Below are positions 1 through 64,000 of a DNA stretch of 64,000 nt, piece after piece. Position numbers and translations under genes: made by a program. The notes beneath the pieces are model-generated. The model did no database searches. It was not told where the DNA came from and saw nothing but the letters and a program-made list of their open reading frames with translations. This DNA is from Comamonadaceae bacterium (GTDB lineage: Bacteria > Pseudomonadota > Gammaproteobacteria > Burkholderiales > Burkholderiaceae_C), in contig JAJTEW010000008.1 in assembly GCA_021299875.1 (NCBI GenBank), forward strand, positions 310,001 to 374,000, written 5' to 3'. Position 1 is the first letter of the stretch. Each line of letters opens with the position of its first letter.

Positions 1-1
1 C

Positions 2-196
2 CAGGTTGGCCCGACCCATACACAAAAAAACAAGCCCTCGTTGACCAAGGTGCCCTGCCTCAAGGTTTTGAGGGTCCGCGATTCGGCGGATGGCCCACAA
101 ACGACGGGGAGAATGGTGATCTCGGGTCGCATGGCCGACGTGTGCGCAGAACTGGACAGGCTGGTGGCACTCGAAATGCGTCACCTGAGCCATTGA
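2..196 (+). CDS. C-terminal part of an unknown small protein (5' end outside window)
   Basis: An open frame runs from the left edge to a TGA at 194-196, 64 codons without a stop. The visible C-terminus reads as a compact soluble segment with an acidic/hydrophobic helix (ADVCAELDRLVALE) near the end. I do not recognise the family. It ends 65 bases before the dehydrogenase gene and points the same way. The frame could be chance, but its balanced composition and the helix-like end favour a real gene whose start lies to the left. Confidence 0.5.
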   Translation, partial: QVGPTHTQKNKPSLTKVPCLKVLRVRDSADGPQTTGRMVISGRMADVCAELDRLVALEMRHLSH

Positions 197-261
197 CTTA
201 AAAAAAAAGGGGCGCCCATGGTCTGGCCGCCCCGCCCAAAACGATTCATTGACAAGGCACA

Positions 262-1278
262 ATGTCGGGCATGAACATTGTGATCCTTGACGACTACCAA
301 GATGTCGTCCGCAAACTTGATTGCGCTTCCAAACTCGAGAACTACTCGGCCAAGGTCTACACCAACACGATCAAAGGCATCGGACAACTGTCTGTCAGGC
401 TGAAAGATGCCGATGTGATCGTCCTGATCCGCGAGCGAACGGCCTTGAACAAGGCCTTGATCGAAAAATTGCCCCGACTCAAATTGATCGCACAAACTGG
501 GCGCGTGGGTGGGCACATCGACTTGGCAGCATGCACAGAGCGCGGCATCGCAGTGGCAGAAGGCATTGGCTCTCCTGTGGCACCGGCTGAATTGACCTGG
601 GCACTGATCATGGCTGCTGCCCGCAGGCTGCCTCAGTACATCAGTAACCTGAAACACGGCGCTTGGCAACAGTCGGGCCTCAAATCCAGCGCCATGCCGA
701 CCAACTTTGGCCTGGGCACGGTTTTGAAAGGCAAGACACTGGGCATCTGGGGTTACGGGAAAATTGGCCAAATGGTGGCGGGCTATGGCCGTGCTTTCGG
801 CATGCATGTTCAGGTGTGGGGCAGCGATGAATCTCGCATTCGCGCCGTCAAAGACGGTTTGACTGCGGCAACCAGCCGAGAATCTTTTTTTGAAACTGCC
901 GACGTCGTGTCCCTGCACTTGCGTTTGAACGAGGTGACGGCAGGCATCGTGACAGGTGATGACTTAGGCCGAATGAAGCCAACGGCCCTTTTGGTCAACA
1001 CCTCACGAGCCGAGCTCATCGAGCCCAATGCACTGATCGGTGCCTTGAACCGAGGGCGCCCAGGCTTAGCCGCCATCGATGTTTTTGAGTCAGAGCCCAT
1101 CTTGCAGGGATCGGCTCTCTTGCGTCTGGAAAACTGCATCTGCACACCGCACATTGGGTATGTAGAAAAAGACAGTTACGAGCTTTATTTCGGCACGGCT
1201 TTTGACAATGTTGTGAACTACATCAATGGCACACCCACCAACATCGTGAACCCAGGTGCCTTGCAGGTTCGTCGCTGA
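262..1278 (+). CDS. D-isomer-specific 2-hydroxyacid dehydrogenase family protein
   Basis: NAD(P)-dependent oxidoreductase of the D-2-hydroxyacid dehydrogenase/phosphoglycerate dehydrogenase family, 338 residues, a normal length. The Rossmann nucleotide-binding turn WGYGKIG lies near residues 162-168. The family's catalytic trio is visible as the Arg in NTSRAE (about 249), the acidic segment FESEP (275-279) and the His in TPH (297). The substrate cannot be read from sequence. The ATG at 262 has AAGG four bases upstream; an ATG at 271 would start at MNIVILDDYQ and is equally plausible. It precedes a CoA-ester catabolic block on the same strand and could act on a hydroxyacid intermediate, which is inference. 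Confidence 0.85.
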   Translation: MSGMNIVILDDYQDVVRKLDCASKLENYSAKVYTNTIKGIGQLSVRLKDADVIVLIRERTALNKALIEKLPRLKLIAQTGRVGGHIDLAACTERGIAVAEGIGSPVAPAELTWALIMAAARRLPQYISNLKHGAWQQSGLKSSAMPTNFGLGTVLKGKTLGIWGYGKIGQMVAGYGRAFGMHVQVWGSDESRIRAVKDGLTAATSRESFFETADVVSLHLRLNEVTAGIVTGDDLGRMKPTALLVNTSRAELIEPNALIGALNRGRPGLAAIDVFESEPILQGSALLRLENCICTPHIGYVEKDSYELYFGTAFDNVVNYINGTPTNIVNPGALQVRR

Positions 1279-1386
1279 CAGCCGCTCCATAATCGATTGT
1301 TTTTTAAGTTTCGATCGACCGCGCAGCCTGACCACCTTCAGTTTTTTCAACGATCTTGCCAAGGGCTTAGAGCCCAGCCATCCAAT

Positions 1387-2910
1387 ATGACCGTTTCATT
1401 TCAAAAAGTCGCCGTGATCGGCGCGGGAGCCATGGGCCGGGGCATTGCCCAAATTGCCACCCAAGCCGGCAGCCAAGTTTGGCTTTACGACACTCAGCCC
1501 GAAGCGATTGCCAAAGCGCGTGACGCGGTGTTCCAGCAATGGGACAAGCTGCAGGAAAAAGGTCGCCTCACAGCCGAAGCCGTGGCAGACCACAAAAGCC
1601 GCTTGCTGGGTGCCTCTGAATTGCAAGACTTGGCCGACTGCGAGTTGGTGGTCGAGGCCATTGTCGAAAAAATCGACATCAAAAAAAACCTGTTCACCGA
1701 GCTGGAAAAGGTACTGTCCAACACGGCCGTGCTGGTCACCAACACCTCATCGCTCTCGGTCACGGCGATTGCCGCAGCCTTGCAACGCCCCGCTTTGTTT
1801 GCGGGCTACCACTTCTTCAACCCCGTGCCACTCATGAAGGTGGTCGAGGTCATCGCTGGTCTCAAAACCGACCCCTCCGTTTGTGAGCGCTTGACCGAGT
1901 TTGCACGCCAGATGGGCCACACGCCTGTACAGGCGCAAGACACCCCTGGCTTCATCGTCAACCACGCCGGGCGCGGTTACGGCACAGAAGCTTTGCGCAT
2001 TGTGAGCGAAGGTGTGGCCGATTTCGCCACCATCGACCGCATCTTGCGCGACCAGGTTGGCTTCAAGTTGGGGCCTTTCGAGTTGTTTGATTTAACAGCG
2101 CTGGATGTCTCCCACCCTGTGATCGAGGCGATTTACCACCAGTATTACGAAGAGCCGCGCTACCGCCCCAACGTGATCACCGCCCAACGTTTGGCTGGGG
2201 GCGTGGTCGGCAAAAAAGTAGGCGAAGGCTTTTACAAATACGTCGACGGCGCTGCACTAATTCCCACCGAACCGCCCGTGCCCGTGGTCGACGACATCCC
2301 GCCGGTGTGGGTATCCCCCCGTGCTGCACGTCGCATGGCGTTGCTGCAAGTCCTGAAGAATTTGGGCGCCAAAATCGAAACCGGTGCCTCGCCCTCCCCC
2401 GAAGCATTGACCATCGTCGCGCCCTTGGGCTTTGACATCACCACGGTGGCCGTGGTTGAGCGCCTGGACCCGGCACGCACCGTGGGCATCGACATGCTGT
2501 TTGACGATGTCGCCACAAAGCGCCGCGTGCTGGCCACCAACCCTGCCACACGTGCCGACATGCGCGACGCCGCTCACGCCTTGTTTGCACGCGACGGCAA
2601 AGCGGTCTCGGTCATTCGAGACAGCGGTGGCTTTGTCACGCAACGCGTGGTGGCCACCATCGTCAACATCGCCTCCGACATTTGCCAACAACGCATCTGC
2701 AGCCCGCAAGACCTGGAAACCGCCGTCACCTTGGGCTTGGCCTACCCCATAGGCCCACTGGCCATGGGCAACCGCTTGGGGCCGGACAGCATCCTTGAAG
2801 TGCTGTTCAACCTCCAAACCGTCTATGGTGACCCGCGTTATCGTCCTAGCCCTTGGCTGCGACGCCGCGGAGCGATTGGCCTGTCGCTCATGCACACGGA
2901 AGAAGAATGA
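1387..2910 (+). CDS. 3-hydroxyacyl-CoA dehydrogenase (PaaH type)
   Basis: NAD-dependent oxidation of 3-hydroxyacyl-CoA to 3-oxoacyl-CoA in beta-oxidation-like or aromatic-CoA degradation, cytosolic. The N-terminal Rossmann motif GAGAMGRG is at about residues 12-19, and the catalytic histidine is in YHFFNPVP (His142). Two C-terminal 3HCDH domains follow (about 190-280 and 410-500), giving the 507-residue double-domain form seen in PaaH/FadB2-like enzymes. The frame is open from 1297, but similarity to the family begins at the ATG at 1387 (MTVSFQKVAVIG). It lies 49 bases upstream of an enoyl-CoA hydratase gene, which supports a shared pathway. Confidence 0.92.
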   Translation: MTVSFQKVAVIGAGAMGRGIAQIATQAGSQVWLYDTQPEAIAKARDAVFQQWDKLQEKGRLTAEAVADHKSRLLGASELQDLADCELVVEAIVEKIDIKKNLFTELEKVLSNTAVLVTNTSSLSVTAIAAALQRPALFAGYHFFNPVPLMKVVEVIAGLKTDPSVCERLTEFARQMGHTPVQAQDTPGFIVNHAGRGYGTEALRIVSEGVADFATIDRILRDQVGFKLGPFELFDLTALDVSHPVIEAIYHQYYEEPRYRPNVITAQRLAGGVVGKKVGEGFYKYVDGAALIPTEPPVPVVDDIPPVWVSPRAARRMALLQVLKNLGAKIETGASPSPEALTIVAPLGFDITTVAVVERLDPARTVGIDMLFDDVATKRRVLATNPATRADMRDAAHALFARDGKAVSVIRDSGGFVTQRVVATIVNIASDICQQRICSPQDLETAVTLGLAYPIGPLAMGNRLGPDSILEVLFNLQTVYGDPRYRPSPWLRRRGAIGLSLMHTEEE

Positions 2911-2959
2911 CTTTGCGGGACAGATCTTCAGCGCTGTCCTCAACCAATAAAGAAACAAG

Positions 2960-3739
2960 ATGACCGCCCAACTGCTCAGCACCTGCGAAGGCCAGACCCT
3001 GATCCTGACCCTCAGCAATCCGGAGTTTCGCAACGCCCTCGGGCCCGAAATGTACGCCGCCGGGGTCGAGGCCCTGAGCGTGGCCGAGTCCAGCCTCGAT
3101 GTGCGCAGCGTGGTCATCACCGGGGCCAACGACATCTTTTGCGCGGGCGGCAATTTGCAGCGTCTGCAAAGCAACCGGCAGTTGCCCCCCGAGCACCAAG
3201 CCCAAAGCATCGAAGGCCTGCACAACTGGATCGAAGCCATCCGCAACTTCCCCAAGCCCGTGATCGCGGCCGTGGAAGGCCCTGCGGCCGGTGCCGGTTT
3301 CTCGTTGGCGCTGGCATGCGACATGATCGTGGCCGCGCGCAACAGCGTGTTTGTCATGGCCTACAGCTCGATCGCTTTGTCGCCCGATGGCGGCGGCAGC
3401 TGGAGCCTGTCACGCGCTGTGCCCCGCCAATTGGCCACTGAGCTGCTGATGTGCGGCGAACGCGTCGGTGCAGAGCGGCTTCAACAACTGGGCGTCGTCA
3501 ACCGCCTGGCCGATGCCGGACAAGCGCTGCGACAGGCTTTGGAACTGTGTGCGCAAATCAACGCTCGCGCGCCCAACGCTCTGGCCAGCATCAAGGAATT
3601 GCTCAGCGACGCAGACACCAGCAGTTTGAATGCCCAATTGGCACGCGAGCGCGATCACTTTGTCAAAAATTTGCACCATGCCAACGCTGGCATTGGCATT
3701 TCTGCCTTTTTAAACAAACAAAAACCCAGTTACAACTGA
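2960..3739 (+). CDS. enoyl-CoA hydratase/isomerase family protein
   Basis: Crotonase-fold enzyme of 259 residues acting on unsaturated or ring acyl-CoA thioesters. The two oxyanion-hole segments are visible: CAGGNL near residue 60 and GPAAGAGFSLAL near 113. SPDGGGSW (about 140) carries an acidic residue where many family members place a catalytic Asp/Glu. The sequence resembles the PaaG/oxepin-CoA-hydrolase-like subgroup. Start ATG 2960 follows a short leader after the dehydrogenase. With that neighbour it would supply successive hydration and oxidation steps; the natural substrate is unknown. Confidence 0.9.
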   Translation: MTAQLLSTCEGQTLILTLSNPEFRNALGPEMYAAGVEALSVAESSLDVRSVVITGANDIFCAGGNLQRLQSNRQLPPEHQAQSIEGLHNWIEAIRNFPKPVIAAVEGPAAGAGFSLALACDMIVAARNSVFVMAYSSIALSPDGGGSWSLSRAVPRQLATELLMCGERVGAERLQQLGVVNRLADAGQALRQALELCAQINARAPNALASIKELLSDADTSSLNAQLARERDHFVKNLHHANAGIGISAFLNKQKPSYN

Positions 3740-3796
3740 GTCGTCTGGTCCCCCAGGCGACAAAAATTCAATCACCAGTCACTCAAAGGACAGAGC

Positions 3797-4516
3797 ATGG
3801 ACGAACCCATTCTGACAATGGAGGAAAGAGAAGCCATCAACAGCGGTCGCTGGTTTTCCACCCTCTCCCCTTCACTTCGTCACGACATACTTCGATGCGC
3901 CTACGTCAAACGCCACAAGGACGGCGACATGCTCGCTGCACGGGGGGATCCCCCCGAGCAGTGGATCGCCTGCGCCAAGGGTGCGGTGCGAGTGAGTTCG
4001 ACTTCGGTCTCGGGCAAGCAAATCACCCTGACGTATGTGGAGCCGGGCATCTGGTTTGGCGACGTGTCGATCTTCGACGGGGATCGGCGCACCCACGACT
4101 GCTATGCACACGGCGACACCACCACACTGAACGTGGCCAAGGCCGACTTCAAAAAAATCCTGTCGCAGCACGTCGAGTTTTACGATGCCATGCTGCGACT
4201 GCATGCACGCCGCATTCGTCAACTCTACGGCTTGGTCGAGGACCTCAACACATTGCCATTGCGTGCGCGACTGGCCAAACAGCTCAACCACTTGCTGCGC
4301 AGCTACGGCGTGCCCAGTTTGTCGGACGCCAAAGCCATCCGCATCAGCTTGCAACTGGCGCAGGAGGAACTGGCGCAACTTTTGGGCGCATCGCGCCAAC
4401 GCGTGAACCAAGAACTCAAGCAAATGGAGCGCGAGCAGATCATCCGCATCGAGCCGGGGGGCTTGGTGGTGCTGGACCGCGACGCACTCTTGCTGATCGT
4501 GAACGCAGACCACTGA
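3797..4516 (+). CDS. Crp/Fnr family transcriptional regulator
   Basis: 239-residue DNA-binding regulator. The N-terminal half (about 25-150) is a cyclic-nucleotide-binding beta barrel, including EPGIWFGDVSIFDG. The C-terminal half has a winged helix with recognition helix LLGASRQRVNQELKQME (about 190-207). No Fnr-type cysteine cluster is seen at the N-terminus, so oxygen sensing through an iron-sulfur cluster is unlikely. Lying between the CoA-ester genes and the kinase/acyl-CoA dehydrogenase pair on the same strand, it may control this catabolic block (inference). The ligand is unknown. Confidence 0.9.
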   Translation: MDEPILTMEEREAINSGRWFSTLSPSLRHDILRCAYVKRHKDGDMLAARGDPPEQWIACAKGAVRVSSTSVSGKQITLTYVEPGIWFGDVSIFDGDRRTHDCYAHGDTTTLNVAKADFKKILSQHVEFYDAMLRLHARRIRQLYGLVEDLNTLPLRARLAKQLNHLLRSYGVPSLSDAKAIRISLQLAQEELAQLLGASRQRVNQELKQMEREQIIRIEPGGLVVLDRDALLLIVNADH

Positions 4517-4580
4517 CCCTGTCGGACCTTTTAACATTTCCGCGCCGAACTGCGGCGCCAGACTTAGAACGGGTCAACCC

Positions 4581-5666
4581 ATGAGTGCTTTTGACCATTT
4601 TGTGGGAACTCGGCCTGTCACCGGCACCCATGCCTTCGACATTCCAGCGCTGGAGCACTGGCTCAGCGCCAAACTGCCCAGCTTTGCGGGTCCCTTGAGT
4701 GTGGAAATGTTCAAGGGTGGCCAGTCCAACCCGACCTACAAGCTCAACACCCCCACGCGCCAATACGTGATGCGGGCCAAGCCTGGCCCAGTGGCCAAGT
4801 TGCTGCCCTCGGCCCACGCCATCGAGCGCGAGTTTGCCGTCATGCGAGGCCTGCACGGCACCGATGTGCCCGTGGCTCAAATGCATGTGCTGTGCGATGA
4901 CGAATCCGTCATTGGCCGCGCTTTTTACGTCATGGAGTTCGTGCAAGGCCGTGTGCTGTGGGACCAGTCTTTGCCTGGCATGGCACCCACCGAGCGCGGT
5001 GCGATTTACGACGAAATGAACCGCGTGCTGGCCTCGCTGCACAAGGTTGACGTCGCCAAACAAGGCTTGGCGAGCTACGGCAAACCCGGCAATTACATCG
5101 AACGCCAAATCGGCCGTTGGAGCAAACAGTACGCCGCATCCATCACCCAGCCCATTCCCGAGATGGACCAGCTGATCGAGTGGCTGCCGAAAAACATCCC
5201 AGCCAGCGCCAAGGACGAGTCGCTTGTCGGCATCGTGCACGGCGACTACCGCTTGGATAACCTGATGTTCCACCCCACCGAGGCGCGCGTGTTGGCGGTG
5301 CTGGACTGGGAACTGTCCACACTGGGGCACCCGCTGGCCGATTTCAGCTACCACTGCATGGCTTGGCACATCACGCCGGGTACTTTCCGAGGCATTGGCG
5401 GACTTGATTTGGCCGCTTTGGGCATTCCATCCGAAGCCGAATACATTCGCCGCTACTGCGAACGCACCGGTTTCACGACCCCTGAAGCCTTGGCCAAAGA
5501 CTGGAACTTCTACCTCGCCTACAACATGTTCCGCATCGCGGCCATCTTGCAAGGCATTGCCAAACGCGTCGAAGACGGCACTGCATCCAGCGACCAAGCC
5601 AAAACTTCGGGTGCGGGTGCCCGCCCCATGGCCGAGTTGGCCTGGCGTTTTGCCTGCCAAGCCTGA
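4581..5666 (+). CDS. APH-like phosphotransferase family protein (ACAD10/11 N-terminal type)
   Basis: Aminoglycoside-phosphotransferase-fold kinase, 361 residues. The catalytic loop HGDYRLDNLMF (about 220-230) and the Mg-binding VLDWELSTLGHP (about 242-253) are intact. Immediately downstream (42 bases) is an acyl-CoA dehydrogenase; in animals the equivalent kinase and dehydrogenase domains are fused in ACAD10/ACAD11, which act on 4-hydroxy acids through a phosphorylated intermediate. The adjacency suggests the same chemistry here: phosphorylation of a hydroxyacyl-CoA followed by elimination. Antibiotic resistance is not implied. Confidence 0.9.
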   Translation: MSAFDHFVGTRPVTGTHAFDIPALEHWLSAKLPSFAGPLSVEMFKGGQSNPTYKLNTPTRQYVMRAKPGPVAKLLPSAHAIEREFAVMRGLHGTDVPVAQMHVLCDDESVIGRAFYVMEFVQGRVLWDQSLPGMAPTERGAIYDEMNRVLASLHKVDVAKQGLASYGKPGNYIERQIGRWSKQYAASITQPIPEMDQLIEWLPKNIPASAKDESLVGIVHGDYRLDNLMFHPTEARVLAVLDWELSTLGHPLADFSYHCMAWHITPGTFRGIGGLDLAALGIPSEAEYIRRYCERTGFTTPEALAKDWNFYLAYNMFRIAAILQGIAKRVEDGTASSDQAKTSGAGARPMAELAWRFACQA

Positions 5667-5708
5667 TCCCTTTTACAAAACCACAACCCCACCCTCAGGA
5701 GAGAGACC

Positions 5709-6968
<1,260 letters not shown>

Positions 6969-7081
6969 CACCCGAGGCCAGCGCCCGAAAGACCACAAGT
7001 CCTATTGGGTGCTCAAGGCCCGACATTTTTTGCCACATGGGGTCTGAAAATCCCACATTTGACGGTTAGAATAAGGACAGT

Positions 7082-7158
7082 CGGAGCGTAGCGCAGCCTG
7101 GTAGCGCATCTGCTTTGGGAGCAGAGGGTCGCGAGTTCGAATCCCGCCGCTCCGACCA
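7082..7158 (+). tRNA. tRNA-Pro (anticodon TGG)
   Basis: 77-nt cloverleaf with encoded CCA. The acceptor stem CGGAGCG pairs with CGCTCCG, the anticodon loop is TTTGGGA, and the T-loop is TTCGAAT. A -10-like TAGAAT at 7067-7072 lies just upstream. The anticodon TGG decodes CCN proline codons. Confidence 0.97.
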
Positions 7159-7199
7159 TTTTTCAGCGCATCTCCAGAGCGCTGGTTACTTCACACAAC

Positions 7200-7226
7200 A
7201 AAGGCCCATTCAAGGGCCTTTTGTGT
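7200..7226 (+). terminator. intrinsic terminator after tRNA-Pro
   Basis: Perfect 8-bp stem AAAGGCCC (7200-7207) and GGGCCTTT (7214-7221) with a 6-base loop, followed by a short T-rich stretch. It sits between the two tRNA genes. Confidence 0.7.
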
Positions 7227-7231
7227 TTTGA

Positions 7232-7308
7232 CTGCCCGTAGCTCAGTTGGATAGAGCAACAGCCTTCTAAGCTGTGGGTCACAGGTTCGATCCCTGTCGG
7301 GCAGACCA
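7232..7308 (+). tRNA. tRNA-Arg (anticodon TCT)
   Basis: 77-nt cloverleaf with encoded CCA. The acceptor stem CTGCCCG pairs with CGGGCAG, the anticodon loop is CTTCTAA (anticodon TCT), and the T-arm is ACAGGTTCGATCCCTGT. It decodes AGA/AGG. The acceptor stem starts with C opposite G, slightly unusual but fully paired. Confidence 0.96.
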
Positions 7309-7327
7309 AGGTTGACTGTCAGTGTCA

Positions 7328-7352
7328 CAAGAGCCCCTCACCGGGGCTCTTG
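7328..7352. terminator. hairpin between tRNA-Arg and fliS, probably bidirectional
   Basis: Perfect 10-bp inverted repeat CAAGAGCCCC / GGGGCTCTTG with loop TCACC. It lies between convergent transcription units and lacks a long T tract on either strand. Confidence 0.6.
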
Positions 7353-7373
7353 GTGTGGCCCAATGTCGCTGAA

Positions 7374-7796
7374 TCAGTTGGCGTAGCGTCGCTCTGACTG
7401 GGTCTGGTTGAGCAAACTGGGCAAGGTTTGCCAAGCTTGAGCGATGGACTGGATCAGGCTTTGTACTTCGTCCAGTACCTCCAAGTCATTGTAGGCGTTG
7501 ACATGGAACAAGCGGCGGGTCACGTAGGCATACAACTCGTTGAGATTCTGAGCCAACTCCCCGCCACGCTCAAAATCAAGTGCACCTTGCAAAACCACCA
7601 CGATGCGCCCCGCGCGAGACAATGCTTTGGATTTTTCTTCAATGGCATGGTTTTGAATATGCCCTTTTGCAGAGGACAGGCTTTCGTTCAAACCATCAAA
7701 AAGCATTTGGATCAGTTGAATGTTGTCCGCTGTGGCAACGCCTGTCACAACTTGAACAGAACCGTAACTGTCAGCTACCTTGGAATATGCACGCAT
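7374..7796 (-). CDS. fliS: flagellin export chaperone FliS
   Basis: 140-residue helical cytosolic chaperone that binds the C-terminal D0 helix of flagellin and delivers it to the export gate. The family's features are present: an N-terminal aromatic segment with Tyr residues (MRAYSKVADSYG), a long helix around MLFDGLNESL, and the ERGGELAQNLNELYAYV segment (about 85-102) characteristic of FliS. A sigma-28-type site sits 34 bases upstream, so it is separated in control from the fliA operon and expressed late with flagellin, although its strand and position suggest the same ancestral cluster. Confidence 0.95.
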   Translation of the reverse strand: MRAYSKVADSYGSVQVVTGVATADNIQLIQMLFDGLNESLSSAKGHIQNHAIEEKSKALSRAGRIVVVLQGALDFERGGELAQNLNELYAYVTRRLFHVNAYNDLEVLDEVQSLIQSIAQAWQTLPSLLNQTQSERRYAN

Positions 7797-7829
7797 GAAG
7801 AAAACCCCTTTACAACTTCAGTGATAAGG

Positions 7830-7856
7830 GAATCGGAACGTGCCGAGGAAACTTGA
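7830..7856 (-). promoter_or_regulatory. sigma-28 (FliA) promoter for fliS
   Basis: On the minus strand TCAAGTTT, 11 bases, TCCGATTC. The 8-11-8 architecture matches TAAAGTTT-N11-GCCGATAA. Predicted transcription start near 7821, leaving a leader of about 25 nt. Confidence 0.75.
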
Positions 7857-7862
7857 GGCTGA

Positions 7863-7886
7863 AGGGGCAAAAGAACAAAAGCCCCT
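7863..7886 (-). terminator. possible terminator of the flhA-fliA operon
   Basis: AGGGGC/GCCCCT 6-bp stem with a 12-base AT-rich loop, 38 bases downstream of the last gene of the minus-strand operon and just before the fliS promoter. There is no clear T run, so support is weak. Confidence 0.35.
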
Positions 7887-7923
7887 GAGCAGGTATGGCG
7901 CTCAGAAGCGCAAAAGGACGGCG

Positions 7924-8520
7924 TTAAACAGAATCGGGCACTTTGGCCGCCAAGTCGGTCCCCGATGGCATCAACCACTCAGACAGGGGGCTGGATGTGT
8001 CCAATTGAGTTTTTCCATACAAAAAGCGTCCCGCCTCATCCAAGGCCTCTCGAATGGGTCCCCAGTTGGACTCTGGCGTTTGCGCCGCTTGCACCCCGCA
8101 TTGGTAGACGGCGTTGGCTTGGGCCGGCGGAATCCATGACTCCACAAAGCCTGCTGATGATTGGATTTGCTTGGTGTTATGGGGCTCACCGTTCATGCCC
8201 CGCTGACTGTCCTTGAAGCCCTCCTTATAAAGGGCCTCAATGTGCTTAGACAATACAATTTGGTAGGGACCTTGCAAATCAAAAATGGCCAAAGGGTCCA
8301 TGCCTTTATCGGAGCGACCCGTCATGGCATCCCAAAGCTTTTTGGACGACAGCCCCAAAAAAGGCAAGGATTCCGGCTGGACAGCGCTTTGGGAGTGAAT
8401 CGATGAGAGGACCTGGCGGGTCTCTTTTTCCATGGTGTTGACCCTGTCGATCAAATAAATGATCAAGACCAAAATGACCAACAGACCGATGGCCATCAAA
8501 GCGTTCAACATCGCATCCAT
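7924..8520 (-). CDS. unknown membrane-anchored protein between fliA and fliS
   Basis: 198 residues. A single N-terminal hydrophobic segment (about 5-23, IGLLVILVLIIYLI) is followed by a charged stretch and a soluble domain rich in aromatic residues (YQIVLSKHIEALYKEG, WIPPAQANAVYQCG). This implies one inner-membrane anchor; orientation is uncertain. I do not recognise the family. It begins 4 bases after the stop of the upstream unknown gene, so the two are translationally linked, and both belong to the flhA-flhF-flhG-fliA operon. In Vibrio and Pseudomonas this position after fliA holds cheY/cheZ; this is neither. A role in flagellar assembly or signalling is inferred only from position. Confidence 0.8.
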   Translation of the reverse strand: MDAMLNALMAIGLLVILVLIIYLIDRVNTMEKETRQVLSSIHSQSAVQPESLPFLGLSSKKLWDAMTGRSDKGMDPLAIFDLQGPYQIVLSKHIEALYKEGFKDSQRGMNGEPHNTKQIQSSAGFVESWIPPAQANAVYQCGVQAAQTPESNWGPIREALDEAGRFLYGKTQLDTSSPLSEWLMPSGTDLAAKVPDSV

Positions 8521-8524
8521 AGGT

Positions 8525-9073
8525 TCAATGCTTGCCCTCGTTGGGCTCCTTCGGAGAGGCAGACGCGTTTTGGTCAGCCTCTGGCGGGATCTCTTGCGAA
8601 GCCAACTCCTCCCTCAAAAAGCTCATGACTTGGAAAGGCTCTTTCAGCCGCAATTCATAAAGACTGATCTGATCGGCCAGCGCCTGCATGGCCTCAATGG
8701 CTTTGGCCGCAGTCAGTTCCATTTTTTGGTACTGTGCACCCAGTCCAAAAGCCTCAACGGCGAGTTCTTCGGGCAAGTAAACGTAAATGTCGGCTTCGCC
8801 AGCACGGATTTTTTGAAATTTTGACGCTATGGGCAAATCGGGGGTGGGTTTACCTTCCATCAAAGCCAATTTGGCGTGCTCTTGCCAAAGGGCAGTTTGT
8901 TCGGCGCCAGCGATAAAGGTTTTGTCCAGGTGGGCTCGGCAAAGCATGCCCATCCGCATGCGCACAATGCGTGCATCGTGCGTGTCGGACTTCAAACTCA
9001 CGACTTTTTCATAAGCTGCAATCGCACGCTTCATTTCTTCAGCGGGATTATTTTTGTTAAAAAAACTGAGCAT
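8525..9073 (-). CDS. unknown helical protein directly downstream of fliA
   Basis: 182-residue, mostly helical soluble protein with no signal peptide or membrane segment. The N-terminal half reads like a TPR-type helical pair (MKRAIAAYEKVVSLKSDTHD), the middle contains IYVYLPEELAVEAFGLGAQY, and the C-terminus is a hydrophilic tail. It is not CheZ: neither the CheZ helical hairpin nor its C-terminal CheY-binding motif is recognisable. It lies 20 bases after fliA and 4 bases before the membrane-anchored unknown, so it is co-transcribed with the polar-flagellum regulators FlhF/FlhG/FliA. Function unknown. Confidence 0.8.
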   Translation of the reverse strand: MLSFFNKNNPAEEMKRAIAAYEKVVSLKSDTHDARIVRMRMGMLCRAHLDKTFIAGAEQTALWQEHAKLALMEGKPTPDLPIASKFQKIRAGEADIYVYLPEELAVEAFGLGAQYQKMELTAAKAIEAMQALADQISLYELRLKEPFQVMSFLREELASQEIPPEADQNASASPKEPNEGKH

Positions 9074-9093
9074 ATTGAATAGTCTTTTTCAGT

Positions 9094-9810
9094 TTATGAG
9101 ATTTGCAGATTTTGCCGCAATTTTTTAACAACGGAAGAAAGAATTTGACTGATCCGGGACTCACTGACGCCTAAAACCTCTCCAATTTCCTTCAGGTTCA
9201 ACTCCTCGACGTAGTAAAGCGACATGACCAAGCGCTCACGCTCGGGCAACTCATCAATGGCCGCCACAACAGCCTCCATGAACTCCGCTTCCTCGACCAT
9301 GACTTCCGGCTGCATGGCGCTGTCTGCGGGCATGCTCATGACCTCATCGGTCACGACTTCCATGGAAAACGTCTCAAACCGCTTGGCTTGACCGCGTTCG
9401 CGGTGAAACTCTTCGATCTCCTTGCCCATGAACAAAGCCAGCTCGGCTTGGGTTGGGGCGCGGCCCAACTCAGCAGCCAGCACATGAACCGCCTCGTTCT
9501 CGCTTTTGTTGAATGCAACGGCCGATCGGGGCAAGAAAGACTGCCGCCTGACTTCGTCCAAAATGGCGCCACGAACCCTGCTCAGGGCAAAGTGCTCAAA
9601 TTCAAAACCCTTGGTCGGATCAAATGACCGAGCCGCTTCGATCAATCCCACCATGCCGACCTGCACCAATTCATCCAGTTCCATGAACGGTGGAAGTCGG
9701 GCTTTCAGGTGCACAGCCACCCGCTTGACCATGGCCATGTGCCCAAGAATCAGGGACTCGTGGCTGTTTTCAGCCTGTTCATAGTGAGAGATGGTATGGG
9801 CCACAGTCAA
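9094..9810 (-). CDS. fliA: RNA polymerase sigma factor FliA (sigma-28)
   Basis: 238-residue alternative sigma factor for late flagellar genes. Region 2 (MVKRVAVHLKARLPPFMELDELVQVGMVGLIEA, positions about 27-60) binds core and the -10 element. Region 4 ends with LNLKEIGEVLGVSESRISQI, the -35-binding helix-turn-helix. It is held inactive by FlgM, encoded at 33872-34174. Its start overlaps flhG by ATGA, indicating coupling. Its target sites are numerous in this window. Confidence 0.97.
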   Translation of the reverse strand: MTVAHTISHYEQAENSHESLILGHMAMVKRVAVHLKARLPPFMELDELVQVGMVGLIEAARSFDPTKGFEFEHFALSRVRGAILDEVRRQSFLPRSAVAFNKSENEAVHVLAAELGRAPTQAELALFMGKEIEEFHRERGQAKRFETFSMEVVTDEVMSMPADSAMQPEVMVEEAEFMEAVVAAIDELPERERLVMSLYYVEELNLKEIGEVLGVSESRISQILSSVVKKLRQNLQIS

Positions 9811-10649
9811 TTCCCTGGCTGCGCCACGCGCAGCATGCGTTCGGAGAAAAACTGCATCCGCCCGGACGGACCATCCGTGGGAGGAAGCTGGTCGATGGCC
9901 TCAGCCAAAGCACGGAAATCACGGGCAGCCGCACTGCCTGGCGCGAATTCCATCACCGAGGTGTATTTGCGCAAGGATTGAAGGACCATTTCATCGGCCT
10001 CGATCGCTTGTAAAAATTTAACCGAAACGCCCAAAAACCGATGGCAAACATCGTTCAAACGCCGATGCAATTGACGGCCTTCCTGAACGCCAGAGACCAT
10101 GTTGGGAATGAGGTAAATTTCATTGAGTGATTGCTCAGTGGCCATCACCTTGATCAAACCATAGGCATCGGCAATGGATGAGGGCTGGTTGCACACCACC
10201 ACAAACCGGCGTTGGCATGCTGCCATGAACTCCAAAACAGCTGGCGAGATGCCCGCCGCCACGTCCACCACCAAATAATCCACCGGCTCCTCTAGGCTAT
10301 CAAAAGCACGGATCATATTGGCGATTTGGATCGCATCGAGTGCCGCCATGTCGCGCAAACCAGATGCCCCTGGCACCAGACGAACGCCTGGCTTGGTGGT
10401 GACAATGACCTCTTCCAATGTCTTTTCGCCGGTCAACACATGACTGATGTTGAAGGGCGCATGTGCACCCAAAGCAATCTGCGCATTGGCCATTCCCAAG
10501 TCACCGTCCATCAACATGACCTTGTGACCACGCAGGCACAAAGCCACGGCCATGTTGATGGCCACGGTGGTTTTACCCGCCCCGCCCTTGCCACTGGCCA
10601 CACCGATCACATGAGGAAACTTCTTGTCCATGGGATGCTTCTTATGCAC
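9807..10649 (-). CDS. flhG: flagellar number regulator FlhG (FleN), MinD-like ATPase
   Basis: 280-residue ParA/MinD-family ATPase that limits flagellar number and, in polar flagellates, antagonises FlhF and the master sigma-54 activator. The deviant Walker A is KGGAGKTT (about 22-29), Walker B is YLVVDVAAGI, and DGDLGMANAQIALG is the FlhG signature. The ATG at 10649 overlaps flhF by 8 bases; an in-frame ATG at 10631 (MDKKFPHVIG) is also possible. Its presence with FlhF points to polar or number-controlled flagellation. Confidence 0.95.
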   Translation of the reverse strand: MHKKHPMDKKFPHVIGVASGKGGAGKTTVAINMAVALCLRGHKVMLMDGDLGMANAQIALGAHAPFNISHVLTGEKTLEEVIVTTKPGVRLVPGASGLRDMAALDAIQIANMIRAFDSLEEPVDYLVVDVAAGISPAVLEFMAACQRRFVVVCNQPSSIADAYGLIKVMATEQSLNEIYLIPNMVSGVQEGRQLHRRLNDVCHRFLGVSVKFLQAIEADEMVLQSLRKYTSVMEFAPGSAAARDFRALAEAIDQLPPTDGPSGRMQFFSERMLRVAQPGN

Positions 10650-12120
10650 AGAGGCTAGGGGTGGATCGGGTTCGTTTTCGTGCAGAAATGCTCTTGCCCA
10701 TCAAAGTGGGGATCTCGATGTCATCAGAAACCATCGATTCGGTTTTCTTTCTCGCCTGAGCGGGTGGCTGCGATCGGCTTGTCTTTGGTGCTGACGGGCC
10801 CGTTGATTTTTTGGGCTTGGCAGGCTGTTTCGGAACAGCTGGCGCCGCCTCAGCATGCGTCTGGGCTGGCAGGTCGGTTTCCAACAATTGGGCCCAGGGC
10901 GACAAGGCCAATTGAACCAGCAAGGCGGAATCAAAAGCTTGGACTGGAACAGCAATGCGGCTGTCCCCCGCCATCCATGAAACAGGCAAATTGTTTTCCG
11001 TCAGGCCCTTGATCAAAGCCCAGGGGGGTGCCGCTTCATCGACTTTGCTGAGCATCAAGGATGACCATGAAACGGTTGAATTTTGAAGAATTTTTTGCAC
11101 GCTGGTGACTGTAGCATCAACGGGCAAGACCGCATGGCGCAAGATCTGCGGACACTGCAGTTGCAAGATTTCCGCCTGTGCGATGAAATCCGCCCCGCAA
11201 GTATCGATCCAAATCGTTTTACCTTGCAGATCTTCCAGCAAAGTGCCAAGCATCGAGACATCGGCAACCCGGAAACAATCCACACCCGATTGCGATGCCA
11301 ACAATTGCATTTGAGCCCAAGCACCCGGGCGATGGTCTGCAAAACTGACCATGACCTGTTTTTCTGCCCCTTCTTTTTGGGCTGCCGCCAAGGCCAAACG
11401 CCCCACCATGGATGTTTTGCCCGAGCCCGAAGGCCCACACAAGGCGTGCGCCATCCATGGACGCAAACTGTAAGCGGGACGCTCAAGAGAAGTGACCAGC
11501 AATTGCTGCACCGCCGCGAGGGCCTCGTTGGCGTTGTCCAATGATTGGATGCTGTCGGTCAACAGCGCTCTCAAGGTGGCAGGAACTCCGGACTCATTCA
11601 TGGCTTGCAGCAATGGCTGAATCGCTGGTGAAAGCCGCAAACCATCTTGCCAAGGCTGAATTTGCCGCGACAAAGAAAACTCTTTACGCAATGACGCCAT
11701 CTCTTGACGCAGCATGTCCACGATCTCCAGACTTCTTTGGCTCTCATGCGCGCTGTTCAAACGTTCGCCATTGGTGACAGGCGACACGTTCAAAGGGTCC
11801 GATGAACTCAGCGGGCTGGATTTGTGCCCAGGCGCCCCATCCTCAGACACACCCACGTCTTGCCGCATATTGACTTCTTCCAGCAACTGAGAAAACGGCA
11901 CAAAAGGCACATGCGCTTTGGACTGCGATACGGCCCCATCCAGGGTCAAATGTGAATCAGCAGCAGGCGATGTCAAAGGACTGACATCGGTGGCCACGAT
12001 CAACTCGGTTTGATCGTCCAGCCTCTGACTCGAAATAATGAGGACGTCACTGCCATACAACTGAATGGCTTTTTCGTTGGCCGAGCGGCTGTCTCGGGCC
12101 AGAATGCGTTTAAGTTCCAT
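10642..12120 (-). CDS. flhF: flagellar biosynthesis GTPase FlhF
   Basis: 492-residue SRP-type GTPase that positions the flagellum at the pole. It has an N-terminal B domain (MELKRILARDSR), a long low-conservation linker, and a C-terminal NG domain with P-loop GPSGSGKT near 233-240, G3 as DTCGAD instead of the more usual DTAGR, and G4-like SKVDE instead of TKLDE. These substitutions suggest a divergent GTPase site. A basic C-terminal tail follows the G domain. It lies 6 bases after flhA and overlaps flhG. Confidence 0.92.
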   Translation of the reverse strand: MELKRILARDSRSANEKAIQLYGSDVLIISSQRLDDQTELIVATDVSPLTSPAADSHLTLDGAVSQSKAHVPFVPFSQLLEEVNMRQDVGVSEDGAPGHKSSPLSSSDPLNVSPVTNGERLNSAHESQRSLEIVDMLRQEMASLRKEFSLSRQIQPWQDGLRLSPAIQPLLQAMNESGVPATLRALLTDSIQSLDNANEALAAVQQLLVTSLERPAYSLRPWMAHALCGPSGSGKTSMVGRLALAAAQKEGAEKQVMVSFADHRPGAWAQMQLLASQSGVDCFRVADVSMLGTLLEDLQGKTIWIDTCGADFIAQAEILQLQCPQILRHAVLPVDATVTSVQKILQNSTVSWSSLMLSKVDEAAPPWALIKGLTENNLPVSWMAGDSRIAVPVQAFDSALLVQLALSPWAQLLETDLPAQTHAEAAPAVPKQPAKPKKSTGPSAPKTSRSQPPAQARKKTESMVSDDIEIPTLMGKSISARKRTRSTPSLCA

Positions 12121-12126
12121 GATCTA

Positions 12127-14244
12127 TCAAGCCTTGGTCGCTGAGGGGTTATTTCGGGGGTCGGCATGAACGGTGTTGATCACCTTGACGGGCTGATCAT
12201 CCGGTATTTCGCTGTAAGACAGCACCGTCAAATCGCTCACCCGATACCGAACGGCCTTGGACATCCAGGGTCGAATGGCCGGTGAGACCACCAAAACGGC
12301 TGGGAGACCCAGCTCCTCGGTGGTGCGTGTGCTGTCGCGCAATGCGGCGAACAAACTCTCTGCCAAAGTCGGCTCCAACACCATGCCAGCCGAACCATTG
12401 TTTTGTTGCAAGACATTGTGCAAAAGCTGCTCCAACTGGGGGTCAAGCGTCAAGACCGACAAGGTGTCTCGGGTCTCCAACAGACCCTGAACAATCATCC
12501 GACCCATCTTGGGGCGAATCAACTGGGCCAACTGCTCGGGGTCTTGGGTTCGACCACTGACCTCGGTCAAGGCCTCGACCACACTGCGCATGTCACGAAT
12601 GGGCACAGACTCTTGCAAAAGACTTTGAAGTGTTCGGGTGACCACACCCAGAGACAATTTACCTGGCACCAACTCTTCCACCAATTTAGGCGATTTCACG
12701 GCCAACTTGTCCAGCAACTTTTGTGCTTCATCGTGGCTGAGCAATTCAGAAGCATTCTCACGCAAAACTTTGTTCATGTGGGTGGCGATGGCCGTGCTCG
12801 GATCCACCACGGTGTATCCCAGTGCCCGGGCCTGATCGCGCCAGGCCGGCTCTATCCAGACAGCTTCTAGACCAAACGCGGGCTCTTTCGTCGCCTGCCC
12901 CTCGACCTTGCCGTACACCTTGCCGGGGTTGATGGCCAGCTCCCGGCCCACTTTGACCTCGCCACGACCGCGCACCACACCGTTGAGGACGATGTGGTAA
13001 GCGTCGGGCTCTAAATTCAAAGCATCCCGAATGCGAACGGGCTGCACCAAAAATCCCAGCTCGGCTGACAATTTTTTGCGCACACCCTTCACGCGGGTCA
13101 TCAACTGACCGCCCGACTCCACGTTGACCAAAGGGATCAATCCATAGCCAATTTCAAGTCCGATCAAATCGACCTGTTCCACATCGTCCCAATCCAGCTC
13201 TTTCGGGCCTTGATTGAGTGCAGTAGTTGGCTCGGCGGCATCCTGATCCAAGAGCATTTGCTTGCGCATCACCATGAATCCCACCCCCGCGGTGGCCGCT
13301 GCCAAAGTCAAAAAGACCAGGTGAGGCATCCCTGGAACCAAACCCATCAGCATCAAAATACCCGCAGAAATGAACAAGGCGGGCACATTCGACAGCTGAT
13401 TGCTGGCTTGTTCGGTCATGGACTCGGATGTCGTCACCCGCGTCACGATGATCGCCGTGGCCAGCGACATGAACAAGGCCGGGATTTGTGCCACCAGACC
13501 ATCACCGATGGTCAGCAAAACATAAATACGGGTGGCTTCACCTACAGGCAGGTCGTGTTGGCCTATGCCAATCGCCAAGCCACCCACAATGTTGATGATC
13601 AAAATCAACAAGCCCGCCAAAGCGTCACCGCTGACAAACTTGGAGGCACCATCCATCGAGCCAAAAAAGTCAGATTCTTGCGCCAATTCTTCCCGGCGCT
13701 TTTTGGCGGTTTCCTGGTCGATCACACCCGCGTTCAAGTCCGCATCGATCGACATTTGCTTGCCGGGCATCGCATCCAGGGTGAATCGGGCGTTGACCTC
13801 TGACACGCGGCCGGCACCTTTGGTCACGACAAAAAAGTTGACAATCATCAAAATGATAAAAATGATGAAGCCAACCACATAGTTGCCGCCAATCACAAAC
13901 TCACCGAAAGCCGCAATCACCTTACCGGCCGACTCTGGGCCCTCATGACCACTGACCAACACCACCCGGGTGGAGGCCACATTCAAAGCCAAACGCAGCA
14001 TGGTGGCAAACAGCAGCACGGACGGAAAGGATGAGAATTCCAATGGCTTGCGCGTACCAATTGCAATCATGATGACGACCAAGCCAATCATGATGTTGAA
14101 AGTGAACAAAATGTCCAACAGCAGCGGAGGTAAGGGCACCACCAACATGGCCATGATCAACAAGACCAAAGTCGGCAATCCCAATCCAGCCAAATTAAAG
14201 CTGGAGAGGTTCTGCCGGATCGCTGACAGGGTCAAAGTGTTCAT
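12127..14244 (-). CDS. flhA: flagellar export gate protein FlhA
   Basis: 705-residue FHIPEP-family integral membrane protein forming the nonameric export-gate ring. Eight or so N-terminal membrane segments (first near LPTLVLLIMAMLVVPLPPLL) are followed by the FHIPEP loop (KPLEFSSFPSVLLFATMLRL, an SFPSVLL variant) and a cytoplasmic domain that docks chaperone-substrate complexes. The frame continues upstream to 14430, but the family N-terminus fits the ATG at 14242-14244 (MNTLTLSAI). A consensus sigma-54 site at 14297-14312 supports this start with a leader of about 42 nt. First gene of flhA-flhF-flhG-fliA. Confidence 0.96.
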   Translation of the reverse strand: MNTLTLSAIRQNLSSFNLAGLGLPTLVLLIMAMLVVPLPPLLLDILFTFNIMIGLVVIMIAIGTRKPLEFSSFPSVLLFATMLRLALNVASTRVVLVSGHEGPESAGKVIAAFGEFVIGGNYVVGFIIFIILMIVNFFVVTKGAGRVSEVNARFTLDAMPGKQMSIDADLNAGVIDQETAKKRREELAQESDFFGSMDGASKFVSGDALAGLLILIINIVGGLAIGIGQHDLPVGEATRIYVLLTIGDGLVAQIPALFMSLATAIIVTRVTTSESMTEQASNQLSNVPALFISAGILMLMGLVPGMPHLVFLTLAAATAGVGFMVMRKQMLLDQDAAEPTTALNQGPKELDWDDVEQVDLIGLEIGYGLIPLVNVESGGQLMTRVKGVRKKLSAELGFLVQPVRIRDALNLEPDAYHIVLNGVVRGRGEVKVGRELAINPGKVYGKVEGQATKEPAFGLEAVWIEPAWRDQARALGYTVVDPSTAIATHMNKVLRENASELLSHDEAQKLLDKLAVKSPKLVEELVPGKLSLGVVTRTLQSLLQESVPIRDMRSVVEALTEVSGRTQDPEQLAQLIRPKMGRMIVQGLLETRDTLSVLTLDPQLEQLLHNVLQQNNGSAGMVLEPTLAESLFAALRDSTRTTEELGLPAVLVVSPAIRPWMSKAVRYRVSDLTVLSYSEIPDDQPVKVINTVHADPRNNPSATKA

Positions 14245-14296
14245 GAAGTGGTGAAATGAAACAGGGCCATGGGGTGTGGGCTTTTCAACACCTTCA

Positions 14297-14312
14297 AGCA
14301 AATCCCGTGCCA
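14297..14312 (-). promoter_or_regulatory. sigma-54 promoter for the flhA operon
   Basis: Minus strand reads TGGCACG-GGAT-TTGCT, an exact match to the -24/-12 consensus with GG-N10-GC spacing. Predicted start near 14286. Confidence 0.88.
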
Positions 14313-14360
14313 AACCCCATTGGTGAGATCTTGGAATTGTTGACATGCATCTCACAAAAC

Positions 14361-14376
14361 TGGTGCGCAAATTGCT
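14361..14376 (+). promoter_or_regulatory. sigma-54 promoter for the fliK-flhB operon
   Basis: TGGTGCG-CAAA-TTGCT on the plus strand, with exact GG-N10-GC spacing and a full -12 TTGCT. It diverges from the flhA promoter 48 bases away, so one activator-bound region could serve both operons. Confidence 0.72.
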
Positions 14377-14467
14377 CTGATAGACAAGAAGGTGCTCATC
14401 GGCAATGGTTTGCCGCTGCCCCAACATCACCGTCCCACCCTAACCCACCCGTTGAAGCGTGAAGCCC

Positions 14468-16105
14468 ATGATCCTGACACCCCTAGACATTTCAGCGCGC
14501 CCCTCGAGCACCAGCACCCTGGAAACGAGCCCCTTGGCGAATGAAAAAGAATGCAAAACTGTTGGTACGGAGTTTGGCTCTGTGATGAACACACTGCTGG
14601 CCCAACATGCCCACCTGACGGCACAAGCCCTGGTCACGGTGGTCAGCGAAGAAGCCGTCTCAGCCACCGACTCACTGAGTGAAGAGGCTCTGACCGACAT
14701 GCTGAACCTGTCCGTAGCGCCAGTCACACCGGGAGAAGCCATGGTGCTGACGGCTTTCCACCTCGGGCCGCACTTGCAAATCATCACGCCAGAATCTGCC
14801 GCACCGGAAGGCCAGAGCTTGGAGGTGTTTGCTCGCTCTCAAGGACTGGATGAGGCCGCTTTGCAATGGTTAATGAGCAAATCAAGTACCCCCCTCACCA
14901 CGGGCACGGCCCTGACAAGTCCAACAAGCGCCACCGTGCCATCCTTTCCAACAAGCGCAACCGCAACCGCACCCACATCTGCACCCGTACCCACATCTGC
15001 ACCCGCACCCGCACCCGCACCCGCACCGGCAACCGCTACCGCAACCGCAACCCTCCCAACCCTCCCAACAAACTCAGCAGCCCCATCAGGACCATCCGGG
15101 CCAACAGCTCTGTCAAGGCTCGACTTGACCGTTTCCATACCGCCCACCAACACAGCGCCCCAGGCAGAGGCCCCATCCGAGATGAGCCCAGCCCTCGCTA
15201 CCCAGGAACTGACCAACCCGCTGTCAAGTCGGACCGTGATTTCCACAGAAGCTTTCCCGCATGGCGGACTGGTCAAGGCCAACCCGCTTGGGCCTGCAGA
15301 CGCGGCCCAATGGGGCATCCCCGGCCTGAAGCACCCACCCGCTTCTGGCCTGGTGAAAGGCTCTTCAACTTTGGCCTCCACAGCATCAGACTGGCTGCAA
15401 AGCAATGCTTTAGAAGTCAATTTGGTCAAACCCATTGGCAGCAACAAAGCTGACGTCGCCCCTGCCCCTCTGGACTTGAACGCTCTTTTATCGGCCGACA
15501 TGCAGGACACCTTGGAAACAATGGCCATGGACGGTTTTGCTTCAGGTCAAGAGTCACCCTCTCAGGGACAAGGACAAGGCAGCTTCAATGGCCGGCCCGA
15601 CCCCAACCTTTCAGGACGCACCGAGTCAACACCCCATGCTTCGGGGGTGAGCGAACAAGACAGCGCCCAGCGGCGAGAGAACATCCACAATTTGGCTGAG
15701 AAGATGGGTCAAGCCGTAGGACAACGAATTTTGTCCGAATTGGAACGTGGCCAATGGCACCTCAAACTGTCGCTGCGACCCGCCACACTGGGGCACATTG
15801 AGGTAGAAATGCGCATGCGCAGCGGCGAAATGGATGCGGTGTTCACGGCACCGCAGGCGCTGACCCGCGAACTGCTGAACGAGGGCATATCCAAACTCAG
15901 AGACACCTTGAATCAAATGGGCATGGATGTTGCTTCACTGAAGGTGGACGATGGGCAAGGCCGTCAACGTGGCGGAGAGTCGACACCTGAACGGCAAGCC
16001 CAAGTCAAGGACAATACACCCACCGAATCGGCGGATGTGCCGATGTCAACCAGCGTTGCAGCCCCAAACAAAATGGGCACCGATGGCTGGGATGTGCTGG
16101 TGTAA
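14468..16105 (+). CDS. fliK: flagellar hook-length control protein FliK
   Basis: 545 residues; the frame also allows a GTG at 14459. FliK is secreted as a molecular ruler and flips FlhB specificity from hook to filament. The N-terminal two thirds is Pro/Ala/Ser/Thr-rich and low complexity, with an (AP)n tract at about 170-200 encoded by hexanucleotide repeats. The C-terminal domain (about 400-510) contains the conserved LKLSLRPATLGHIEVEM and LNEGISKLRDTLNQMGMD segments that contact FlhB. First gene of a nine-gene export/C-ring operon preceded by a sigma-54 site. Confidence 0.93.
   Translation: MILTPLDISARPSSTSTLETSPLANEKECKTVGTEFGSVMNTLLAQHAHLTAQALVTVVSEEAVSATDSLSEEALTDMLNLSVAPVTPGEAMVLTAFHLGPHLQIITPESAAPEGQSLEVFARSQGLDEAALQWLMSKSSTPLTTGTALTSPTSATVPSFPTSATATAPTSAPVPTSAPAPAPAPAPATATATATLPTLPTNSAAPSGPSGPTALSRLDLTVSIPPTNTAPQAEAPSEMSPALATQELTNPLSSRTVISTEAFPHGGLVKANPLGPADAAQWGIPGLKHPPASGLVKGSSTLASTASDWLQSNALEVNLVKPIGSNKADVAPAPLDLNALLSADMQDTLETMAMDGFASGQESPSQGQGQGSFNGRPDPNLSGRTESTPHASGVSEQDSAQRRENIHNLAEKMGQAVGQRILSELERGQWHLKLSLRPATLGHIEVEMRMRSGEMDAVFTAPQALTRELLNEGISKLRDTLNQMGMDVASLKVDDGQGRQRGGESTPERQAQVKDNTPTESADVPMSTSVAAPNKMGTDGWDVLV
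14951..15066 (+). repeat. in-frame hexanucleotide (ACCCGC) and related repeats inside fliK
   Basis: Four consecutive ACCCGC units at 15001-15024, flanked by a duplicated ACATCTGCACCCG (14975-14987 and 14993-15005) and AACCGC/AACCCTCCC units. All units are multiples of three, so slippage would change protein length without a frameshift. Confidence 0.8.
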
Positions 16106-16128
16106 GCAATCTTTAAGAAGGAATCAAC

Positions 16129-16713
16129 ATGGCTGATGAAGAAATTGAAGTTGAAGTCAAAAAGAAATCTCCTCTCATCAAGATCATTGTGATTGCCTTG
16201 GTGGCCATTTTGTTGTTGGTTGGCACCGTGGTCGGCACTTTGTTTGTGACCGGATTTTTTGACAAAAAAGACACCGTTGCAGCCGAAGAGGCCCTGAAAA
16301 ACCTCGAAAACGCTGCGGCCAACAACAATGCGGGCGCCAACGCGACCAACGCCGCCCCCCAAAAAGTGGCCAAAGAATCTCCCGAATTGCAACGCTTTGA
16401 AAACAGCTACATGGAGTTGGAGAAGCCCTTGGTCTCCAACCTGACCAATACCCGCAAGGTGATTCAACTCAATCTGGCCATCATGACCCACTACGATGAG
16501 CGGGTTTTCAAGAACGCCAAAAAACACGAATTTGCACTGCGCTCTGTGGCTTTGGATGTCATGCGACAGATGACCGAGGCCGACCTGGCCAAGCCAGAGT
16601 TTCGCAAAGATCTCGCTGCAAAAATCCGCGAAGAAATGAACAGTGTTCTGCAGAAATACGAAGATTTCGGCGGCATTGAAGAAGTCTATTTCACCAGCTT
16701 TGTGGTTCAGTGA
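16129..16713 (+). CDS. fliL: flagellar basal-body-associated protein FliL
   Basis: 194-residue single-pass inner-membrane protein that supports stator function. A short basic N-terminus precedes one membrane span (about 19-42, IIVIALVAILLLVGTVVGTL), an Ala/Asn-rich linker and a periplasmic domain with the FliL/stomatin-like fold, including the C-terminal VYFTSFVVQ. SD AAGGA lies 8 bases upstream. Second gene of the fliK operon. Confidence 0.95.
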   Translation: MADEEIEVEVKKKSPLIKIIVIALVAILLLVGTVVGTLFVTGFFDKKDTVAAEEALKNLENAAANNNAGANATNAAPQKVAKESPELQRFENSYMELEKPLVSNLTNTRKVIQLNLAIMTHYDERVFKNAKKHEFALRSVALDVMRQMTEADLAKPEFRKDLAAKIREEMNSVLQKYEDFGGIEEVYFTSFVVQ

Positions 16714-16743
16714 ACGCCTTGAAGCATCAGCACAGCCTTGACC

Positions 16744-17742
16744 ATGTCCGATAACCAACCCTTGTTGTCCTCCGAAGAACTGGCCGCCTTGTCGGCCAGT
16801 CTGAGCGACGGCACGCTGGACAACCAACCGGGCTACAACGTGGACGTGCAAGTTCGCAAACACGACTTGGCAGCCGAAGACAGCAGTTTGGGCGTGAACG
16901 TTGCCTCATTGGACATGATCAATGAGCGATTCATCCGCCTGTTCCGTTTGGGCATGCTGGAAGTGTTGCGAACCAGCCCCCGCATGAACCCCACCCGAAC
17001 CCAAATGGTTCGCTTTGGCGACTATGTCAAAGAACTCAAAGCCCCCTTGTCGGTGAACATTGTGCGCATGAGCCCTTTTCGTGGGCACGCCATGGTGGTC
17101 ATTGAGCCCACTGTGGTGTTCAGTTCACTGGACAGTTTTTTTGGCGGTTTTGGGCGTGGTGTGGGGCAATTGCCCGCGGGGCGTCTGTTCACCCCAACAG
17201 AAAGCCGCATCATCAAGATCATCTTGCAGGTCTTCTTTCGCTCTTTCAAAGAAGCCTGGGCACCGCTGACTGCCGTTGATTTCGAGCATGTCAGCTCCGA
17301 AATCAACCCACAATTTGCACAAATCGTCGATGAAAACGATTTGGTCATTTTGTGCCGTTTTGAATCCGAAATCACCGCGCAAGGCTCAGGCTTTGTCGAC
17401 ATGGTCATCCCATATGTGGCCCTCAAACCTGTGCGCGATCTGTTGCGCAGCCGCGTACAAACAGGCGATGGCAACGAAGATTCTGACAAAGTCTGGCGTG
17501 AACAACTCACGGACGCCGTGAATGACGCCGAATTGGAAATTCAAATTTTGCTCGGCAAGCTCAGTGTGTCACTGAATCAGCTTCAGTCCATGCAGCCTGG
17601 AGACATCCTGCCCTTTAAAAAGGCCGACTTTGCCCGCGCCATGATCGAAGACATGCCCGTCTACGACGTCGAAATCGGTGCCATGGGCAGCCAAGTGGCC
17701 GTCAAAATTGTCAACGCCGTCAGCCCCACTACCCCGGCCTGA
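16744..17742 (+). CDS. fliM: flagellar motor switch protein FliM
   Basis: 332 residues. C-ring protein that binds phospho-CheY. The N-terminal CheY-binding peptide is recognisable (LLSSEELAAL, about 5-14). The middle domain has the GGxGR-like segment FFGGFGRGVG and the C-terminal SPOA domain binds FliN (LEIQILLGKLSVSLNQL, about 265-280). The in-frame TTG six bases earlier is less likely than the ATG at 16744. Confidence 0.96.
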   Translation: MSDNQPLLSSEELAALSASLSDGTLDNQPGYNVDVQVRKHDLAAEDSSLGVNVASLDMINERFIRLFRLGMLEVLRTSPRMNPTRTQMVRFGDYVKELKAPLSVNIVRMSPFRGHAMVVIEPTVVFSSLDSFFGGFGRGVGQLPAGRLFTPTESRIIKIILQVFFRSFKEAWAPLTAVDFEHVSSEINPQFAQIVDENDLVILCRFESEITAQGSGFVDMVIPYVALKPVRDLLRSRVQTGDGNEDSDKVWREQLTDAVNDAELEIQILLGKLSVSLNQLQSMQPGDILPFKKADFARAMIEDMPVYDVEIGAMGSQVAVKIVNAVSPTTPA

Positions 17743-17763
17743 TCTCCCATTCAAGGACATCCT

Positions 17764-18075
17764 ATGAGCGAACTCACCGATCAAAACGAACCCAAGCTTG
17801 AAACCAGCGACAAGGGCCAGATCCACACCGACGTGTTGCAAAACATCCCCGTCACCTTGTCCATCGAAGTGGGACGTGCCCAAATCAAAATTCGCGATCT
17901 GATGCGCCTGACCCAAGGCAGCGTGGTCGAACTCGACCGCATCGCGGGCGAACCCCTGGACCTGCTGGTCAACAACACCGTGGTCGCACAGGGCGAAGTG
18001 GTGTTGGTCAACGACCGTTACGGCATCCGTTTGACACGGGTTGTTCCAGCCTCCGAACGGTTGGACAACCTCTGA
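17764..18075 (+). CDS. fliN: flagellar motor switch protein FliN
   Basis: 103-residue SPOA-domain protein that forms most of the C-ring and interacts with FliH at the export apparatus. The family core is VTLSIEVGRAQIKIRDLMRL followed by GSVVELDRIAGEPLDLLVN and VVLVNDRYGIRLTRVV. It is short, lacking the longer acidic N-terminus of some homologues. SD AAGGA precedes the ATG. Confidence 0.97.
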   Translation: MSELTDQNEPKLETSDKGQIHTDVLQNIPVTLSIEVGRAQIKIRDLMRLTQGSVVELDRIAGEPLDLLVNNTVVAQGEVVLVNDRYGIRLTRVVPASERLDNL

Positions 18076-18091
18076 ACACCGGCACCGCCCC

Positions 18092-18403
18092 ATGAACACT
18101 GGATGGACCTTCGTCGACTGGCTGCAATATGCCCTGAGCTTTGCTTTGGTCATTGGCTTGTTGCTGGCCCTGCTTTGGACTTTGCGAAAAATGCAAAACG
18201 GCTCCTCCATGCTGCGTAAAAAAAACCAGCGTATGCACACGCTTGAAACCCTGTCGGTGGGCCCTCGGCAAAAAATCTTGCTCATTCAAGTGGATGGGCA
18301 AGACGTCCTGGTGGGCGTGACCGCCCAACAAATGACGGCCCTTACCCCTTGGCCTGCCCATTCGGCCATGCCAACTCACCTCTCCAAAGAAACCCCGCCA
18401 TGA
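18092..18403 (+). CDS. fliO: flagellar biosynthesis protein FliO
   Basis: 103-residue membrane protein that assists FliP assembly in the export gate. One membrane span (about 11-30, LQYALSFALVIGLLLALLWT) is followed by a small cytoplasmic domain with the FliO pattern LETLSVGPRQKILLIQVDGQ. The ATG at 18092 is chosen because the membrane span then starts at the expected distance. The stop overlaps fliP as ATGA. Confidence 0.9.
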   Translation: MNTGWTFVDWLQYALSFALVIGLLLALLWTLRKMQNGSSMLRKKNQRMHTLETLSVGPRQKILLIQVDGQDVLVGVTAQQMTALTPWPAHSAMPTHLSKETPP

Positions 18404-19152
18404 AGCGCCACCTCAGCCTTGGGCTGATCCTGATCTTGTTGTTTGGCCTCTTGCCCATGCTGGCGCAAGCCGCGCCAGAGCTGCCCGCCATCACCGCCAC
18501 CAACACCGCTCGCGGCACGCAATACAGTTTGACCCTGCAACTGTTGGCTTTGATGACGACTTTGTCGCTCTTGCCATCTATTTTGCTGATGATGACCGCT
18601 TTTGTGCGCATCGTGATCGTGATGTCCTTGTTGCGCCAAGCATTGGGCACTGGCCAAACGCCACCCAACATGGTGATCGTGGGTTTGTCCCTGTTTTTGA
18701 CATTGTTTGTCATGACACCGGTGCTGACCGAGGTCTATCAGAACGCTTTGCTGCCTTATATGAACCAAGGCTTGAGCTTTGACAAAGCGCTGGCTGCTGC
18801 CGAAAAACCCATTCGTGCGTTCATGCTTTTGCAAACCCGAGAAGACGACATCGCCATGTTCATGGAGATTGCGCGCAACACCAATTTCACCAGCCCACAA
18901 GATGTGCCCTTCACCACCTTGGTTCCGGCATTCTTGACCTCCGAGCTCAAAAGCGCCTTCACCATCGGCTTTTTGATCTACATCCCCTTTGTCGTGATCG
19001 ACCTCATCGTGGCCAGCGTGCTCATGTCCATGGGCATGATGATGTTGTCACCCATGATGATTTCGATGCCCTTCAAGCTCATGCTGTTTGTCCTGGTCGA
19101 TGGCTGGAGCCTGATCATGGGCTCGCTCGCTGGCAGCTTTGCCATGCCCTGA
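18400..19152 (+). CDS. fliP: flagellar export gate protein FliP
   Basis: 250 residues. The N-terminal cleavable signal peptide (MKRHLSLGLILILLFGLLPM...AQA) is typical of FliP, followed by four membrane spans. The family motif MTAFVRIVIVMSLLRQALG is at about 65-83 and the segment TLVPAFLTSELKSAFTIGF is intact. FliP forms the pentameric core of the FliPQR gate. Translation is probably coupled to fliO. Confidence 0.97.
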   Translation: MKRHLSLGLILILLFGLLPMLAQAAPELPAITATNTARGTQYSLTLQLLALMTTLSLLPSILLMMTAFVRIVIVMSLLRQALGTGQTPPNMVIVGLSLFLTLFVMTPVLTEVYQNALLPYMNQGLSFDKALAAAEKPIRAFMLLQTREDDIAMFMEIARNTNFTSPQDVPFTTLVPAFLTSELKSAFTIGFLIYIPFVVIDLIVASVLMSMGMMMLSPMMISMPFKLMLFVLVDGWSLIMGSLAGSFAMP

Positions 19153-19163
19153 AAGGAAAATCC

Positions 19164-19433
19164 ATGGACACCGCTACCGTCATCGATCTGAGTCGCCACG
19201 CCATGTGGACCATTGCCTTGGTCAGCGCCCCGCTTTTGTTGGTGGCCTTGGCTGTGGGCTTGATCATCGGCATCATCCAAGCCGCCACCTCCATCAACGA
19301 AGCCACACTGAGCTTCATCCCCAAACTGATTGCCGAAGCGGTGGCCTTGTTGTTGTTTGGTGGTTGGATGATCACCACACTGGTGGATTTCACGCGCAAC
19401 ATTTTTCAGCGCATCCCGACCCTGTTCCTTTGA
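19164..19433 (+). CDS. fliQ: flagellar export gate protein FliQ
   Basis: 89 residues with two membrane helices (about 13-36 and 50-73). The family segment APLLLVALAVGLIIGIIQAATSINE is recognisable in parts, followed by LSFIPKLIAEAVALLLFG. SD AAAGGAAA precedes ATG 19164. Four copies surround the FliP-FliR core. Confidence 0.97.
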   Translation: MDTATVIDLSRHAMWTIALVSAPLLLVALAVGLIIGIIQAATSINEATLSFIPKLIAEAVALLLFGGWMITTLVDFTRNIFQRIPTLFL

Positions 19434-19452
19434 ACTGCGTACAGGTGTCCCC

Positions 19453-20229
19453 ATGAATTTATTAGCAGCTGAAGTCGTGGACAGGTTTTACACCTTTTTA
19501 TGGCCCATGCTGCGCATCTCCGCCCTGATGCTCACGGCGCCCATCTTTTCACTCAATACCTTCAACACCCGCTTGCGGATCCTGTTGGCATTGGTATTGA
19601 CTTGGTTGGTTTACCCCCTGCACACCTGGCCAGTGGTCGACCCCACCTCGGCCCAAGGCCTGGTGGAGGCGTTCAACCAAATCATGATCGGCGCCACCAT
19701 GGGCCTGATCTTGCAAGTGGTGGTTGCCGCCGTGGTGGTGGCGGGCCAGAGCATCGCCGCTGCCATGGGTTTGTCCATGGCCAACATGATCGATCCCAAC
19801 ATGGGCAACGTGCCCACGATCTCACAGTTGCTGATTGTGATGTCCACCTTGATTTTTGTCGGCTTTGGGGGGCACGCCATCATGATGGGCTTGATTTTGG
19901 AATCTTTCAACAGCCTGCCCATCGGCACTTCCATCCTGAACCAGGCGGTGTATGGGCGCGTGTTGCAATGGAGTTCCATGGTCTTTTTGGGTGCTGTGCT
20001 GATGGCACTTCCCGTCATGGTCGCACTCTTATTCATCAACGTGGGTTTGGGTGTGGTCACCCGCGCTGCGCCCAGTTTGAACATTTTCGCCGTCGGCTTT
20101 CCGGCCATGATCATGGCCGGCTTTGTGATCTTGATCATCTCCATGGACAGCATTGGTGGTCGCATCAACTGGCTGTGGGTGCAGGGGTTTGCGGTGGTGC
20201 GTGAAGTCTTAGGAGTTGCCCGTGTCTGA
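19453..20229 (+). CDS. fliR: flagellar export gate protein FliR
   Basis: 258-residue polytopic membrane protein, the single-copy cap of the FliPQR gate and contact for FlhB. Family cues are FYTFLWPMLRISALMLTAP at the N-terminus, GQSIAAAMGLSMANMIDPN near 100-118, and the C-terminal LNIFAVGFPAMIMAGFVIL. Its last 8 bases overlap flhB. Confidence 0.96.
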   Translation: MNLLAAEVVDRFYTFLWPMLRISALMLTAPIFSLNTFNTRLRILLALVLTWLVYPLHTWPVVDPTSAQGLVEAFNQIMIGATMGLILQVVVAAVVVAGQSIAAAMGLSMANMIDPNMGNVPTISQLLIVMSTLIFVGFGGHAIMMGLILESFNSLPIGTSILNQAVYGRVLQWSSMVFLGAVLMALPVMVALLFINVGLGVVTRAAPSLNIFAVGFPAMIMAGFVILIISMDSIGGRINWLWVQGFAVVREVLGVARV

Positions 20230-21382
20230 CAGCGCCCAAGAAAAAACCGAAGACCCCACGGCGCATAAACTCAACAAGGCGCGTCAAAACGGCGAGGTCC
20301 CGCGCTCCATCGAGTTGCCCGCAGCAACGATCGTCATCGGTGTCTTTTTTCTGCTCTTGTTGACGGGCGGCTGGTTGGTCAAACGATTGACCACCGTGTT
20401 TGCGCAAGGCTTTGTGTTCGATCGGCAACTGATCGAAAAACCCCTGCTGCTGCCGGCCCACTTTGGCGAACACCTCTTGGCCGCCTACGTCCTGATATTG
20501 CCCATCATTGCTTTCACGGTGGTGGCGGCCATCATCGCCTCGGTGATGACCGGTGGCTTGGTATTTTCATTCAAAGCGGTCATGCCCAAAGGCTCCAAAA
20601 TCGACCCGATTAGCGGTCTCAAACGCATTTTTGGCACCCATGCCATCGTCGAATTGTGCAAGGCCATCCTCAAATTTTTTTTGGTGGCTGGTGTTCTCTG
20701 GTGGTCTTTGCTGGCCCACATGGACACACTGGTTCTCATTGGCCGAATGGACTTGGAGCCCGCCCTCAGCGCTGCAGGCGCCATGATCGTTGAATCCGGC
20801 TTGTGGGTGGCCTTGAGCCTGGCTGTGATTGCCATGATCGATGTGCCCTACCAGAAGTACGCATTCACCAAGCGCATGCGAATGTCCCGGCAAGAGATCA
20901 AGGACGAATTCAAACAAATGGAAGGCAGTCCTGAAATCAAAGCGCAGATTCGCCGTCGCCAGCGCGAAATGTCCAATGCCCGCATGATGCAACGCGTCAA
21001 AGATGCCGATGTGGTGATCACCAACCCCGAACACTTCGCGGTCGCCCTCGAATACGACCCGACGGGTGAGGGAGCGCCCATCATGGTGGCCAAAGGCTCT
21101 GACCACATGGCGGCCTTGATTCGCGCAGAAGCCACTGCGCATGGTGTGCATATTTTTGAAGCGCCTCCCTTGGCGCGAGCCATTTACTACACCACCGAGG
21201 TGGAAAATCAAGTCCCAGAAGACCTCTACCACGCTGTGGCTCAAGTCATTGCCTATGTCTTCAGCCTTGAAGGCGCATCGCCCATGAACCCACCGCACCC
21301 CAAACCCACGGTCAAAGTGCCGCGCAACATGGAATTCAGCCCTGAGGGCGTGCGCGTCAGTGCAGAGAAAGCCGCCGCATGA
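20222..21382 (+). CDS. flhB: flagellar export switch protein FlhB
   Basis: 386 residues from GTG 20222, which has AGGAG six bases upstream; an in-frame TTG at 20216 is less likely. Four membrane helices lie in the first 210 residues (LLLLTGGWLVKRLT region onward), then a cytoplasmic autocleavage domain. The cleavage site reads N268-P-E-H271 rather than the near-universal NPTH. Asn and Pro, the chemically required residues, are kept, but Thr is replaced by Glu. FlhB switches export from rod/hook to filament subunits when signalled by FliK. Its stop overlaps the next, unknown gene as ATGA. Confidence 0.95.
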   Translation: MSDSAQEKTEDPTAHKLNKARQNGEVPRSIELPAATIVIGVFFLLLLTGGWLVKRLTTVFAQGFVFDRQLIEKPLLLPAHFGEHLLAAYVLILPIIAFTVVAAIIASVMTGGLVFSFKAVMPKGSKIDPISGLKRIFGTHAIVELCKAILKFFLVAGVLWWSLLAHMDTLVLIGRMDLEPALSAAGAMIVESGLWVALSLAVIAMIDVPYQKYAFTKRMRMSRQEIKDEFKQMEGSPEIKAQIRRRQREMSNARMMQRVKDADVVITNPEHFAVALEYDPTGEGAPIMVAKGSDHMAALIRAEATAHGVHIFEAPPLARAIYYTTEVENQVPEDLYHAVAQVIAYVFSLEGASPMNPPHPKPTVKVPRNMEFSPEGVRVSAEKAAA

Positions 21383-22404
21383 ACATCCCCATCACTCCAG
21401 ACGTCTCCAGGATGAACGATTTCGTCTTTCGTTCGGCCGATCGCATGCGCATTGACGGTTGCACCAACGCGATTGCCAGAGAGGGCCTGAGCTTGGCCTT
21501 GCAATGCGAACACGAAGCACTGATCGACCACTATTTGGGACTGTTATTGGCTCGGCTAAGGCAACAAGCGCCTGAACACAGCATTGAGGTCTACTTTCCC
21601 ACCAACGCCGATGCCTTGCTGGTCAGATTCAACGAAGCACTGGCCCGCCAGTCCTTGGCGCAAGCCACACAGACACCTGAATTTTCCAGCAAGGCTCAAA
21701 TTTGGGTGGTGCACGACGCACAAGCCCTCCCTGACACTGAAATACAACTTCTGGCACGGCTGATCCAGAATTTTCCCGGTGCCAACATCCGAGCCATTTT
21801 GCTCATGACGGGTGCCAGTGGGTCACACCACAGCCTGGCCTCTTTTGGTCGAAAACTATTGCGCTGGGAAATTGAGGCGCCCAATCCAGAACAAAGCCAA
21901 GCCGCACTCGAGTTGGCTCGTGCAGAGGGACGTATCGCGCCTGTTCAACAACTCCTGCGGCGCATAGAAGCCAGGACTTGGTCAGAGACAGCCTTGGTCA
22001 ACGCCACAACTGCAGATGACGCGCCCTCCTTTGCACAAATCCCCCAGATGGCCTTGCCACACAAGTCGAGCCGGTCTAAAGGCGGTTCACGTTTGGATGG
22101 CTTTTACCAACACGGCCTGAATGCCATCCAAACATGGCGTCAAGCCATGGGCCAACTGAGCAGCAAACACCTGCGAATGGCCTTGATTGTGGCGGCCATG
22201 TTGGCGGCCGCAGCGCTGGTCATGCTCTGGATTCAGCCGGAGGCCTTTGGCATCGGTCAACCCAAGGCGACCAGCAGCGCCAAAGTGCCACTGACTGCAC
22301 CCGCCCAGCCCGTGCCAGCAAGCCCCTTGGTCCCACAGAGCAATGCAGCTGAAAGCCCTGCTCCCTCCAGAATCGCTTCGCCCACACCGACCGTTAATCG
22401 TTGA
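21379..22404 (+). CDS. unknown protein with P-loop-less AAA-like domain and one membrane span, coupled to flhB
   Basis: 341 residues. The N-terminal 220 residues resemble an ExeA/DnaX-type AAA+ fold: AQIWVVHDAQALPDTEIQLL (about 97-116) looks like a Walker B region with D and A in place of DE, and IRAILLMTGAS (about 134-144) resembles a sensor-1 strand. No Walker A GxxxxGK is present. One membrane helix (about 269-288, ALIVAAMLAAAALVMLWI) is followed by a Pro/Ala-rich tail. Start ATGA overlaps the flhB stop, so it is translated with the export switch. I do not recognise the family. Topology suggests a cytoplasmic domain anchored near the export apparatus (inference). Confidence 0.8.
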   Translation: MNIPITPDVSRMNDFVFRSADRMRIDGCTNAIAREGLSLALQCEHEALIDHYLGLLLARLRQQAPEHSIEVYFPTNADALLVRFNEALARQSLAQATQTPEFSSKAQIWVVHDAQALPDTEIQLLARLIQNFPGANIRAILLMTGASGSHHSLASFGRKLLRWEIEAPNPEQSQAALELARAEGRIAPVQQLLRRIEARTWSETALVNATTADDAPSFAQIPQMALPHKSSRSKGGSRLDGFYQHGLNAIQTWRQAMGQLSSKHLRMALIVAAMLAAAALVMLWIQPEAFGIGQPKATSSAKVPLTAPAQPVPASPLVPQSNAAESPAPSRIASPTPTVNR

Positions 22405-22421
22405 AAAGGCTTTCGCTCACC

Positions 22422-22922
22422 ATGAAAAAACCAGCCCTGATTCGCAGCGACAAGCCCCACACCGTTCACGTGAGCGACGGCTCAAGCGTTGCCCAAAGAC
22501 AATCGACTGCCAAAAAAGCGGCCACACCGAAGGCGCCCGAGCCGCTTGAGAACATTCAACTCGCCCCGTCCGTCAAAGCGGGCAAAGCCCGCAAAGCTTT
22601 GGCCCCCAAGGCGAAGGAAGTCACCGATGCGTTGCCCCCGCTTGAACCAGCCAAAGCCCCTCCGACCGCCAATCAGACCAAGGCCAAGCGAAAAGCCAAA
22701 CCTGCGCTCAAAAAGGCTGTCCGAAAACCTGCAAACACAAGCCCCGACAAGACCCCTGCGCCCATGGAAGCCTCTGTGCCTGTGGCACCCGTCCTGCCGG
22801 TTTGGGAACAAGACAACCCCGTCAAAGCCCGCATTGAAGAACTTCAAGCCCTCAACGCTCAGTTGTCAGAACAACTTCAGCGCCTTACCAACAACCGTCC
22901 CGCACGAGGAGCCACGCCATGA
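22422..22922 (+). CDS. unknown Lys/Ala/Pro-rich, largely disordered protein
   Basis: 166 residues from ATG 22422, strongly basic and low complexity (KAKRKAKPALKKAVRKP, about 88-104), resembling histone-H1-like tails. A short C-terminal coiled-coil-like helix (KARIEELQALNAQLSEQLQR, about 137-156) is the only ordered-looking part. No signal peptide or membrane span is seen. It is the middle gene of a three-gene unit: 17 bases after the AAA-like gene and overlapping the next gene as ATGA. Function unknown; it may be a flexible cytoplasmic linker or scaffold. Confidence 0.7.
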   Translation: MKKPALIRSDKPHTVHVSDGSSVAQRQSTAKKAATPKAPEPLENIQLAPSVKAGKARKALAPKAKEVTDALPPLEPAKAPPTANQTKAKRKAKPALKKAVRKPANTSPDKTPAPMEASVPVAPVLPVWEQDNPVKARIEELQALNAQLSEQLQRLTNNRPARGATP

Positions 22923-23887
22923 GCGAAGCCAACTTCACCCCCACTGAGCCGATTCTGGTGGAAACACCCCTCGATGAGCCCATGGAGCCTGAGGCTAGGG
23001 AGAAACCCGCTGCAACCCCTGCACCCGCCGCACCCGCCGCCAAAGCCGCGCCCAAGCCAGAAGCGACAGCTGGACCCACGGCACCAACAACCAGCGCCGT
23101 GGATGAACGGGCTTACCAGCAATACCAAGCACTGGCTCAAGTCGTGCTCGACTCGGCCCACATCGCGACCAAGTCGGCCACCGCTGCTGCAGCGGCCAGC
23201 CGCGACATGCACGCCGCCACAGGTGAGTTCCGGGCATTGACCGAAACCGGTCACAAAAAAGCCTTGATTCTTTTGGGCGTGACGGGCGGTTTGCTGCTCA
23301 TTTGCCTGATTTTCTTTTTGACCATGGGCGTGCGCATGAACAGCCGGATCAACCAACTCGACAGCATGATGCTGGCCGTGGGCAAGCGGGTGGTGGACCT
23401 CAATGCCGGACTGGAATCACTCGATGTGATCAACAAAAGCATCGAGTCCCTCACGGCCCAACAAGTGGAGCAGGCCAAAACCCAAGGGCAACTGGAAACC
23501 CGCATCAACGAAGCCCTGAAAAAGTCTGAAACCATGGTTCAAGGCGTGCCGGGTGAAACCGCCAAACAAGTCGCAGCCACCAGCGACAACTTGCTCAAAC
23601 AAGTGCAAGGCATCAACAGCAAATTGCAGACCCAAGCCGGAGCGGTGCAAGCGCTGGGCACCGAGGTCAAAGCTTTGAAAGGTGCCGTGGGCAACGTCGA
23701 CAAACTGAACCGCGAAGTCGAAGCCTTGGTGACTTTGCAAAAAGAGCGTTACCTAGAGACTCTGCAGAAAAACAACAGCGCACAAACACGTGAAAAAGCG
23801 GTCCAGTTTCCTCGCGTTGCGCCCCCCAAGCCAGCCGACCCAGCCCCTGCCGCAGGCCCTCAAAGCAGTTCTACTGGACCCAAATAA
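22919..23887 (+). CDS. unknown single-pass membrane protein with long coiled coil
   Basis: 322 residues. The Pro/Ala-rich N-terminus (about 1-60) and a helical stretch rich in Ala precede a membrane span at about 119-140 (ILLGVTGGLLLICLIFFLTM). After it comes a long region with coiled-coil character (about 145-300) containing VDLNAGLESLDVINKSIES and repeated heptad-like Leu/Val spacing, and a Pro-rich tail. This architecture resembles methyl-accepting or TolA-like scaffolds, but no HAMP or signalling hairpin motif is visible. It ends the operon that begins with fliK. Function unknown. Confidence 0.78.
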   Translation: MSEANFTPTEPILVETPLDEPMEPEAREKPAATPAPAAPAAKAAPKPEATAGPTAPTTSAVDERAYQQYQALAQVVLDSAHIATKSATAAAAASRDMHAATGEFRALTETGHKKALILLGVTGGLLLICLIFFLTMGVRMNSRINQLDSMMLAVGKRVVDLNAGLESLDVINKSIESLTAQQVEQAKTQGQLETRINEALKKSETMVQGVPGETAKQVAATSDNLLKQVQGINSKLQTQAGAVQALGTEVKALKGAVGNVDKLNREVEALVTLQKERYLETLQKNNSAQTREKAVQFPRVAPPKPADPAPAAGPQSSSTGPK

Positions 23888-23911
23888 ACCATGCAAAACA
23901 GGGCTGATGCT

Positions 23912-24322
23912 TCACTGGATACACACGGCGATGTAGGTCAAAACAAACACGCCGTCCGGTGGGATCTTTCGCCAGTAACCCATTTCATTGACCGTGGCCA
24001 CCACCTGGCCCGTCATCTTGGGACCCGCATAACTGGTCATTTGACCCACGCGGTGCATTTTGTATTCACAGTCGTATTCGTTCAGGTAGCGACGCGATCT
24101 GACGCCATCGGCATCTGCCGTTTTCAGATCTTGCATTTCCCAGACTTTGCGAATTCGATCGGCTTTTTCGATGCTGTTGCGGTTGACAAAAAGAGCCACC
24201 TCGGGGGTTTCGCCTATGCGCGTCCAAGCCATGGCCGCCTGCGGACCCAGAGCAGACAAGGCCAACAAGGCCATCCAAGCCATTCGAAGGTGTGATCTTT
24301 TTGAAAAGCCCAACATGTTCAT
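23912..24322 (-). CDS. exported protein similar to surface-adhesin protein E family
   Basis: 136 residues from ATG 24322 (MNMLGFSKRS). A signal peptide (LLALSALGPQAAMA then W) targets it to the periplasm or surface. The mature part holds the pattern WTRIGETPEVALFVNRNSIE, then VWEMQDLKT, then SRRYLNEYDCEYKMHRV, typical of the small family annotated as surface-adhesin protein E, which has unclear function. It overlaps the upstream GNAT gene stop region and is therefore probably co-transcribed with it on the minus strand. No visible link to flagella. Confidence 0.75.
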   Translation of the reverse strand: MNMLGFSKRSHLRMAWMALLALSALGPQAAMAWTRIGETPEVALFVNRNSIEKADRIRKVWEMQDLKTADADGVRSRRYLNEYDCEYKMHRVGQMTSYAGPKMTGQVVATVNEMGYWRKIPPDGVFVLTYIAVCIQ

Positions 24323-24330
24323 GTTCCATC

Positions 24331-25194
24331 TCAAAAAAAAGTTCCAGCAAGGGTCACCACATGCCCCCCAGCGCCCAATTTAAATCGCGAAATGCCGGGC
24401 AAGTCGTGGGTATTGACACCGCCCAAATCCAATCGGCTGACGCCCTGTGCTTTCAGATAAGCCATGGCTTTCCAAAGCAGCGCATTGTGCGCATTCAAAG
24501 CACGGCCTTGGTCGTCGGCCCATCCCATATGGTAACTGGCCACCTGCCCATGGATCAAAAAAAGCATGCCAGCCACAGTTTCTTTGCCCAGCTCGGCATA
24601 CACCACCACAAAGGCTTGTTGGGGGCTGGTGCATTGCTCAATGTAAGCGGGCACGAAGTCGGTCGGCAGCCCATGGAATCGGCGCGCTTCCCGCTGGTCG
24701 GCCTCTTTGCCCAGCAGCCAATTGCTCCGCTTCAAACTCGGCAGCGCATGCACCTGAAGTTTGTCGTGGGTCAACACCTTGTTGAGCCGGTTGCGCCACT
24801 TGCCGTCCAAGTTGGACTTCAACACCTCCAGCGGCAAGCTCAAATCCAGGTAGGCCGTGGCATAGCCGGTCATCACACGCGAGAAGCCTTTCAGGGCCTC
24901 GGGGGCCAACTGCGCAGCCGTCTCATCCGGCGAGATCAGCATGACCCGCAAAGGGGCCAATGGCAAAGACCGCTTGAGCAACTGGTAAATCTGTGCCCGC
25001 TGCACCGGCGTCACATCGGGATGCCACACAGGCCCACGCGTGCAAGAGGCCATGGACACATAACCCAGAAACCGTCGGCACATGAATTGGGCCATCCCCA
25101 CCAAGCGGCCCTCGTCCCAAAACACCGCACGCTCGACCCGGATTCCCAACGACGTCAAGGCCTCGGGAGACGCAAACTTCCAGTCAATGTTCAT
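24331..25194 (-). CDS. FemAB/GNAT-family acyltransferase-like protein
   Basis: 287 residues with two GNAT-like halves. The first has WDEGRLVGMAQFMCRRFLGY and the second VVYAELGKETVAGMLFLIHG and LDLGGVNTHDLPGISRFKLG. The closing GISRFKLGAGG corresponds to the FemAB/Acetyltransf_6 C-terminal motif (GIxRFKxGFGG). Such proteins transfer amino acids or acyl groups to peptidoglycan precursors or exopolysaccharide. Substrate unknown. It is transcribed divergently from the motAB unit, 86 bases away. Confidence 0.8.
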   Translation of the reverse strand: MNIDWKFASPEALTSLGIRVERAVFWDEGRLVGMAQFMCRRFLGYVSMASCTRGPVWHPDVTPVQRAQIYQLLKRSLPLAPLRVMLISPDETAAQLAPEALKGFSRVMTGYATAYLDLSLPLEVLKSNLDGKWRNRLNKVLTHDKLQVHALPSLKRSNWLLGKEADQREARRFHGLPTDFVPAYIEQCTSPQQAFVVVYAELGKETVAGMLFLIHGQVASYHMGWADDQGRALNAHNALLWKAMAYLKAQGVSRLDLGGVNTHDLPGISRFKLGAGGHVVTLAGTFF

Positions 25195-25226
25195 ATTGTC
25201 ATAATAGGCAAATTTTTTAAATTAAC

Positions 25227-25253
25227 TCAAGAACGTTCGACTTTTGTCGATTT
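25227..25253 (+). promoter_or_regulatory. sigma-28 (FliA) promoter for the motAB unit
   Basis: TCAAGAAC, 11 bases, GTCGATTT. Both halves match the sigma-28 pattern repeated across this window. Predicted start near 25262. Confidence 0.75.
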
Positions 25254-25280
25254 ATACGTGTCGAATCGCCTTGAAGCACG

Positions 25281-25463
25281 ATGATTTCCAAAGCCAAGAA
25301 CGCCATCCACGGTCACGACATTCCGAAGTCCCGACTGACCCCCTCGGGTTGGGCTTGGTTGGCACTTTACTTGGGTCTACCGGTCTTGGTGTTGGGTAAT
25401 TTGCTGGATTTTTTCTTTCAATGGGCGTTGGGTTGGTGCATCGGTGTGTGGTGCATCGTCTAA
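25281..25463 (+). CDS. small hydrophobic membrane protein upstream of motA
   Basis: 60 residues, with a basic N-terminal 20 (MISKAKNAIHGHDIPKSR) followed by one or two hydrophobic spans (AWLALYLGLPVLVLGNLLDF and WALGWCIGVWCIV). It lies between a sigma-28 site and motA (15-base gap), so it would be the first translated product of the stator operon. I do not recognise it. Confidence is limited by size, but the positive-inside charge pattern and dense packing support a real gene. Confidence 0.6.
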   Translation: MISKAKNAIHGHDIPKSRLTPSGWAWLALYLGLPVLVLGNLLDFFFQWALGWCIGVWCIV

Positions 25464-25478
25464 AACAAAAGGGCCATC

Positions 25479-26342
25479 ATGTTTTTCTTTATCGGTTTAG
25501 CCGTTGTTTTTGGAGCCGTCTTTGGAGGCTACGTGATTGCTGGCGGCAAGATGGCCCCCATCATCAAGGCTGCGCCTTTTGAGTTTTTGATCATTGGTGG
25601 TTCGGCCATTGGTGCCTCGCTGGTGGCCAACAGCTTTCCTGTATTCAAAGCCGCCATGGCCGGCATCGGCACCTGCATCAAGGGCCCCAAATGGCACCAA
25701 GCCGATTATTTGGCGTTGATGCTGTTGATCGGCAAGCTGCAAGGCGTCATGAAAAAAGAGGGCATTGTGGCCTTGGAATCCCACGTGGAAAACCCCGACG
25801 CCAGCCCCATTTTTGGCGAATTTCCCAAATTGACCAAAGACCACTCCATTGTTCAGATGATTTGCGATCCCCTGCGTTTGATGGTCATCTCGCAAGGTAA
25901 TTTGGACGCCGACGCCTTGGACGATTTGATGAAAAAAGCCATCAAGGTCCACCACCACGAAGCCCTGTTGGCGCCCGGTGCGCTGGCCGGTATTGCGGGC
26001 GGCTTGCCTGCCTTGGGCATTGTGGCTTGCGTGTTGGGTGTGGTGAAGACCATGGGATCGATCGACCAGCCGCCTCCGGTTTTGGGCGCCCTGATCGGCT
26101 CAGCCTTGGTGGGTACCTTGATGGGTGTGTTTTTGGCCTATGGCATGTTCGAGCCCTTCTCTGGCCGCCTGACCCAAATCATCAACGAAGACGCCCAAGC
26201 CTACGATGTGATCCGCGAAATGATCGTGGGCAACCTCAAGGGGCACCCACAGCCTTTGGTCATCGAATCGGCCCGGGCCTGTTTGGCACACCACTGTCAA
26301 CCGAGCTTCTCTGAAGTCTTTGACGGCATGCGAGGCAGTTGA
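25479..26342 (+). CDS. motA: flagellar stator protein MotA
   Basis: 287-residue inner-membrane stator subunit forming the ion channel with MotB. Four membrane spans are present: two N-terminal (MFFFIGLAVVFGAVFGGYVI, then PFEFLIIGGSAIGASLV) and two C-terminal (LAGIAGGLPALGIVACVLGV and GALIGSALVGTLMGVFLAYG). The cytoplasmic loop carries the charged segment contacting FliG. The length and C-terminus resemble the proton-type MotA group rather than PomA (inference). SD AAAGGG precedes the ATG. Confidence 0.97.
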   Translation: MFFFIGLAVVFGAVFGGYVIAGGKMAPIIKAAPFEFLIIGGSAIGASLVANSFPVFKAAMAGIGTCIKGPKWHQADYLALMLLIGKLQGVMKKEGIVALESHVENPDASPIFGEFPKLTKDHSIVQMICDPLRLMVISQGNLDADALDDLMKKAIKVHHHEALLAPGALAGIAGGLPALGIVACVLGVVKTMGSIDQPPPVLGALIGSALVGTLMGVFLAYGMFEPFSGRLTQIINEDAQAYDVIREMIVGNLKGHPQPLVIESARACLAHHCQPSFSEVFDGMRGS

Positions 26343-27331
26343 TGGCCGAGGAAAAACCCCCAGCCGATGCCAAGGCCGACGAAGCCGCCGCAGCGGCCGC
26401 TGCGGCCGAAGCGGCGGCTGCAGCGGAGGCGATGCGGCCCATCATCCGCAAAATCATCGTCGAAGATGGCCATGCGGGTGCACACGGCGGCGCCTGGAAA
26501 ATTGCCCTGGCCGACATGATGACGGCCATGATGGCCTTTTTCTTGTTGATGTGGCTGCTGGGCGCCAGCAACGAAGACAAACGCAAAAGCGTGGCCGACT
26601 ACTTCCGGCCTGCGTCGCACAGCCAAATCGTGTTTGGCGAAATGGCCGGCTCCAACGGTTTGTTCGGCGGCAAGTCCATCATCGATACCGACGGCTTTCC
26701 ATTCACTGCCAAACAAACAGCCATGCTCGAGCGCCTGACCCCGCAAGCGCAAGGCGGCCCCGCTGAAAGCTTTGGTTCGTCCAAAGAAGAGAACAACAAG
26801 GACGGCCCCTCTGATCAAGATCCGGGGAATCAAGGCGCTGGCACGCCCAGCCAAAAACAAGACAAAGAAAATTTCGAGAAGTTGGAAAAGGACATCAAGC
26901 AAAAATTGTCCGAGAGCAAGCAGTTTGACAACATCAAAGACCAGGTCAGCATCACCCGCGAAAAAGATGGCCTGCGCATCGAAGTCATCGACAAAGCAGA
27001 TTTCGCCATGTACGCATCGGGTACGGCCAACATGGGTGGCAAAGCGGCAGCACTCATGTCCGAGGTCGCCAAATCACTCCAACCCTTGCCCAACAAATTG
27101 GCCATTCGCGGCCACACCGACAGCCTCGGCTTTGCGCCCGACAGCATGCGCAACAACTGGACCTTGTCGACCGAGCGGGCCGATGCGACGCGACAGTTCA
27201 TGCAAAGCCAAGGCATCAGCGCCAACCGTTTCTCTCGCATTGAGGGGGTGGCCGACACCAACCCCAAGGTGCCGAACAATCCTGCGGATGCCCGAAACCG
27301 CCGTGTCAGCATCACGGTGCTGAACCAATGA
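26342..27331 (+). CDS. motB: flagellar stator protein MotB
   Basis: 329 residues. An Ala/Glu-rich N-terminus (about 10-30) precedes the single membrane span holding the ion-binding aspartate in LADMMTAMMAFFLLMWLLG (about 56-74). A periplasmic linker follows, then an OmpA-type peptidoglycan-binding domain with IRGHTDSLGF and DARNRRVSI. Its ATG overlaps the motA stop by one base (TGATG), so synthesis is coupled. Confidence 0.96.
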   Translation: MAEEKPPADAKADEAAAAAAAAEAAAAAEAMRPIIRKIIVEDGHAGAHGGAWKIALADMMTAMMAFFLLMWLLGASNEDKRKSVADYFRPASHSQIVFGEMAGSNGLFGGKSIIDTDGFPFTAKQTAMLERLTPQAQGGPAESFGSSKEENNKDGPSDQDPGNQGAGTPSQKQDKENFEKLEKDIKQKLSESKQFDNIKDQVSITREKDGLRIEVIDKADFAMYASGTANMGGKAAALMSEVAKSLQPLPNKLAIRGHTDSLGFAPDSMRNNWTLSTERADATRQFMQSQGISANRFSRIEGVADTNPKVPNNPADARNRRVSITVLNQ

Positions 27332-27413
27332 TCCGGTGTTTTCTGGCCTCCAGTTCTGTCCGCATCGATTGGGGTACAGTGAACGCCATGCAGTTCAAGC
27401 GAAAGGTTAGTTC

Positions 27414-27917
27414 ATGCTGAAATTCATCGCGATCGGAGCCAGTGTGGGCGCCTTGGCCATGGGCGGTGTTTGGGGTTTGGTGCATCTGATGGGCGAGCCC
27501 AGCGGCGCCTCCGCCGACAGCAAAATGGCCGCGTTGACACCGGGCTCCAACAAAGGCGTGATGGATTTGATCTGCGAGCTGGAGCTGGACCTCAATGGCC
27601 AACTCAAATTGGGCATCACCGACAAGGAGCCCTCGCGCATCACCATGGCGCAAATTGACTTTGAGAAAAATTCGGGTTGGTACCAAGGCAAGATAGCCAT
27701 TTCTGAGAGCCGTTCAGGCACGCTTCAGGTGATGGGCACACGGCTCAAAGTCACACGCCCTGCCATGTTCCAGCGCTTTGGGGTCATGATTTCCGGGGAA
27801 GAGTTTGTGATTGACCGCAAAACAGGCCGTTTTGTACAGACCTTGACCCTGTCAGATGGCCAGGTGGTCACTCTCATCACGGGCACATGCGCTCAGGTGA
27901 CCAAGCCCCCATTTTGA
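27414..27917 (+). CDS. unknown exported or anchored small protein
   Basis: 167 residues. The N-terminus has a short hydrophobic segment (LKFIAIGASVGALAMGGVWG) that could be a signal peptide or anchor; no lipobox is seen. The remainder is beta-rich (WYQGKIAISESRSGTLQV, RFVQTLTLSDGQVVTLITGT) with Cys residues near 53 and 161 that could form a disulfide. It lies 82 bases after motB in the same direction. Family not recognised; expression with the stator genes is possible but not shown. Confidence 0.65.
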   Translation: MLKFIAIGASVGALAMGGVWGLVHLMGEPSGASADSKMAALTPGSNKGVMDLICELELDLNGQLKLGITDKEPSRITMAQIDFEKNSGWYQGKIAISESRSGTLQVMGTRLKVTRPAMFQRFGVMISGEEFVIDRKTGRFVQTLTLSDGQVVTLITGTCAQVTKPPF

Positions 27918-27928
27918 TCACCGCGCGC

Positions 27929-27945
27929 GCACCCTGAACGGGTGC
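27929..27945. terminator. short hairpin between convergent genes
   Basis: GCACCC/GGGTGC 6-bp stem with loop TGAAC between the small exported gene and the sigma-54 activator, which end toward each other. No T tract. Confidence 0.35.
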
Positions 27946-27951
27946 ACGCCG

Positions 27952-29280
27952 TCAACCGACGCCGCGCAAATCGTATTTGTTGATCTTTTCGATCAAGGTG
28001 GTTCTTTGCAATTGAAGCAACTTGGCGGTTTGTGACACATTGCCTTGCGTTCGCGTCAGCGCTTGCTCGATCAAGCTGCGTTCGACTTCTATCAAATGCT
28101 GCTTCAAAGAGATGCCATCAGGTGGCAGCGTTTGAATCCCCTGCGCCAGCAAAATCACCTCTTCCACATCGTTCATTTCATCGTTGGACGCCGACAAAGC
28201 TGCGGGCAAACTCCGGGCCACAGGCAAAGACTCGGCCCCCTCATCGACGGAAAACAGATGCGCCAAGGGATCCGTCTGGCTCCAAGGCCCAGAGGACACA
28301 CCCGGTGCGGTGGACGCTACATCGGCCAAAGGCAGGGTGGTGGCGCCCCGCTCAACCTGTGAAACCAACGCAGAACCTGGCAAAAAACCACTGGGGTTGT
28401 CGAGCGCCTTAACCGGCATTTGCGCCAAGCTTTGGGCTTGGAGTGCCGCCAAACCCGACGGCATCATGCAGGCAGGAACCGTTTGCACATGCAAGGTTTG
28501 AGCAGGAAACAGCGTAGAAAACCGGTCGACCAGATTGGACAGCTCGCGCACGTTACCTGGCCATGCGTAAGCCTGCAACATCTGCAACATGTCCGGGGCA
28601 AACTTGAGCGGACGCGAACCGGGCAATACGTGTTTGTCGGCATAGTACTGCAACAAAGCCGCAATGTCCTCAGGGCGCTCACGCAAAGGCGTGGTGGTGA
28701 TCGGCAGGACATTGATTCGGTAGTACAGATCTTCCCTGAAACGCCCCTCGGCCACTTCGTTTTCAAGGTTTTTGTGGGTCGCCGCAACCACGCGCACGTC
28801 GATATGGACCTCACGCGATGCGCCCACCGGCAAAATGCAACGCTCTTGCAAAACGCGCAAGAGCTTGACCTGCATGTCCATGGGCAAGTCACCGATTTCA
28901 TCCAAAAACAAAGTGCCGCCATGGGCCAATTCAAACCTGCCCAAGCGATCAGACACAGCACCTGTGAAAGTGCCCTTTCGGTGGCCAAACAACTCGCTCT
29001 CAATCAATTCACGCGGAATCGCACCACAGTTGATCGGGACAAAAGGGCTGGCAGCTCGGGGGCCTTGGGCATGCAAAGCCTGCGCCACCAACTCTTTGCC
29101 CGTGCCACTCTCGCCGGTCACCAACGCTGTCGACGAAGAAGCCGCCAAGGTTTTGATCAAGTCACGCAAAAATTGGGTGGCTTGGCTGTGACCAATGATT
29201 TGGGTTTTGGCACTGACTTTCATCTGCATGAGCAATGGAACATGTGGTCGGACAGATTCAATCAAAAACATCAAGACCAA
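27952..29280 (-). CDS. sigma-54-dependent transcriptional activator, FlrA/FleQ-like
   Basis: 442 residues. The AAA+ domain (about 25-260) has Walker A GESGTGKE, the sigma-54 contact loop as GTFTGA instead of GAFTGA, Walker [11 protein letters not shown] and the arginine segment RFREDLYYRINVLP. A linker of about 110 residues leads to a C-terminal Fis-type helix-turn-helix (TQGNVSQTAKLLQLQRTTLIEKINKY). There is no receiver or FleQ-type N-terminal domain: only 20-odd residues precede the AAA+ core, with ATG choices at 29280, 29271, 29229 and 29223. It probably activates the sigma-54 flagellar promoters in this window, as FlrA/FleQ do. Confidence 0.88.
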   Translation of the reverse strand: MVLMFLIESVRPHVPLLMQMKVSAKTQIIGHSQATQFLRDLIKTLAASSSTALVTGESGTGKELVAQALHAQGPRAASPFVPINCGAIPRELIESELFGHRKGTFTGAVSDRLGRFELAHGGTLFLDEIGDLPMDMQVKLLRVLQERCILPVGASREVHIDVRVVAATHKNLENEVAEGRFREDLYYRINVLPITTTPLRERPEDIAALLQYYADKHVLPGSRPLKFAPDMLQMLQAYAWPGNVRELSNLVDRFSTLFPAQTLHVQTVPACMMPSGLAALQAQSLAQMPVKALDNPSGFLPGSALVSQVERGATTLPLADVASTAPGVSSGPWSQTDPLAHLFSVDEGAESLPVARSLPAALSASNDEMNDVEEVILLAQGIQTLPPDGISLKQHLIEVERSLIEQALTRTQGNVSQTAKLLQLQRTTLIEKINKYDLRGVG

Positions 29281-29347
29281 TAAAATTGACCTTGAAAATC
29301 GTATAGGGTAAAAAAACTACAAATATGTTTATTTGAGTGTTTGAATG

Positions 29348-29360
29348 TTGATAATATCAA
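29348..29360. promoter_or_regulatory. perfect palindrome in AT-rich divergent intergenic region
   Basis: TTGATAATATCAA, a 13-base perfect dyad, in the AT-rich region 29284-29462 between the sigma-54 activator and flgP. It could be an operator for the activator gene; no consensus is known to me. The rest of this region shows only AT-rich sequence. Confidence 0.3.
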
Positions 29361-29462
29361 TTTATTCGAAATCAAACCATTTTTTCCTAAAAATAATGGG
29401 CTTTCATTGAATTATTTTCAACTCACTTCGAGCCTTTTCAACGCATTTCAATTGAATGCAAC

Positions 29463-29489
29463 TCAAGTCAGTCTCGGTGATGTCGATAC
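29463..29489 (+). promoter_or_regulatory. sigma-28 (FliA) promoter for the flgP-flgT operon
   Basis: TCAAGTCA, 11 bases, GTCGATAC. Predicted start near 29498, leaving a leader of about 58 nt. Confidence 0.7.
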
Positions 29490-29555
29490 CAAGCATGTGC
29501 CATGCGCAACCGTGCAGCACGGGTTGTGCACCCTATGGGCTTCTGGAGATTCAAA

Positions 29556-30068
29556 ATGACTGCCACCAAAACACTCACCGCTTCGCTGCTGACCGCTTGG
29601 TTGCTGACCGGTTGCCATGCCATTCCCCTGGATCAGGTGGGCCAACCCCTTAAGGCAACACCTGTTGGAGCCACTGCCGATGCGCCTCCCGCCTCCATGA
29701 TCACGCCTTTGATCGAAAAAAGAGAGACGCTGGTGGCCACGGGTTACGCGGTGGTGAGCGTTCAAAACCATAAAAATCCCGCACAGCAACGCCTGCTCGC
29801 GATCCGTGCCTCCAAGCTTGATGCTTACCGCTCTTTGACCGAGCAGGTTTATGGCCAGCAGCTGGATGCCACCACCACGGTGGCCGACATGACCATCATG
29901 AGCGACACCTTCCGGGCCAAGGTAGAAGGTGTGGTCTATGGCGCGGTCCTGGTCAGCATCACCCCGGTCGGCGATGACACTTACGAAACGACTTTGTCCT
30001 TGGACCAACACGTCGTGCGTGACTTGCGCACTTTGTATTTGGGGCAAATGGCCGCCAAGCGCCGTTGA
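29556..30068 (+). CDS. flgP: FlgP-like outer-membrane lipoprotein (LPP20 type)
   Basis: 170-residue lipoprotein: signal peptide with lipobox LLTGC (Cys at about 18), then a compact domain with AIRASKLDAYRSLTEQVYGQ and TTVADMTIMSDTFRAKVEGV, the pattern of FlgP/LPP20 proteins. In Vibrio, FlgP builds the basal H-ring that lets the flagellum cross the outer membrane. SD GGAG lies seven bases before ATG 29556. It is preceded by a sigma-28 site and followed by a FlgT-like gene, which strengthens the assignment. FlgO is not seen. Confidence 0.75.
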   Translation: MTATKTLTASLLTAWLLTGCHAIPLDQVGQPLKATPVGATADAPPASMITPLIEKRETLVATGYAVVSVQNHKNPAQQRLLAIRASKLDAYRSLTEQVYGQQLDATTTVADMTIMSDTFRAKVEGVVYGAVLVSITPVGDDTYETTLSLDQHVVRDLRTLYLGQMAAKRR

Positions 30069-30103
30069 AAATGATTTGACCTCCAGGTCCGCAGGCACTC
30101 TCC

Positions 30104-31390
30104 ATGATCAAGCAAACGCACCCACAACGCCGAACGCTGACACACAAGCCCAGTTCAGCGTCTGGTGTGCGCGCGGGTCTGCGCGTCTTGCCCGCCGTGC
30201 TGCTGGGCTGGTTCAGCCTGTTGAGTTTGCCCGTTTGGGCGCAAAACCTGAGCCCTGCCGAATTGGCGTCCAGGGCCATGGCAACGCCGGGTGTTCGGGC
30301 TGCCTTGACCGCTCCAACACCCGCCAACAAAACCAGCGCCGTTCAATCGGGCAACGAGCATGAAGCCCATTTGGCCGCCATTCGCCAAGCCATCCTGAAT
30401 GCCACCATCGAGCGACCCACCCGGGTGATCAGCACCGCATGGGTCGATCAACAAGGCGCCTTGCACGAAACGGCCCATTTCCACTCCGAAGCCAAGGTCA
30501 ACGGCATCCGTGTTTTGTCCTATTTGCCCCAGGACGAGTCACCCGCCCAGATCACCGCAGATGTTTTGCCATGGGGTTACCGCCCCAACAAGGCTGACAA
30601 AACCTGCAGTCCAGCGCCACGGAATTGGCGACTGCCTTTGATGGCCCGAGCACACACGGCAGAGGGTTTCAGTGGCCCTCAACTTTTTGCCAGCCAAATG
30701 TTGTTGAACATGGCCAACGAGACATGGCATCAAAGCATGCAACAGTCCCAAAGGTGGCGTGTGCAATCGGCCTCGGTGCCGGTATCCAACAGCTACTTCA
30801 GGGCCTTGAGCGCCAGCGAAGAAGCCCGCAGCGCCTGGGTCGCAGATCTGTCACTCAAACCCCATGGATCAAGCGTTTCCAGCACATGGGCGCAACGCCT
30901 CAGCCAACCGGACAAACCCGCCCCTTGGCGCTGGACACTGACGCTCAGCCTGGGTCAAAGCACAGCACAAGGCGGACAAACACAAGCGCTTTGGCAGGCA
31001 GAGCACACCTTCACCATCGACCCCAGCCTGATGGCCAACCGCCCCAGCCTTTGGCAGCAGCAGCTGCAAACTGAAATCAAAGCCCAAGTGAACCAATGGG
31101 TCACACAACTGGAAAAGCGCACCGAATGCGAACCGGTCCAGTTTCAGGTGGTGCGCGAGGGCACCGAAAGCTTTCAGCTCCAGGCAGGCGCAGGCAGTGG
31201 CTTGCGACCTGGCGACAGGGTCTTGCTGATCGACCCCGTCCACATCCCCAGCCGAATGCTCGAAGCAGGCGTTGCCCAGCACTTGGCGCTGGCGCAAGTG
31301 GTCAAAGTGGGGAACCACCGCTCCGAACTGCTGCAACTGGCCGGTCCCCGTCTGCCGCAGCAAGGCGCATGGCTTGCCCTGCCCCTTTGA
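30104..31390 (+). CDS. flgT: FlgT-like flagellar assembly protein
   Basis: 428-residue exported protein with a long, basic, Arg/Pro-containing N-terminal signal region ending near SLPVWAQ. An N-terminal domain (AIRQAILNATIERPTRVIST) and a middle domain (RNWRLPLMARA) follow. The C-terminal domain has GAGSGLRPGDRVLLIDPV (about 360-377) and a final GAWLALPL, similar to the FlgT C-terminal beta domain. FlgT assembles the periplasmic H-ring in Vibrio. Divergence is high, so the call leans on domain order and the FlgP neighbour. Confidence 0.62.
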   Translation: MIKQTHPQRRTLTHKPSSASGVRAGLRVLPAVLLGWFSLLSLPVWAQNLSPAELASRAMATPGVRAALTAPTPANKTSAVQSGNEHEAHLAAIRQAILNATIERPTRVISTAWVDQQGALHETAHFHSEAKVNGIRVLSYLPQDESPAQITADVLPWGYRPNKADKTCSPAPRNWRLPLMARAHTAEGFSGPQLFASQMLLNMANETWHQSMQQSQRWRVQSASVPVSNSYFRALSASEEARSAWVADLSLKPHGSSVSSTWAQRLSQPDKPAPWRWTLTLSLGQSTAQGGQTQALWQAEHTFTIDPSLMANRPSLWQQQLQTEIKAQVNQWVTQLEKRTECEPVQFQVVREGTESFQLQAGAGSGLRPGDRVLLIDPVHIPSRMLEAGVAQHLALAQVVKVGNHRSELLQLAGPRLPQQGAWLALPL

Positions 31391-31419
31391 GACGCACCCC
31401 ATCACACCAAGGCATGCAC

Positions 31420-31926
31420 ATGGCCCAAAACAATAGCATTCACTTCAGTCGCTTTCTGAAGGCCGTGGCGGTCCCCATGGCCTTGGTGCTGTGCACCCAG
31501 CTCAGCTGGGCCTCAGACCCCTCCACGGCGGCCCTGCGCGTCTTGCTCGGCTCTGCCGAACCTCACCAGCAAGCCGCACCCACCGATGCTGCCAGTGCCG
31601 CCCACCGCAGCCAACGCCGAACCATCACCGTGATGCGGGGCGAGACCCTGGACCGGGCCGTGCGGCGCGCCCTCCCCGGGCTGCCTCTGCACCCTGATTT
31701 TTTACGCCAGGCCTTTGTCAGCGTGAACCCGCAGGTTTTCCCAAAAGGGGCCGCGCATGCCATGCGCACAGGCACCACCTTGCAGGTCCCCACAGCCGAT
31801 GAGTTGCGCTTCATGCTGCTGAGCCAATACCCGGAAACGGTGGCTTTGTTTCAAGTGGTTGAAGCCACCCCCGCGGCCGAGCCAGCGCCACAACAGTCCA
31901 AACGCCACTGGGTGCGCTTCCCATAA
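31420..31926 (+). CDS. exported LysM/FimV-like protein
   Basis: 168 residues from ATG 31420, chosen for AAGG seven bases upstream; an ATG at 31414 is in frame. The signal peptide ends near LSWAS. The mature protein has a LysM/FimV-N-type module: TITVMRGETLDRAVRRALPG, then AFVSVNPQVFPKG, then MRTGTTLQVPTADELRFML. Such modules bind peptidoglycan. Placed between FlgT-like and FliK-like genes, it could anchor a flagellar ring to the wall (inference). Confidence 0.7.
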   Translation: MAQNNSIHFSRFLKAVAVPMALVLCTQLSWASDPSTAALRVLLGSAEPHQQAAPTDAASAAHRSQRRTITVMRGETLDRAVRRALPGLPLHPDFLRQAFVSVNPQVFPKGAAHAMRTGTTLQVPTADELRFMLLSQYPETVALFQVVEATPAAEPAPQQSKRHWVRFP

Positions 31927-31945
31927 AGACGCGACGGGCATTGCC

Positions 31946-33064
31946 ATGATCACCGGGGCTGAAACCGCTCACCTCACCCCCAAAATTCCGACCATTTACC
32001 TGGATGGAAAACTCCCCTTGGTGGTCGAGCGCACGGCTGCCGATTTGGGTCTCAAAGATGGCCAAGTCATCCAGGCCATGGTGGAGTCCCGGCCGGAACG
32101 CATTCGCCTGAATCTGCAAGACGCTGCTTTTCTCGGCAAGCACATCGACCTGCCCAAAGAACTGCCTGCCGGCTTGCGCCTGGCGGCTGGCGACACCGCC
32201 TTGTTTCGCGTGCAATTGCAAAGCGACGGCTCCATCTTGTTGCGGCCCTTGCAAGCGCAAGCCGCTCCCATACTGGGTCAGCCCCTGGCGCCAGCACAAC
32301 TGCCCAATCGCCTGCAGCAACTTCTTTTCAGGCCCCCGGACATGAACGCCCTGGCCTTGCTGTTGCGGCCAGGGGGCTTCGACAGTTTGTTGAGAAGCCT
32401 CAGCCCTGCCACGCCCGAGCTCCTGAATTTACAAAACTGGCAACGGTCTCGGCCCAGCATGGCGCACCTGAGTCCAGAAAAACTCAGCCAGTGGATGTTG
32501 CGCAGCGGGTGGTTCAACGAGAACTTGGCGTCCAAAGGCCAAAGCGAGGGGCCGGTGGACCTCAAAACCACCCTGCGCCAGCTCTTGCTCTTGTTGCAGA
32601 GCATGGACGCACAAGAGGCCAGCAGCGTGCAAGATGCGATCGACGACATCGAATCGAGGCAACTGACAGCGGCCGAATCTTTGATGGGCCGCGAGGTGAT
32701 GTTCTCCATGATGTTGCCCTTTGTCGACGCAGAACCTGTGGTGATGCGGTTTGTGCGACAACGCCGTCAACCCGGCGAAGAAAAAGCCCCCTTCATCATC
32801 CATCTGCACACCCGCAACCGAGACTTGGGCGAGGTATGGCTCCAAACCCGCATCAGCAACGACACCGATGTCGACATGATCATGTGGGCCTTGCGCGAAG
32901 ACGTCGTCCAACGCGCCAAAGAACAAACGGTCAACCTGGAGCACGAACTCGACAGCGCCGGGCTGCACATGACCCGTTTGCTCATCGTGCACGGGCCTGG
33001 CCCGAGCGAGCCCATCCCCTGGCAAGCGCCACAACAGGGCAGACTGGTGGACATCCAGACATGA
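31946..33064 (+). CDS. second FliK-like protein (YlqG type)
   Basis: 372 residues from ATG 31946. The N-terminal third is a beta-rich domain (LKDGQVIQAMVESRPERIRL); the C-terminal third (about 240-370) has the FliK/hook-length-control-like pattern PFIIHLHTRNRDLGEVWLQT and LHMTRLLIVHGPGP. There is no long Pro-rich ruler region. Its stop overlaps the FlhB C-terminal-like gene (ATGA), the same pairing as YlqG-YlqH in Bacillus. The role of such pairs is unsettled; it may modulate the export switch. Confidence 0.72.
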   Translation: MITGAETAHLTPKIPTIYLDGKLPLVVERTAADLGLKDGQVIQAMVESRPERIRLNLQDAAFLGKHIDLPKELPAGLRLAAGDTALFRVQLQSDGSILLRPLQAQAAPILGQPLAPAQLPNRLQQLLFRPPDMNALALLLRPGGFDSLLRSLSPATPELLNLQNWQRSRPSMAHLSPEKLSQWMLRSGWFNENLASKGQSEGPVDLKTTLRQLLLLLQSMDAQEASSVQDAIDDIESRQLTAAESLMGREVMFSMMLPFVDAEPVVMRFVRQRRQPGEEKAPFIIHLHTRNRDLGEVWLQTRISNDTDVDMIMWALREDVVQRAKEQTVNLEHELDSAGLHMTRLLIVHGPGPSEPIPWQAPQQGRLVDIQT

Positions 33065-33342
33065 GACAACCCATCAAAGAAGCCATTGCGCTGGAATATG
33101 GCAAAAACACCACCCCCGTGGTCACCGCCAAGGGCGACGCAGAACTGGCCCAAAAAATCATCGAAGAAGCCCAAAGGCACGGGGTTTACGTGGCCGAAGA
33201 CCCCCAGTTGTTGGCCCTTTTGAGCCGCATCGACATCGACAAAGAAATCCCACCGGAGCTTTTCACTGCGGTAGCGGTCATTTTGTCGTGGGTTTATTGG
33301 CTCAAGGGCATGCGCCCTGGGGACGAAAAACAAAACAACTGA
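33061..33342 (+). CDS. FlhB C-terminal-domain paralogue (FhlB/YlqH type)
   Basis: 93 residues corresponding to the FlhB cytoplasmic domain after the cleavage site: AIALEYGKNTTPVVTAKGDA, then AQRHGVYVAEDPQLLALLS, then EIPPELFTAVAVILSWVYWL. It lacks the membrane domain and the NPTH loop. In other bacteria FhlB can substitute for the cleaved FlhB C-terminal fragment. Here it is translated with the FliK-like gene, so a second switch-like pair exists beside fliK/flhB. Confidence 0.88.
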   Translation: MRQPIKEAIALEYGKNTTPVVTAKGDAELAQKIIEEAQRHGVYVAEDPQLLALLSRIDIDKEIPPELFTAVAVILSWVYWLKGMRPGDEKQNN

Positions 33343-33371
33343 TGCGAGTCCGTGTTGCGGCCTGGCCCACA

Positions 33372-33398
33372 AACAAAAAAGGCCTCACATCGGAGGCC
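33372..33398 (-). terminator. intrinsic terminator of the flgMN unit
   Basis: On the minus strand GGCCTC-CGATGT-GAGGCC followed by TTTTTTG. It ends the flgM-flgN transcript and may also stop readthrough from the FhlB gene. Confidence 0.8.
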
Positions 33399-33426
33399 CA
33401 ACACGCAACAGATCAGTTCCAGCGAA

Positions 33427-33864
33427 TCAAGCCGCCAGATAAGCCCCGACCCCTTGACGGCGAGACACTTGACCGAGACGGTCGTACAAGTCTACGGATA
33501 CAGCAGTTTCACCTTGCAAGGCTTGCAAAGCGCCTTTGACCGCCTGCATCTGCCGCTGCAGCAACTGGATGTTGCGCAAATGGTCTTGCTTGCACTGGGT
33601 CAGACCGGGCAACAAAGCCTCCCACCAAGCGGGCACAGGCACTTGGGCGCTGACCACATCGGCCACCTGCGCCAGACGGGTCAAGACTTCGCCCCGCTCC
33701 AGTTGCAGAGCATCGAACGCCGCCAAATCACGCGATTTCAGGGCCTCGAACTCCAATTGCAACAACGCCCCAAGGCGAGACGCATCCTCTTGGGCGGCAT
33801 CGATGGATGCCTTCGACCATGAAGTGTCGCTGGTGGCGTTGAGGGCATCGTTCATCGAGGGCAC
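33427..33864 (-). CDS. flgN: flagellar export chaperone FlgN
   Basis: 145 residues, a helical cytosolic chaperone for the hook-filament junction proteins FlgK and FlgL. Family cues: an N-terminal helical pair with LEFEALKSRDLAAFDALQLE, and the C-terminal YDRLGQVSRRQGVGAYLAA. GTG 33864 and ATG 33855 are both possible starts. Located seven bases after flgM in the same unit, the common flgMN arrangement. Confidence 0.9.
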   Translation of the reverse strand: MPSMNDALNATSDTSWSKASIDAAQEDASRLGALLQLEFEALKSRDLAAFDALQLERGEVLTRLAQVADVVSAQVPVPAWWEALLPGLTQCKQDHLRNIQLLQRQMQAVKGALQALQGETAVSVDLYDRLGQVSRRQGVGAYLAA

Positions 33865-33871
33865 GCAGGCA

Positions 33872-34174
33872 TCAACCTTTGATCATCTTTTCGATGGCCA
33901 CAAAATTCTCAGCGATGCGTCGGGAGTCAACCGGGTACAAGCCCTGCTGAATGGCCAATTTGATGGATTCAACTTTGGCACGGTCAAACTCAGGCTCTTG
34001 CATGGCTTTTTGGGCCACTTCGCTCAACTGAAGCTGGTCCGTTTGCATGCCTGCCGGTTTGACCGCCGTTTCAGACATCGCATCCGATGGGCGCTCCGAC
34101 ACCTTGGCCGCTGCAGGGCGGCTGGGCGTGTCCATTTGGGCAATCCGGCGGAAACTGGATATGGGATCGGTCAT
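33872..34174 (-). CDS. flgM: anti-sigma-28 factor FlgM
   Basis: 100-residue, mostly disordered inhibitor of FliA, exported once the hook is complete. The C-terminal FliA-binding helix is recognisable: KVESIKLAIQQGLYPVDSRR and AENFVAIEKMIKG. A sigma-28 site 54 bases upstream provides autoregulation. Together with flgN it forms a two-gene unit. Confidence 0.95.
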   Translation of the reverse strand: MTDPISSFRRIAQMDTPSRPAAAKVSERPSDAMSETAVKPAGMQTDQLQLSEVAQKAMQEPEFDRAKVESIKLAIQQGLYPVDSRRIAENFVAIEKMIKG

Positions 34175-34228
34175 GGTGATTCTCTTTTCTGGCCTCTGGG
34201 TAAAGAGCTGAGGCCTCGCTCGGAGATT

Positions 34229-34255
34229 GAATCGACAACAGATTCTAAAACTTGA
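34229..34255 (-). promoter_or_regulatory. sigma-28 (FliA) promoter for flgMN
   Basis: Minus strand TCAAGTTT, 11 bases, GTCGATTC; both 8-mers are identical to those of the flaG promoter. Confidence 0.82.
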
Positions 34256-34299
34256 GCCCCAAAATAAAAATAAATGAATTGGGCCGGATGGGTCATGAC

Positions 34300-35109
34300 T
34301 TAAAGGCCCTCCACCAGGTTGGGCCCTTTGACCTGACCCGTCAAAATGCGGCCAGATTCTTTGTTTTTGAGCTTAATTTGGTCACCAAAGCGTCCATCTT
34401 GCAAAGCCTCAACCCGGGCGGATATTTGAAACCCCTGGGCTTGACCCACCGAAATCAACACCATTTGCCCCCTTTTGACCAACACCATGGGGCGAATGTC
34501 CTGATTGCGCAGGGGCGCATCTGCTCGAACATCACGGATCAATTCTGCATGCATGACCTGGGTCACGCTCTCCAAAATTGGCCCATTCAGTCCTTTGGAA
34601 TCGACCTCAGCCAACCGAACATGAGATTCGTTCAAAAACTGTCCTTTGTACAAAGGCAAATTGGCCACCAAAACCTGTCGTTTTTCAGGGGCTGCTGGGG
34701 CTTTAGCCTCTGACCCTGCGGTGGCAGCTGCCGGGGTCGAGGGGCCAGGCGACGGCCCTTTGCTCGCATGCCGAGCTGGCACCGACACCCGCACATAAAT
34801 CTGCCAAGTGGGCTGGGAACAGCGCACGCGCAGTTTTTCAAAACTGCCAAAAGGCAAATCCATCGCCAGGGGTTTGTCGCAGGCCCTGACCTGCAAACGC
34901 GGGTCCAGGGGGGCCAAGATCACCGAGTCGGACGAAACCGCCTGTTCTTTGGCCACCCAGTCGACCACGGACTTTTGCAAAACCGATTGGGGCGATGGCG
35001 CGGGAGGTGCCGCCAGCAAGCTCAGAGACAGCATGCCCAGCCAGCACCCGATCCCCAAGCGCCACCCTCTGCCCAAGCTGACGTTTGAGAGTCGGCACAG
35101 CATTTGCAT
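34300..35109 (-). CDS. flgA: P-ring assembly chaperone FlgA
   Basis: 269 residues from ATG 35109; the frame is open further upstream with ATG 35148 also possible. An N-terminal hydrophobic signal (LGIGCWLGMLSLSLLAAPPA) sends it to the periplasm, where it chaperones FlgI. The SAF-like C-terminal domain has the FlgA pattern PLRNQDIRPMVLVKRGQMVL and GRILTGQVKGPNLVEGL. It carries a Ser/Pro/Ala-rich insert in the middle (about 130-150). Divergent from the LysM-transglycosylase gene. Confidence 0.92.
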   Translation of the reverse strand: MQMLCRLSNVSLGRGWRLGIGCWLGMLSLSLLAAPPAPSPQSVLQKSVVDWVAKEQAVSSDSVILAPLDPRLQVRACDKPLAMDLPFGSFEKLRVRCSQPTWQIYVRVSVPARHASKGPSPGPSTPAAATAGSEAKAPAAPEKRQVLVANLPLYKGQFLNESHVRLAEVDSKGLNGPILESVTQVMHAELIRDVRADAPLRNQDIRPMVLVKRGQMVLISVGQAQGFQISARVEALQDGRFGDQIKLKNKESGRILTGQVKGPNLVEGL

Positions 35110-35163
35110 GGTGTTGCGTTCAAGTGTGGAAGTTTTGACAGTGTTCATGATGTCCACACACCA

Positions 35164-35179
35164 AGCAAAAAATAGACCA
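35164..35179 (-). promoter_or_regulatory. possible sigma-54 promoter for flgA
   Basis: Minus strand TGGTCTA-TTTT-TTGCT with exact GG-N10-GC spacing. The -12 part is good and the -24 part is weak beyond TGG. Confidence 0.5.
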
Positions 35180-35222
35180 GGTCCAAACAACAGCCTCCAA
35201 AACCCGCCGCCGCCCCTTTGCC

Positions 35223-36350
35223 ATGAGCACCTTCATCCCCCCTTTGTCCAGCTTGGCCCCTTTGGCCGTCTCCGACCCCATCGGGATCGGCGCGGGACCC
35301 ACTGCGGGCAAATCGGGGGGGTTTCAACAAGCGATGGCGCAGGCCACCCAGCACACCACGGTGCAAGCGCAAGAAGGCGACACCCTGATCGGTTTGGTCA
35401 AAACCCACTACAAATCAGGCCCGCAACCCTTGTCCGATGCGCAAGCCCTGCGGCTGGCACAACAAGTGGCCGCCAGCAATGGCATCGACAACCCCGACCT
35501 GATCCTGGCGGGCCAAAACATCCACCTGCGTGACCTGAAAAGCCCCCTCCATGCGCAAGCGCCTCGGGGGGCCTTGGACTTGAATGCGCGGGTCGCCCAG
35601 CAAATCTGGCAACTCCACCAGCCCTCAGCCAGCGCCAGCATGGCTGCCAGCGCGCTGGCAGCCAGACCCGCCCCATGGCCCAGCAACAGCTCTGGCGCAG
35701 AACCTCATCCCGTGCTGGACCGCACCCTCAGCCGCGCGGTCGACAAAGGATTCGTCCAAGCCAGCGATGTGCCCGCGGTCAAAAGCAAAATATTGGCGCT
35801 GGCCGAACGCTACAACTTCCAACCCGATGACTTTGCACGCCTGACCCTGATGGAAAGCGGCGGCATGAACCCGCAAGCGAGCAACGGCAACTGCCACGGC
35901 ATCATCCAATTTTGCGATGGCCCCAACCGTGGGGCCGCATCGGTCGGCTTCAAAGACAACCCGCGCGCCATTTTGGGCATGGGTTTGTTGCAGCAGCTGG
36001 ATCTGGTCGACCGCTACTTTGGCCAAGCCGGCCTGCGCGTCAAAGGCCCGCCCATTGGCCTCGATGACCTTTATTTGACCGTTTTGACCCCCGCCGCTCG
36101 GCAAGAGACCCGGCCCGACGCACCGCTGGCGATTGCCGGCCCACAGGCGCGCTACCTGCACACCGGCCAAGACACGCGCAACCCCATCACGCGCAACTCC
36201 ATCTTGTCTGGCCTGCACCAACTGACCCAAAACCTCTTGGGCCCGATGCCCCAGTTGGCCCAAGGGCCCCACACGCCTGCGCCCCACAAAGTCCATCTGG
36301 CGCGCCTTTATGACGAAGTGGCGCAAACCCAAACCAGCGCCCAACGCTGA
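35223..36350 (+). CDS. LysM plus lytic-transglycosylase-like flagellar protein
   Basis: 375 residues. No classical signal peptide is visible at MSTFIPPLSSLAPLAVSD, so export could be flagellar. A LysM-like module (VQAQEGDTLIGLVKTHY and NPDLILAGQNIHL, about 47-103) leads to a transglycosylase-type segment (about 195-290) with the candidate catalytic Glu in TLMESGGMNPQASNGNCHGI. It sits between flgA and flgB. Because FlgJ here has no muramidase domain, this protein is the best candidate for making the hole in peptidoglycan for the rod, as SltF does in Rhodobacter (inference). Confidence 0.72.
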   Translation: MSTFIPPLSSLAPLAVSDPIGIGAGPTAGKSGGFQQAMAQATQHTTVQAQEGDTLIGLVKTHYKSGPQPLSDAQALRLAQQVAASNGIDNPDLILAGQNIHLRDLKSPLHAQAPRGALDLNARVAQQIWQLHQPSASASMAASALAARPAPWPSNSSGAEPHPVLDRTLSRAVDKGFVQASDVPAVKSKILALAERYNFQPDDFARLTLMESGGMNPQASNGNCHGIIQFCDGPNRGAASVGFKDNPRAILGMGLLQQLDLVDRYFGQAGLRVKGPPIGLDDLYLTVLTPAARQETRPDAPLAIAGPQARYLHTGQDTRNPITRNSILSGLHQLTQNLLGPMPQLAQGPHTPAPHKVHLARLYDEVAQTQTSAQR

Positions 36351-36374
36351 TGGGCGGCAAGGCCTTGCCGCCCA
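36351..36374. repeat. 24-base perfect inverted repeat directly after a stop codon
   Basis: TGGGCGGCAAGG followed by its exact reverse complement, starting at the base after the TGA of the transglycosylase gene. Probably a transcription-stop or mRNA-end hairpin. No T tract. A related fragment GCGGCAAGGC follows. Confidence 0.65.
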
Positions 36375-36451
36375 GCGGCAAGGCAGGCGAAAAATGGCCG
36401 CTTTGCACGGACCGCTGCGATGGCGAACCCTGCAAATCACCCCAAATCGGT

Positions 36452-36467
36452 TGGCACAGCTTTTGCG
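36452..36467 (+). promoter_or_regulatory. sigma-54 promoter for the flgB-flgL operon
   Basis: TGGCACA-GCTT-TTGCG with exact GG-N10-GC spacing. Predicted start near 36478, giving a leader of about 83 nt before flgB. Confidence 0.85.
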
Positions 36468-36560
36468 TATATCGACTGAGCAAAGCCTTTCTTGAGGGCT
36501 TGACGTCAAAAGATTGACGGAACAGAACCCAGCAACCCAGTCACCAGCACAGGAGTCGGT

Positions 36561-36947
36561 ATGAACTTATTGAACAACGCACTCGGCGTGCACGAACGTG
36601 CTTTGAACGTCAAAAGCCGACGACTCGAGGTGCTGGCGCAAAACATTGCCAACGCCGATACCCCTCATTACAAAGCGCGTGACATCGATTTCAAGGCGGT
36701 CATGACCGCTACGCAACAAGACAACACCATGAAGTCGACCGAACAAGGCCACTTTTCTCAGGGACAAGGCCTGGACGCCGATGGCATGCGCTTCAGAACC
36801 CCCTTCAACACCTCGTTTGACGGCAACACCGTGGAGATGAGCGTGGAGCAAGCCCAATACGGTAAAGCCGCAGCCGATTACCAAGCCACCCTGAACTTTC
36901 TGGAAAGCCGGGTCAGCGGTCTGCGCAAAGCTTTGAGAGGCGATTGA
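36561..36947 (+). CDS. flgB: flagellar proximal rod protein FlgB
   Basis: 128 residues. N-terminal rod/hook helix with VLAQNIANADTPHYKARDID (about 26-45) and C-terminal helix ending LNFLESRVSGLRKALRGD. SD AGGAG lies before the ATG. First gene of the rod-hook operon behind a sigma-54 promoter. Confidence 0.96.
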   Translation: MNLLNNALGVHERALNVKSRRLEVLAQNIANADTPHYKARDIDFKAVMTATQQDNTMKSTEQGHFSQGQGLDADGMRFRTPFNTSFDGNTVEMSVEQAQYGKAAADYQATLNFLESRVSGLRKALRGD

Positions 36948-36949
36948 TC

Positions 36950-37375
36950 ATGAGCATGGACAAAATTTTCGGCATCGCCGGCACCGCCCTCAACGCGCAA
37001 TTGACGCGCATGAACTCGACCGCGTCCAACCTGGCCAATGCCGGCACCGTCTCCACCACCGAACAAGACGCCTTTCGGGCCAAACGCCCCGTGTTCAAAG
37101 CCTTGATGAGCGAAGAGATGACCAACCCAGGTGCTGCGTACCAAGGCGGCGTCAAGGTCGACCGCATGGCAGACGACACCGCGCCACCGCGCCGCGTGTC
37201 TGACCCCAATAACCCCTTGGCCGACAAAGACGGTTACGTCTACCAATCCAACGTGAGCGAAGTCACCGAGATGGTCGAAATGATGGCCGCCGCACGCTCC
37301 TACCAAAACAACGTCGAAGTGATCAACACGGCGCGTCAACTCATGATGCGCACGCTGGACATCTCCAAAGCCTGA
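36950..37375 (+). CDS. flgC: flagellar proximal rod protein FlgC
   Basis: 141 residues from ATG 36950, or 139 from ATG 36956. N-terminal helix with TALNAQLTRMNSTASNLANA and C-terminal EMVEMMAAARSYQNNVEVIN typical of FlgC. Two bases after flgB, so probably translationally coupled. Confidence 0.96.
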   Translation: MSMDKIFGIAGTALNAQLTRMNSTASNLANAGTVSTTEQDAFRAKRPVFKALMSEEMTNPGAAYQGGVKVDRMADDTAPPRRVSDPNNPLADKDGYVYQSNVSEVTEMVEMMAAARSYQNNVEVINTARQLMMRTLDISKA

Positions 37376-37389
37376 TCCGAAAGCACCTC

Positions 37390-38076
37390 ATGGCCGAAAC
37401 CCTCAGATCCTCCAGCCTGCTCAAGAACGTTTCTCGTTACGAGGACGTCAAAGAGGCTGCCAAAAAAACCAAGGAAGAAATGGGCAAACAGGAATTCCTG
37501 ACCCTCTTCACAGCCCAACTGCAAAACCAAAACCCTCTGGAGCCCGTCAAGAATGAGGCTTTTATCGCCCAACTGGCCCAGTTTTCACAACTCGAAGCCC
37601 TGACCAACATGCAGGGCTCGCTGGACAAATTCGTGACATCCATGTCGGGTGAGCGCATGCTGGGCAGCGCCGCCTTGATCGGCAAAAAGGTGTCGGTCAC
37701 CGATACGCCTACGCAGCTGAACACAGGTGGCGACATCAGCGGCAACATCGATCTGCCCACGGGCGCCAGCGGTGTTCAGATCAGCATCTTTGATGCGCAA
37801 GGCCGCTTGGTGCAAGAACTGACCGCCGGGCCCCAAATGCCAGGCAGCATGCCCCTTGTTTGGGATGGCAAAGACGCCGCCAACAAACCTGCTCCACCCG
37901 GCCTGTACCGCTTGAGCGCCACTGCCGTGGTCAATGGTCAAACCAGCAAAGTTCCCGTCAACACCTTGTCCACCGTGCGCTCGATTGCCACCAACCCGGC
38001 AGACGGCAATGTGAGCGTCGAAGTCGACGGCGGCAAGACTGTGCTGCTCACCGACGTCAAACGGGTGGGCATCTGA
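37390..38076 (+). CDS. flgD: hook scaffold (hook cap) protein FlgD
   Basis: 228 residues. The N-terminal export segment contains QEFLTLFTAQLQNQNPLEPV (about 34-53), the FlgD signature. The C-terminal half holds a FlgD Ig-like/Tudor region with the pattern LVWDGKDAANKPAPPGLYRL. FlgD caps the growing hook and is discarded. Direct neighbour of flgE as usual. Confidence 0.95.
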   Translation: MAETLRSSSLLKNVSRYEDVKEAAKKTKEEMGKQEFLTLFTAQLQNQNPLEPVKNEAFIAQLAQFSQLEALTNMQGSLDKFVTSMSGERMLGSAALIGKKVSVTDTPTQLNTGGDISGNIDLPTGASGVQISIFDAQGRLVQELTAGPQMPGSMPLVWDGKDAANKPAPPGLYRLSATAVVNGQTSKVPVNTLSTVRSIATNPADGNVSVEVDGGKTVLLTDVKRVGI

Positions 38077-38155
38077 CCACCAGCCCCAACGCCATTCGCC
38101 TTCAGACCTTATTTCTTCATTCAACTGACACAACGCATCACAGGAGCCTTCCAGC

Positions 38156-40777
38156 ATGTCGTTCTATACCTCGCTCACCGGACTGAACTCAGCCACCGCC
38201 CAATTGGCCGTCACTTCCAACAACATCGCCAACGTGGGCACCTCGGGCTTCAAACGCTCACGGGCCGACTTCGGTGACATCTTCTCAACATCGCCCCTGC
38301 AAAAGTCGTCCAGCAACATCGGTCAGGGCGTGTCGCTCAAGCAAGTGAGCCAGGAATTCAGCCAGGGCAACATTTCCACATCGGGCAACTCGCTCGATCT
38401 GGCCATCACCGGTGACGGTTTCTTCCCGCTCAAGACGCCTGATGGCCTGCAAGACATTTACACCCGCAACGGCTCGTTCACCTTGAACGACCAAAACAAC
38501 GTGGTCAACTCCACTGGCCAGCGCCTGATGGCCGCCTCGGTCGACTCGTCCGGCAAAGCGGATTTGACAGACTTGAACGCCCTGACCATTCCCCCCAAAA
38601 CATCGGGCGAAGCGGTCGAAACCACCCAGATCCAGCTGGGCCTGAACCTGCCCGCCGACTCGGCCGTGATCTCCACTGCGTTTGACCGCAGCAACCCCAA
38701 CACCTACAACAAAAGCACTGCTCTAACAGTTTACGACAGTGGTGGCAACGGCTACTTGGCCACAGTTTATTACGTCAAAACTCAGAACGCGAGCCAAGAC
38801 CAAACCCCACCCAGCTCCAAGTGGCAAACTTACTTTTTTGTGGGCGACACCCAAGTAAAACCTGCACTTCAACAAGCCACAGACAAGGCAGGCAGCAACT
38901 TATTTGTCAATAAATACGGCGATGTACTGCCCAAAAACGATCCGCGTGTCGTTCCCAGTTCAGGCACCACCGAGATGTTCTCGCTCGATCAGCTAACCAA
39001 CACCCAGATATCAGCCCCGGCCAACAAATCCGGTAACTCTGTCAGTGTGACTGGAAGCGGAACAGAACTTGCCATGACTGGAGCCACCTTGGCCAGTGGA
39101 ACCAGCATACTGAATCTCACCTTCAAGACACCACCGTCGACAACCGTTGAGACGATGACTTACACCTTGGGTGCCGGTGACCGGTATCCCGAGGTGCTAG
39201 CGAAGAACGTACAAGAAGCACTCAACGCGAAGCTGGCGACCCTTGGCACCGAGAAAGCCACGGTCAACGCAGTCATTACAAATGGCGTTGTCAGTTTTAA
39301 TACCAGGTTTTCAGGCACCAGCGTTGAAGAAGGCGCTATCAGCGGGAAAATGCTTGCTGCTCAAACCTCCGCCTTCGCCAACGGAACCCCTATCAGTTTT
39401 GAAATTGCTGTGGACGGGGCCAACACACCCCAAACCGTTCAATACACGCTAACAAGTCAAGACAAAACACCCGACGTTCTTGCGCGAAATCTTGAAATTG
39501 CGATCAATAACAAACTCGGCTCACAAGATGCCAGCAATGCCCGTTATGGCATACGCGTAACTTTTGACCCAGAATCCACCAAATTCAATTTCGCCTCAGG
39601 AACCACTGGTGACAAATCTACGCTGCTGATCACCAACCCCAACGCCAACGCAAGTACATACATCGGTATGCCAACGGCTGCCGAAATCATCGCCACCCCT
39701 GCCAAAAAACTTGAAGTACTCGCTTCACCCGAGGACGCATTACGCGGAAAAGCCAGCCAACCGGCCGAATTGTCTGGTGCCACGATGACCATCAACACCT
39801 CCAAATCGATTGCAGTAGGTTCAAGCAACAAGGACTTCGCTGTTTCGGTGGATGGCATCTCGGGTCGGATTGAAGTGCCTCCTCAGACGTACAACAACAT
39901 GGAAAAGTTTGCAGAAGCCCTGCAAACCCAGATCAACACTCTGGTCGACAAGGAAACTGGACGCAAGATCTCCGGTGTGACGGTCAAATTTGATCCAATC
40001 CTGAAACGTCTTTCTTTTACCACTGGCACGACTGGTGACAACTCTTCCATTCAAGTCAGTGGATCAGCTGATTGGGGCTTGTCTAACACAGAAATGAAAT
40101 TTGGCCAGACCACCAATTGGATCAAACTGCGGCAATTCACAGAAAACGGCGCACCCCAATATGTAAAAAATGGTGGACAGACTGAAGATGCAAGTGGGTT
40201 GTCTTCCAAAACAGAGTGGTGGCCAATTTACTTGGATCGGGGCGAATTGAGTTTTGACCTTACCGGCAAACCTGTATCTCCGCTGAATTCCATGCCTTTT
40301 GAAACCGCCTTCTTGGCGGGCGGCAAAGGCGCCCTGACGATGTCCATCGACTTCACCAAGTCCACCCAATACTCCAGCGCTTTTGCTGTCCTTTCACAGT
40401 CGCAAGACGGTGCACCGGAGGGCGAACTGATGGGCCTGAACATTGGCGTGGACGGTCTGGTCAACGCCACCTATTCCAATGGCTCCCAGGTTTCATTGGG
40501 CAAGATCGTGCTGGCCAATTTCTCCAGCCCCTCCGGTCTGCGTCAGGTGGGTGATGCCAGCTACTTGGCCTCTGCCACATCTGGCGTGGCTAAAGTCGGC
40601 GAAGCTGGTTCTGCCGGCTTCGGTTCAATCCGCGCAGGTGCCACAGAACGCGCCAACGTGGACTTGACGCAAGAGCTGGTTGACCTGATCACTGCACAGC
40701 GTAACTTCCAAGCCAACGCCAAGGCGATCGAGACCAGCAGCACCATGACGACAGCCATCATCAACATCCGTTCTTGA
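38156..40777 (+). CDS. flgE: flagellar hook protein FlgE, enlarged
   Basis: 873 residues, about twice the common 400-residue length. N-terminal D0 (SFYTSLTGLNSATAQLAVTS) and C-terminal D0 (LVDLITAQRNFQANAKAIET) are normal. The extra mass (about 280-660) holds three tandem beta modules that share the pattern of a VDG strand, a YTL strand, an A..L...IN helix, then FDP and GTTGD; examples are QTVQYTLTSQDKTPDVLARN and FTTGTTGDNSSIQVSG. Codon use in the insert looks more AT-rich than the flanks. The hook is probably thicker or modified at its surface. Confidence 0.93.
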   Translation: MSFYTSLTGLNSATAQLAVTSNNIANVGTSGFKRSRADFGDIFSTSPLQKSSSNIGQGVSLKQVSQEFSQGNISTSGNSLDLAITGDGFFPLKTPDGLQDIYTRNGSFTLNDQNNVVNSTGQRLMAASVDSSGKADLTDLNALTIPPKTSGEAVETTQIQLGLNLPADSAVISTAFDRSNPNTYNKSTALTVYDSGGNGYLATVYYVKTQNASQDQTPPSSKWQTYFFVGDTQVKPALQQATDKAGSNLFVNKYGDVLPKNDPRVVPSSGTTEMFSLDQLTNTQISAPANKSGNSVSVTGSGTELAMTGATLASGTSILNLTFKTPPSTTVETMTYTLGAGDRYPEVLAKNVQEALNAKLATLGTEKATVNAVITNGVVSFNTRFSGTSVEEGAISGKMLAAQTSAFANGTPISFEIAVDGANTPQTVQYTLTSQDKTPDVLARNLEIAINNKLGSQDASNARYGIRVTFDPESTKFNFASGTTGDKSTLLITNPNANASTYIGMPTAAEIIATPAKKLEVLASPEDALRGKASQPAELSGATMTINTSKSIAVGSSNKDFAVSVDGISGRIEVPPQTYNNMEKFAEALQTQINTLVDKETGRKISGVTVKFDPILKRLSFTTGTTGDNSSIQVSGSADWGLSNTEMKFGQTTNWIKLRQFTENGAPQYVKNGGQTEDASGLSSKTEWWPIYLDRGELSFDLTGKPVSPLNSMPFETAFLAGGKGALTMSIDFTKSTQYSSAFAVLSQSQDGAPEGELMGLNIGVDGLVNATYSNGSQVSLGKIVLANFSSPSGLRQVGDASYLASATSGVAKVGEAGSAGFGSIRAGATERANVDLTQELVDLITAQRNFQANAKAIETSSTMTTAIINIRS

Positions 40778-40818
40778 TGCGCAGAAATCCTCAGAACTGA
40801 ACACAAGATACACACGCC

Positions 40819-41580
40819 ATGGACCGCCTCGTTTTCACCTCGAACGCCACCATCAAAGAGCATTCGGTTGCACGCCAGGTGCTGGTCAACGACCTGGCCA
40901 ACGTCTCCACCGTGGGCTTCAAAAGCAGCTACGACGTGGCCCTGCAGTCGGTCAAAGTTCAAGGCGCGGGTTTCGACACCCGCTACCAAGCCCAAACCAT
41001 CTCTCGCGATCTGATCCGCATGGACGCGGGCCCGGTCATGGCCACCGGCCGACCCTTGGACGTCGCGATGACCGAAGGCGCCGTGCTGACTGTGCAAAGC
41101 CCCGATGGCAGTTTGGCGTTCACGCGCCGTGGCGACCTCAAGGTCAACATCCAGGGGCAACTCGAGAACGGTTCGGGCCATTTGGTGTTGGGCGAAAACG
41201 GCCCCATAACCATCCCTCCCGGCCTGATGGTCAACGTGAACGTGGATGGCAGTGTTTTTGCGCGCAACCCCGCCCAAGAAGGGGCTGCGGCCGATGTGCT
41301 GATCGATCGGCTGCGCTTGCGCGATGCCTCGGGCGTCAGCATGGCGCGTCGTCAAGACGGCTTGTTCAAGATCGCAGAGAAACCCGATGGCACCGACATC
41401 GAGGTCAGCGGTCTGGAGCTCAGGGTGATTCCCCAAGCCCTGGAAAGCAGCAACGTCAGCGCCATTGAAGCCATGACCCGCTTGATGGACCAGTCGCGCA
41501 GCTTCGAAACCCAAATCAAGATCATCAAGGAAACCAAGTCGCTCGACGAGTCCGGCTCTTCCATGATGAAACCCGCTTAA
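40819..41580 (+). CDS. flgF: flagellar proximal rod protein FlgF
   Basis: 253 residues. N-terminal helix (ATIKEHSVARQVLVNDLANV), central AMTEGAVLTVQSPDGSLAFT, and C-terminal SSNVSAIEAMTRLMDQSRSF, as expected for FlgF. Some positions differ from the usual rod consensus (VLVNDLANVSTVGFKSSY) but the fold is clear. Confidence 0.95.
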   Translation: MDRLVFTSNATIKEHSVARQVLVNDLANVSTVGFKSSYDVALQSVKVQGAGFDTRYQAQTISRDLIRMDAGPVMATGRPLDVAMTEGAVLTVQSPDGSLAFTRRGDLKVNIQGQLENGSGHLVLGENGPITIPPGLMVNVNVDGSVFARNPAQEGAAADVLIDRLRLRDASGVSMARRQDGLFKIAEKPDGTDIEVSGLELRVIPQALESSNVSAIEAMTRLMDQSRSFETQIKIIKETKSLDESGSSMMKPA

Positions 41581-41605
41581 GCCTCAATAAGACAGGAACC
41601 TCCCC

Positions 41606-42391
41606 ATGGATGCCTCAATGTGGATTGCCAAAACCGGCCTGGACGCGCAACAAACGCGCATGTCGGTGATCTCCAACAACTTGGCCAACGTGAACACCAC
41701 GGGCTTCAAGCGCGACCGGGCCAGCTTCGAAGACATGCTGTACCAAAACCTGCGCCAACCCGGCTCTCAGGCAGGCGCCGAAACCCAAGTGCCCACAGGC
41801 CTGATGCTGGGCACCGGTGTGCGCATCGTGTCCACCGAAAAAACCCACACCCAGGGCAGCATGGTGAGCACCAAAAATGCGCTCGACATGGCGGTGCAAG
41901 GCGCAGGGTTTTTCCAAATCACACAGACCGACGGCACCATCGCCTACACCCGCGACGGCAGCTTCAAGCTTTCCGCCACAGGTCAATTGGTCACGGCCAA
42001 CGGCTCGCTGCTGCAGCCGGGCATCACCATCCCGCCCAACGTGGCCAGCATTTCGATTGGGCAAGACGGCACAGTGTCGGTAGAAACCGCCGCCGGTGGC
42101 GGTGCCGAGGTTTTGGGCCAAATCCAAATCGCGCGCTTTCCCAATCCCGCCGGTCTGCAGTCCATCGGGCAAAACCTGCTCAAACAAACCGCAGCCAGTG
42201 GCGCACCGGTTGTTGGCCAACCAGGCATTGAAGGTGCAGGCCAATTGATGCAGGGCGCACTGGAAGCCTCCAACGTCAACGTGGTTGAAGAAATGGTCAA
42301 CATGATCGAGACCCAACGCGCCTACGAGATCAACTCCAAAGCCATCTCGGCCGTGGACGGCATGCTGCGCTTCTTGAACAACAACATGTGA
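41606..42391 (+). CDS. flgG: flagellar distal rod protein FlgG
   Basis: 261 residues, the standard length. N-terminal TGLDAQQTRMSVISNNLANV with NTTGFKRDRASFEDMLYQ and C-terminal EASNVNVVEEMVNMIETQRA. The distal rod passes through the P and L rings encoded downstream. SD AGGAA precedes the ATG. Confidence 0.97.
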   Translation: MDASMWIAKTGLDAQQTRMSVISNNLANVNTTGFKRDRASFEDMLYQNLRQPGSQAGAETQVPTGLMLGTGVRIVSTEKTHTQGSMVSTKNALDMAVQGAGFFQITQTDGTIAYTRDGSFKLSATGQLVTANGSLLQPGITIPPNVASISIGQDGTVSVETAAGGGAEVLGQIQIARFPNPAGLQSIGQNLLKQTAASGAPVVGQPGIEGAGQLMQGALEASNVNVVEEMVNMIETQRAYEINSKAISAVDGMLRFLNNNM

Positions 42392-42399
42392 TCTTGAAC

Positions 42400-43122
42400 A
42401 TGACCCACACACCGATTCGCCCCCTTTTCCGGCTGCTCATGGTCAGCATGGCGTTGGGCTTGAGCGCTTGCGCCACAGCCCCCGTCGCCTTGAAGCACTC
42501 GCCAGAGTTCGCCCCGGTTTTGCCCGTCGTGGCCGAACGCCCCCGCGAAACCTCCGGCTCGATTTACAACAACCGCCAAAACGACAATTTTTTTGGCCGC
42601 AGCCGCAATTACCGCGTGGGTGACTTGATCACTGTCTTGCTCAATGAATCCACGCAAGCCAACCGCCAACAGCGCGGTAACGTCAGCCGTGAATCTTCCA
42701 ACGACGTGATTCCCAGTGGCTTGACGTCCAAGGTTTTGCGCATCCCTGAGAAAGTTTTGGGCTCCAACGGCATTGGGGCCTTGGACGGTCTGAACCTCAA
42801 CAACGCCAAAGTCGAAAGCACCGGCACGGGCGAAGCCAACCAACTGGCCACCTTGAACGGCGCGGTCTCAGTCACGGTGGTCGAAGTGCTGGCCAACGGC
42901 AACCTGATGGTGCGCGGTGAAAAGCAACTCGCCTTGACAGAAGGCTCCGAAATCATCCAAGTCAGCGGCATCTTGCGCCCCAACGATGTCTCGCCCAACA
43001 ACATGGTCCAGTCACGCCGCCTGGCCAATGCCCAGATTTCTTACCGTGGCACGGGCGACATGGCCAATGCCTCCAAAGCCGGCTGGGGCACCAGCGCCTT
43101 GCTCAAACTGTGGCCGTTTTAA
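42400..43122 (+). CDS. flgH: flagellar L-ring lipoprotein FlgH
   Basis: 240 residues from ATG 42400; a GTG at 42388 overlaps the flgG stop. The lipobox GLSAC near residue 22 marks an outer-membrane lipoprotein. Family cues: GSIYNNRQNDNFFGRSRNYR, VGDLITVLLNESTQANRQ, and the closing TGDMANASKAGWGTSALLKL. FlgH forms the outer-membrane bushing around the rod. Confidence 0.96.
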   Translation: MTHTPIRPLFRLLMVSMALGLSACATAPVALKHSPEFAPVLPVVAERPRETSGSIYNNRQNDNFFGRSRNYRVGDLITVLLNESTQANRQQRGNVSRESSNDVIPSGLTSKVLRIPEKVLGSNGIGALDGLNLNNAKVESTGTGEANQLATLNGAVSVTVVEVLANGNLMVRGEKQLALTEGSEIIQVSGILRPNDVSPNNMVQSRRLANAQISYRGTGDMANASKAGWGTSALLKLWPF

Positions 43123-43137
43123 GTTTCAAAGCACAAC

Positions 43138-44262
43138 ATGACATCCCGCACTTTTTCATTCTTGCTGCTGCTGGCCCTGTGTGGCTCAGCCTGGGCTGAC
43201 CGTGTCAAAGACTTGGCGTCTGTGGCCGCTGGCCGCAGCAACCAACTGATTGGATACGGCCTGGTGGTGGGTTTGCAAGGCACCGGCGACGGCGCCACCG
43301 TGTCCTTCACCACCCAAAGCATGAAATCCATGCTCAGCCGTTTGGGCGTCAACATCGACGGTCCTTTGTCGGACTTTGAGCAAGGCGGCACCGCCGGCCG
43401 TTTGGACATCCGCAACGCCGCCGCGGTGATGATCACCGCCGAATTGCCTGGCTTTGCCAAACCCGGCCAAAAAATCGATATCAACGTGTCGGCCATCGGT
43501 CGCGCCACCAGCCTGCGCGGGGGCAACTTGCTGATGACCAGCCTGCGGGGTGTGGACGGTGAGGTCTATGGCATGGCCCAAGGTGCTCTGAACACCACAG
43601 ACGTGGAAAGCAGCGCTGCCGGCTCCAAGGTCAGCATCGGTGTACCCACTTCAGGCCGCATCCCCAATGGTGGCACGGTCGAGCGGATCGTCGACAACCC
43701 CTTTGAGACCTCTGAATACGTGGTCATGAATGTGCGCGAGGCCGACTTCACCACCACCACGGCGATTGTCAACGCCATCAACAAAAACTTTGGCGACGCC
43801 ACTGCTCGGGCCATCGACGGCATGTCTTTGGCCATTCGGGCCCCCACCAATGTGTCGCAACGCGTGGCCTTCATGAGCATGGTCGAAAACCTCGATGTCG
43901 TGCCCGGCGAGCCGCCTGCCCGCGTGGTGGTCAACTCCCGCACCGGCACAGTCGTGATCAGCCGCAACGTGCGGGTCACCGCCTCGGCGGTCGCCCACGG
44001 CACCATCTCGGTGGCCATTGCCGCCACCAACGAAGTCTCACAACCCAACCCCCTGAGCCAAGGCCAAACAGCGGCCGTTCAGAACGCCAACATAGCGGTG
44101 ACAGAACCCAAGAACCCGATGTTCTTGTTCCAGCCCGGTGTGGATTTGCGCCAGGTGGTTGACGCCGTTAACCAAGTGGGTGCCACCCCCTCTGCCCTGA
44201 TCGCGATCCTCGAAGCCCTCAAAAGCACGGGCAGCCTGCGGGCCGAGTTGATCATCATCTGA
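43138..44262 (+). CDS. flgI: flagellar P-ring protein FlgI
   Basis: 374 residues with a cleavable signal peptide ending CGSAWA before DRVKDLASVA. The FlgI hallmark NQLIGYGLVVGLQGTGDGA follows at about 34-52, and the C-terminus LKSTGSLRAELIII is typical. Chaperoned by FlgA in the periplasm. Confidence 0.97.
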   Translation: MTSRTFSFLLLLALCGSAWADRVKDLASVAAGRSNQLIGYGLVVGLQGTGDGATVSFTTQSMKSMLSRLGVNIDGPLSDFEQGGTAGRLDIRNAAAVMITAELPGFAKPGQKIDINVSAIGRATSLRGGNLLMTSLRGVDGEVYGMAQGALNTTDVESSAAGSKVSIGVPTSGRIPNGGTVERIVDNPFETSEYVVMNVREADFTTTTAIVNAINKNFGDATARAIDGMSLAIRAPTNVSQRVAFMSMVENLDVVPGEPPARVVVNSRTGTVVISRNVRVTASAVAHGTISVAIAATNEVSQPNPLSQGQTAAVQNANIAVTEPKNPMFLFQPGVDLRQVVDAVNQVGATPSALIAILEALKSTGSLRAELIII

Positions 44263-44279
44263 TCGCGCTTAAGAAGACC

Positions 44280-44744
44280 ATGAACGACATCACCTCATCC
44301 ACTTCCAGCACCTATCTGGACTTCAGTGCCCTGGCACAGTTGAAGGGTGATGCCGCTCGCGACCCGAGCAAAGCCATCCGCAAGACGGCCGAACAGTTCG
44401 AGGCCTATTTCATCCAACAGATGATGAAAACCATGCGCGAGTCCATCGAAAAAAGCGATTTGGTCGATGGCGGCAACATGGAGATGTACCAAGACCTGAT
44501 GGACAAAGAAGTGTCCCTCAGCATGGCCAAACGGGGTGGCATGGGCATGGCCGACATGCTCGAGCGCCAAATGCACCAAGCCCAAGCGCTCAGCACACAA
44601 GACGTCCTGCAGATGCGCTTGCCCACCGTGGCGCCGCAGCTGCCGCTCAACCCAACGCGCGAGCCCATGTCGCTCAAGCCGGCAGCCATTGAGGCTTACC
44701 AGCTCGAACGACAAAACGGTTTCAAGCTTAAAGGTCGGCCATGA
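44280..44744 (+). CDS. flgJ: rod-cap protein FlgJ, single-domain form
   Basis: 154 residues containing only the N-terminal rod-capping domain: KAIRKTAEQFEAYFIQQMMK (about 31-50) and NMEMYQDLMDKEVSLSMAKR. The C-terminal beta-N-acetylglucosaminidase domain common in gamma- and many betaproteobacteria (about 300 residues in total) is absent. The LysM-transglycosylase gene upstream of flgB may supply that activity. The stop overlaps flgK as ATGA. Confidence 0.94.
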   Translation: MNDITSSTSSTYLDFSALAQLKGDAARDPSKAIRKTAEQFEAYFIQQMMKTMRESIEKSDLVDGGNMEMYQDLMDKEVSLSMAKRGGMGMADMLERQMHQAQALSTQDVLQMRLPTVAPQLPLNPTREPMSLKPAAIEAYQLERQNGFKLKGRP

Positions 44745-47251
44745 GTGACTTGCTCAGCATTGGCAGCTCGGGTGTCACGGCCTACCAGCGGGCCTTGGCC
44801 ACGGTGTCCAACAACATCGCCAACGTCAACACCGACGGCTACACCCGCCAAGATGTCTCGCTCACGGCCAACCAGCCACGTGAGATTGGCAACAGCTATT
44901 TGGGCACAGGCGCTCGTTTTGACAGAGTGCAACGCCAATACGACGCTTTTGTTGAATCGAACTTGCGCAACAGCAACAGCGACCTGGAGAGCCAAAAACC
45001 CCTGCTCTCTTATGTGAACCGCCTGATCGACGTGATGGGCGACGAGAGCATTGGCCTGACCACGGCCATGAACCTGTTTTTTGAATCTGCACGCGATCTG
45101 GCCACGGACCCGGCTTCGGTGGTCTCGCGCAGCATCTTTTTGCGCGACGCCGATGGCTTAGCCGCCAGATTCCGCCAACTGGCTGGTCAGTTCGATCTGT
45201 TGGACAAAGAAACCCGCCAATCAGTCGAAACCGATGTGGGGCAAATCAATGCATTGACCACCCAGTTGGCCCAGATGAACAAGCAACTGTCCAAACACAG
45301 CTCAGAGGCCAGCCAGCCCTCCGAGTTGTTGGACCAGCGCGACTTGCTGCTGCGGGAGTTGTCCAGCCTGGTGGCCATCAAGACCCGTTTTGAGACCAAT
45401 GGTGCCGTCATCGTCAGCGTGGGCGACACCCTGGACCAGGGCATCTTGGTCAACCAAAACATCTCGCGCGACATCAACGTCCTGCAGTCGAACATCGAAA
45501 CAGGCCGACTCGAATTCGTCATTGACGCCTATGGCAAGCCCGAAACCATGCCCGGCATAGCCAGCGGCAAAATTGGCGGGGTGATGAGTTTTCGCGACCA
45601 AGTGCTCAACCCGGCCAGCGACTCTCTGGACAACTTGGCCACCGCGATGGTGCGCGAAGTCAACTTGGTCCACCGCGATGGGGTTGACGCCGAAGGGCAA
45701 CTGGGCGGTGACCTGTTTGGCTTTACCGCAGAAAAATCCGGCAAAGCCTCGGGCATGAATCTGGTGGTTCAAGACGCCAACCGGGTGGCCGCTGCGGGAC
45801 AGTTCAGGATCATTGACAACCCCCTCAACAGCGGCTCCGCACAAGCCCGTGTGGCTTACACGCCGCAGCAGTTTTCGGGGCCCACACAATTGCGTGGCGA
45901 CCTCGCTTTGGCCAAAGCACCCCAAATTGCCACCCTGCCCAGCGTCACCATTGAAGCCAGCCAAGGCTTCACCAGCCTGGGTTTGATCCCGATCGGTACA
46001 AAAGATCTGGCACTGACCCTGCAAACACCCGGATCGGGCCAAACACTGCAAGTGCTGACCCGCGATGGCCGCCACCTGATTGGCAGCGCCCTGAACGATA
46101 CGCAGCAAGGCCTGATGCTGAAAACCAGCACTGGCATGGAGACGGGGGCCACTTACAGCACCCAAACCCTGAACCGCACAGCGCCAGCTACTTATCTGGG
46201 CATGGACATCTTCATGGGTGCCAAAGCCAGCGTCAGCCTGATGCAGCAATTCAACGCCACCACAGGCGAGGCCCAAGCGCCTCTGGCAGTGGCCGCCAAG
46301 CTGACGGGCAACACCTTCGCAGGTTCCCCTGACTCCATTGCAGCCAACACCTTTCAGTTGAACGGTCAAAACTTGCCCTCACTGAGCGGCCCCCTGACTT
46401 TGGCCTCCGTCGTCAACTGGCTGAACACCGCCACCGCCAATGACCCGGTGGGCAGCCGCATCACCGCATCGGCTCAGGACGGCAAACTGGTGCTCAGCCG
46501 CCCGACCAGCAACACCACGCAAGACATCCGGTTAGGGCTGGGTGCCAACGGCACCCCCGCAGACTTGAAGCGCCTGGGCTTTGACACCACCCTCAGCATT
46601 GAAGGTTCGACGCCTGACGACCTGTTGGTCTTTGTCACCGACACCGCCATCCCCGTCAATGCCACCAACAGCAGCGTCAGCGTGCAGACCCAGTTCACCG
46701 ACATTGCCGGAGACATGAAGCAAGCCTTGCGGGCCTCTGAACTCAAGGTCAGCTTCACCAGCGACACCCGCTACCAAATCATCGACACCCGCACCCAGTC
46801 GGTCTTGGCAGAAAGAAACTTGGTACCCGACCCCCTGTCGGCCACACCCAGCTTGAGCTACCGGGGCCTGAAATTAGAGTTTTCAACTGCGCCCAAAAAA
46901 GGGGACGAGTTCACCATCGACAACAACCGCGATGGCATCGGCAACAACGAAACCATGCTGGCTCTGGTGGCCCTGGAAAGTGAACGCATCATGCCCGGTG
47001 GCCTGACCATCACCGAGGCCTACATCGAACGGGTCAACCAAGTTGGCAACGTGGCACGCCAAGCAGCCATCTCTGAACAAGCGCTCGAAGTGGTTTACAA
47101 ACAGGCTCAAGAAGCCCGCGACGGCATCAGCGGCGTGAGCCTGGACGAAGAAGCCTCTGCCCTGGTGCGCTTCCAACAGGCCTACCAGGCCAACGCCAAA
47201 GTCATGCAAACGGCCATGGCGCTGTTTGACAGCATCCTGCAAATTCGCTGA
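44741..47251 (+). CDS. flgK: hook-filament junction protein FlgK
   Basis: 836 residues, longer than the typical 500-650. Conserved N-terminal LSIGSSGVTAYQRALATVSN with NIANVNTDGYTRQDV and C-terminal SLDEEASALVRFQQAYQANA. The central expansion (about 330-720) is beta-rich with repeated SVTIEAS/TLQTPG and VNWLNTATAND-like segments. FlgN chaperones it. Confidence 0.95.
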   Translation: MSDLLSIGSSGVTAYQRALATVSNNIANVNTDGYTRQDVSLTANQPREIGNSYLGTGARFDRVQRQYDAFVESNLRNSNSDLESQKPLLSYVNRLIDVMGDESIGLTTAMNLFFESARDLATDPASVVSRSIFLRDADGLAARFRQLAGQFDLLDKETRQSVETDVGQINALTTQLAQMNKQLSKHSSEASQPSELLDQRDLLLRELSSLVAIKTRFETNGAVIVSVGDTLDQGILVNQNISRDINVLQSNIETGRLEFVIDAYGKPETMPGIASGKIGGVMSFRDQVLNPASDSLDNLATAMVREVNLVHRDGVDAEGQLGGDLFGFTAEKSGKASGMNLVVQDANRVAAAGQFRIIDNPLNSGSAQARVAYTPQQFSGPTQLRGDLALAKAPQIATLPSVTIEASQGFTSLGLIPIGTKDLALTLQTPGSGQTLQVLTRDGRHLIGSALNDTQQGLMLKTSTGMETGATYSTQTLNRTAPATYLGMDIFMGAKASVSLMQQFNATTGEAQAPLAVAAKLTGNTFAGSPDSIAANTFQLNGQNLPSLSGPLTLASVVNWLNTATANDPVGSRITASAQDGKLVLSRPTSNTTQDIRLGLGANGTPADLKRLGFDTTLSIEGSTPDDLLVFVTDTAIPVNATNSSVSVQTQFTDIAGDMKQALRASELKVSFTSDTRYQIIDTRTQSVLAERNLVPDPLSATPSLSYRGLKLEFSTAPKKGDEFTIDNNRDGIGNNETMLALVALESERIMPGGLTITEAYIERVNQVGNVARQAAISEQALEVVYKQAQEARDGISGVSLDEEASALVRFQQAYQANAKVMQTAMALFDSILQIR

Positions 47252-47262
47252 GAGACGGTCTC

Positions 47263-48177
47263 ATGAAAATTTCCACCTCGTTCTTGTTTGACCGCGCCAC
47301 AGAGCGCATGAGCACCATCCAGAACAAACTGGCCACCACCCAAGCCCAAATGGCCGTGGGCAAACAAATCCTGTCGCCCAGTGCCGCCCCCGACCAGGCC
47401 GCCGCCATTCAGCGGCTCAAGGGCGAAGTCGAAAGACAAGACAGCCACATCCGCACGCTGGACGTGGCGATGCGGCGTTACACCGCCGAAGAAACCGCCT
47501 TATCGTCCGCCAATGACATCTTGATTCGCCTCAAAGAGCTGGGCATCCAGGCGGCCAACGACACCTTGGCCCCTGACGACCGAAAGGCCATTGGGGTCGA
47601 AATGAAAGCCCTGCGCGATGAAATTCTGAGCTTGGGCAACAGCCGAGACGACAGCGGCAACTATTTGTTTTCGGGCACGCGTGTCAACACCCCGGCCTTT
47701 GCCGAAAATGGCTCTGGCCAAGTGCAATACCAAGGTGACCAAACCCAGACCCGCATCCCCGCTGGGGTCGAGCGCACGGTGCAATTCACCCGCGCAGGCA
47801 CCGATGTATTCAACCGCGTGGTCCGCAATGACGGCAAGTCCGTGGGCTTTTTTGACGCGTTGGACCAGATGATCGAGGGCCTCAAGACCGGTCCCACCAG
47901 CAGCATCCAGCGTGGCATTGCTGACCTGACGCAAATGCACAACAGCCTCTCGCTGGCCCAAGCCCAAAACGGATCTGACCAAACCGTGGTGCAGTCACAG
48001 CTGGATGTGCTGGCAGAAACTGGCCTGCGCTTGAAATCCACCTTGTCTGAAATAGAAGACCTGGACTACGCCGAAGCCGTGACCCGCATGAACAAAGAAA
48101 TGATGTCGCTTGAAGCAGCCATGGGCAGTTTTTCAAAGATTTCCGGGCTCACCCTCTTTGACTACATCAGAGGTTGA
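47263..48177 (+). CDS. flgL: hook-filament junction protein FlgL
   Basis: 304 residues, close to the minimal FlgL length. N-terminal STSFLFDRATERMSTIQNKL and SAAPDQAAAIQRL; C-terminal LDYAEAVTRMNKEMMSLEAA. Segment DSGNYLFSGTRVNTPAF is typical of FlgL. Last gene of the flgB operon, 35 bases before fliD. Confidence 0.95.
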   Translation: MKISTSFLFDRATERMSTIQNKLATTQAQMAVGKQILSPSAAPDQAAAIQRLKGEVERQDSHIRTLDVAMRRYTAEETALSSANDILIRLKELGIQAANDTLAPDDRKAIGVEMKALRDEILSLGNSRDDSGNYLFSGTRVNTPAFAENGSGQVQYQGDQTQTRIPAGVERTVQFTRAGTDVFNRVVRNDGKSVGFFDALDQMIEGLKTGPTSSIQRGIADLTQMHNSLSLAQAQNGSDQTVVQSQLDVLAETGLRLKSTLSEIEDLDYAEAVTRMNKEMMSLEAAMGSFSKISGLTLFDYIRG

Positions 48178-48178
48178 T

Positions 48179-48205
48179 TCAAGATATTTAAACTCCAGTC
48201 GAATC
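48179..48205 (+). promoter_or_regulatory. sigma-28 (FliA) promoter for fliD
   Basis: TCAAGATA, 11 bases, GTCGAATC. The -10 half ends 7 bases before the fliD ATG, so the predicted transcript starts at or within a few bases of the start codon. Confidence 0.7.
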
Positions 48206-48212
48206 AACTTAA

Positions 48213-49817
48213 ATGGCAACTTCCTCCAATATCGTCAGCACACTGGGTGCAGGCTCTGGCGTCGACATCAAGGCCTTGGCGGAAAATCTCGTGTCAGCGG
48301 AGAAAACGCCTCGTAAAGAGCGACTCGATGCAAAAATAAACCAATCCGAGGCCCGAATTTCAGGCTTCTCGGCAGTCAAATACGCCTTGGGTGAAGTGAA
48401 GGCCGCTTTTGAAAAACTCAATGATCCGAGCGACTTTGCCGCTATTCAGGTCAGCAATTCGCAACCGACTGCCATCAAGGTCACTTCCTCCGAGAGCGCA
48501 GACCTTGGCAACTACGACATCAGCGTCTCACAACTTGCACAGCGTCAGCGGGTGACTACCAGCCCCTTGGGCAGCAGCATCAATGGAGGAAAGCCTTTCC
48601 GTCTGGCTCTTCAGGTGGGTACTGGTAATCCTGTGAGCATCGATGTCAAGGACGCCACGCCAGCGGGCGTGGCCAGCGCCATCAACAATGCCAAAACTGG
48701 CATCACAGCCCAAGCCATCAACACCGGTTCAGGCACACAAATTGTGCTTTCCGGTCAGCCTGGACTGAGCAATGCGTTCAATATCACGGCCTACCGCGAT
48801 AACACCGCACATGTCGTCGAGCACAACAACGCCAGCCTGATCATCAGCGCTGACCCATTGACCACGGGCATGGCGGTCTCTTACCAAGACCCCATCTCAA
48901 GCGCAACTGTTGATGTGGCCATGGAACAGGACGCCAATGCCAACTGGCAACCGGTCGATGCGTCTTCAATCCCCGCTGAAGACACGCAGCTGACCATTGC
49001 CCCCAACCCTGCCGAGTTCACATTCGCACTGTTTAACGCACCTTTTCAAGACGCAGAAGATGCACAACTCAACATCAACGGTATTGAAGTTTCTCGTGGC
49101 AGCAACCGAGTTGATGATCTCATCAAAGGCGTGACGCTGGACCTCCTGACCCCCACCACGGGTACGGGCGCACAAATGGTGTTGAGTCGGGAAACCACTG
49201 GCATCAAGTCCAACCTTCAAGCACTGGTCACGGCCTACAAGGAACTGGAAGACACCTTCAAAATTCTGGGCGATAAGGGCAGCGAGGTCGAGAAATTCGG
49301 TGGCGCACTGGCTGGGGACTCGCTGCTGCAAAGCATCCGCAACCAGTTGCGTAAATTGGTGACCGAACCCTCCAGCACACCGGGATCCACCATCAAGGCA
49401 GCCCGCGATGTTGGCCTCAGCTTTGATCGGTACGGTGTTCTTCAACTCGACGAAAGCCGTCTTGATCTGGCATTGCAAGACCATTTCGATGAAGTGGTCC
49501 AGATGTTCACCGCCGACATCAACAACAAAAGCGTTTTCAGCAAAATCGATGCCGGCACAGCTGGCGATGCGGTCAAGCGGCTCGACGGTATGCTGCGCAG
49601 CACAGGCATCATCGAGCAAAAAACCCGGATGACCAACCAGCAAATCACCCGCTACAAGGATGAATTGCTTGCTCTGGATGAGCGCATGAGCCGGCTGATG
49701 GACCGCTACCTGCAGCAATTCAGTGTGATGGAGAACATTGTTGGCAACAGCAACTCCACACGCGAAGGCCTGAAAAGCCGATTTGAAGGCATGATGTCCA
49801 TGTATACCAATGGTTGA
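48213..49817 (+). CDS. fliD: filament cap protein FliD
   Basis: 534 residues. N-terminal GSGVDIKALAENLVSAEKTP (about 14-33) and C-terminal ITRYKDELLALDERMSRLMD with the closing coiled coil are FliD hallmarks; the middle contains flagellin hook IN-like repeats (ATPAGVASAINNAKTGITAQ). No SD is visible before the ATG and the sigma-28 site abuts it, suggesting a leaderless mRNA from that promoter in addition to readthrough from flgL. Confidence 0.95.
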   Translation: MATSSNIVSTLGAGSGVDIKALAENLVSAEKTPRKERLDAKINQSEARISGFSAVKYALGEVKAAFEKLNDPSDFAAIQVSNSQPTAIKVTSSESADLGNYDISVSQLAQRQRVTTSPLGSSINGGKPFRLALQVGTGNPVSIDVKDATPAGVASAINNAKTGITAQAINTGSGTQIVLSGQPGLSNAFNITAYRDNTAHVVEHNNASLIISADPLTTGMAVSYQDPISSATVDVAMEQDANANWQPVDASSIPAEDTQLTIAPNPAEFTFALFNAPFQDAEDAQLNINGIEVSRGSNRVDDLIKGVTLDLLTPTTGTGAQMVLSRETTGIKSNLQALVTAYKELEDTFKILGDKGSEVEKFGGALAGDSLLQSIRNQLRKLVTEPSSTPGSTIKAARDVGLSFDRYGVLQLDESRLDLALQDHFDEVVQMFTADINNKSVFSKIDAGTAGDAVKRLDGMLRSTGIIEQKTRMTNQQITRYKDELLALDERMSRLMDRYLQQFSVMENIVGNSNSTREGLKSRFEGMMSMYTNG

Positions 49818-49851
49818 TATTTTTAATTTAATAAGTTTTTTATAACTAATC

Positions 49852-49885
49852 AAAAACGGAATCTCGGGATTTACCGTTTTTTTCC
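49852..49885 (+). terminator. intrinsic terminator after fliD
   Basis: AAAAACGG / CCGTTTTT stem with an inner AATC/GATT pairing, ending in a run of seven T. It separates fliD from the flaG promoter, which begins at its end. Confidence 0.78.
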
Positions 49886-49912
49886 TCAAGTTTCATTTTT
49901 TGGCGTCGATTC
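49886..49912 (+). promoter_or_regulatory. sigma-28 (FliA) promoter for flaG
   Basis: TCAAGTTT, 11 bases, GTCGATTC. Predicted start near 49920, with a leader of about 90 nt. Confidence 0.82.
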
Positions 49913-50008
49913 ACAGTCGACGTCCTGAAGTGCTTTGCCGATCTGCAAACAACTCAGGTTTCCTGTAACAGCCGCATCGCTTCCTATGCAGCCTGAAAGG
50001 TTGAGACC

Positions 50009-50392
50009 ATGAGCATCGAACTGAACACCCAGTCACCGCCCGCAGCCATACCAAGTCGCGCCATCGAGCCTTTGGTTGCCAAGCTGCAACCCGCCCCTGT
50101 CCAGGCTGACAAAAGCCGCAGCCCCCAAGCCGAGGCTCCCACACCCCCACCCGTGGACATGGCGCAAATGCAAAAAGACCTCGAAGAGGCCATCGGACGC
50201 CTGAATGACCATATGAAAAAGAACAACACCCAGCTGTCTTTTTCAATGGACAACACCCTCAATCAGGTGGTCGTGGTGGTCAAGAACCAACAAACTGGGA
50301 ATGTGGTCAGGCAAATTCCAAATGAAGCAGCGCTTCGCATGGCCCACCACATTGAAGAAACGCGTGGCCTCTTCGAAGATCACAACATCTGA
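50009..50392 (+). CDS. flaG: FlaG family flagellar protein
   Basis: 127 residues. A disordered Pro/Gln-rich N-terminus is followed by the FlaG domain: AIGRLNDHMKKNNTQLSFSM and VVVVKNQQTGNVVRQIPNEA (about 55-112). FlaG influences filament length in Vibrio, Pseudomonas and Campylobacter, though the mechanism is not settled. Lies between fliD and fliC, each with its own sigma-28 site. Confidence 0.92.
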   Translation: MSIELNTQSPPAAIPSRAIEPLVAKLQPAPVQADKSRSPQAEAPTPPPVDMAQMQKDLEEAIGRLNDHMKKNNTQLSFSMDNTLNQVVVVVKNQQTGNVVRQIPNEAALRMAHHIEETRGLFEDHNI

Positions 50393-50411
50393 ATATTTTT
50401 TTTCCACTTGC

Positions 50412-50438
50412 TAAAGATTTCGGATGGGCAGACGAATC
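50412..50438 (+). promoter_or_regulatory. sigma-28 (FliA) promoter for fliC
   Basis: TAAAGATT, 11 bases, GACGAATC. Predicted start near 50447 gives a leader of about 97 nt, within which AGCAGG and CCTGCT (about 50480-50516) could pair. Confidence 0.75.
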
Positions 50439-50543
50439 ACTTAGCAACAACGAATCATTCCGAGACGTTGTACAAGCCAGCAGCAGGTTCTACTCCCTCA
50501 ACGGTTCCTGCTACCAACATACCTCTTGTTTAGGAGTAAGACC

Positions 50544-51407
50544 ATGACAGTCATTAACACCAACGTGAAATCCCTTGTGGCTCAGAACGCACTGACGGTG
50601 AACAACCGCAGCCTGAGCAAAGCCATGGAGCAGTTATCCACTGGCAAACGCATCAACAGCGCTGCAGACGATGCCGCTGGCCTGGCCATCAGCAACAAAA
50701 TGACCGCTCAGATCAAAGGTCTGAATCAGGCCATCCGCAACGCCAATGACGGCATCTCTTTGCTGCAAACGGCTGAAGGTGCCACCAAAGAAGTCACCAA
50801 CATGCTTCAGCGCATGCGTGAATTGGCTGTTCAAGCTGCCAACGACACCTATTCCGGCGATGACCGTACCGCTCTGAATGATGAAGCAATTCAATTGATG
50901 GAGGAAATCGACCGCATCAACGAGAACACCATTTGGAACGGCATGATGGTTTTTGATGGCACATCGATTGGCGATGGCTCTGGAACCATCAACCTTTTTG
51001 CAGGTACTGGTACCACCGAAACAGTCGGCAGCGATGCGATTGAAGTGTCAATCAGCGGTCTGGGCTCGGATTCTCTCGGAGTCGATGCAGTCGATATCAG
51101 CGGCATTGATCTAGAAACTGACAGCGCCTCGGCTACATCGGCGATTGCGACGCTGGACGAAGCGATCGTCTCGATTGGCAAAGACCGCGCTAATTACGGC
51201 GCCAAGATCAACCGCTTGACCTCGGCGGCTGACAACATGTCCAACGTGTCTTTGAACATCTCCGCTTCACGCAGCCGCATTGAAGATGCCGACTACGCTG
51301 CTGCGACGACCGAACTGGCCCGCACGCAGATCATCTCGCAAGCGGCCACCGCCATGTTGGCCCAAGCCAACCAAGCAGGTCAGAGCGTGCTGTCACTGCT
51401 GCGCTGA
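50544..51407 (+). CDS. fliC: flagellin FliC (major candidate)
   Basis: 287-residue short flagellin with complete D0/D1 and almost no D2/D3. N-terminus [20 protein letters not shown], core [21 protein letters not shown]-terminus [20 protein letters not shown]. The 40-odd central residues ([20 protein letters not shown]) replace the variable domain. Start ATG 50544 has TAGGAG seven bases upstream. Own sigma-28 promoter and own terminator, so probably the main filament subunit. Confidence 0.95.
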
Positions 51408-51430
51408 TCGCTGAACTCTCGGCTTTAAAG

Positions 51431-51455
51431 ACCCCCGATTTACCGGGGGTTTTTC
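51431..51455 (+). terminator. intrinsic terminator after fliC
   Basis: ACCCCCG/CGGGGGT stem with loop ATTTAC and a T tract. It isolates fliC from the giant-protein gene, whose sigma-28 promoter begins 16 bases later. Confidence 0.85.
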
Positions 51456-51470
51456 TTTTTGTGCGGTGAC

Positions 51471-51497
51471 TAAAGTTGTGCGCGCTCACGCCGATTC
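51471..51497 (+). promoter_or_regulatory. sigma-28 (FliA) promoter for the giant repeat gene
   Basis: TAAAGTTG, 11 bases, GCCGATTC. It matches TAAAGTTT-N11-GCCGATAA at 13 of 16 positions, the strongest sigma-28 site in the window. Predicted start near 51506, leader of about 50 nt. Confidence 0.88.
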
Positions 51498-51554
51498 TTG
51501 GATCAAGCCCAATCATATTCATGGCGCATGTCGCGCCCTCAGGTGGAGAAAATC

Positions 51555-54500
51555 ATGCTGATTTCGTCGATCAATACCAGCGCGTACACCTACGCACCCG
51601 CTACCGTCAACACCCTCGACAGCACAGGAAAACTCTTCGCAGCCAAAGCCCCCAGCCCCACGCTGCTGGGTGACAACAATGGCATGGCCACGGCGGATGT
51701 GTTCATTTACTCCCGCATGGGTATGACAAGCGGTGACAGCGCGCCCAGCCGCGGTGTCGTGCTCGAAAACGCCGACGGGTCCTATTTCAAACTCGATCTC
51801 ACAGGCAACGAAGAAGTCAACCTGGTAGCCAAGGGCGGCAACCTGCAGTTGTTTGTGTATCGCCCGGACAGCACCTCGGCAGAAAAATTCGTTTTCGATA
51901 GAAAAGGCGTCTTCTCCAGCACGAGCACACTTGACGTAGAAAGTTTTTCCGCTGCTGAAGTGGCGACACGCCGTGACTTAGACGGCAATGGTTCGGTCGG
52001 TGCGAAATTGCTGACCACCCAAACACTGGCGGCCAATGATCCGATCACAACCGGCGTCTCCAAGGCCACCGGAGGCGTCTTCAACGTCAACGTCATGGGG
52101 CAAGACATTTATGTGGTCGGCAGCCGTGTAGACCGGCTCAAGCGCATCGACGCCAGCACCATCACCTTGAAAAACGGCGATGGTACTTTCTGGAAACCCC
52201 CAGCAGAAATACAAACTTTGCGCGCGGTGTCAACCACAGGGATGAGTGGTACCCGCTGGGACATCTACGGCACCGCCTCTGAGGACACCACTGGAGATGG
52301 TTTTGCCGTCACAACCAAATTTTCGTTCGGAACCAACAACCAGCTCTCTAGCACATCCCAACTCAGTGCCGAAGAAGTCATTGCAGCCGAAGTCGACGCC
52401 AAAAAAGATCTCAATGTGGATGGGGCCTACGGCTTGAAGATCACCAGCACGATCGATTCAGCGGGTGGGCTGGTCAAAGGCAAATTAGCAGGCCAGGATG
52501 TGCTGCTTGCCAAAGTGGCCAGCACCGACACCACCGGAGGACGGGCAGTCAGCCTGAACGACTTCATGCTCGATGTGGATGGCAGCGCATGGAAATTGCC
52601 AGCAGCCGCCACAACCGCAACTTATACGATCCAATCCATCGTGAAAAACAGCGGTGCAAGCAGCACTGCCAGCGTCTACGCGACCAAGAGCGGTGGCAAT
52701 GATGCACTGCGTTTCGACTTCACCCTGAACGCCGACAACCGCTATGAAATCGATGAAACCACGGCCGCCGGCGTGACCGTGACGGCCCAGGAAATGGCAG
52801 CGGCCGAACGAACACAAAAGCGTGACCTCAACGGTGATTCGAAATTCGGTGCCACGATCGACAGTCTGGAAGACAAACAAACCAAACTCTACAAAGCCAC
52901 CATGATGGGCAAAGAGTTTTATCTGGCAGGGGATCTCGACAACAGCGCCCGAGTGACTGCCCGCTCAGCCAGTGCGGCCCAAAGCTTGGGCGGTGCGCTG
53001 CTCAACACAGACGGCAAGGCCTGGGAAGCCAAGGTAGGCAGTACCACCTACACGGTCAATGCCATGATCAACAGAGTGATCACACCAGGCAACCGAGAAT
53101 ACGATGTCTATGCCAAGTCTGGCACTGATGTGCGTAAATTTGTTTTCAAAGAAAACGCTGATGGCAATTTCGCGATCAAAGCCGACAAGCCCAATGGTGA
53201 AGTTCTCAATGACCCGATCGCTTTGGCCGCTCTGGAAAAATCCAGCAAACGTGACCTGAATGGCGACACGAAATTCGGCGCCACGATCGACACGCAAATT
53301 GATACCGCAGTTGGCCTTTACAAGGCGTCCATTGGCACCGATATCTTTTATCTGGCGGGTCAAGACCCCGTTACCACCGAGACACGCACAACAGGATTGA
53401 CGGGCGCATTGGCACAGGATCTCAGTGGTGCTCTGCTGAACGAAGACGGCACTGCCTGGGCATTGCCTTCGGCTGCCAGCGCCTACGCCTTGAAATCCAT
53501 CGTTGACACCACATCTGGGGGCTCAACCAGTTACAGCATTTTCGCTACCAAAAACAATGGTGATGATGTTCTGCGCTTTGATTTCGAAGAGAACGCTGCC
53601 GGGAATTTGGAGGTCAGCAGTGACAGCCGTGCAGGGGTGAAAGTCACAGCGAGTGACATGGCGGCAGCTGAAGACTTGCACAACCGGGACTTGAACCAAG
53701 ACGACTTGTATGGCGCTGACATCAGCTCCACCATCATCGACCGCACAGCCGGGCTGTACACCGCGAGTTTGATGGGTCAGGACTTCTACCTGGCTGGACA
53801 TGATTCGGGTGGAGCTCTGCGCAAGACGGCGACCAACGGCACCGACGCCAAAGCATTGACCGGTGTTCTGCTCAATGCGGACGGCTCTGCCTGGGACGTG
53901 AAGACCGGCTATGTCGCCTCCTCGCTTGTCAAAGAATCAGCCACCGAATATGCTTTGTATGCCTACAAGACAGGTGACAAATCCGATGTGATCCGTTTTG
54001 ATTTCGAAGATGACGGCGACGGCAACTTTGTGGTCAGCGATGACTCCATTCCTGGGATTGCCATGTCGTCAGACGCCATGGCACTGACCGAAGCGAATCT
54101 GAAACGCGACCTGAACAGCGACGGTGCCTTTGGCGTCCAGCTAAGCAACACACTCGACGCAACTGGCGGACTTTACAAAGTTTCCGCACTTGGCGGAAGT
54201 TTCCTTCTGGCTGGCGATATCAACCAGCAGGCCTCGGCCAACGCGCCACTGGATCTGAGCAAAGCCTTGCTGGACAACGATGACAACGCCTGGCTGCCAG
54301 AAAATGTGGCCGATGTCACCGCCAACAAGCTGAGCCTGGTACCTACCAACACGGCAGGCACATTCACCATCTATGTCGAAAACGACCCTGCTGCTGATTC
54401 TGATTTCTCCGCCTACGATTTCGTGGGCTACAAACAAAGTGGCAACCGCAAAGACCTGAGCACCGAAGACATTGCAAATATTGAGGAAACCAAAGGTCGC

Positions 54501-57500
54501 GACATTTCTGGCGATGAGAAGTACGGCGCCGTCATCACCGATGGCATCGACTTGGTTGGAGGCCTCTACAAAGGAAGTCTGGGCAGTCATGTCGATGTGT
54601 CTTTCAAGGCAGGCCCTGGCCTCGCTTTGGGCAGCCTGGTGGCTGGCGATGCACTCGACTTCAGCAGCGCCCTCAAGACAGCAAGCGGTTACTGGAAAGC
54701 AGACACCGGTTTCACAGCCCAGACCGGATTCTCGGATGGCACGGATTTCGTGGTGATTGCTACCAACTCGAGTAAAGAGGTACGTCGCTACACATTTGAC
54801 ACCACCAAGGATAACCAGATCGATTTGGCCAAATCGGGTCTCATGACCGACCTGGAAGTCGCAGACCTGGAAAAAACCGAAGGCCGCGACCTCAACAAAG
54901 ACAAGGTTATTTCGGTGCGTGTGGACACCACCGCACTGGACTCGGTCGGTGGTCTGTTCAAAGGCAACAATGGCCAAAACGACTACATCATCGTGTCGCC
55001 CACAGCAGCCGGTGTGACGGATTTGTCGACCGCTCTGCTGAATACCGATGGCACGCGCTGGAACCCGGGCAGCTTCGACAGGCTGGTCCTGAACGAGAAA
55101 ACCGACGGTGGAGCCACCACGGGTTACGAGGTCTATGCCAAAGCGACCAGTGGCAGTGCTACCACCTACAAGCGCTACAGCTTTGACACCGACTTCAAGC
55201 TCACCAGCACGAGTGCCGCGCTGGGTGATCTTGAAGTGGGTCTGGCCGAAGTCAGTATTGGTAATGGTGGTCGAGACATCAATGGCGACAACGCCATTGG
55301 GGCCAAAGTCACCGAGGTTTTGCACAGAAACAGCGGGCTCTACAAGGGCGAGGTCAATGACACCGACATGGTTCTGCTGGCACACAACAGCAGCGGTGTC
55401 GCCAACACCGCTGTAGCCGGCGCCAGCGCCATTGAAGGCCGTGCTTTGTACGGTTTGGACGGCAAAACCCCTTGGGATCCAAGCGGCTTCACCCTGAAAA
55501 AAGCCACTTTCAACCTGGAAGGAGGCAGTGTCTCGTCCATCTATGTGTTTGCAGAGAAAGCCGCTGACAACACCTTCCACCGATTCATGTTCACAGCAGA
55601 CCATGTGCTGGTGAAGTCAGAAGCCGTCTCGAGCGAACAAGCTGCGGCTTCCGCGATGGCCAACAACCCTGCGGGCAGCTACGTAGACACCGAGGGTGGA
55701 CTGTTCAAAGCGACCGTCCTCGGTCAGGATTTTTATGTGGTCGGCGACACCGATGGGACCGAGGATCCCGTTCCGGACTTGTCCAAGGCCATGTTTGACG
55801 GCGACGGCAATGTCTGGAAACCAGGCACCGACTACAAGGTCGGCGGCATGATCACCAACGAGGATGGCAGCGGCGATCCGGTGACTTACGACGTCTATAC
55901 CTTCAAGATGGGCACTGGTGCCAACGCCAATCAGGTCAATTCAGTGCAAAAGAGCACCTGGGATGCCGACATGAACTTCATGGGCACCACCGAAGCCGAT
56001 CCCGCCAAACTGGCAGAACTCGAAAAAACCAAGCAACGCGACCTCTCGGGCGACAGCGTGGTGGGCTTCAAAGTCAAAACCCTCGACACTGCACTTGGCT
56101 ACAAAGGTGTCACCGGCGCCACCATGGTCAACGGGGCTACCTACCTGCTGGCAGGCCAAGACCTGTCGACAGGCTCTTCGACCACGGCGCTGGGGCTCAA
56201 CAATGTGCTGCTGAACGCCGAGGGCTCGGCCCCATGGATGCCCTCTGGAACAGAGAAAGTCAAATTTGTGGATGAGCGCACGGCAAGTGATGCAACGCGC
56301 TACGTTTACAGCATCGATGACTCTTCAGCCGTGGAGACCGCCAAGCGTTACGAATTCAACAAGACCACTGGCAAACTGGTGGGCAGCGGCGAGGCCATCA
56401 GTCTTTTCGAACTGGCGAAGCTCGAAGAGACCAAGAACACCGACATCAACGACGACAACTACGTGGGTGCCGTGACCGTTTCGGTGTACCGAGACGACAA
56501 CGCAGACCCTAGCCCATCCTACGGCACCGACCTGTTGAGAGCGGACTTTGGAGGTGCGTCATTCCTCATCGTCAATGAAGCCACCACGGGTGCAGGTAAG
56601 TTGACCATGAGCGGTGCACTTCTCAACCAGGACGGCACGGCATGGACTTTGCCCGCCAGCTTCACGCTGAAAGGCGTTTACCAGCAGGATGGCCCCACGG
56701 ATGGTTTGACCTCAAAGCCACTGGAACTCTACGGCTTGGACGCCACTGGTGCCATCAAGCAGTATCGCTTTGCCGCGAATGTGGACCAGTTTGGCGCTCG
56801 CACGACGGGCTACACCTTGATGGACGCCAAAGTCAACGCGGACCTCAAGGTCAACCCCATTCGAGGCAGCGCCTTGGCTGCAACCGAATTGAGTGCAGAG
56901 CTCGATCTGAATGGCGACGGAGGCATCGGATACCTCAAAGGCTCCACGGTGGTCCGTGCAGACTCTGGCAATGCCGCCAATAGCTGGACTTTGGGCAAGG
57001 CCAGTGTCAGCAATGGCAGCGGCGCGGCTGCAGATGAGATCTATGTGGTCAGCGAGGACTTTGAGGCCACATCTTCAATTTCAAAAAGCAGCGACACCAT
57101 CAGCGACAACACCGTGGCGAGCGGCGCACTTTGGGCCACAGGGGGCGACACCTACTGGAAACCGGATGCCGGCTACACGGTCAAATCCGTCCTCAGCAGT
57201 GCCGCCGGCCAGGTCGAGGTCTGGGCGCAGGGAACTACATCGGACGGATCGAAGGTCTACCAACAGTATGTGTTTGACAGCTCAGGGGGTAAGTGGGAGG
57301 CTTCCGCATCCAGTCTGACGGCTGACGCTGACTACGATGGTGATACCACGATGGACAGCTTGAGCTCCGCCACGATGCTCAGCGAAGAAGTCACGGCCAC
57401 TCGTGACTTGAATGGCGATGGCGCCGTGGGCCTCAAAGTGATGGACCGCATCAGTGGAACAGGCACCAACGCATACGAAGCTGTGGTGGACGGCGTGTCC

Positions 57501-57737
57501 TACTACGTTGTCGGCGACGACACAACCGTCGCCACAGGCACTGCGAGTGCTCCGGCAGATCCGTCAACACTGCATATCCTGAAAAACAGTGACGACACCC
57601 TTTGGGCCCCCACCGGCGCTGTCACAGACATTCGCCTGGCCACGGCTGCAGACATAACAACGGAGGCCGATGCAGCTTACACGGTCGTTGACGGTGGAAC
57701 AGATGTGTATTTCGACTCAAGTTTTAAGAAGCTGTGA
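51555..57737 (+). CDS. giant tandem-module exoprotein with Ca-loop-like motifs, FliA-controlled
   Basis: 2060 residues from ATG 51555, with GGAG six bases upstream. There is no signal peptide or membrane span. After an N-terminal segment (SSINTSAYTY) the protein is about fourteen modules of 120-165 residues. A full module has GLYKA...GQDFYLAG, then ALLNxDGxAW, then a YxVYATKSG-like strand, RFDF, and ends in a loop such as DLNGDTKFG, DLNSDGAFG or DLNGDGAVG. That loop (D-x-N-x-D-G) resembles EF-hand/dockerin and tryptophan-rich C-terminal repeat loops and may bind calcium. Modules around residues 280-870 are the most alike. Probably a secreted surface or filament-associated protein; export route unknown (type I or flagellar). 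Confidence 0.85.
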   Translation: MLISSINTSAYTYAPATVNTLDSTGKLFAAKAPSPTLLGDNNGMATADVFIYSRMGMTSGDSAPSRGVVLENADGSYFKLDLTGNEEVNLVAKGGNLQLFVYRPDSTSAEKFVFDRKGVFSSTSTLDVESFSAAEVATRRDLDGNGSVGAKLLTTQTLAANDPITTGVSKATGGVFNVNVMGQDIYVVGSRVDRLKRIDASTITLKNGDGTFWKPPAEIQTLRAVSTTGMSGTRWDIYGTASEDTTGDGFAVTTKFSFGTNNQLSSTSQLSAEEVIAAEVDAKKDLNVDGAYGLKITSTIDSAGGLVKGKLAGQDVLLAKVASTDTTGGRAVSLNDFMLDVDGSAWKLPAAATTATYTIQSIVKNSGASSTASVYATKSGGNDALRFDFTLNADNRYEIDETTAAGVTVTAQEMAAAERTQKRDLNGDSKFGATIDSLEDKQTKLYKATMMGKEFYLAGDLDNSARVTARSASAAQSLGGALLNTDGKAWEAKVGSTTYTVNAMINRVITPGNREYDVYAKSGTDVRKFVFKENADGNFAIKADKPNGEVLNDPIALAALEKSSKRDLNGDTKFGATIDTQIDTAVGLYKASIGTDIFYLAGQDPVTTETRTTGLTGALAQDLSGALLNEDGTAWALPSAASAYALKSIVDTTSGGSTSYSIFATKNNGDDVLRFDFEENAAGNLEVSSDSRAGVKVTASDMAAAEDLHNRDLNQDDLYGADISSTIIDRTAGLYTASLMGQDFYLAGHDSGGALRKTATNGTDAKALTGVLLNADGSAWDVKTGYVASSLVKESATEYALYAYKTGDKSDVIRFDFEDDGDGNFVVSDDSIPGIAMSSDAMALTEANLKRDLNSDGAFGVQLSNTLDATGGLYKVSALGGSFLLAGDINQQASANAPLDLSKALLDNDDNAWLPENVADVTANKLSLVPTNTAGTFTIYVENDPAADSDFSAYDFVGYKQSGNRKDLSTEDIANIEETKGRDISGDEKYGAVITDGIDLVGGLYKGSLGSHVDVSFKAGPGLALGSLVAGDALDFSSALKTASGYWKADTGFTAQTGFSDGTDFVVIATNSSKEVRRYTFDTTKDNQIDLAKSGLMTDLEVADLEKTEGRDLNKDKVISVRVDTTALDSVGGLFKGNNGQNDYIIVSPTAAGVTDLSTALLNTDGTRWNPGSFDRLVLNEKTDGGATTGYEVYAKATSGSATTYKRYSFDTDFKLTSTSAALGDLEVGLAEVSIGNGGRDINGDNAIGAKVTEVLHRNSGLYKGEVNDTDMVLLAHNSSGVANTAVAGASAIEGRALYGLDGKTPWDPSGFTLKKATFNLEGGSVSSIYVFAEKAADNTFHRFMFTADHVLVKSEAVSSEQAAASAMANNPAGSYVDTEGGLFKATVLGQDFYVVGDTDGTEDPVPDLSKAMFDGDGNVWKPGTDYKVGGMITNEDGSGDPVTYDVYTFKMGTGANANQVNSVQKSTWDADMNFMGTTEADPAKLAELEKTKQRDLSGDSVVGFKVKTLDTALGYKGVTGATMVNGATYLLAGQDLSTGSSTTALGLNNVLLNAEGSAPWMPSGTEKVKFVDERTASDATRYVYSIDDSSAVETAKRYEFNKTTGKLVGSGEAISLFELAKLEETKNTDINDDNYVGAVTVSVYRDDNADPSPSYGTDLLRADFGGASFLIVNEATTGAGKLTMSGALLNQDGTAWTLPASFTLKGVYQQDGPTDGLTSKPLELYGLDATGAIKQYRFAANVDQFGARTTGYTLMDAKVNADLKVNPIRGSALAATELSAELDLNGDGGIGYLKGSTVVRADSGNAANSWTLGKASVSNGSGAAADEIYVVSEDFEATSSISKSSDTISDNTVASGALWATGGDTYWKPDAGYTVKSVLSSAAGQVEVWAQGTTSDGSKVYQQYVFDSSGGKWEASASSLTADADYDGDTTMDSLSSATMLSEEVTATRDLNGDGAVGLKVMDRISGTGTNAYEAVVDGVSYYVVGDDTTVATGTASAPADPSTLHILKNSDDTLWAPTGAVTDIRLATAADITTEADAAYTVVDGGTDVYFDSSFKKL
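51971..57440 (+). repeat. tandem module array inside the giant protein gene
   Basis: Loop-coding motifs begin near 51974, 52406, 52824, 53252, 53690, 54108, 54501, 54888, 55275, 56041, 56441, 56905 and 57409, with a degenerate unit near 55680. Spacing is about 390-430 bases for most units, stretching to about 500 at the end. Copies at 52819-52866 and 53247-53294 share AAATTCGG(T/C)GCCACGATCGAC. Confidence 0.8.
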
Positions 57738-57775
57738 CGATTCATAAAACATAGATTAAAAAACGAGGTCATGTC

Positions 57776-60451
57776 ATGTCCACTTTGACGACAGGTATCG
57801 GGGGTTTTAACCCCGCTGCAGGAACAAATACCGGCAGCAACCAAGTCTTTGGCAATCCGCCCAAGGTTTACACCGTCGATCAGGCCAAAATCCGCATTGC
57901 GGGAGGGGACGATATCCGCCGGATGGTGATCGAGGACACCGCTGAAAACATCACCAAGGGCTTTGACGACCTCAAAGGCTGGGCGGGCGACAAAATCCTC
58001 AAAGGCATCAAGGTGACCGACAACGCCGAAGTCAGTCTGAAGGTGGCCGATCTCAACGGCACGCGCTCGGAAGTGACGAACGTCCTGAAACGTCTGGAAA
58101 AAGCCACCGTCAAGGTGGAAGACATCGCATCAGAAATTGAAGGAGGCCTGGATGAACTCAAGCTCTACCAGCGGCGCCTTGATGGCATGGCGGTGGTGGC
58201 TGACCAAGATGGCGATGCCAGCACCGCGGGCGACAGAGAGGCTCCCCTGCTGTCGCTGACAGCCGCCGAATTCAAAGGTGCGCGCAAGGTGTTGGACAAA
58301 CTCGAAGGCGCACTGGTTGAAGTTGAGTTGTCAGGCAATTACAACCAATATCAGATCAAGGCCGGAAAGAACGGTGCCATTTCTGCCAACGGTCTTGACA
58401 AATTTTCAGGTGAAGCCCATTTCCTGAAATTCGCGGGTGATGGTCAGCGCTTTGTGGCCAGTTCGGGTGATTCCCGAATCGATGCATTGCTCGAAGTGGG
58501 CAAGAGCAACATGTGGAGTCCATCTGCGGATACAAACAATAAACTGGCTGTCAAAAGCTCTGTGGAAAACGCTGCGGATGCAGACTGGCAACAAATCATG
58601 CCCGGTGTGTTTTCCCTCGATGAGACTCTGGATGCGACCGACCCGATCGCACTGACCTACGGCTTCCACCCCAACGGCACCAATGTCCCTGCCGGAGACA
58701 AAAAATTCTTTGCCCCTTTGGATGAAGCGCAAAAAGCCGTGGTGCGAGATGCCTTCAGTTACCTGGGCGGACTGATGAACATCAAGTTCGCGGAGGAAAA
58801 CCTCGACGCAGCCAAGACCAGTTTCCAGTTTGGCACCAACGAGCAAGCCAGCAGTGCCGCATATGCTTACATGCCCATAGCCACCACGGCTGCCCCAAGT
58901 CAGATCATGCTGGCCAACAACCAGGCGTCCAACGACTTCGCCAGCTTCTTGACAGGCGATGACGACAGTGACACCACCAATGGCTATCAGATTAAAACAT
59001 CTGACCTCATAAACTTGCGGAAAAGCTACGGTTGGACAACGGTGGTGCACGAAATCGGCCACGCATTGGGACTCAAGCACCCTGGTGACTACAACGCCGG
59101 CGGCGGTGGCGCTTCGCCACCTTATCTGCCCAAAATTCTCGATTCCAAGCTGTGGTCAGTGATGTCTTACAACAGCATACCCACCGCTTTCTCCACAGAT
59201 CCCACCAACACCTCAGGTTCACGGCAAACCCCGCAGACCATGATGGCCTACGACATCGCGGCCCTGCAGTTCTTGTATGGCAAAGCCAACAGCAGCGAAA
59301 GTGCACAGACGAGTGTGGTCTCAGCCATCTCCGACAACGTGATTGCAGGTGACAAAGTCAAATTGACCATCGACAGTACCGATTACGAATACACCGTAGC
59401 TTCGGGTGATTCAAGTGCCGATGTGGTGAGCGAGTTGGCTGATCTGGTCAATGCCGGTACGCTGGCCAAAGCCACCGTACTCAAAGCCAGCCAAGGCAGC
59501 GGTAACAATCTTCGCGAATACAGTTATCTGAGCCTGACGGGTGAGAAAACCGGTGCCACGGAGGGTGCCTTTACCGCCTCAACGACCATTACGGACGTGC
59601 GATCCGCCAACGTGTCCGGTGGCGCTGTCAGCATCACAACACCTTCCAGCGCTACCGTTAAACAAGTCAATGAAATGGCCCTGGTTGCCGACTTTGTGGC
59701 AGGCGATAAAATTGATCTGACCATCAGCGGTAAAACCTTCAGCTACACCGTCGCTGATGGCGACAACAGTGCAGACATCGCAACCGGCCTGAAAACCCTG
59801 ATCAATTCGGGTTCAAGCACGGCTGTCGCCGACGACACCGCAGCTGATGGCTCTTTGAAAATCACTGCCAAAGCGTTCAATGTCTCGCTCTCGGTCACTA
59901 GCACCTTGACACAACGGGCCATCACAGGGGGTGCAGTGACGACGCCGCTTGCAGCGTCTGACGCTCGCTTGGCAAGTTTCCAAACGCTGGACTTTTCAGA
60001 CGCCTGGAACGGACTTCAAACGGTTTGGACACCGACCGATGCCGATGGCACTGGCGGCACATTTGATGCCAGCGCCGTGACGACCCGGACCATCATTGAC
60101 ATGCGCCCGGGTGCATTCAGCTCCGTCAACCGGTACAACAACATTGGTTTGTCGTTTGGCAGCCAATACAGCAGCGTTCTGGGCGGGACAAGCACGGACG
60201 TGATTTACGCCGGACTCTATTCCGCCAGCATCACTGGCGGGGCTGGATCCGATACGGTGTATCTGGCCGGCAAAGCTTCAGACTATGGGCTCACTGCCAA
60301 TGCCAATGGCGAAGCCACGACGAATCCAGCCAGCGTGACACGCAAGGTCAATGGCGAGGACATCACCTTGACTCTGACCACTGTTGAAAAGCTCAAGTTC
60401 TACGACGACACGCGCGTTGGCAGCTTGCATGGTGTTGACAGTTTTGCCTGA
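57776..60451 (+). CDS. M10/serralysin-type zinc metalloprotease with inserted hook-like modules
   Basis: 891 residues, no signal peptide. A helical N-terminal part (1-200) is followed by a metalloprotease domain with zinc site HEIGHALGLKH (425-435) and Met-turn SVMSYNS (Met463), then DIAALQFLYGKA as in serralysins. The serralysin domain is next interrupted (about 510-740) by two beta modules with AGDKVKLTID...YTVASGDSSAD and AGDKIDLTIS...YTVADGDNSAD. After them the serralysin-like TRTIIDMRPGAFSSV resumes, with two RTX-like nonamers (GGTSTDVIY, GGAGSDTVY). SD GAGG is seven bases upstream. No terminator follows the giant gene, so it is probably co-transcribed. Possible substrates: the giant protein, flagellin or environmental protein. 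Confidence 0.88.
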   Translation: MSTLTTGIGGFNPAAGTNTGSNQVFGNPPKVYTVDQAKIRIAGGDDIRRMVIEDTAENITKGFDDLKGWAGDKILKGIKVTDNAEVSLKVADLNGTRSEVTNVLKRLEKATVKVEDIASEIEGGLDELKLYQRRLDGMAVVADQDGDASTAGDREAPLLSLTAAEFKGARKVLDKLEGALVEVELSGNYNQYQIKAGKNGAISANGLDKFSGEAHFLKFAGDGQRFVASSGDSRIDALLEVGKSNMWSPSADTNNKLAVKSSVENAADADWQQIMPGVFSLDETLDATDPIALTYGFHPNGTNVPAGDKKFFAPLDEAQKAVVRDAFSYLGGLMNIKFAEENLDAAKTSFQFGTNEQASSAAYAYMPIATTAAPSQIMLANNQASNDFASFLTGDDDSDTTNGYQIKTSDLINLRKSYGWTTVVHEIGHALGLKHPGDYNAGGGGASPPYLPKILDSKLWSVMSYNSIPTAFSTDPTNTSGSRQTPQTMMAYDIAALQFLYGKANSSESAQTSVVSAISDNVIAGDKVKLTIDSTDYEYTVASGDSSADVVSELADLVNAGTLAKATVLKASQGSGNNLREYSYLSLTGEKTGATEGAFTASTTITDVRSANVSGGAVSITTPSSATVKQVNEMALVADFVAGDKIDLTISGKTFSYTVADGDNSADIATGLKTLINSGSSTAVADDTAADGSLKITAKAFNVSLSVTSTLTQRAITGGAVTTPLAASDARLASFQTLDFSDAWNGLQTVWTPTDADGTGGTFDASAVTTRTIIDMRPGAFSSVNRYNNIGLSFGSQYSSVLGGTSTDVIYAGLYSASITGGAGSDTVYLAGKASDYGLTANANGEATTNPASVTRKVNGEDITLTLTTVEKLKFYDDTRVGSLHGVDSFA

Positions 60452-60453
60452 TC

Positions 60454-61275
60454 ATGCTCATCCTCGGCCACAATCTGCAAGCGCTGCGCTCGCTCCATGC
60501 CAACCAGATGGCATCGCAGTCGCGCACGGAGCTCAGTCGGGAATTGACCACCGGAAAGCGCGTCGACCAAGCGGCCGACGATGTGGCGGGGATGGCCATG
60601 TCATCGAAGTTTTCGGCGCAAATTCGGGGCTACGATCAAGCCAGCCGCAATGCTCACGATGGTATCTCCCTGTTGCAAACTGCTGACGCGGCTGCAGAAA
60701 ACATGCACAACGGGCTGATGCGCATGCGCGAACTCGCAGTCCAGGCCGCCAACGACACCTACTCGGCCGATGACCGTCAAGCCATGTCGCTCGAATTTCA
60801 GGAACTGGAAGCCGAAATCGGCAAACAGCTCTCTCACACCTATTGGAACCACCAAAATCTGATGAACGGTACCGCAGGTGATGCGGGGCAGATGACGTTT
60901 GTCGTAGGAGCGCTAGGCGAGCACACGGCCAGCATTGAATTAAGTGACCTGAGCGCTACGGCATTGTCTGATTTGAGAAACATCGAAGATCCAGCCGATG
61001 CGATCTCAACGCTTGCTTCCATTGATGAATCAATAGGTGTGCTCAACGCGGAGCGTGGCAAGTGGGCCGCCACCATCAACCGGCTCGAACATGCGGCCAG
61101 CAACGGCAATCGGGCTGTGGTGGACCAAACCTCTTCGATGAGCACCTTCATGGACAGCGATTACGCTCAATCCACTGCAGAATTGGCTCGGTGGATGATC
61201 CTTCAACAGTCCAGTCAAGCCATGCTGTCCCAAGCCAATCAGCGCCCTCGTATTGTGCTGGCCCTTTTGCGCTAA
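60454..61275 (+). CDS. divergent flagellin-like protein coupled to the protease
   Basis: 273 residues with flagellin D0/D1 only. The N-terminus is atypical (MLILGHNLQALRSLHANQMA) but the core ELTTGKRVDQAADDVAGMAM and [20 protein letters not shown] is clear, and the C-terminus is QSSQAMLSQANQRPRIVLAL. Tryptophans and histidines appear where other flagellins have small residues (SHTYWNHQNLMNG). Its ATG is two bases after the protease stop and no SD is visible, so it is translated with the protease. Possibly a minor or specialised filament component. Confidence 0.9.
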   Translation: MLILGHNLQALRSLHANQMASQSRTELSRELTTGKRVDQAADDVAGMAMSSKFSAQIRGYDQASRNAHDGISLLQTADAAAENMHNGLMRMRELAVQAANDTYSADDRQAMSLEFQELEAEIGKQLSHTYWNHQNLMNGTAGDAGQMTFVVGALGEHTASIELSDLSATALSDLRNIEDPADAISTLASIDESIGVLNAERGKWAATINRLEHAASNGNRAVVDQTSSMSTFMDSDYAQSTAELARWMILQQSSQAMLSQANQRPRIVLALLR

Positions 61276-61301
61276 TCCAGCCCCCTCCTCCCAAGCCATA
61301 C

Positions 61302-61326
61302 AACCCGCCTTTGCGCGGGTTTTTTC
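61302..61326 (+). terminator. intrinsic terminator after the divergent flagellin
   Basis: AACCCGC/GCGGGTT stem with loop CTTTGC and six T. Ends the giant-protein/protease/flagellin unit. Confidence 0.85.
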
Positions 61327-61374
61327 ATGCCCTTTGCAAGTTGGAAGCGGACTGTCAATGAAGCGTCAACTTCT

Positions 61375-61390
61375 TGGCATGGTCTTTGCT
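61375..61390 (+). promoter_or_regulatory. sigma-54 promoter for the TPR-like gene and third flagellin
   Basis: TGGCATG-GTCT-TTGCT, exact GG-N10-GC spacing, one mismatch to TGGCACG. Predicted start near 61401, leader of about 44 nt. Confidence 0.82.
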
Positions 61391-61444
61391 TTTTCGTAAA
61401 AACGAACTTTCGGCAGTTTTTTGCCGCTTGCTTTAAGGACACCC

Positions 61445-61900
61445 ATGATTGCCATCGAACAACCCGCAACGACCCATTCAAGCTCTGCATTCATGGGTCC
61501 GCTGCGTGACGAGCATTTTGACCTGACACATCAGGCAGAAATCATGCATTTGGTCGAGCTGGATCAACTCGCGGCAGCCAGGTCGCTGGCCCAAAAAACT
61601 GCTGAACAATGTCCCAACGATGAGATCAGCTGGGTGATGCTGTCTCTGGTTTGCGAAGTTCAGCAGGATTGGTGTGCTGCACGAACGGCCTTGGAGCGTT
61701 TACGGGATTTGCAGGGACACAACATCCCAGCCTCTGTCCAATTGCACTACATCCGTGTTCTTCATTGCCTGGGAGAAGACATGATCGCCAAAGCCGTACT
61801 TCAGGCTGCAATGACACGATGGCCCGACGATCAGATGTTGCGGCAAGAACAACAAATCGCTCTGCACAGAGCACAACCTCGCGTTGCACGAGCCGGTTGA
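61445..61900 (+). CDS. TPR-like protein upstream of a flagellin gene
   Basis: 151 residues from ATG 61445, with AAGGA five bases upstream. Paired helices with tetratricopeptide-type spacing (LDQLAAARSLAQKTAEQCPN, then WVMLSLVCEVQQDWCAARTA, then IRVLHCLGEDMIAKAVLQAA) suggest a scaffold or chaperone. No signal peptide. It is preceded by a sigma-54 site and followed after 83 bases by a flagellin gene with no promoter I can recognise, so the two may be co-transcribed. A flagellin-specific helper role is inference. Confidence 0.75.
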   Translation: MIAIEQPATTHSSSAFMGPLRDEHFDLTHQAEIMHLVELDQLAAARSLAQKTAEQCPNDEISWVMLSLVCEVQQDWCAARTALERLRDLQGHNIPASVQLHYIRVLHCLGEDMIAKAVLQAAMTRWPDDQMLRQEQQIALHRAQPRVARAG

Positions 61901-61983
61901 AGGTTTGACAACTGAGCGGCAAAGTCTTGCCACCTGTCGACCATTGACACTTTCTATAAACACCCCATCAAGCGGAAATTAAC

Positions 61984-62817
61984 ATGTCAGTCATCAACAC
62001 CAATATAAAGTCACTTATTTCACAGCAAGCCTTGAACAAAAATGGGCGTGCACTGAGCGCGGCGATGGAACAGCTGTCTACGGGCAAACGCATCAACAGC
62101 GCAGCAGATGATGCCGCGGGACTGGCCATCAGCAACCGCATGACGGCTCAGATAAGAGGACTGGACCAAGCGGTTCGCAATGCGAACGATGGTATTTCCA
62201 TGCTCCAGACAGCCGAAGGAGCATTGTCTGAAGTGACCAATATGCTGCAACGCATACGCGAGTTATCAGTCCAAGCGGCCAACGACACTTACTCAGACCC
62301 TGATCGGGAGTCGCTGCAACTTGAAGTGACCGAGCTGATTGATGAAATCGACCGCATCGGCAACAACACCATGTGGAACGGCATGTATGTTTTTGCAGCT
62401 GATATTGGTTCTGATGGGGACTTCTCTATACAAGTGGGCGTGGGCGACTCTGTCGATAGCGTGATTGAAGGCACGCTCTACGAAATGGATGCAGGCGAGC
62501 TGGGCGTGGATACATTGGATATTTCTACCGCTACAGATGCCCAATCAGCGATGTTGAGCATAGATTTGGCAATCAGCACCATCGACAATTGGCGTGCAGA
62601 ATACGGCGCAAAAATCAACCGATTGACCTATGCATCAGACAATATTTCTAATGTACTGTTGAACACCACCGAGTCGCGAAGCCGGATTCTGGACACAGAT
62701 TACGCCAAGGCTTCCAGCGAACTCTCTCGGACACAAATCATTCAGCAAGCCGCCACTGCCGTGCTGGCCCAGGCCAACACCGATCAACAGACTGTGCTTA
62801 AGTTGCTGCAAGGATAA
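61984..62817 (+). CDS. flagellin, third copy
   Basis: 277 residues, close paralogue of the fliC product at both ends: [40 protein letters not shown], and C-terminal AVLAQANTDQQTVLKLLQG. The centre (IGSDGDFSIQVGVGDSVDSV) differs. Third base and AT use differ from fliC, so the duplication is not recent. No sigma-28 site with correct spacing was found upstream, so transcription may come from the sigma-54 site at 61375. Confidence 0.93.
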   Translation: MSVINTNIKSLISQQALNKNGRALSAAMEQLSTGKRINSAADDAAGLAISNRMTAQIRGLDQAVRNANDGISMLQTAEGALSEVTNMLQRIRELSVQAANDTYSDPDRESLQLEVTELIDEIDRIGNNTMWNGMYVFAADIGSDGDFSIQVGVGDSVDSVIEGTLYEMDAGELGVDTLDISTATDAQSAMLSIDLAISTIDNWRAEYGAKINRLTYASDNISNVLLNTTESRSRILDTDYAKASSELSRTQIIQQAATAVLAQANTDQQTVLKLLQG

Positions 62818-62850
62818 GTTGGTTTTTAGGCGATCTATATTTTAAAAAAA

Positions 62851-63045
62851 TTGACTCCCCCGGTTAATCGTGGCCCCAACTGCTGGCAATGCCGGCATTT
62901 CGCAGTCAGCCACGTGCCGTCCTCGCCCTATGCCTGCCGGGCCATGGGGTTTCAGTCACGTCTGATTCCTGCGCTGGAGGTCTTGCGTGTAGATGGCCGT
63001 TTTTGCCAGCTCTTTCACGCCAAAGATAAACCTGTGACCCATTGA
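62851..63045 (+). CDS. small cysteine-containing protein (CxxC), unknown
   Basis: 64 residues from a TTG at 62851; an in-frame stop lies at 62827 and there is no ATG in range. It contains [20 protein letters not shown] then [20 protein letters not shown] and CQLF, four Cys that could bind a metal. The pattern CxxCRHF...PYxCRAMGF resembles a small conserved Burkholderiales family of unknown function. Not obviously flagellar. Confidence 0.62.
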
Positions 63046-63189
63046 GCTGCAGCCTTCGCTGACCTTGACCCATGGCACCTGGCTGCTGTCAATCTTCCGT
63101 CAAACAGAGTGTCAATTTCCAAAGATCATTAAGTTTTGTTTAAGTATTCATTTTTTAAAAAATAAAGTTCTTTTAGAGCAATTTAAATC

Positions 63190-63205
63190 CGGCACAAGTT
63201 TTGCT
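63190..63205 (+). promoter_or_regulatory. sigma-54 promoter for the FlrC-like gene
   Basis: CGGCACA-AGTT-TTGCT with exact GG-N10-GC spacing. Predicted start near 63216, leader of about 23 nt. The surrounding 63110-63195 is strongly AT-rich. Confidence 0.82.
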
Positions 63206-63238
63206 TTATCAGTCTCATTCGAACATGAGGCCACTGCC

Positions 63239-64000
63239 GTGAAGTCACAACCCGTATCTGCCCCTCTAGCCCTTTGGCAAGACCCCGAAACAGCCCTGAG
63301 CCCTGAGCACAATCAAGCTTTGCAGGCTTCCGGCTGGGCTGTGATGTCCGTGAACACACTGGACCACTTGTTGGCCCATGCGGTCGATGCAGCCATGGTG
63401 GTCCTGCACCTGACTTTGGACGTGACGCGACTCAAAGCCGTTCAACAACTCTTGCTAGACGCCAACCTCAGCCTGCCCGTGGTCTGCCGCGTCGACCGCA
63501 ATGATTTGGACCTGGCCGTTGAGGCCACACAAGCAGGTGCCTTGACCGTGTTGGCCACAGACGATGTGCGCCCAGCAGCTTGGCATCGTGTGCACGCGCA
63601 CTTCAAGCCCTCCGGCACCCGCGCCCCAAACACACCCGTACGCCAGGTCGTGTTCGTCGACCCCGCCAGCCAGCACCTGCTGGCTTTGGCACGCAAAGTG
63701 GCCCAAGCCGATGTGACGGCTTTGCTGGTGGGGCCCACAGGTTCTGGCAAAGAAGTCTTGGCGCGGGTGCTGCACGAAGCATCTGGCCGCGCCCTGGGCC
63801 CATTTGTGGCGCTGAACTGCGCGGCCATGCCCGAAAACCTGATCGAAGACATGTTGTTTGGCCACGAAAAAGGCGCTTTCACCGGGGCGCACCGTGAGCA
63901 AAAAGGTTTGTTTGAACAAGCCCAAGGCGGCACCTTGTTTTTGGACGAAATCGGTGAGATGCCGATGCACCTGCAAAGCAAGTTGCTGCGCGTGCTGCAA
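63239..64000 (+). CDS. sigma-54-dependent activator, FlrC/FleR-like (3' end outside window)
   Basis: 254 codons visible from GTG 63239 with GAGG upstream; the frame is open to the window edge. The first 120 residues have receiver-like length and alternation but no phospho-acceptor Asp: the expected strand reads MVVLHLTLD. The AAA+ domain then starts, with Walker A GPTGSGKE, an intact GAFTGA loop in [17 protein letters not shown], and [14 protein letters not shown]. It resembles FlrC/FleR, the second-tier activator of hook-basal-body genes. Its own sigma-54 promoter places it under the first-tier activator. Confidence 0.9.

What the first reader, a model, noticed from the sequence alone, without database searches (positions are those of the whole stretch)
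51471..61326. A FliA-timed exoprotein-protease-flagellin unit
Seen: a near-consensus sigma-28 promoter, a giant repeat gene, an M10 metalloprotease and a divergent flagellin lie in one direction with no terminator until 61302, and the flagellin starts two bases after the protease stop. Neither large protein has a signal peptide. Known: sigma-28 serves late flagellar genes, exported after hook completion, and serralysins are usually secreted by type I systems. Inference: a flagellum-linked system in which a giant Ca-loop protein and a protease are made with the filament, for coating, remodelling or releasing filament material or digesting surroundings.
Basis: partly seen in the sequence, partly recalled or inferred. 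Interest (0 to 1): 0.85.

Follow-up and report, generated by a model that had tools for sequence, protein, structure and literature searches.

The report
Giant protein and protease among flagellins
Next to its tail-filament genes this bacterium carries a giant repeat protein and a protein-cutting enzyme that appear to be switched on by the same late flagellar signal as the filament itself, so they are probably made, and perhaps exported, together with the flagellum.

Summary
Anatomy confirmed: a 2060-aa repeat protein (51555-57737), an 891-aa serralysin-like M10 protease (57776-60451) and, two bases later, a flagellin, between fliC and a third flagellin; no signal peptides. A sigma-28 matrix from relatives' sites finds seven positions above 18 bits in the window: before fliS, a FlgM-like gene, flaG, fliC, fliD, the giant AND the protease. 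Both thus belong to the predicted FliA regulon, but the protease has its own site; one transcript is not shown. The giant is an orphan: 0 of 89 other genus genomes, 0 of 398 other family genomes. In relatives this slot holds sugar-type genes or other giants (ALTTAQ repeats, PF20080), often behind sigma-28 sites. Giants in flagellin islands without type I genes end within their repeats (11 ends, 5-23 aa after the last repeat); the nine other ends carry a shared 196-328-aa C-terminal domain, but its tie to type I secretion rests on few loci. The window's giant also ends inside a repeat, and the protease has a short tail. Best reading: an exchangeable FliA-timed exoprotein slot; flagellar export slightly favoured over type I export in trans, unproven.

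The parts
51471..51497 (+). sigma-28 (FliA) promoter-like site of the giant gene, TAAAGTTGTGCGCGCTCACGCCGATTC
   Evidence: 19.9 bits with a matrix from 28 sites of relatives' flagellin and flaG genes; 19.1 with a looser matrix, 0 of 241 control upstream regions reach 12.4
51555..57737 (+). orphan giant repeat protein P0001, 2060 aa, no Cys, degenerate repeats of about 140 aa with a D[LI][NS]xD-like motif (13 matches); ends inside a repeat
   Evidence: no Pfam family at 0.001; no relative in 89 other genus genomes, 398 other family genomes (repeat profile), a GTDB contig scan or plasmids
57717..57743 (+). second sigma-28 promoter-like site, TCAAGTTTTAAGAAGCTGTGACGATTC, overlapping the end of the giant ORF
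   Evidence: 21.8 bits, fourth best of the window; 17.1 with the looser matrix, 0 of 241 controls reach 12.4
57776..60451 (+). serralysin-like M10 metalloprotease P0002, 891 aa, no Cys; ~260-aa N-terminal region without a family, catalytic domain ~300-510, ~230-aa insert, residual RTX roll with one GGxGxD, short tail
60454..61275 (+). divergent slot flagellin P0003, 273 aa, no own sigma-28 site, 2 bp after the protease stop
   Evidence: groups with second flagellins of relatives, local support 0.989
61302..61326 (+). intrinsic terminator-like hairpin and T-run
   Evidence: sequence
51427..51464 (+). terminator-like hairpin after fliC, separating it from the giant gene
50544..51407 (+). main flagellin (fliC type), with sigma-28-like site at 50412
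61984..62817 (+). third flagellin
9094..9810 (-). FliA-type sigma factor (sigma-70 regions 2, 3 and 4)

Best explanation
An exchangeable cargo slot in the late flagellar regulon. Between the main flagellin and a divergent second flagellin, this genus swaps genes in and out: sugar-type genes in some species, giant repeat proteins in others. Here the slot holds an orphan 2060-aa repeat protein and a serralysin-like protease, each behind its own FliA (sigma-28) promoter-like site; the second flagellin is probably transcribed with the protease. Shown from sequence: anatomy, promoter-like sites, slot, absence of Sec signals, no C-terminal domain of the kind seen in other giants. Inferred: once the hook is finished, FliA turns these genes on with flagellin; the proteins leave the cell unfolded, slightly more likely through the flagellar type III apparatus than through a type I system, and work outside on or near the filament, the giant as a surface or filament coat, perhaps calcium-dependent, and the protease to process it or to digest surrounding protein.
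For: Seven sigma-28-like sites above 18 bits in the window: five before late flagellar genes, two before these genes; best of 12 shuffled 64-kb windows 17.9 (genes). With the looser matrix giant 19.1 and protease 17.1; 0 of 241 controls reach 12.4. The first giant gene in 9 of 9 class A loci with a resolved start scores 13.6-19.6, and two type-I-linked ones 16.0 and 16.9. ALTTAQ giants occur in 17 of 90 genus genomes; in 13 of these 17 a flagellin lies on the same contig within about 14 kb. Class A giants: 5-23 aa after the last repeat (11 protein ends from 10 genomes); nine other ends 196-328 aa, a domain they share at E <= 2e-42 in every pair. That domain is absent in all six frames of 15 class A loci (11 genomes) and of the window. 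No type I gene in the window. Slot-flagellin clade, support 0.989. Protease: 22 aa after VEKLxF, one GGxGxD.
Against: No expression or secretion data. 2060 aa would be very large for a flagellar substrate (recalled; flagellins with variable regions above 1000 residues are mentioned in PMC7643111), and no export signal was tested. The genome has three PrtD-type type I transporters elsewhere, two of them about 96 kb upstream on the same contig. In G106, G109 and G110 giants in flagellin islands sit beside type I genes, in G106 of the PrtD type that the own genome also has, so flagellar timing does not need flagellar export. That the C-terminal domain belongs to type I export rests on two loci with both (L144, L147); class A and B were themselves sorted by whether type I genes lie beside the giant, and no type I transporter was found in the flanks of the 10 sampled giants of other genera, which do carry the domain where their end was read. 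Those 10 are also not beside flagellar genes. With the strict matrix the L143 giant scores only 8.7. The giant has no relative, so loss of a domain is argued from other families. The genome-wide pattern count is below its reversed control (12 against 17), although 8 of the 12 lie in this window.
Confidence: 0.45

Rival explanations
1. FliA-timed but type I secreted: the giant and the protease are made with the flagellum and leave through one of the genome's PrtD-type type I systems encoded elsewhere, to act at the cell surface or in the medium.
For: Serralysins are classically type I substrates (recalled); three PrtD-type ABC genes over cut-off in the genome; ALTTAQ giants beside type I genes and a flagellin in G106 (PrtD-type), G109 and G110, the last two with sigma-28-like sites; proteins without Cys and with Ca-loop-like motifs suit type I export as well.
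Against: No type I genes in the 64-kb window. The C-terminal domain of other ALTTAQ giants is absent, though it is also absent from 12 RTX/M10 proteins offered in the same call, so its absence does not exclude type I export. The protease tail is shorter than in the genus RTX/M10 proteins: 22 aa after the motif against 34-224 in eight ORFs, one GGxGxD. No C39-type ABC in the own genome. Six fetched RTX/type I loci of the own genome show no comparable sigma-28 site (best 13.4).
Confidence: 0.4
2. Chance lodger: the two genes are recent arrivals in a variable island and are expressed late only because they landed behind flagellar promoters; they have no flagellar role.
For: The giant is an orphan; no near-full-length protease relative found; the slot is variable among relatives.
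Against: Two separate strong sigma-28-like sites, and the same promoter type before unrelated giants in relatives, suggest selection for FliA timing.
Confidence: 0.15

Closest known systems
Flagellinolysins, proteolytic flagellins (PMC5595980: search listing and start of abstract; PMC7643111: passages)
   Same: A metalloprotease made as part of the flagellar programme; one characterised member is from a freshwater bacterium
   Different: There the protease domain is inside the flagellin polypeptide; here an M10 serralysin-like protease is a separate protein encoded next to a flagellin
Campylobacter Feds and other non-flagellar proteins of the flagellar secretome (PMC5223770: passages)
   Same: Sigma-28-dependent, non-flagellar, secreted proteins; that screen also names a candidate secreted zinc metalloprotease
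   Different: The protease candidate there is a 26-kDa protein of another family; flagellum-dependence was measured there, only inferred here
YplA of Yersinia (PMC8306008: passages)
   Same: An enzyme exported by the flagellar apparatus
   Different: A phospholipase, also exported by two other type III systems; not a giant repeat protein or a serralysin
Serralysins (M10; NF035945, PDB 1srp)
   Same: Zinc motif, Met-turn and a residual RTX roll
   Different: About 230-aa insert, a ~260-aa N-terminal region without a family, one GGxGxD, shortened tail, flagellar locus
ALTTAQ-repeat giants (PF20080)
   Same: Giant repeat proteins without an evident Sec signal in the same flagellin slot, many behind sigma-28-like sites
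   Different: Unrelated repeat; no GT41 glycosyltransferase in the window, while many class A loci have one

Membership tests
FliA (sigma-28) regulon | sigma-28 promoter upstream | tested here: met
   19.9 and 21.8 bits; best of 12 shuffled windows 17.9; 0 of 241 controls reach 12.4
FliA (sigma-28) regulon | FliA-dependent transcription | not testable with these tools
   no expression data
Serralysin (M10B) | HExxHxxGxxH and Met-turn | tested here: met
   HEIGHALGLKHP and SVMSY, aligned to 1srp
Serralysin (M10B) | NCBIfam NF035945 cut-off | tested here: not met
   91 bits against 500
Serralysin (M10B) | RTX roll with several GGxGxD and a C-terminal tail | tested here: not met
   one GGxGxD, 22 aa after VEKLxF
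Flagellinolysin | protease domain inside a flagellin | tested here: not met
   P0002 has no flagellin domain, P0003 no protease domain
Type I secreted RTX/giant exoprotein | transporter genes in the locus | tested here: not met
   none in the window; three PrtD-type ABC genes elsewhere in the genome
Type I secreted RTX/giant exoprotein | C-terminal secretion signal | tested here: inconclusive
   the ALTTAQ-type C-domain model has no hit on P0001 or P0002, but also none on 12 RTX/M10 proteins; no general type I signal test was available
Flagellar type III substrate | flagellum-dependent secretion | not testable with these tools
   needs an experiment
ALTTAQ repeat protein (PF20080) | PF20080 match | tested here: not met
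   P0001 has no Pfam family at 0.001; own genome 0 matches

The most novel reading that the evidence does not exclude
The flagellin island of this genus is a cargo slot for the flagellar export machine: giant exoproteins once sent out by type I systems were moved under FliA control, lost their C-terminal domain, and now leave through the flagellum. The window shows the step taken by an unrelated giant together with a serralysin, giving a protease and a 2060-aa coat protein made and exported with the filament, far larger than usual flagellar substrates (recalled).
Probability: 0.3. Interest if true: 0.88.

Novelty: new variant of a known kind. Interest (0 to 1): 0.74.

Why it matters
Proteins that travel with the flagellar programme but are not part of the motor are known mainly as small effectors or as enzymes fused into flagellin (from the papers seen and from memory). 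A slot refilled with giant repeat proteins and, here, a protease, usually behind sigma-28-like sites, would mean that environmental bacteria use the flagellar programme to dress their surface or filament. If export really runs through the flagellum it also sets a much larger size limit for that machine, and the two versions of one repeat family, with and without the C-terminal domain, are a natural experiment on switching secretion routes.

Tried and rejected
Relatives of the giant or the protease: giant 0 of 89 other genus genomes; repeat profile 0 of 398 other family genomes; GTDB contig scans with the protease and the giant, which rest on six short peptides each, found none; plasmids none for the giant, at most 38% coverage for the protease. 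Protease in 60 relatives: 12 genomes match including the own one; the other 11, all of the same genus, match only in part, within query residues 307-527. Of these 11 I refetched 9 genomes (11 loci) with wide flanks: no flagellin by the simple motif used there; most of these M10 proteins are RTX proteins, and type I transporter genes were recognised only in L076. G018 and G003 were not refetched.

N-terminal signal: the giant's MLISSIN resembles MSLISSIS of flagellar ALTTAQ giants, but this is short, chosen after seeing it, and other-genus ALTTAQ proteins also start with a repeat-like stretch; not used as evidence. The first consensus score was replaced by trained matrices. The looser matrix was trained on 72 of 77 upstream regions and includes weak, probably false sites; the strict one used 28 of the 29 sites scoring 12.5 or more, one (L036) left out. 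The L041 and L143 starts were miscalled and rescored; with the strict matrix L143 is only 8.7. Second genes of tandem pairs (L041, L149) have no site. Class B L145 and L159 score 11.6 (1 of 241 controls as high), L146 9.6 and L148 9.2, within the controls; L144 and L147 have no 5' end and were not scored.

Classes of ALTTAQ giants were sorted by eye: class A flagellar or GT41 neighbour and no type I gene, class B type I genes beside the giant. So 'type I genes in 0 of 15 class A and 6 of 7 class B loci' is true largely by definition, and C39-type ABC genes in 6 of 6 class B against 3 of 11 class A genomes partly so, because five class B hits are the genes next to the giant. L146 has no type I gene in its 7.9 kb and is in class B by its domain and genome. 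Only L144, L146 and L147 reach the C-terminus in class B; L145, L154, L156 and L159 are cut. G002 is in class A by its GT41 neighbour; no flagellin lies on its short contig. Of 11 class A genomes 4 have a PrtD-type ABC over the cut-off, four more (G020, G072, G070, G076) have ABC hits of 300-395 bits, and G015, G002 and G107 none above 250; these three are drafts of 84, 84 and 94% completeness, so this is not used. In one search a piece of a broken own-genome RTX gene (L061, 7 aa after the last GGxGxD) and two ORFs cut by contig ends (L065, L078) fall below the range quoted. Structure prediction: no model obtained.

Literature: no paper in the held library contains 'ALTTAQ' (full text). One search (serralysin, FliA, flagellar regulon) gave two papers, judged from their listings only. 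Searches listed 15 of 991, 10 of 452, 12 of 47, 8 of 289 and 10 of 21 papers; nothing on giants in flagellin islands was seen in those listings. Papers not under open licences are not covered.
Full report
What is there. The window holds a large flagellar cluster. FlhB (20216), FlhA (12127-14430), a FliA-type sigma factor (9094-9810), FliS (7374-7796), MotA and MotB, FlgD to FlgL, FliD, FlaG and fliC were assigned from Pfam or NCBIfam matches and gene order; the gene at 33872-34174 reads as FlgM by inspection only. After the fliC terminator-like hairpin (51427) come the 2060-aa repeat protein P0001, the 891-aa protease P0002 and the flagellin P0003, then a hairpin at 61302, a third flagellin and a sigma-54 activator.

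The giant. P0001 has no Cys, a net charge of -109 and 13 matches of a D[LI][NS]xD-like motif 129-167 aa apart with one gap of 255 aa. Ten repeats are 24-44% identical to a reference repeat. The last unit stops early, at the conserved F column. No Pfam family at 0.001 (the best at a loose threshold is 0.006) and no PDB match of weight. It is an orphan: 0 of 89 other genus genomes, 0 of 398 other family genomes with the repeat profile, none in a GTDB contig scan of limited sensitivity, none in plasmids.

The protease. P0002 matches serralysins in the catalytic domain and weakly in the roll (PDB 1srp, query residues 403-511 and 742-836), with an insert between. It has one GGxGxD, 65 aa before its end, and 22 aa from the VEKLxF motif to the end. 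In the same call eight uncut RTX/M10 ORFs of relatives with that motif near the C-terminus have 34-224 aa from it to the end; in the others it could not be placed or fell inside the protein. From the last GGxGxD to the end they have 118 aa or more, except a piece of a broken gene (L061) and two ORFs cut by contig ends. The N-terminal ~260 aa has no family.

FliA control. A matrix from 28 relatives' sites scores seven window positions above 18: 7856(-) before fliS 25.8, 34255(-) before the FlgM-like gene 23.2, 49886 before flaG 23.2, 57717 before the protease 21.8, 51471 before the giant 19.9, 50412 before fliC 18.4, 48179 before fliD 18.2. The next is 15.3; the best of 12 Markov-shuffled windows is 17.9. 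With the looser matrix the best of 241 control upstream regions is 12.35, while the giant scores 19.1 and the protease 17.1; P0003 has no site (5.5) and starts 2 bp after the protease. A genome-wide pattern, written after seeing the window sites, finds 12 matches, 8 of them in this 64-kb window, though the reversed control pattern finds 17 in the genome. So FliA timing is well supported and the 'one unit' claim should become two probable sigma-28 units with possible read-through.

The slot in relatives. Among 90 genomes of the genus, own included, 57 have flagellin matches. I fetched 16 flagellin regions. P0003 groups with the second flagellins of relatives (local support 0.989). Between the first and second flagellin, or just beyond, some relatives carry sugar and transferase genes (read from ORF starts, not by family search; L036, L038, L039, L051) and others ALTTAQ giants beside a GT41 glycosyltransferase (L037, L040, L041, L042). 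In L037 a 1065-aa giant lies 23 bp before the slot flagellin, much as the protease does here. P0001 is not an ALTTAQ protein.

Two kinds of ALTTAQ giant. They occur in 17 of 90 genus genomes, not the own one. In 13 of the 17 a flagellin lies on the same contig within about 14 kb; G002, G009, G033 and G112 are the others. By neighbours I filed eleven genomes as class A (flagellin island or GT41, no type I gene beside the giant) and six as class B (type I genes beside a giant). Class A ends: 5-23 aa after the last repeat in 11 protein ends from 10 genomes; one further end runs into unreadable sequence and is dropped. Nine other ends, three of class B and six from five genomes of other genera, have 196-328 aa, a domain that every pair shares at E <= 2e-42. 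A model of it has no hit in any of six frames of 15 class A loci or the window. Type I genes are in 6 of 7 class B and 0 of 15 class A loci, which is how the classes were drawn; only L144 and L147 show the domain and the transporter together. C39-type ABC genes are in 6 of 6 class B and 3 of 11 class A genomes, five of the former being the neighbours themselves. In the family 88 of 399 genomes have ALTTAQ repeats; the 10 genomes whose flanks I read, chosen among top scorers, showed neither flagellar genes nor a type I transporter there. The first class A gene has a sigma-28-like site in 9 of 9 loci with a resolved start (13.6-19.6; the weakest, L143, only 8.7 with the strict matrix), as have two class B genes (16.0, 16.9); four other class B ORFs score 9.2-11.6.

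Reading. Shown: location, promoter-like sites, no Sec signal, missing C-terminal domain, a variable slot. Inferred: the slot serves extracellular cargo timed to the filament. Giants beside type I genes keep a C-terminal domain and flagellar giants without such genes lack it, so a change of export route to the flagellum is a simple account; P0001, which ends in a repeat, and P0002, with its short tail, fit it. Against it: sheer size, PrtD-type transporters elsewhere in the own genome and in 4 of 11 class A genomes, the few loci that tie the domain to type I export, and G106, G109 and G110, where type I genes, a giant and a flagellin share a locus. The route is close to even, with the flagellar one slightly preferred.

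Known relatives. Flagellinolysins put a protease inside flagellin (PMC5595980, listing and abstract start; PMC7643111, passages); Campylobacter Feds are sigma-28-dependent secreted proteins (PMC5223770, passages); YplA leaves through the Yersinia flagellar apparatus (PMC8306008, passages); the flagellar channel is about 2 nm wide and passes unfolded proteins (PMC7911332, passages). None of these, as far as seen, combines a giant repeat protein with a separate serralysin-like protease beside a flagellin. No paper in the held library uses the word ALTTAQ.

Noticed in passing
L144 (G106), L154 (G110), L156 (G109): ALTTAQ giants next to type I secretion genes and a flagellin in one locus; those of G109 and G110 have sigma-28-like sites, so type I cargo may itself be timed by FliA.
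   Followed up: partly
L066:732-3338 (-) and L067:3330-4736 (+), own genome contig C15: Two further flagellins of 868 and 468 aa away from the flagellar cluster of the window.
   Followed up: partly
window 29463-29489: Sigma-28-like site (15.3, below the best shuffle) just before an ORF at 29502 with a marginal LPP20 lipoprotein match (25.9 bits, at the cut-off).
   Followed up: no
window 61421-61900: 159-aa protein with weak TPR matches between the second and third flagellin; ORFs of similar size lie at that place in several relatives. Possibly a flagellin chaperone.
   Followed up: no
L036, L038, L039, L051: Flagellin islands with genes that read like nonulosonic-acid or other sugar genes, probably for flagellin glycosylation.
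   Followed up: no
own genome C4:260157-266022 (L060), about 44-50 kb before the window start: RTX protein next to two tandem PrtD-type ABC genes, the likeliest type I system in trans.
   Followed up: partly
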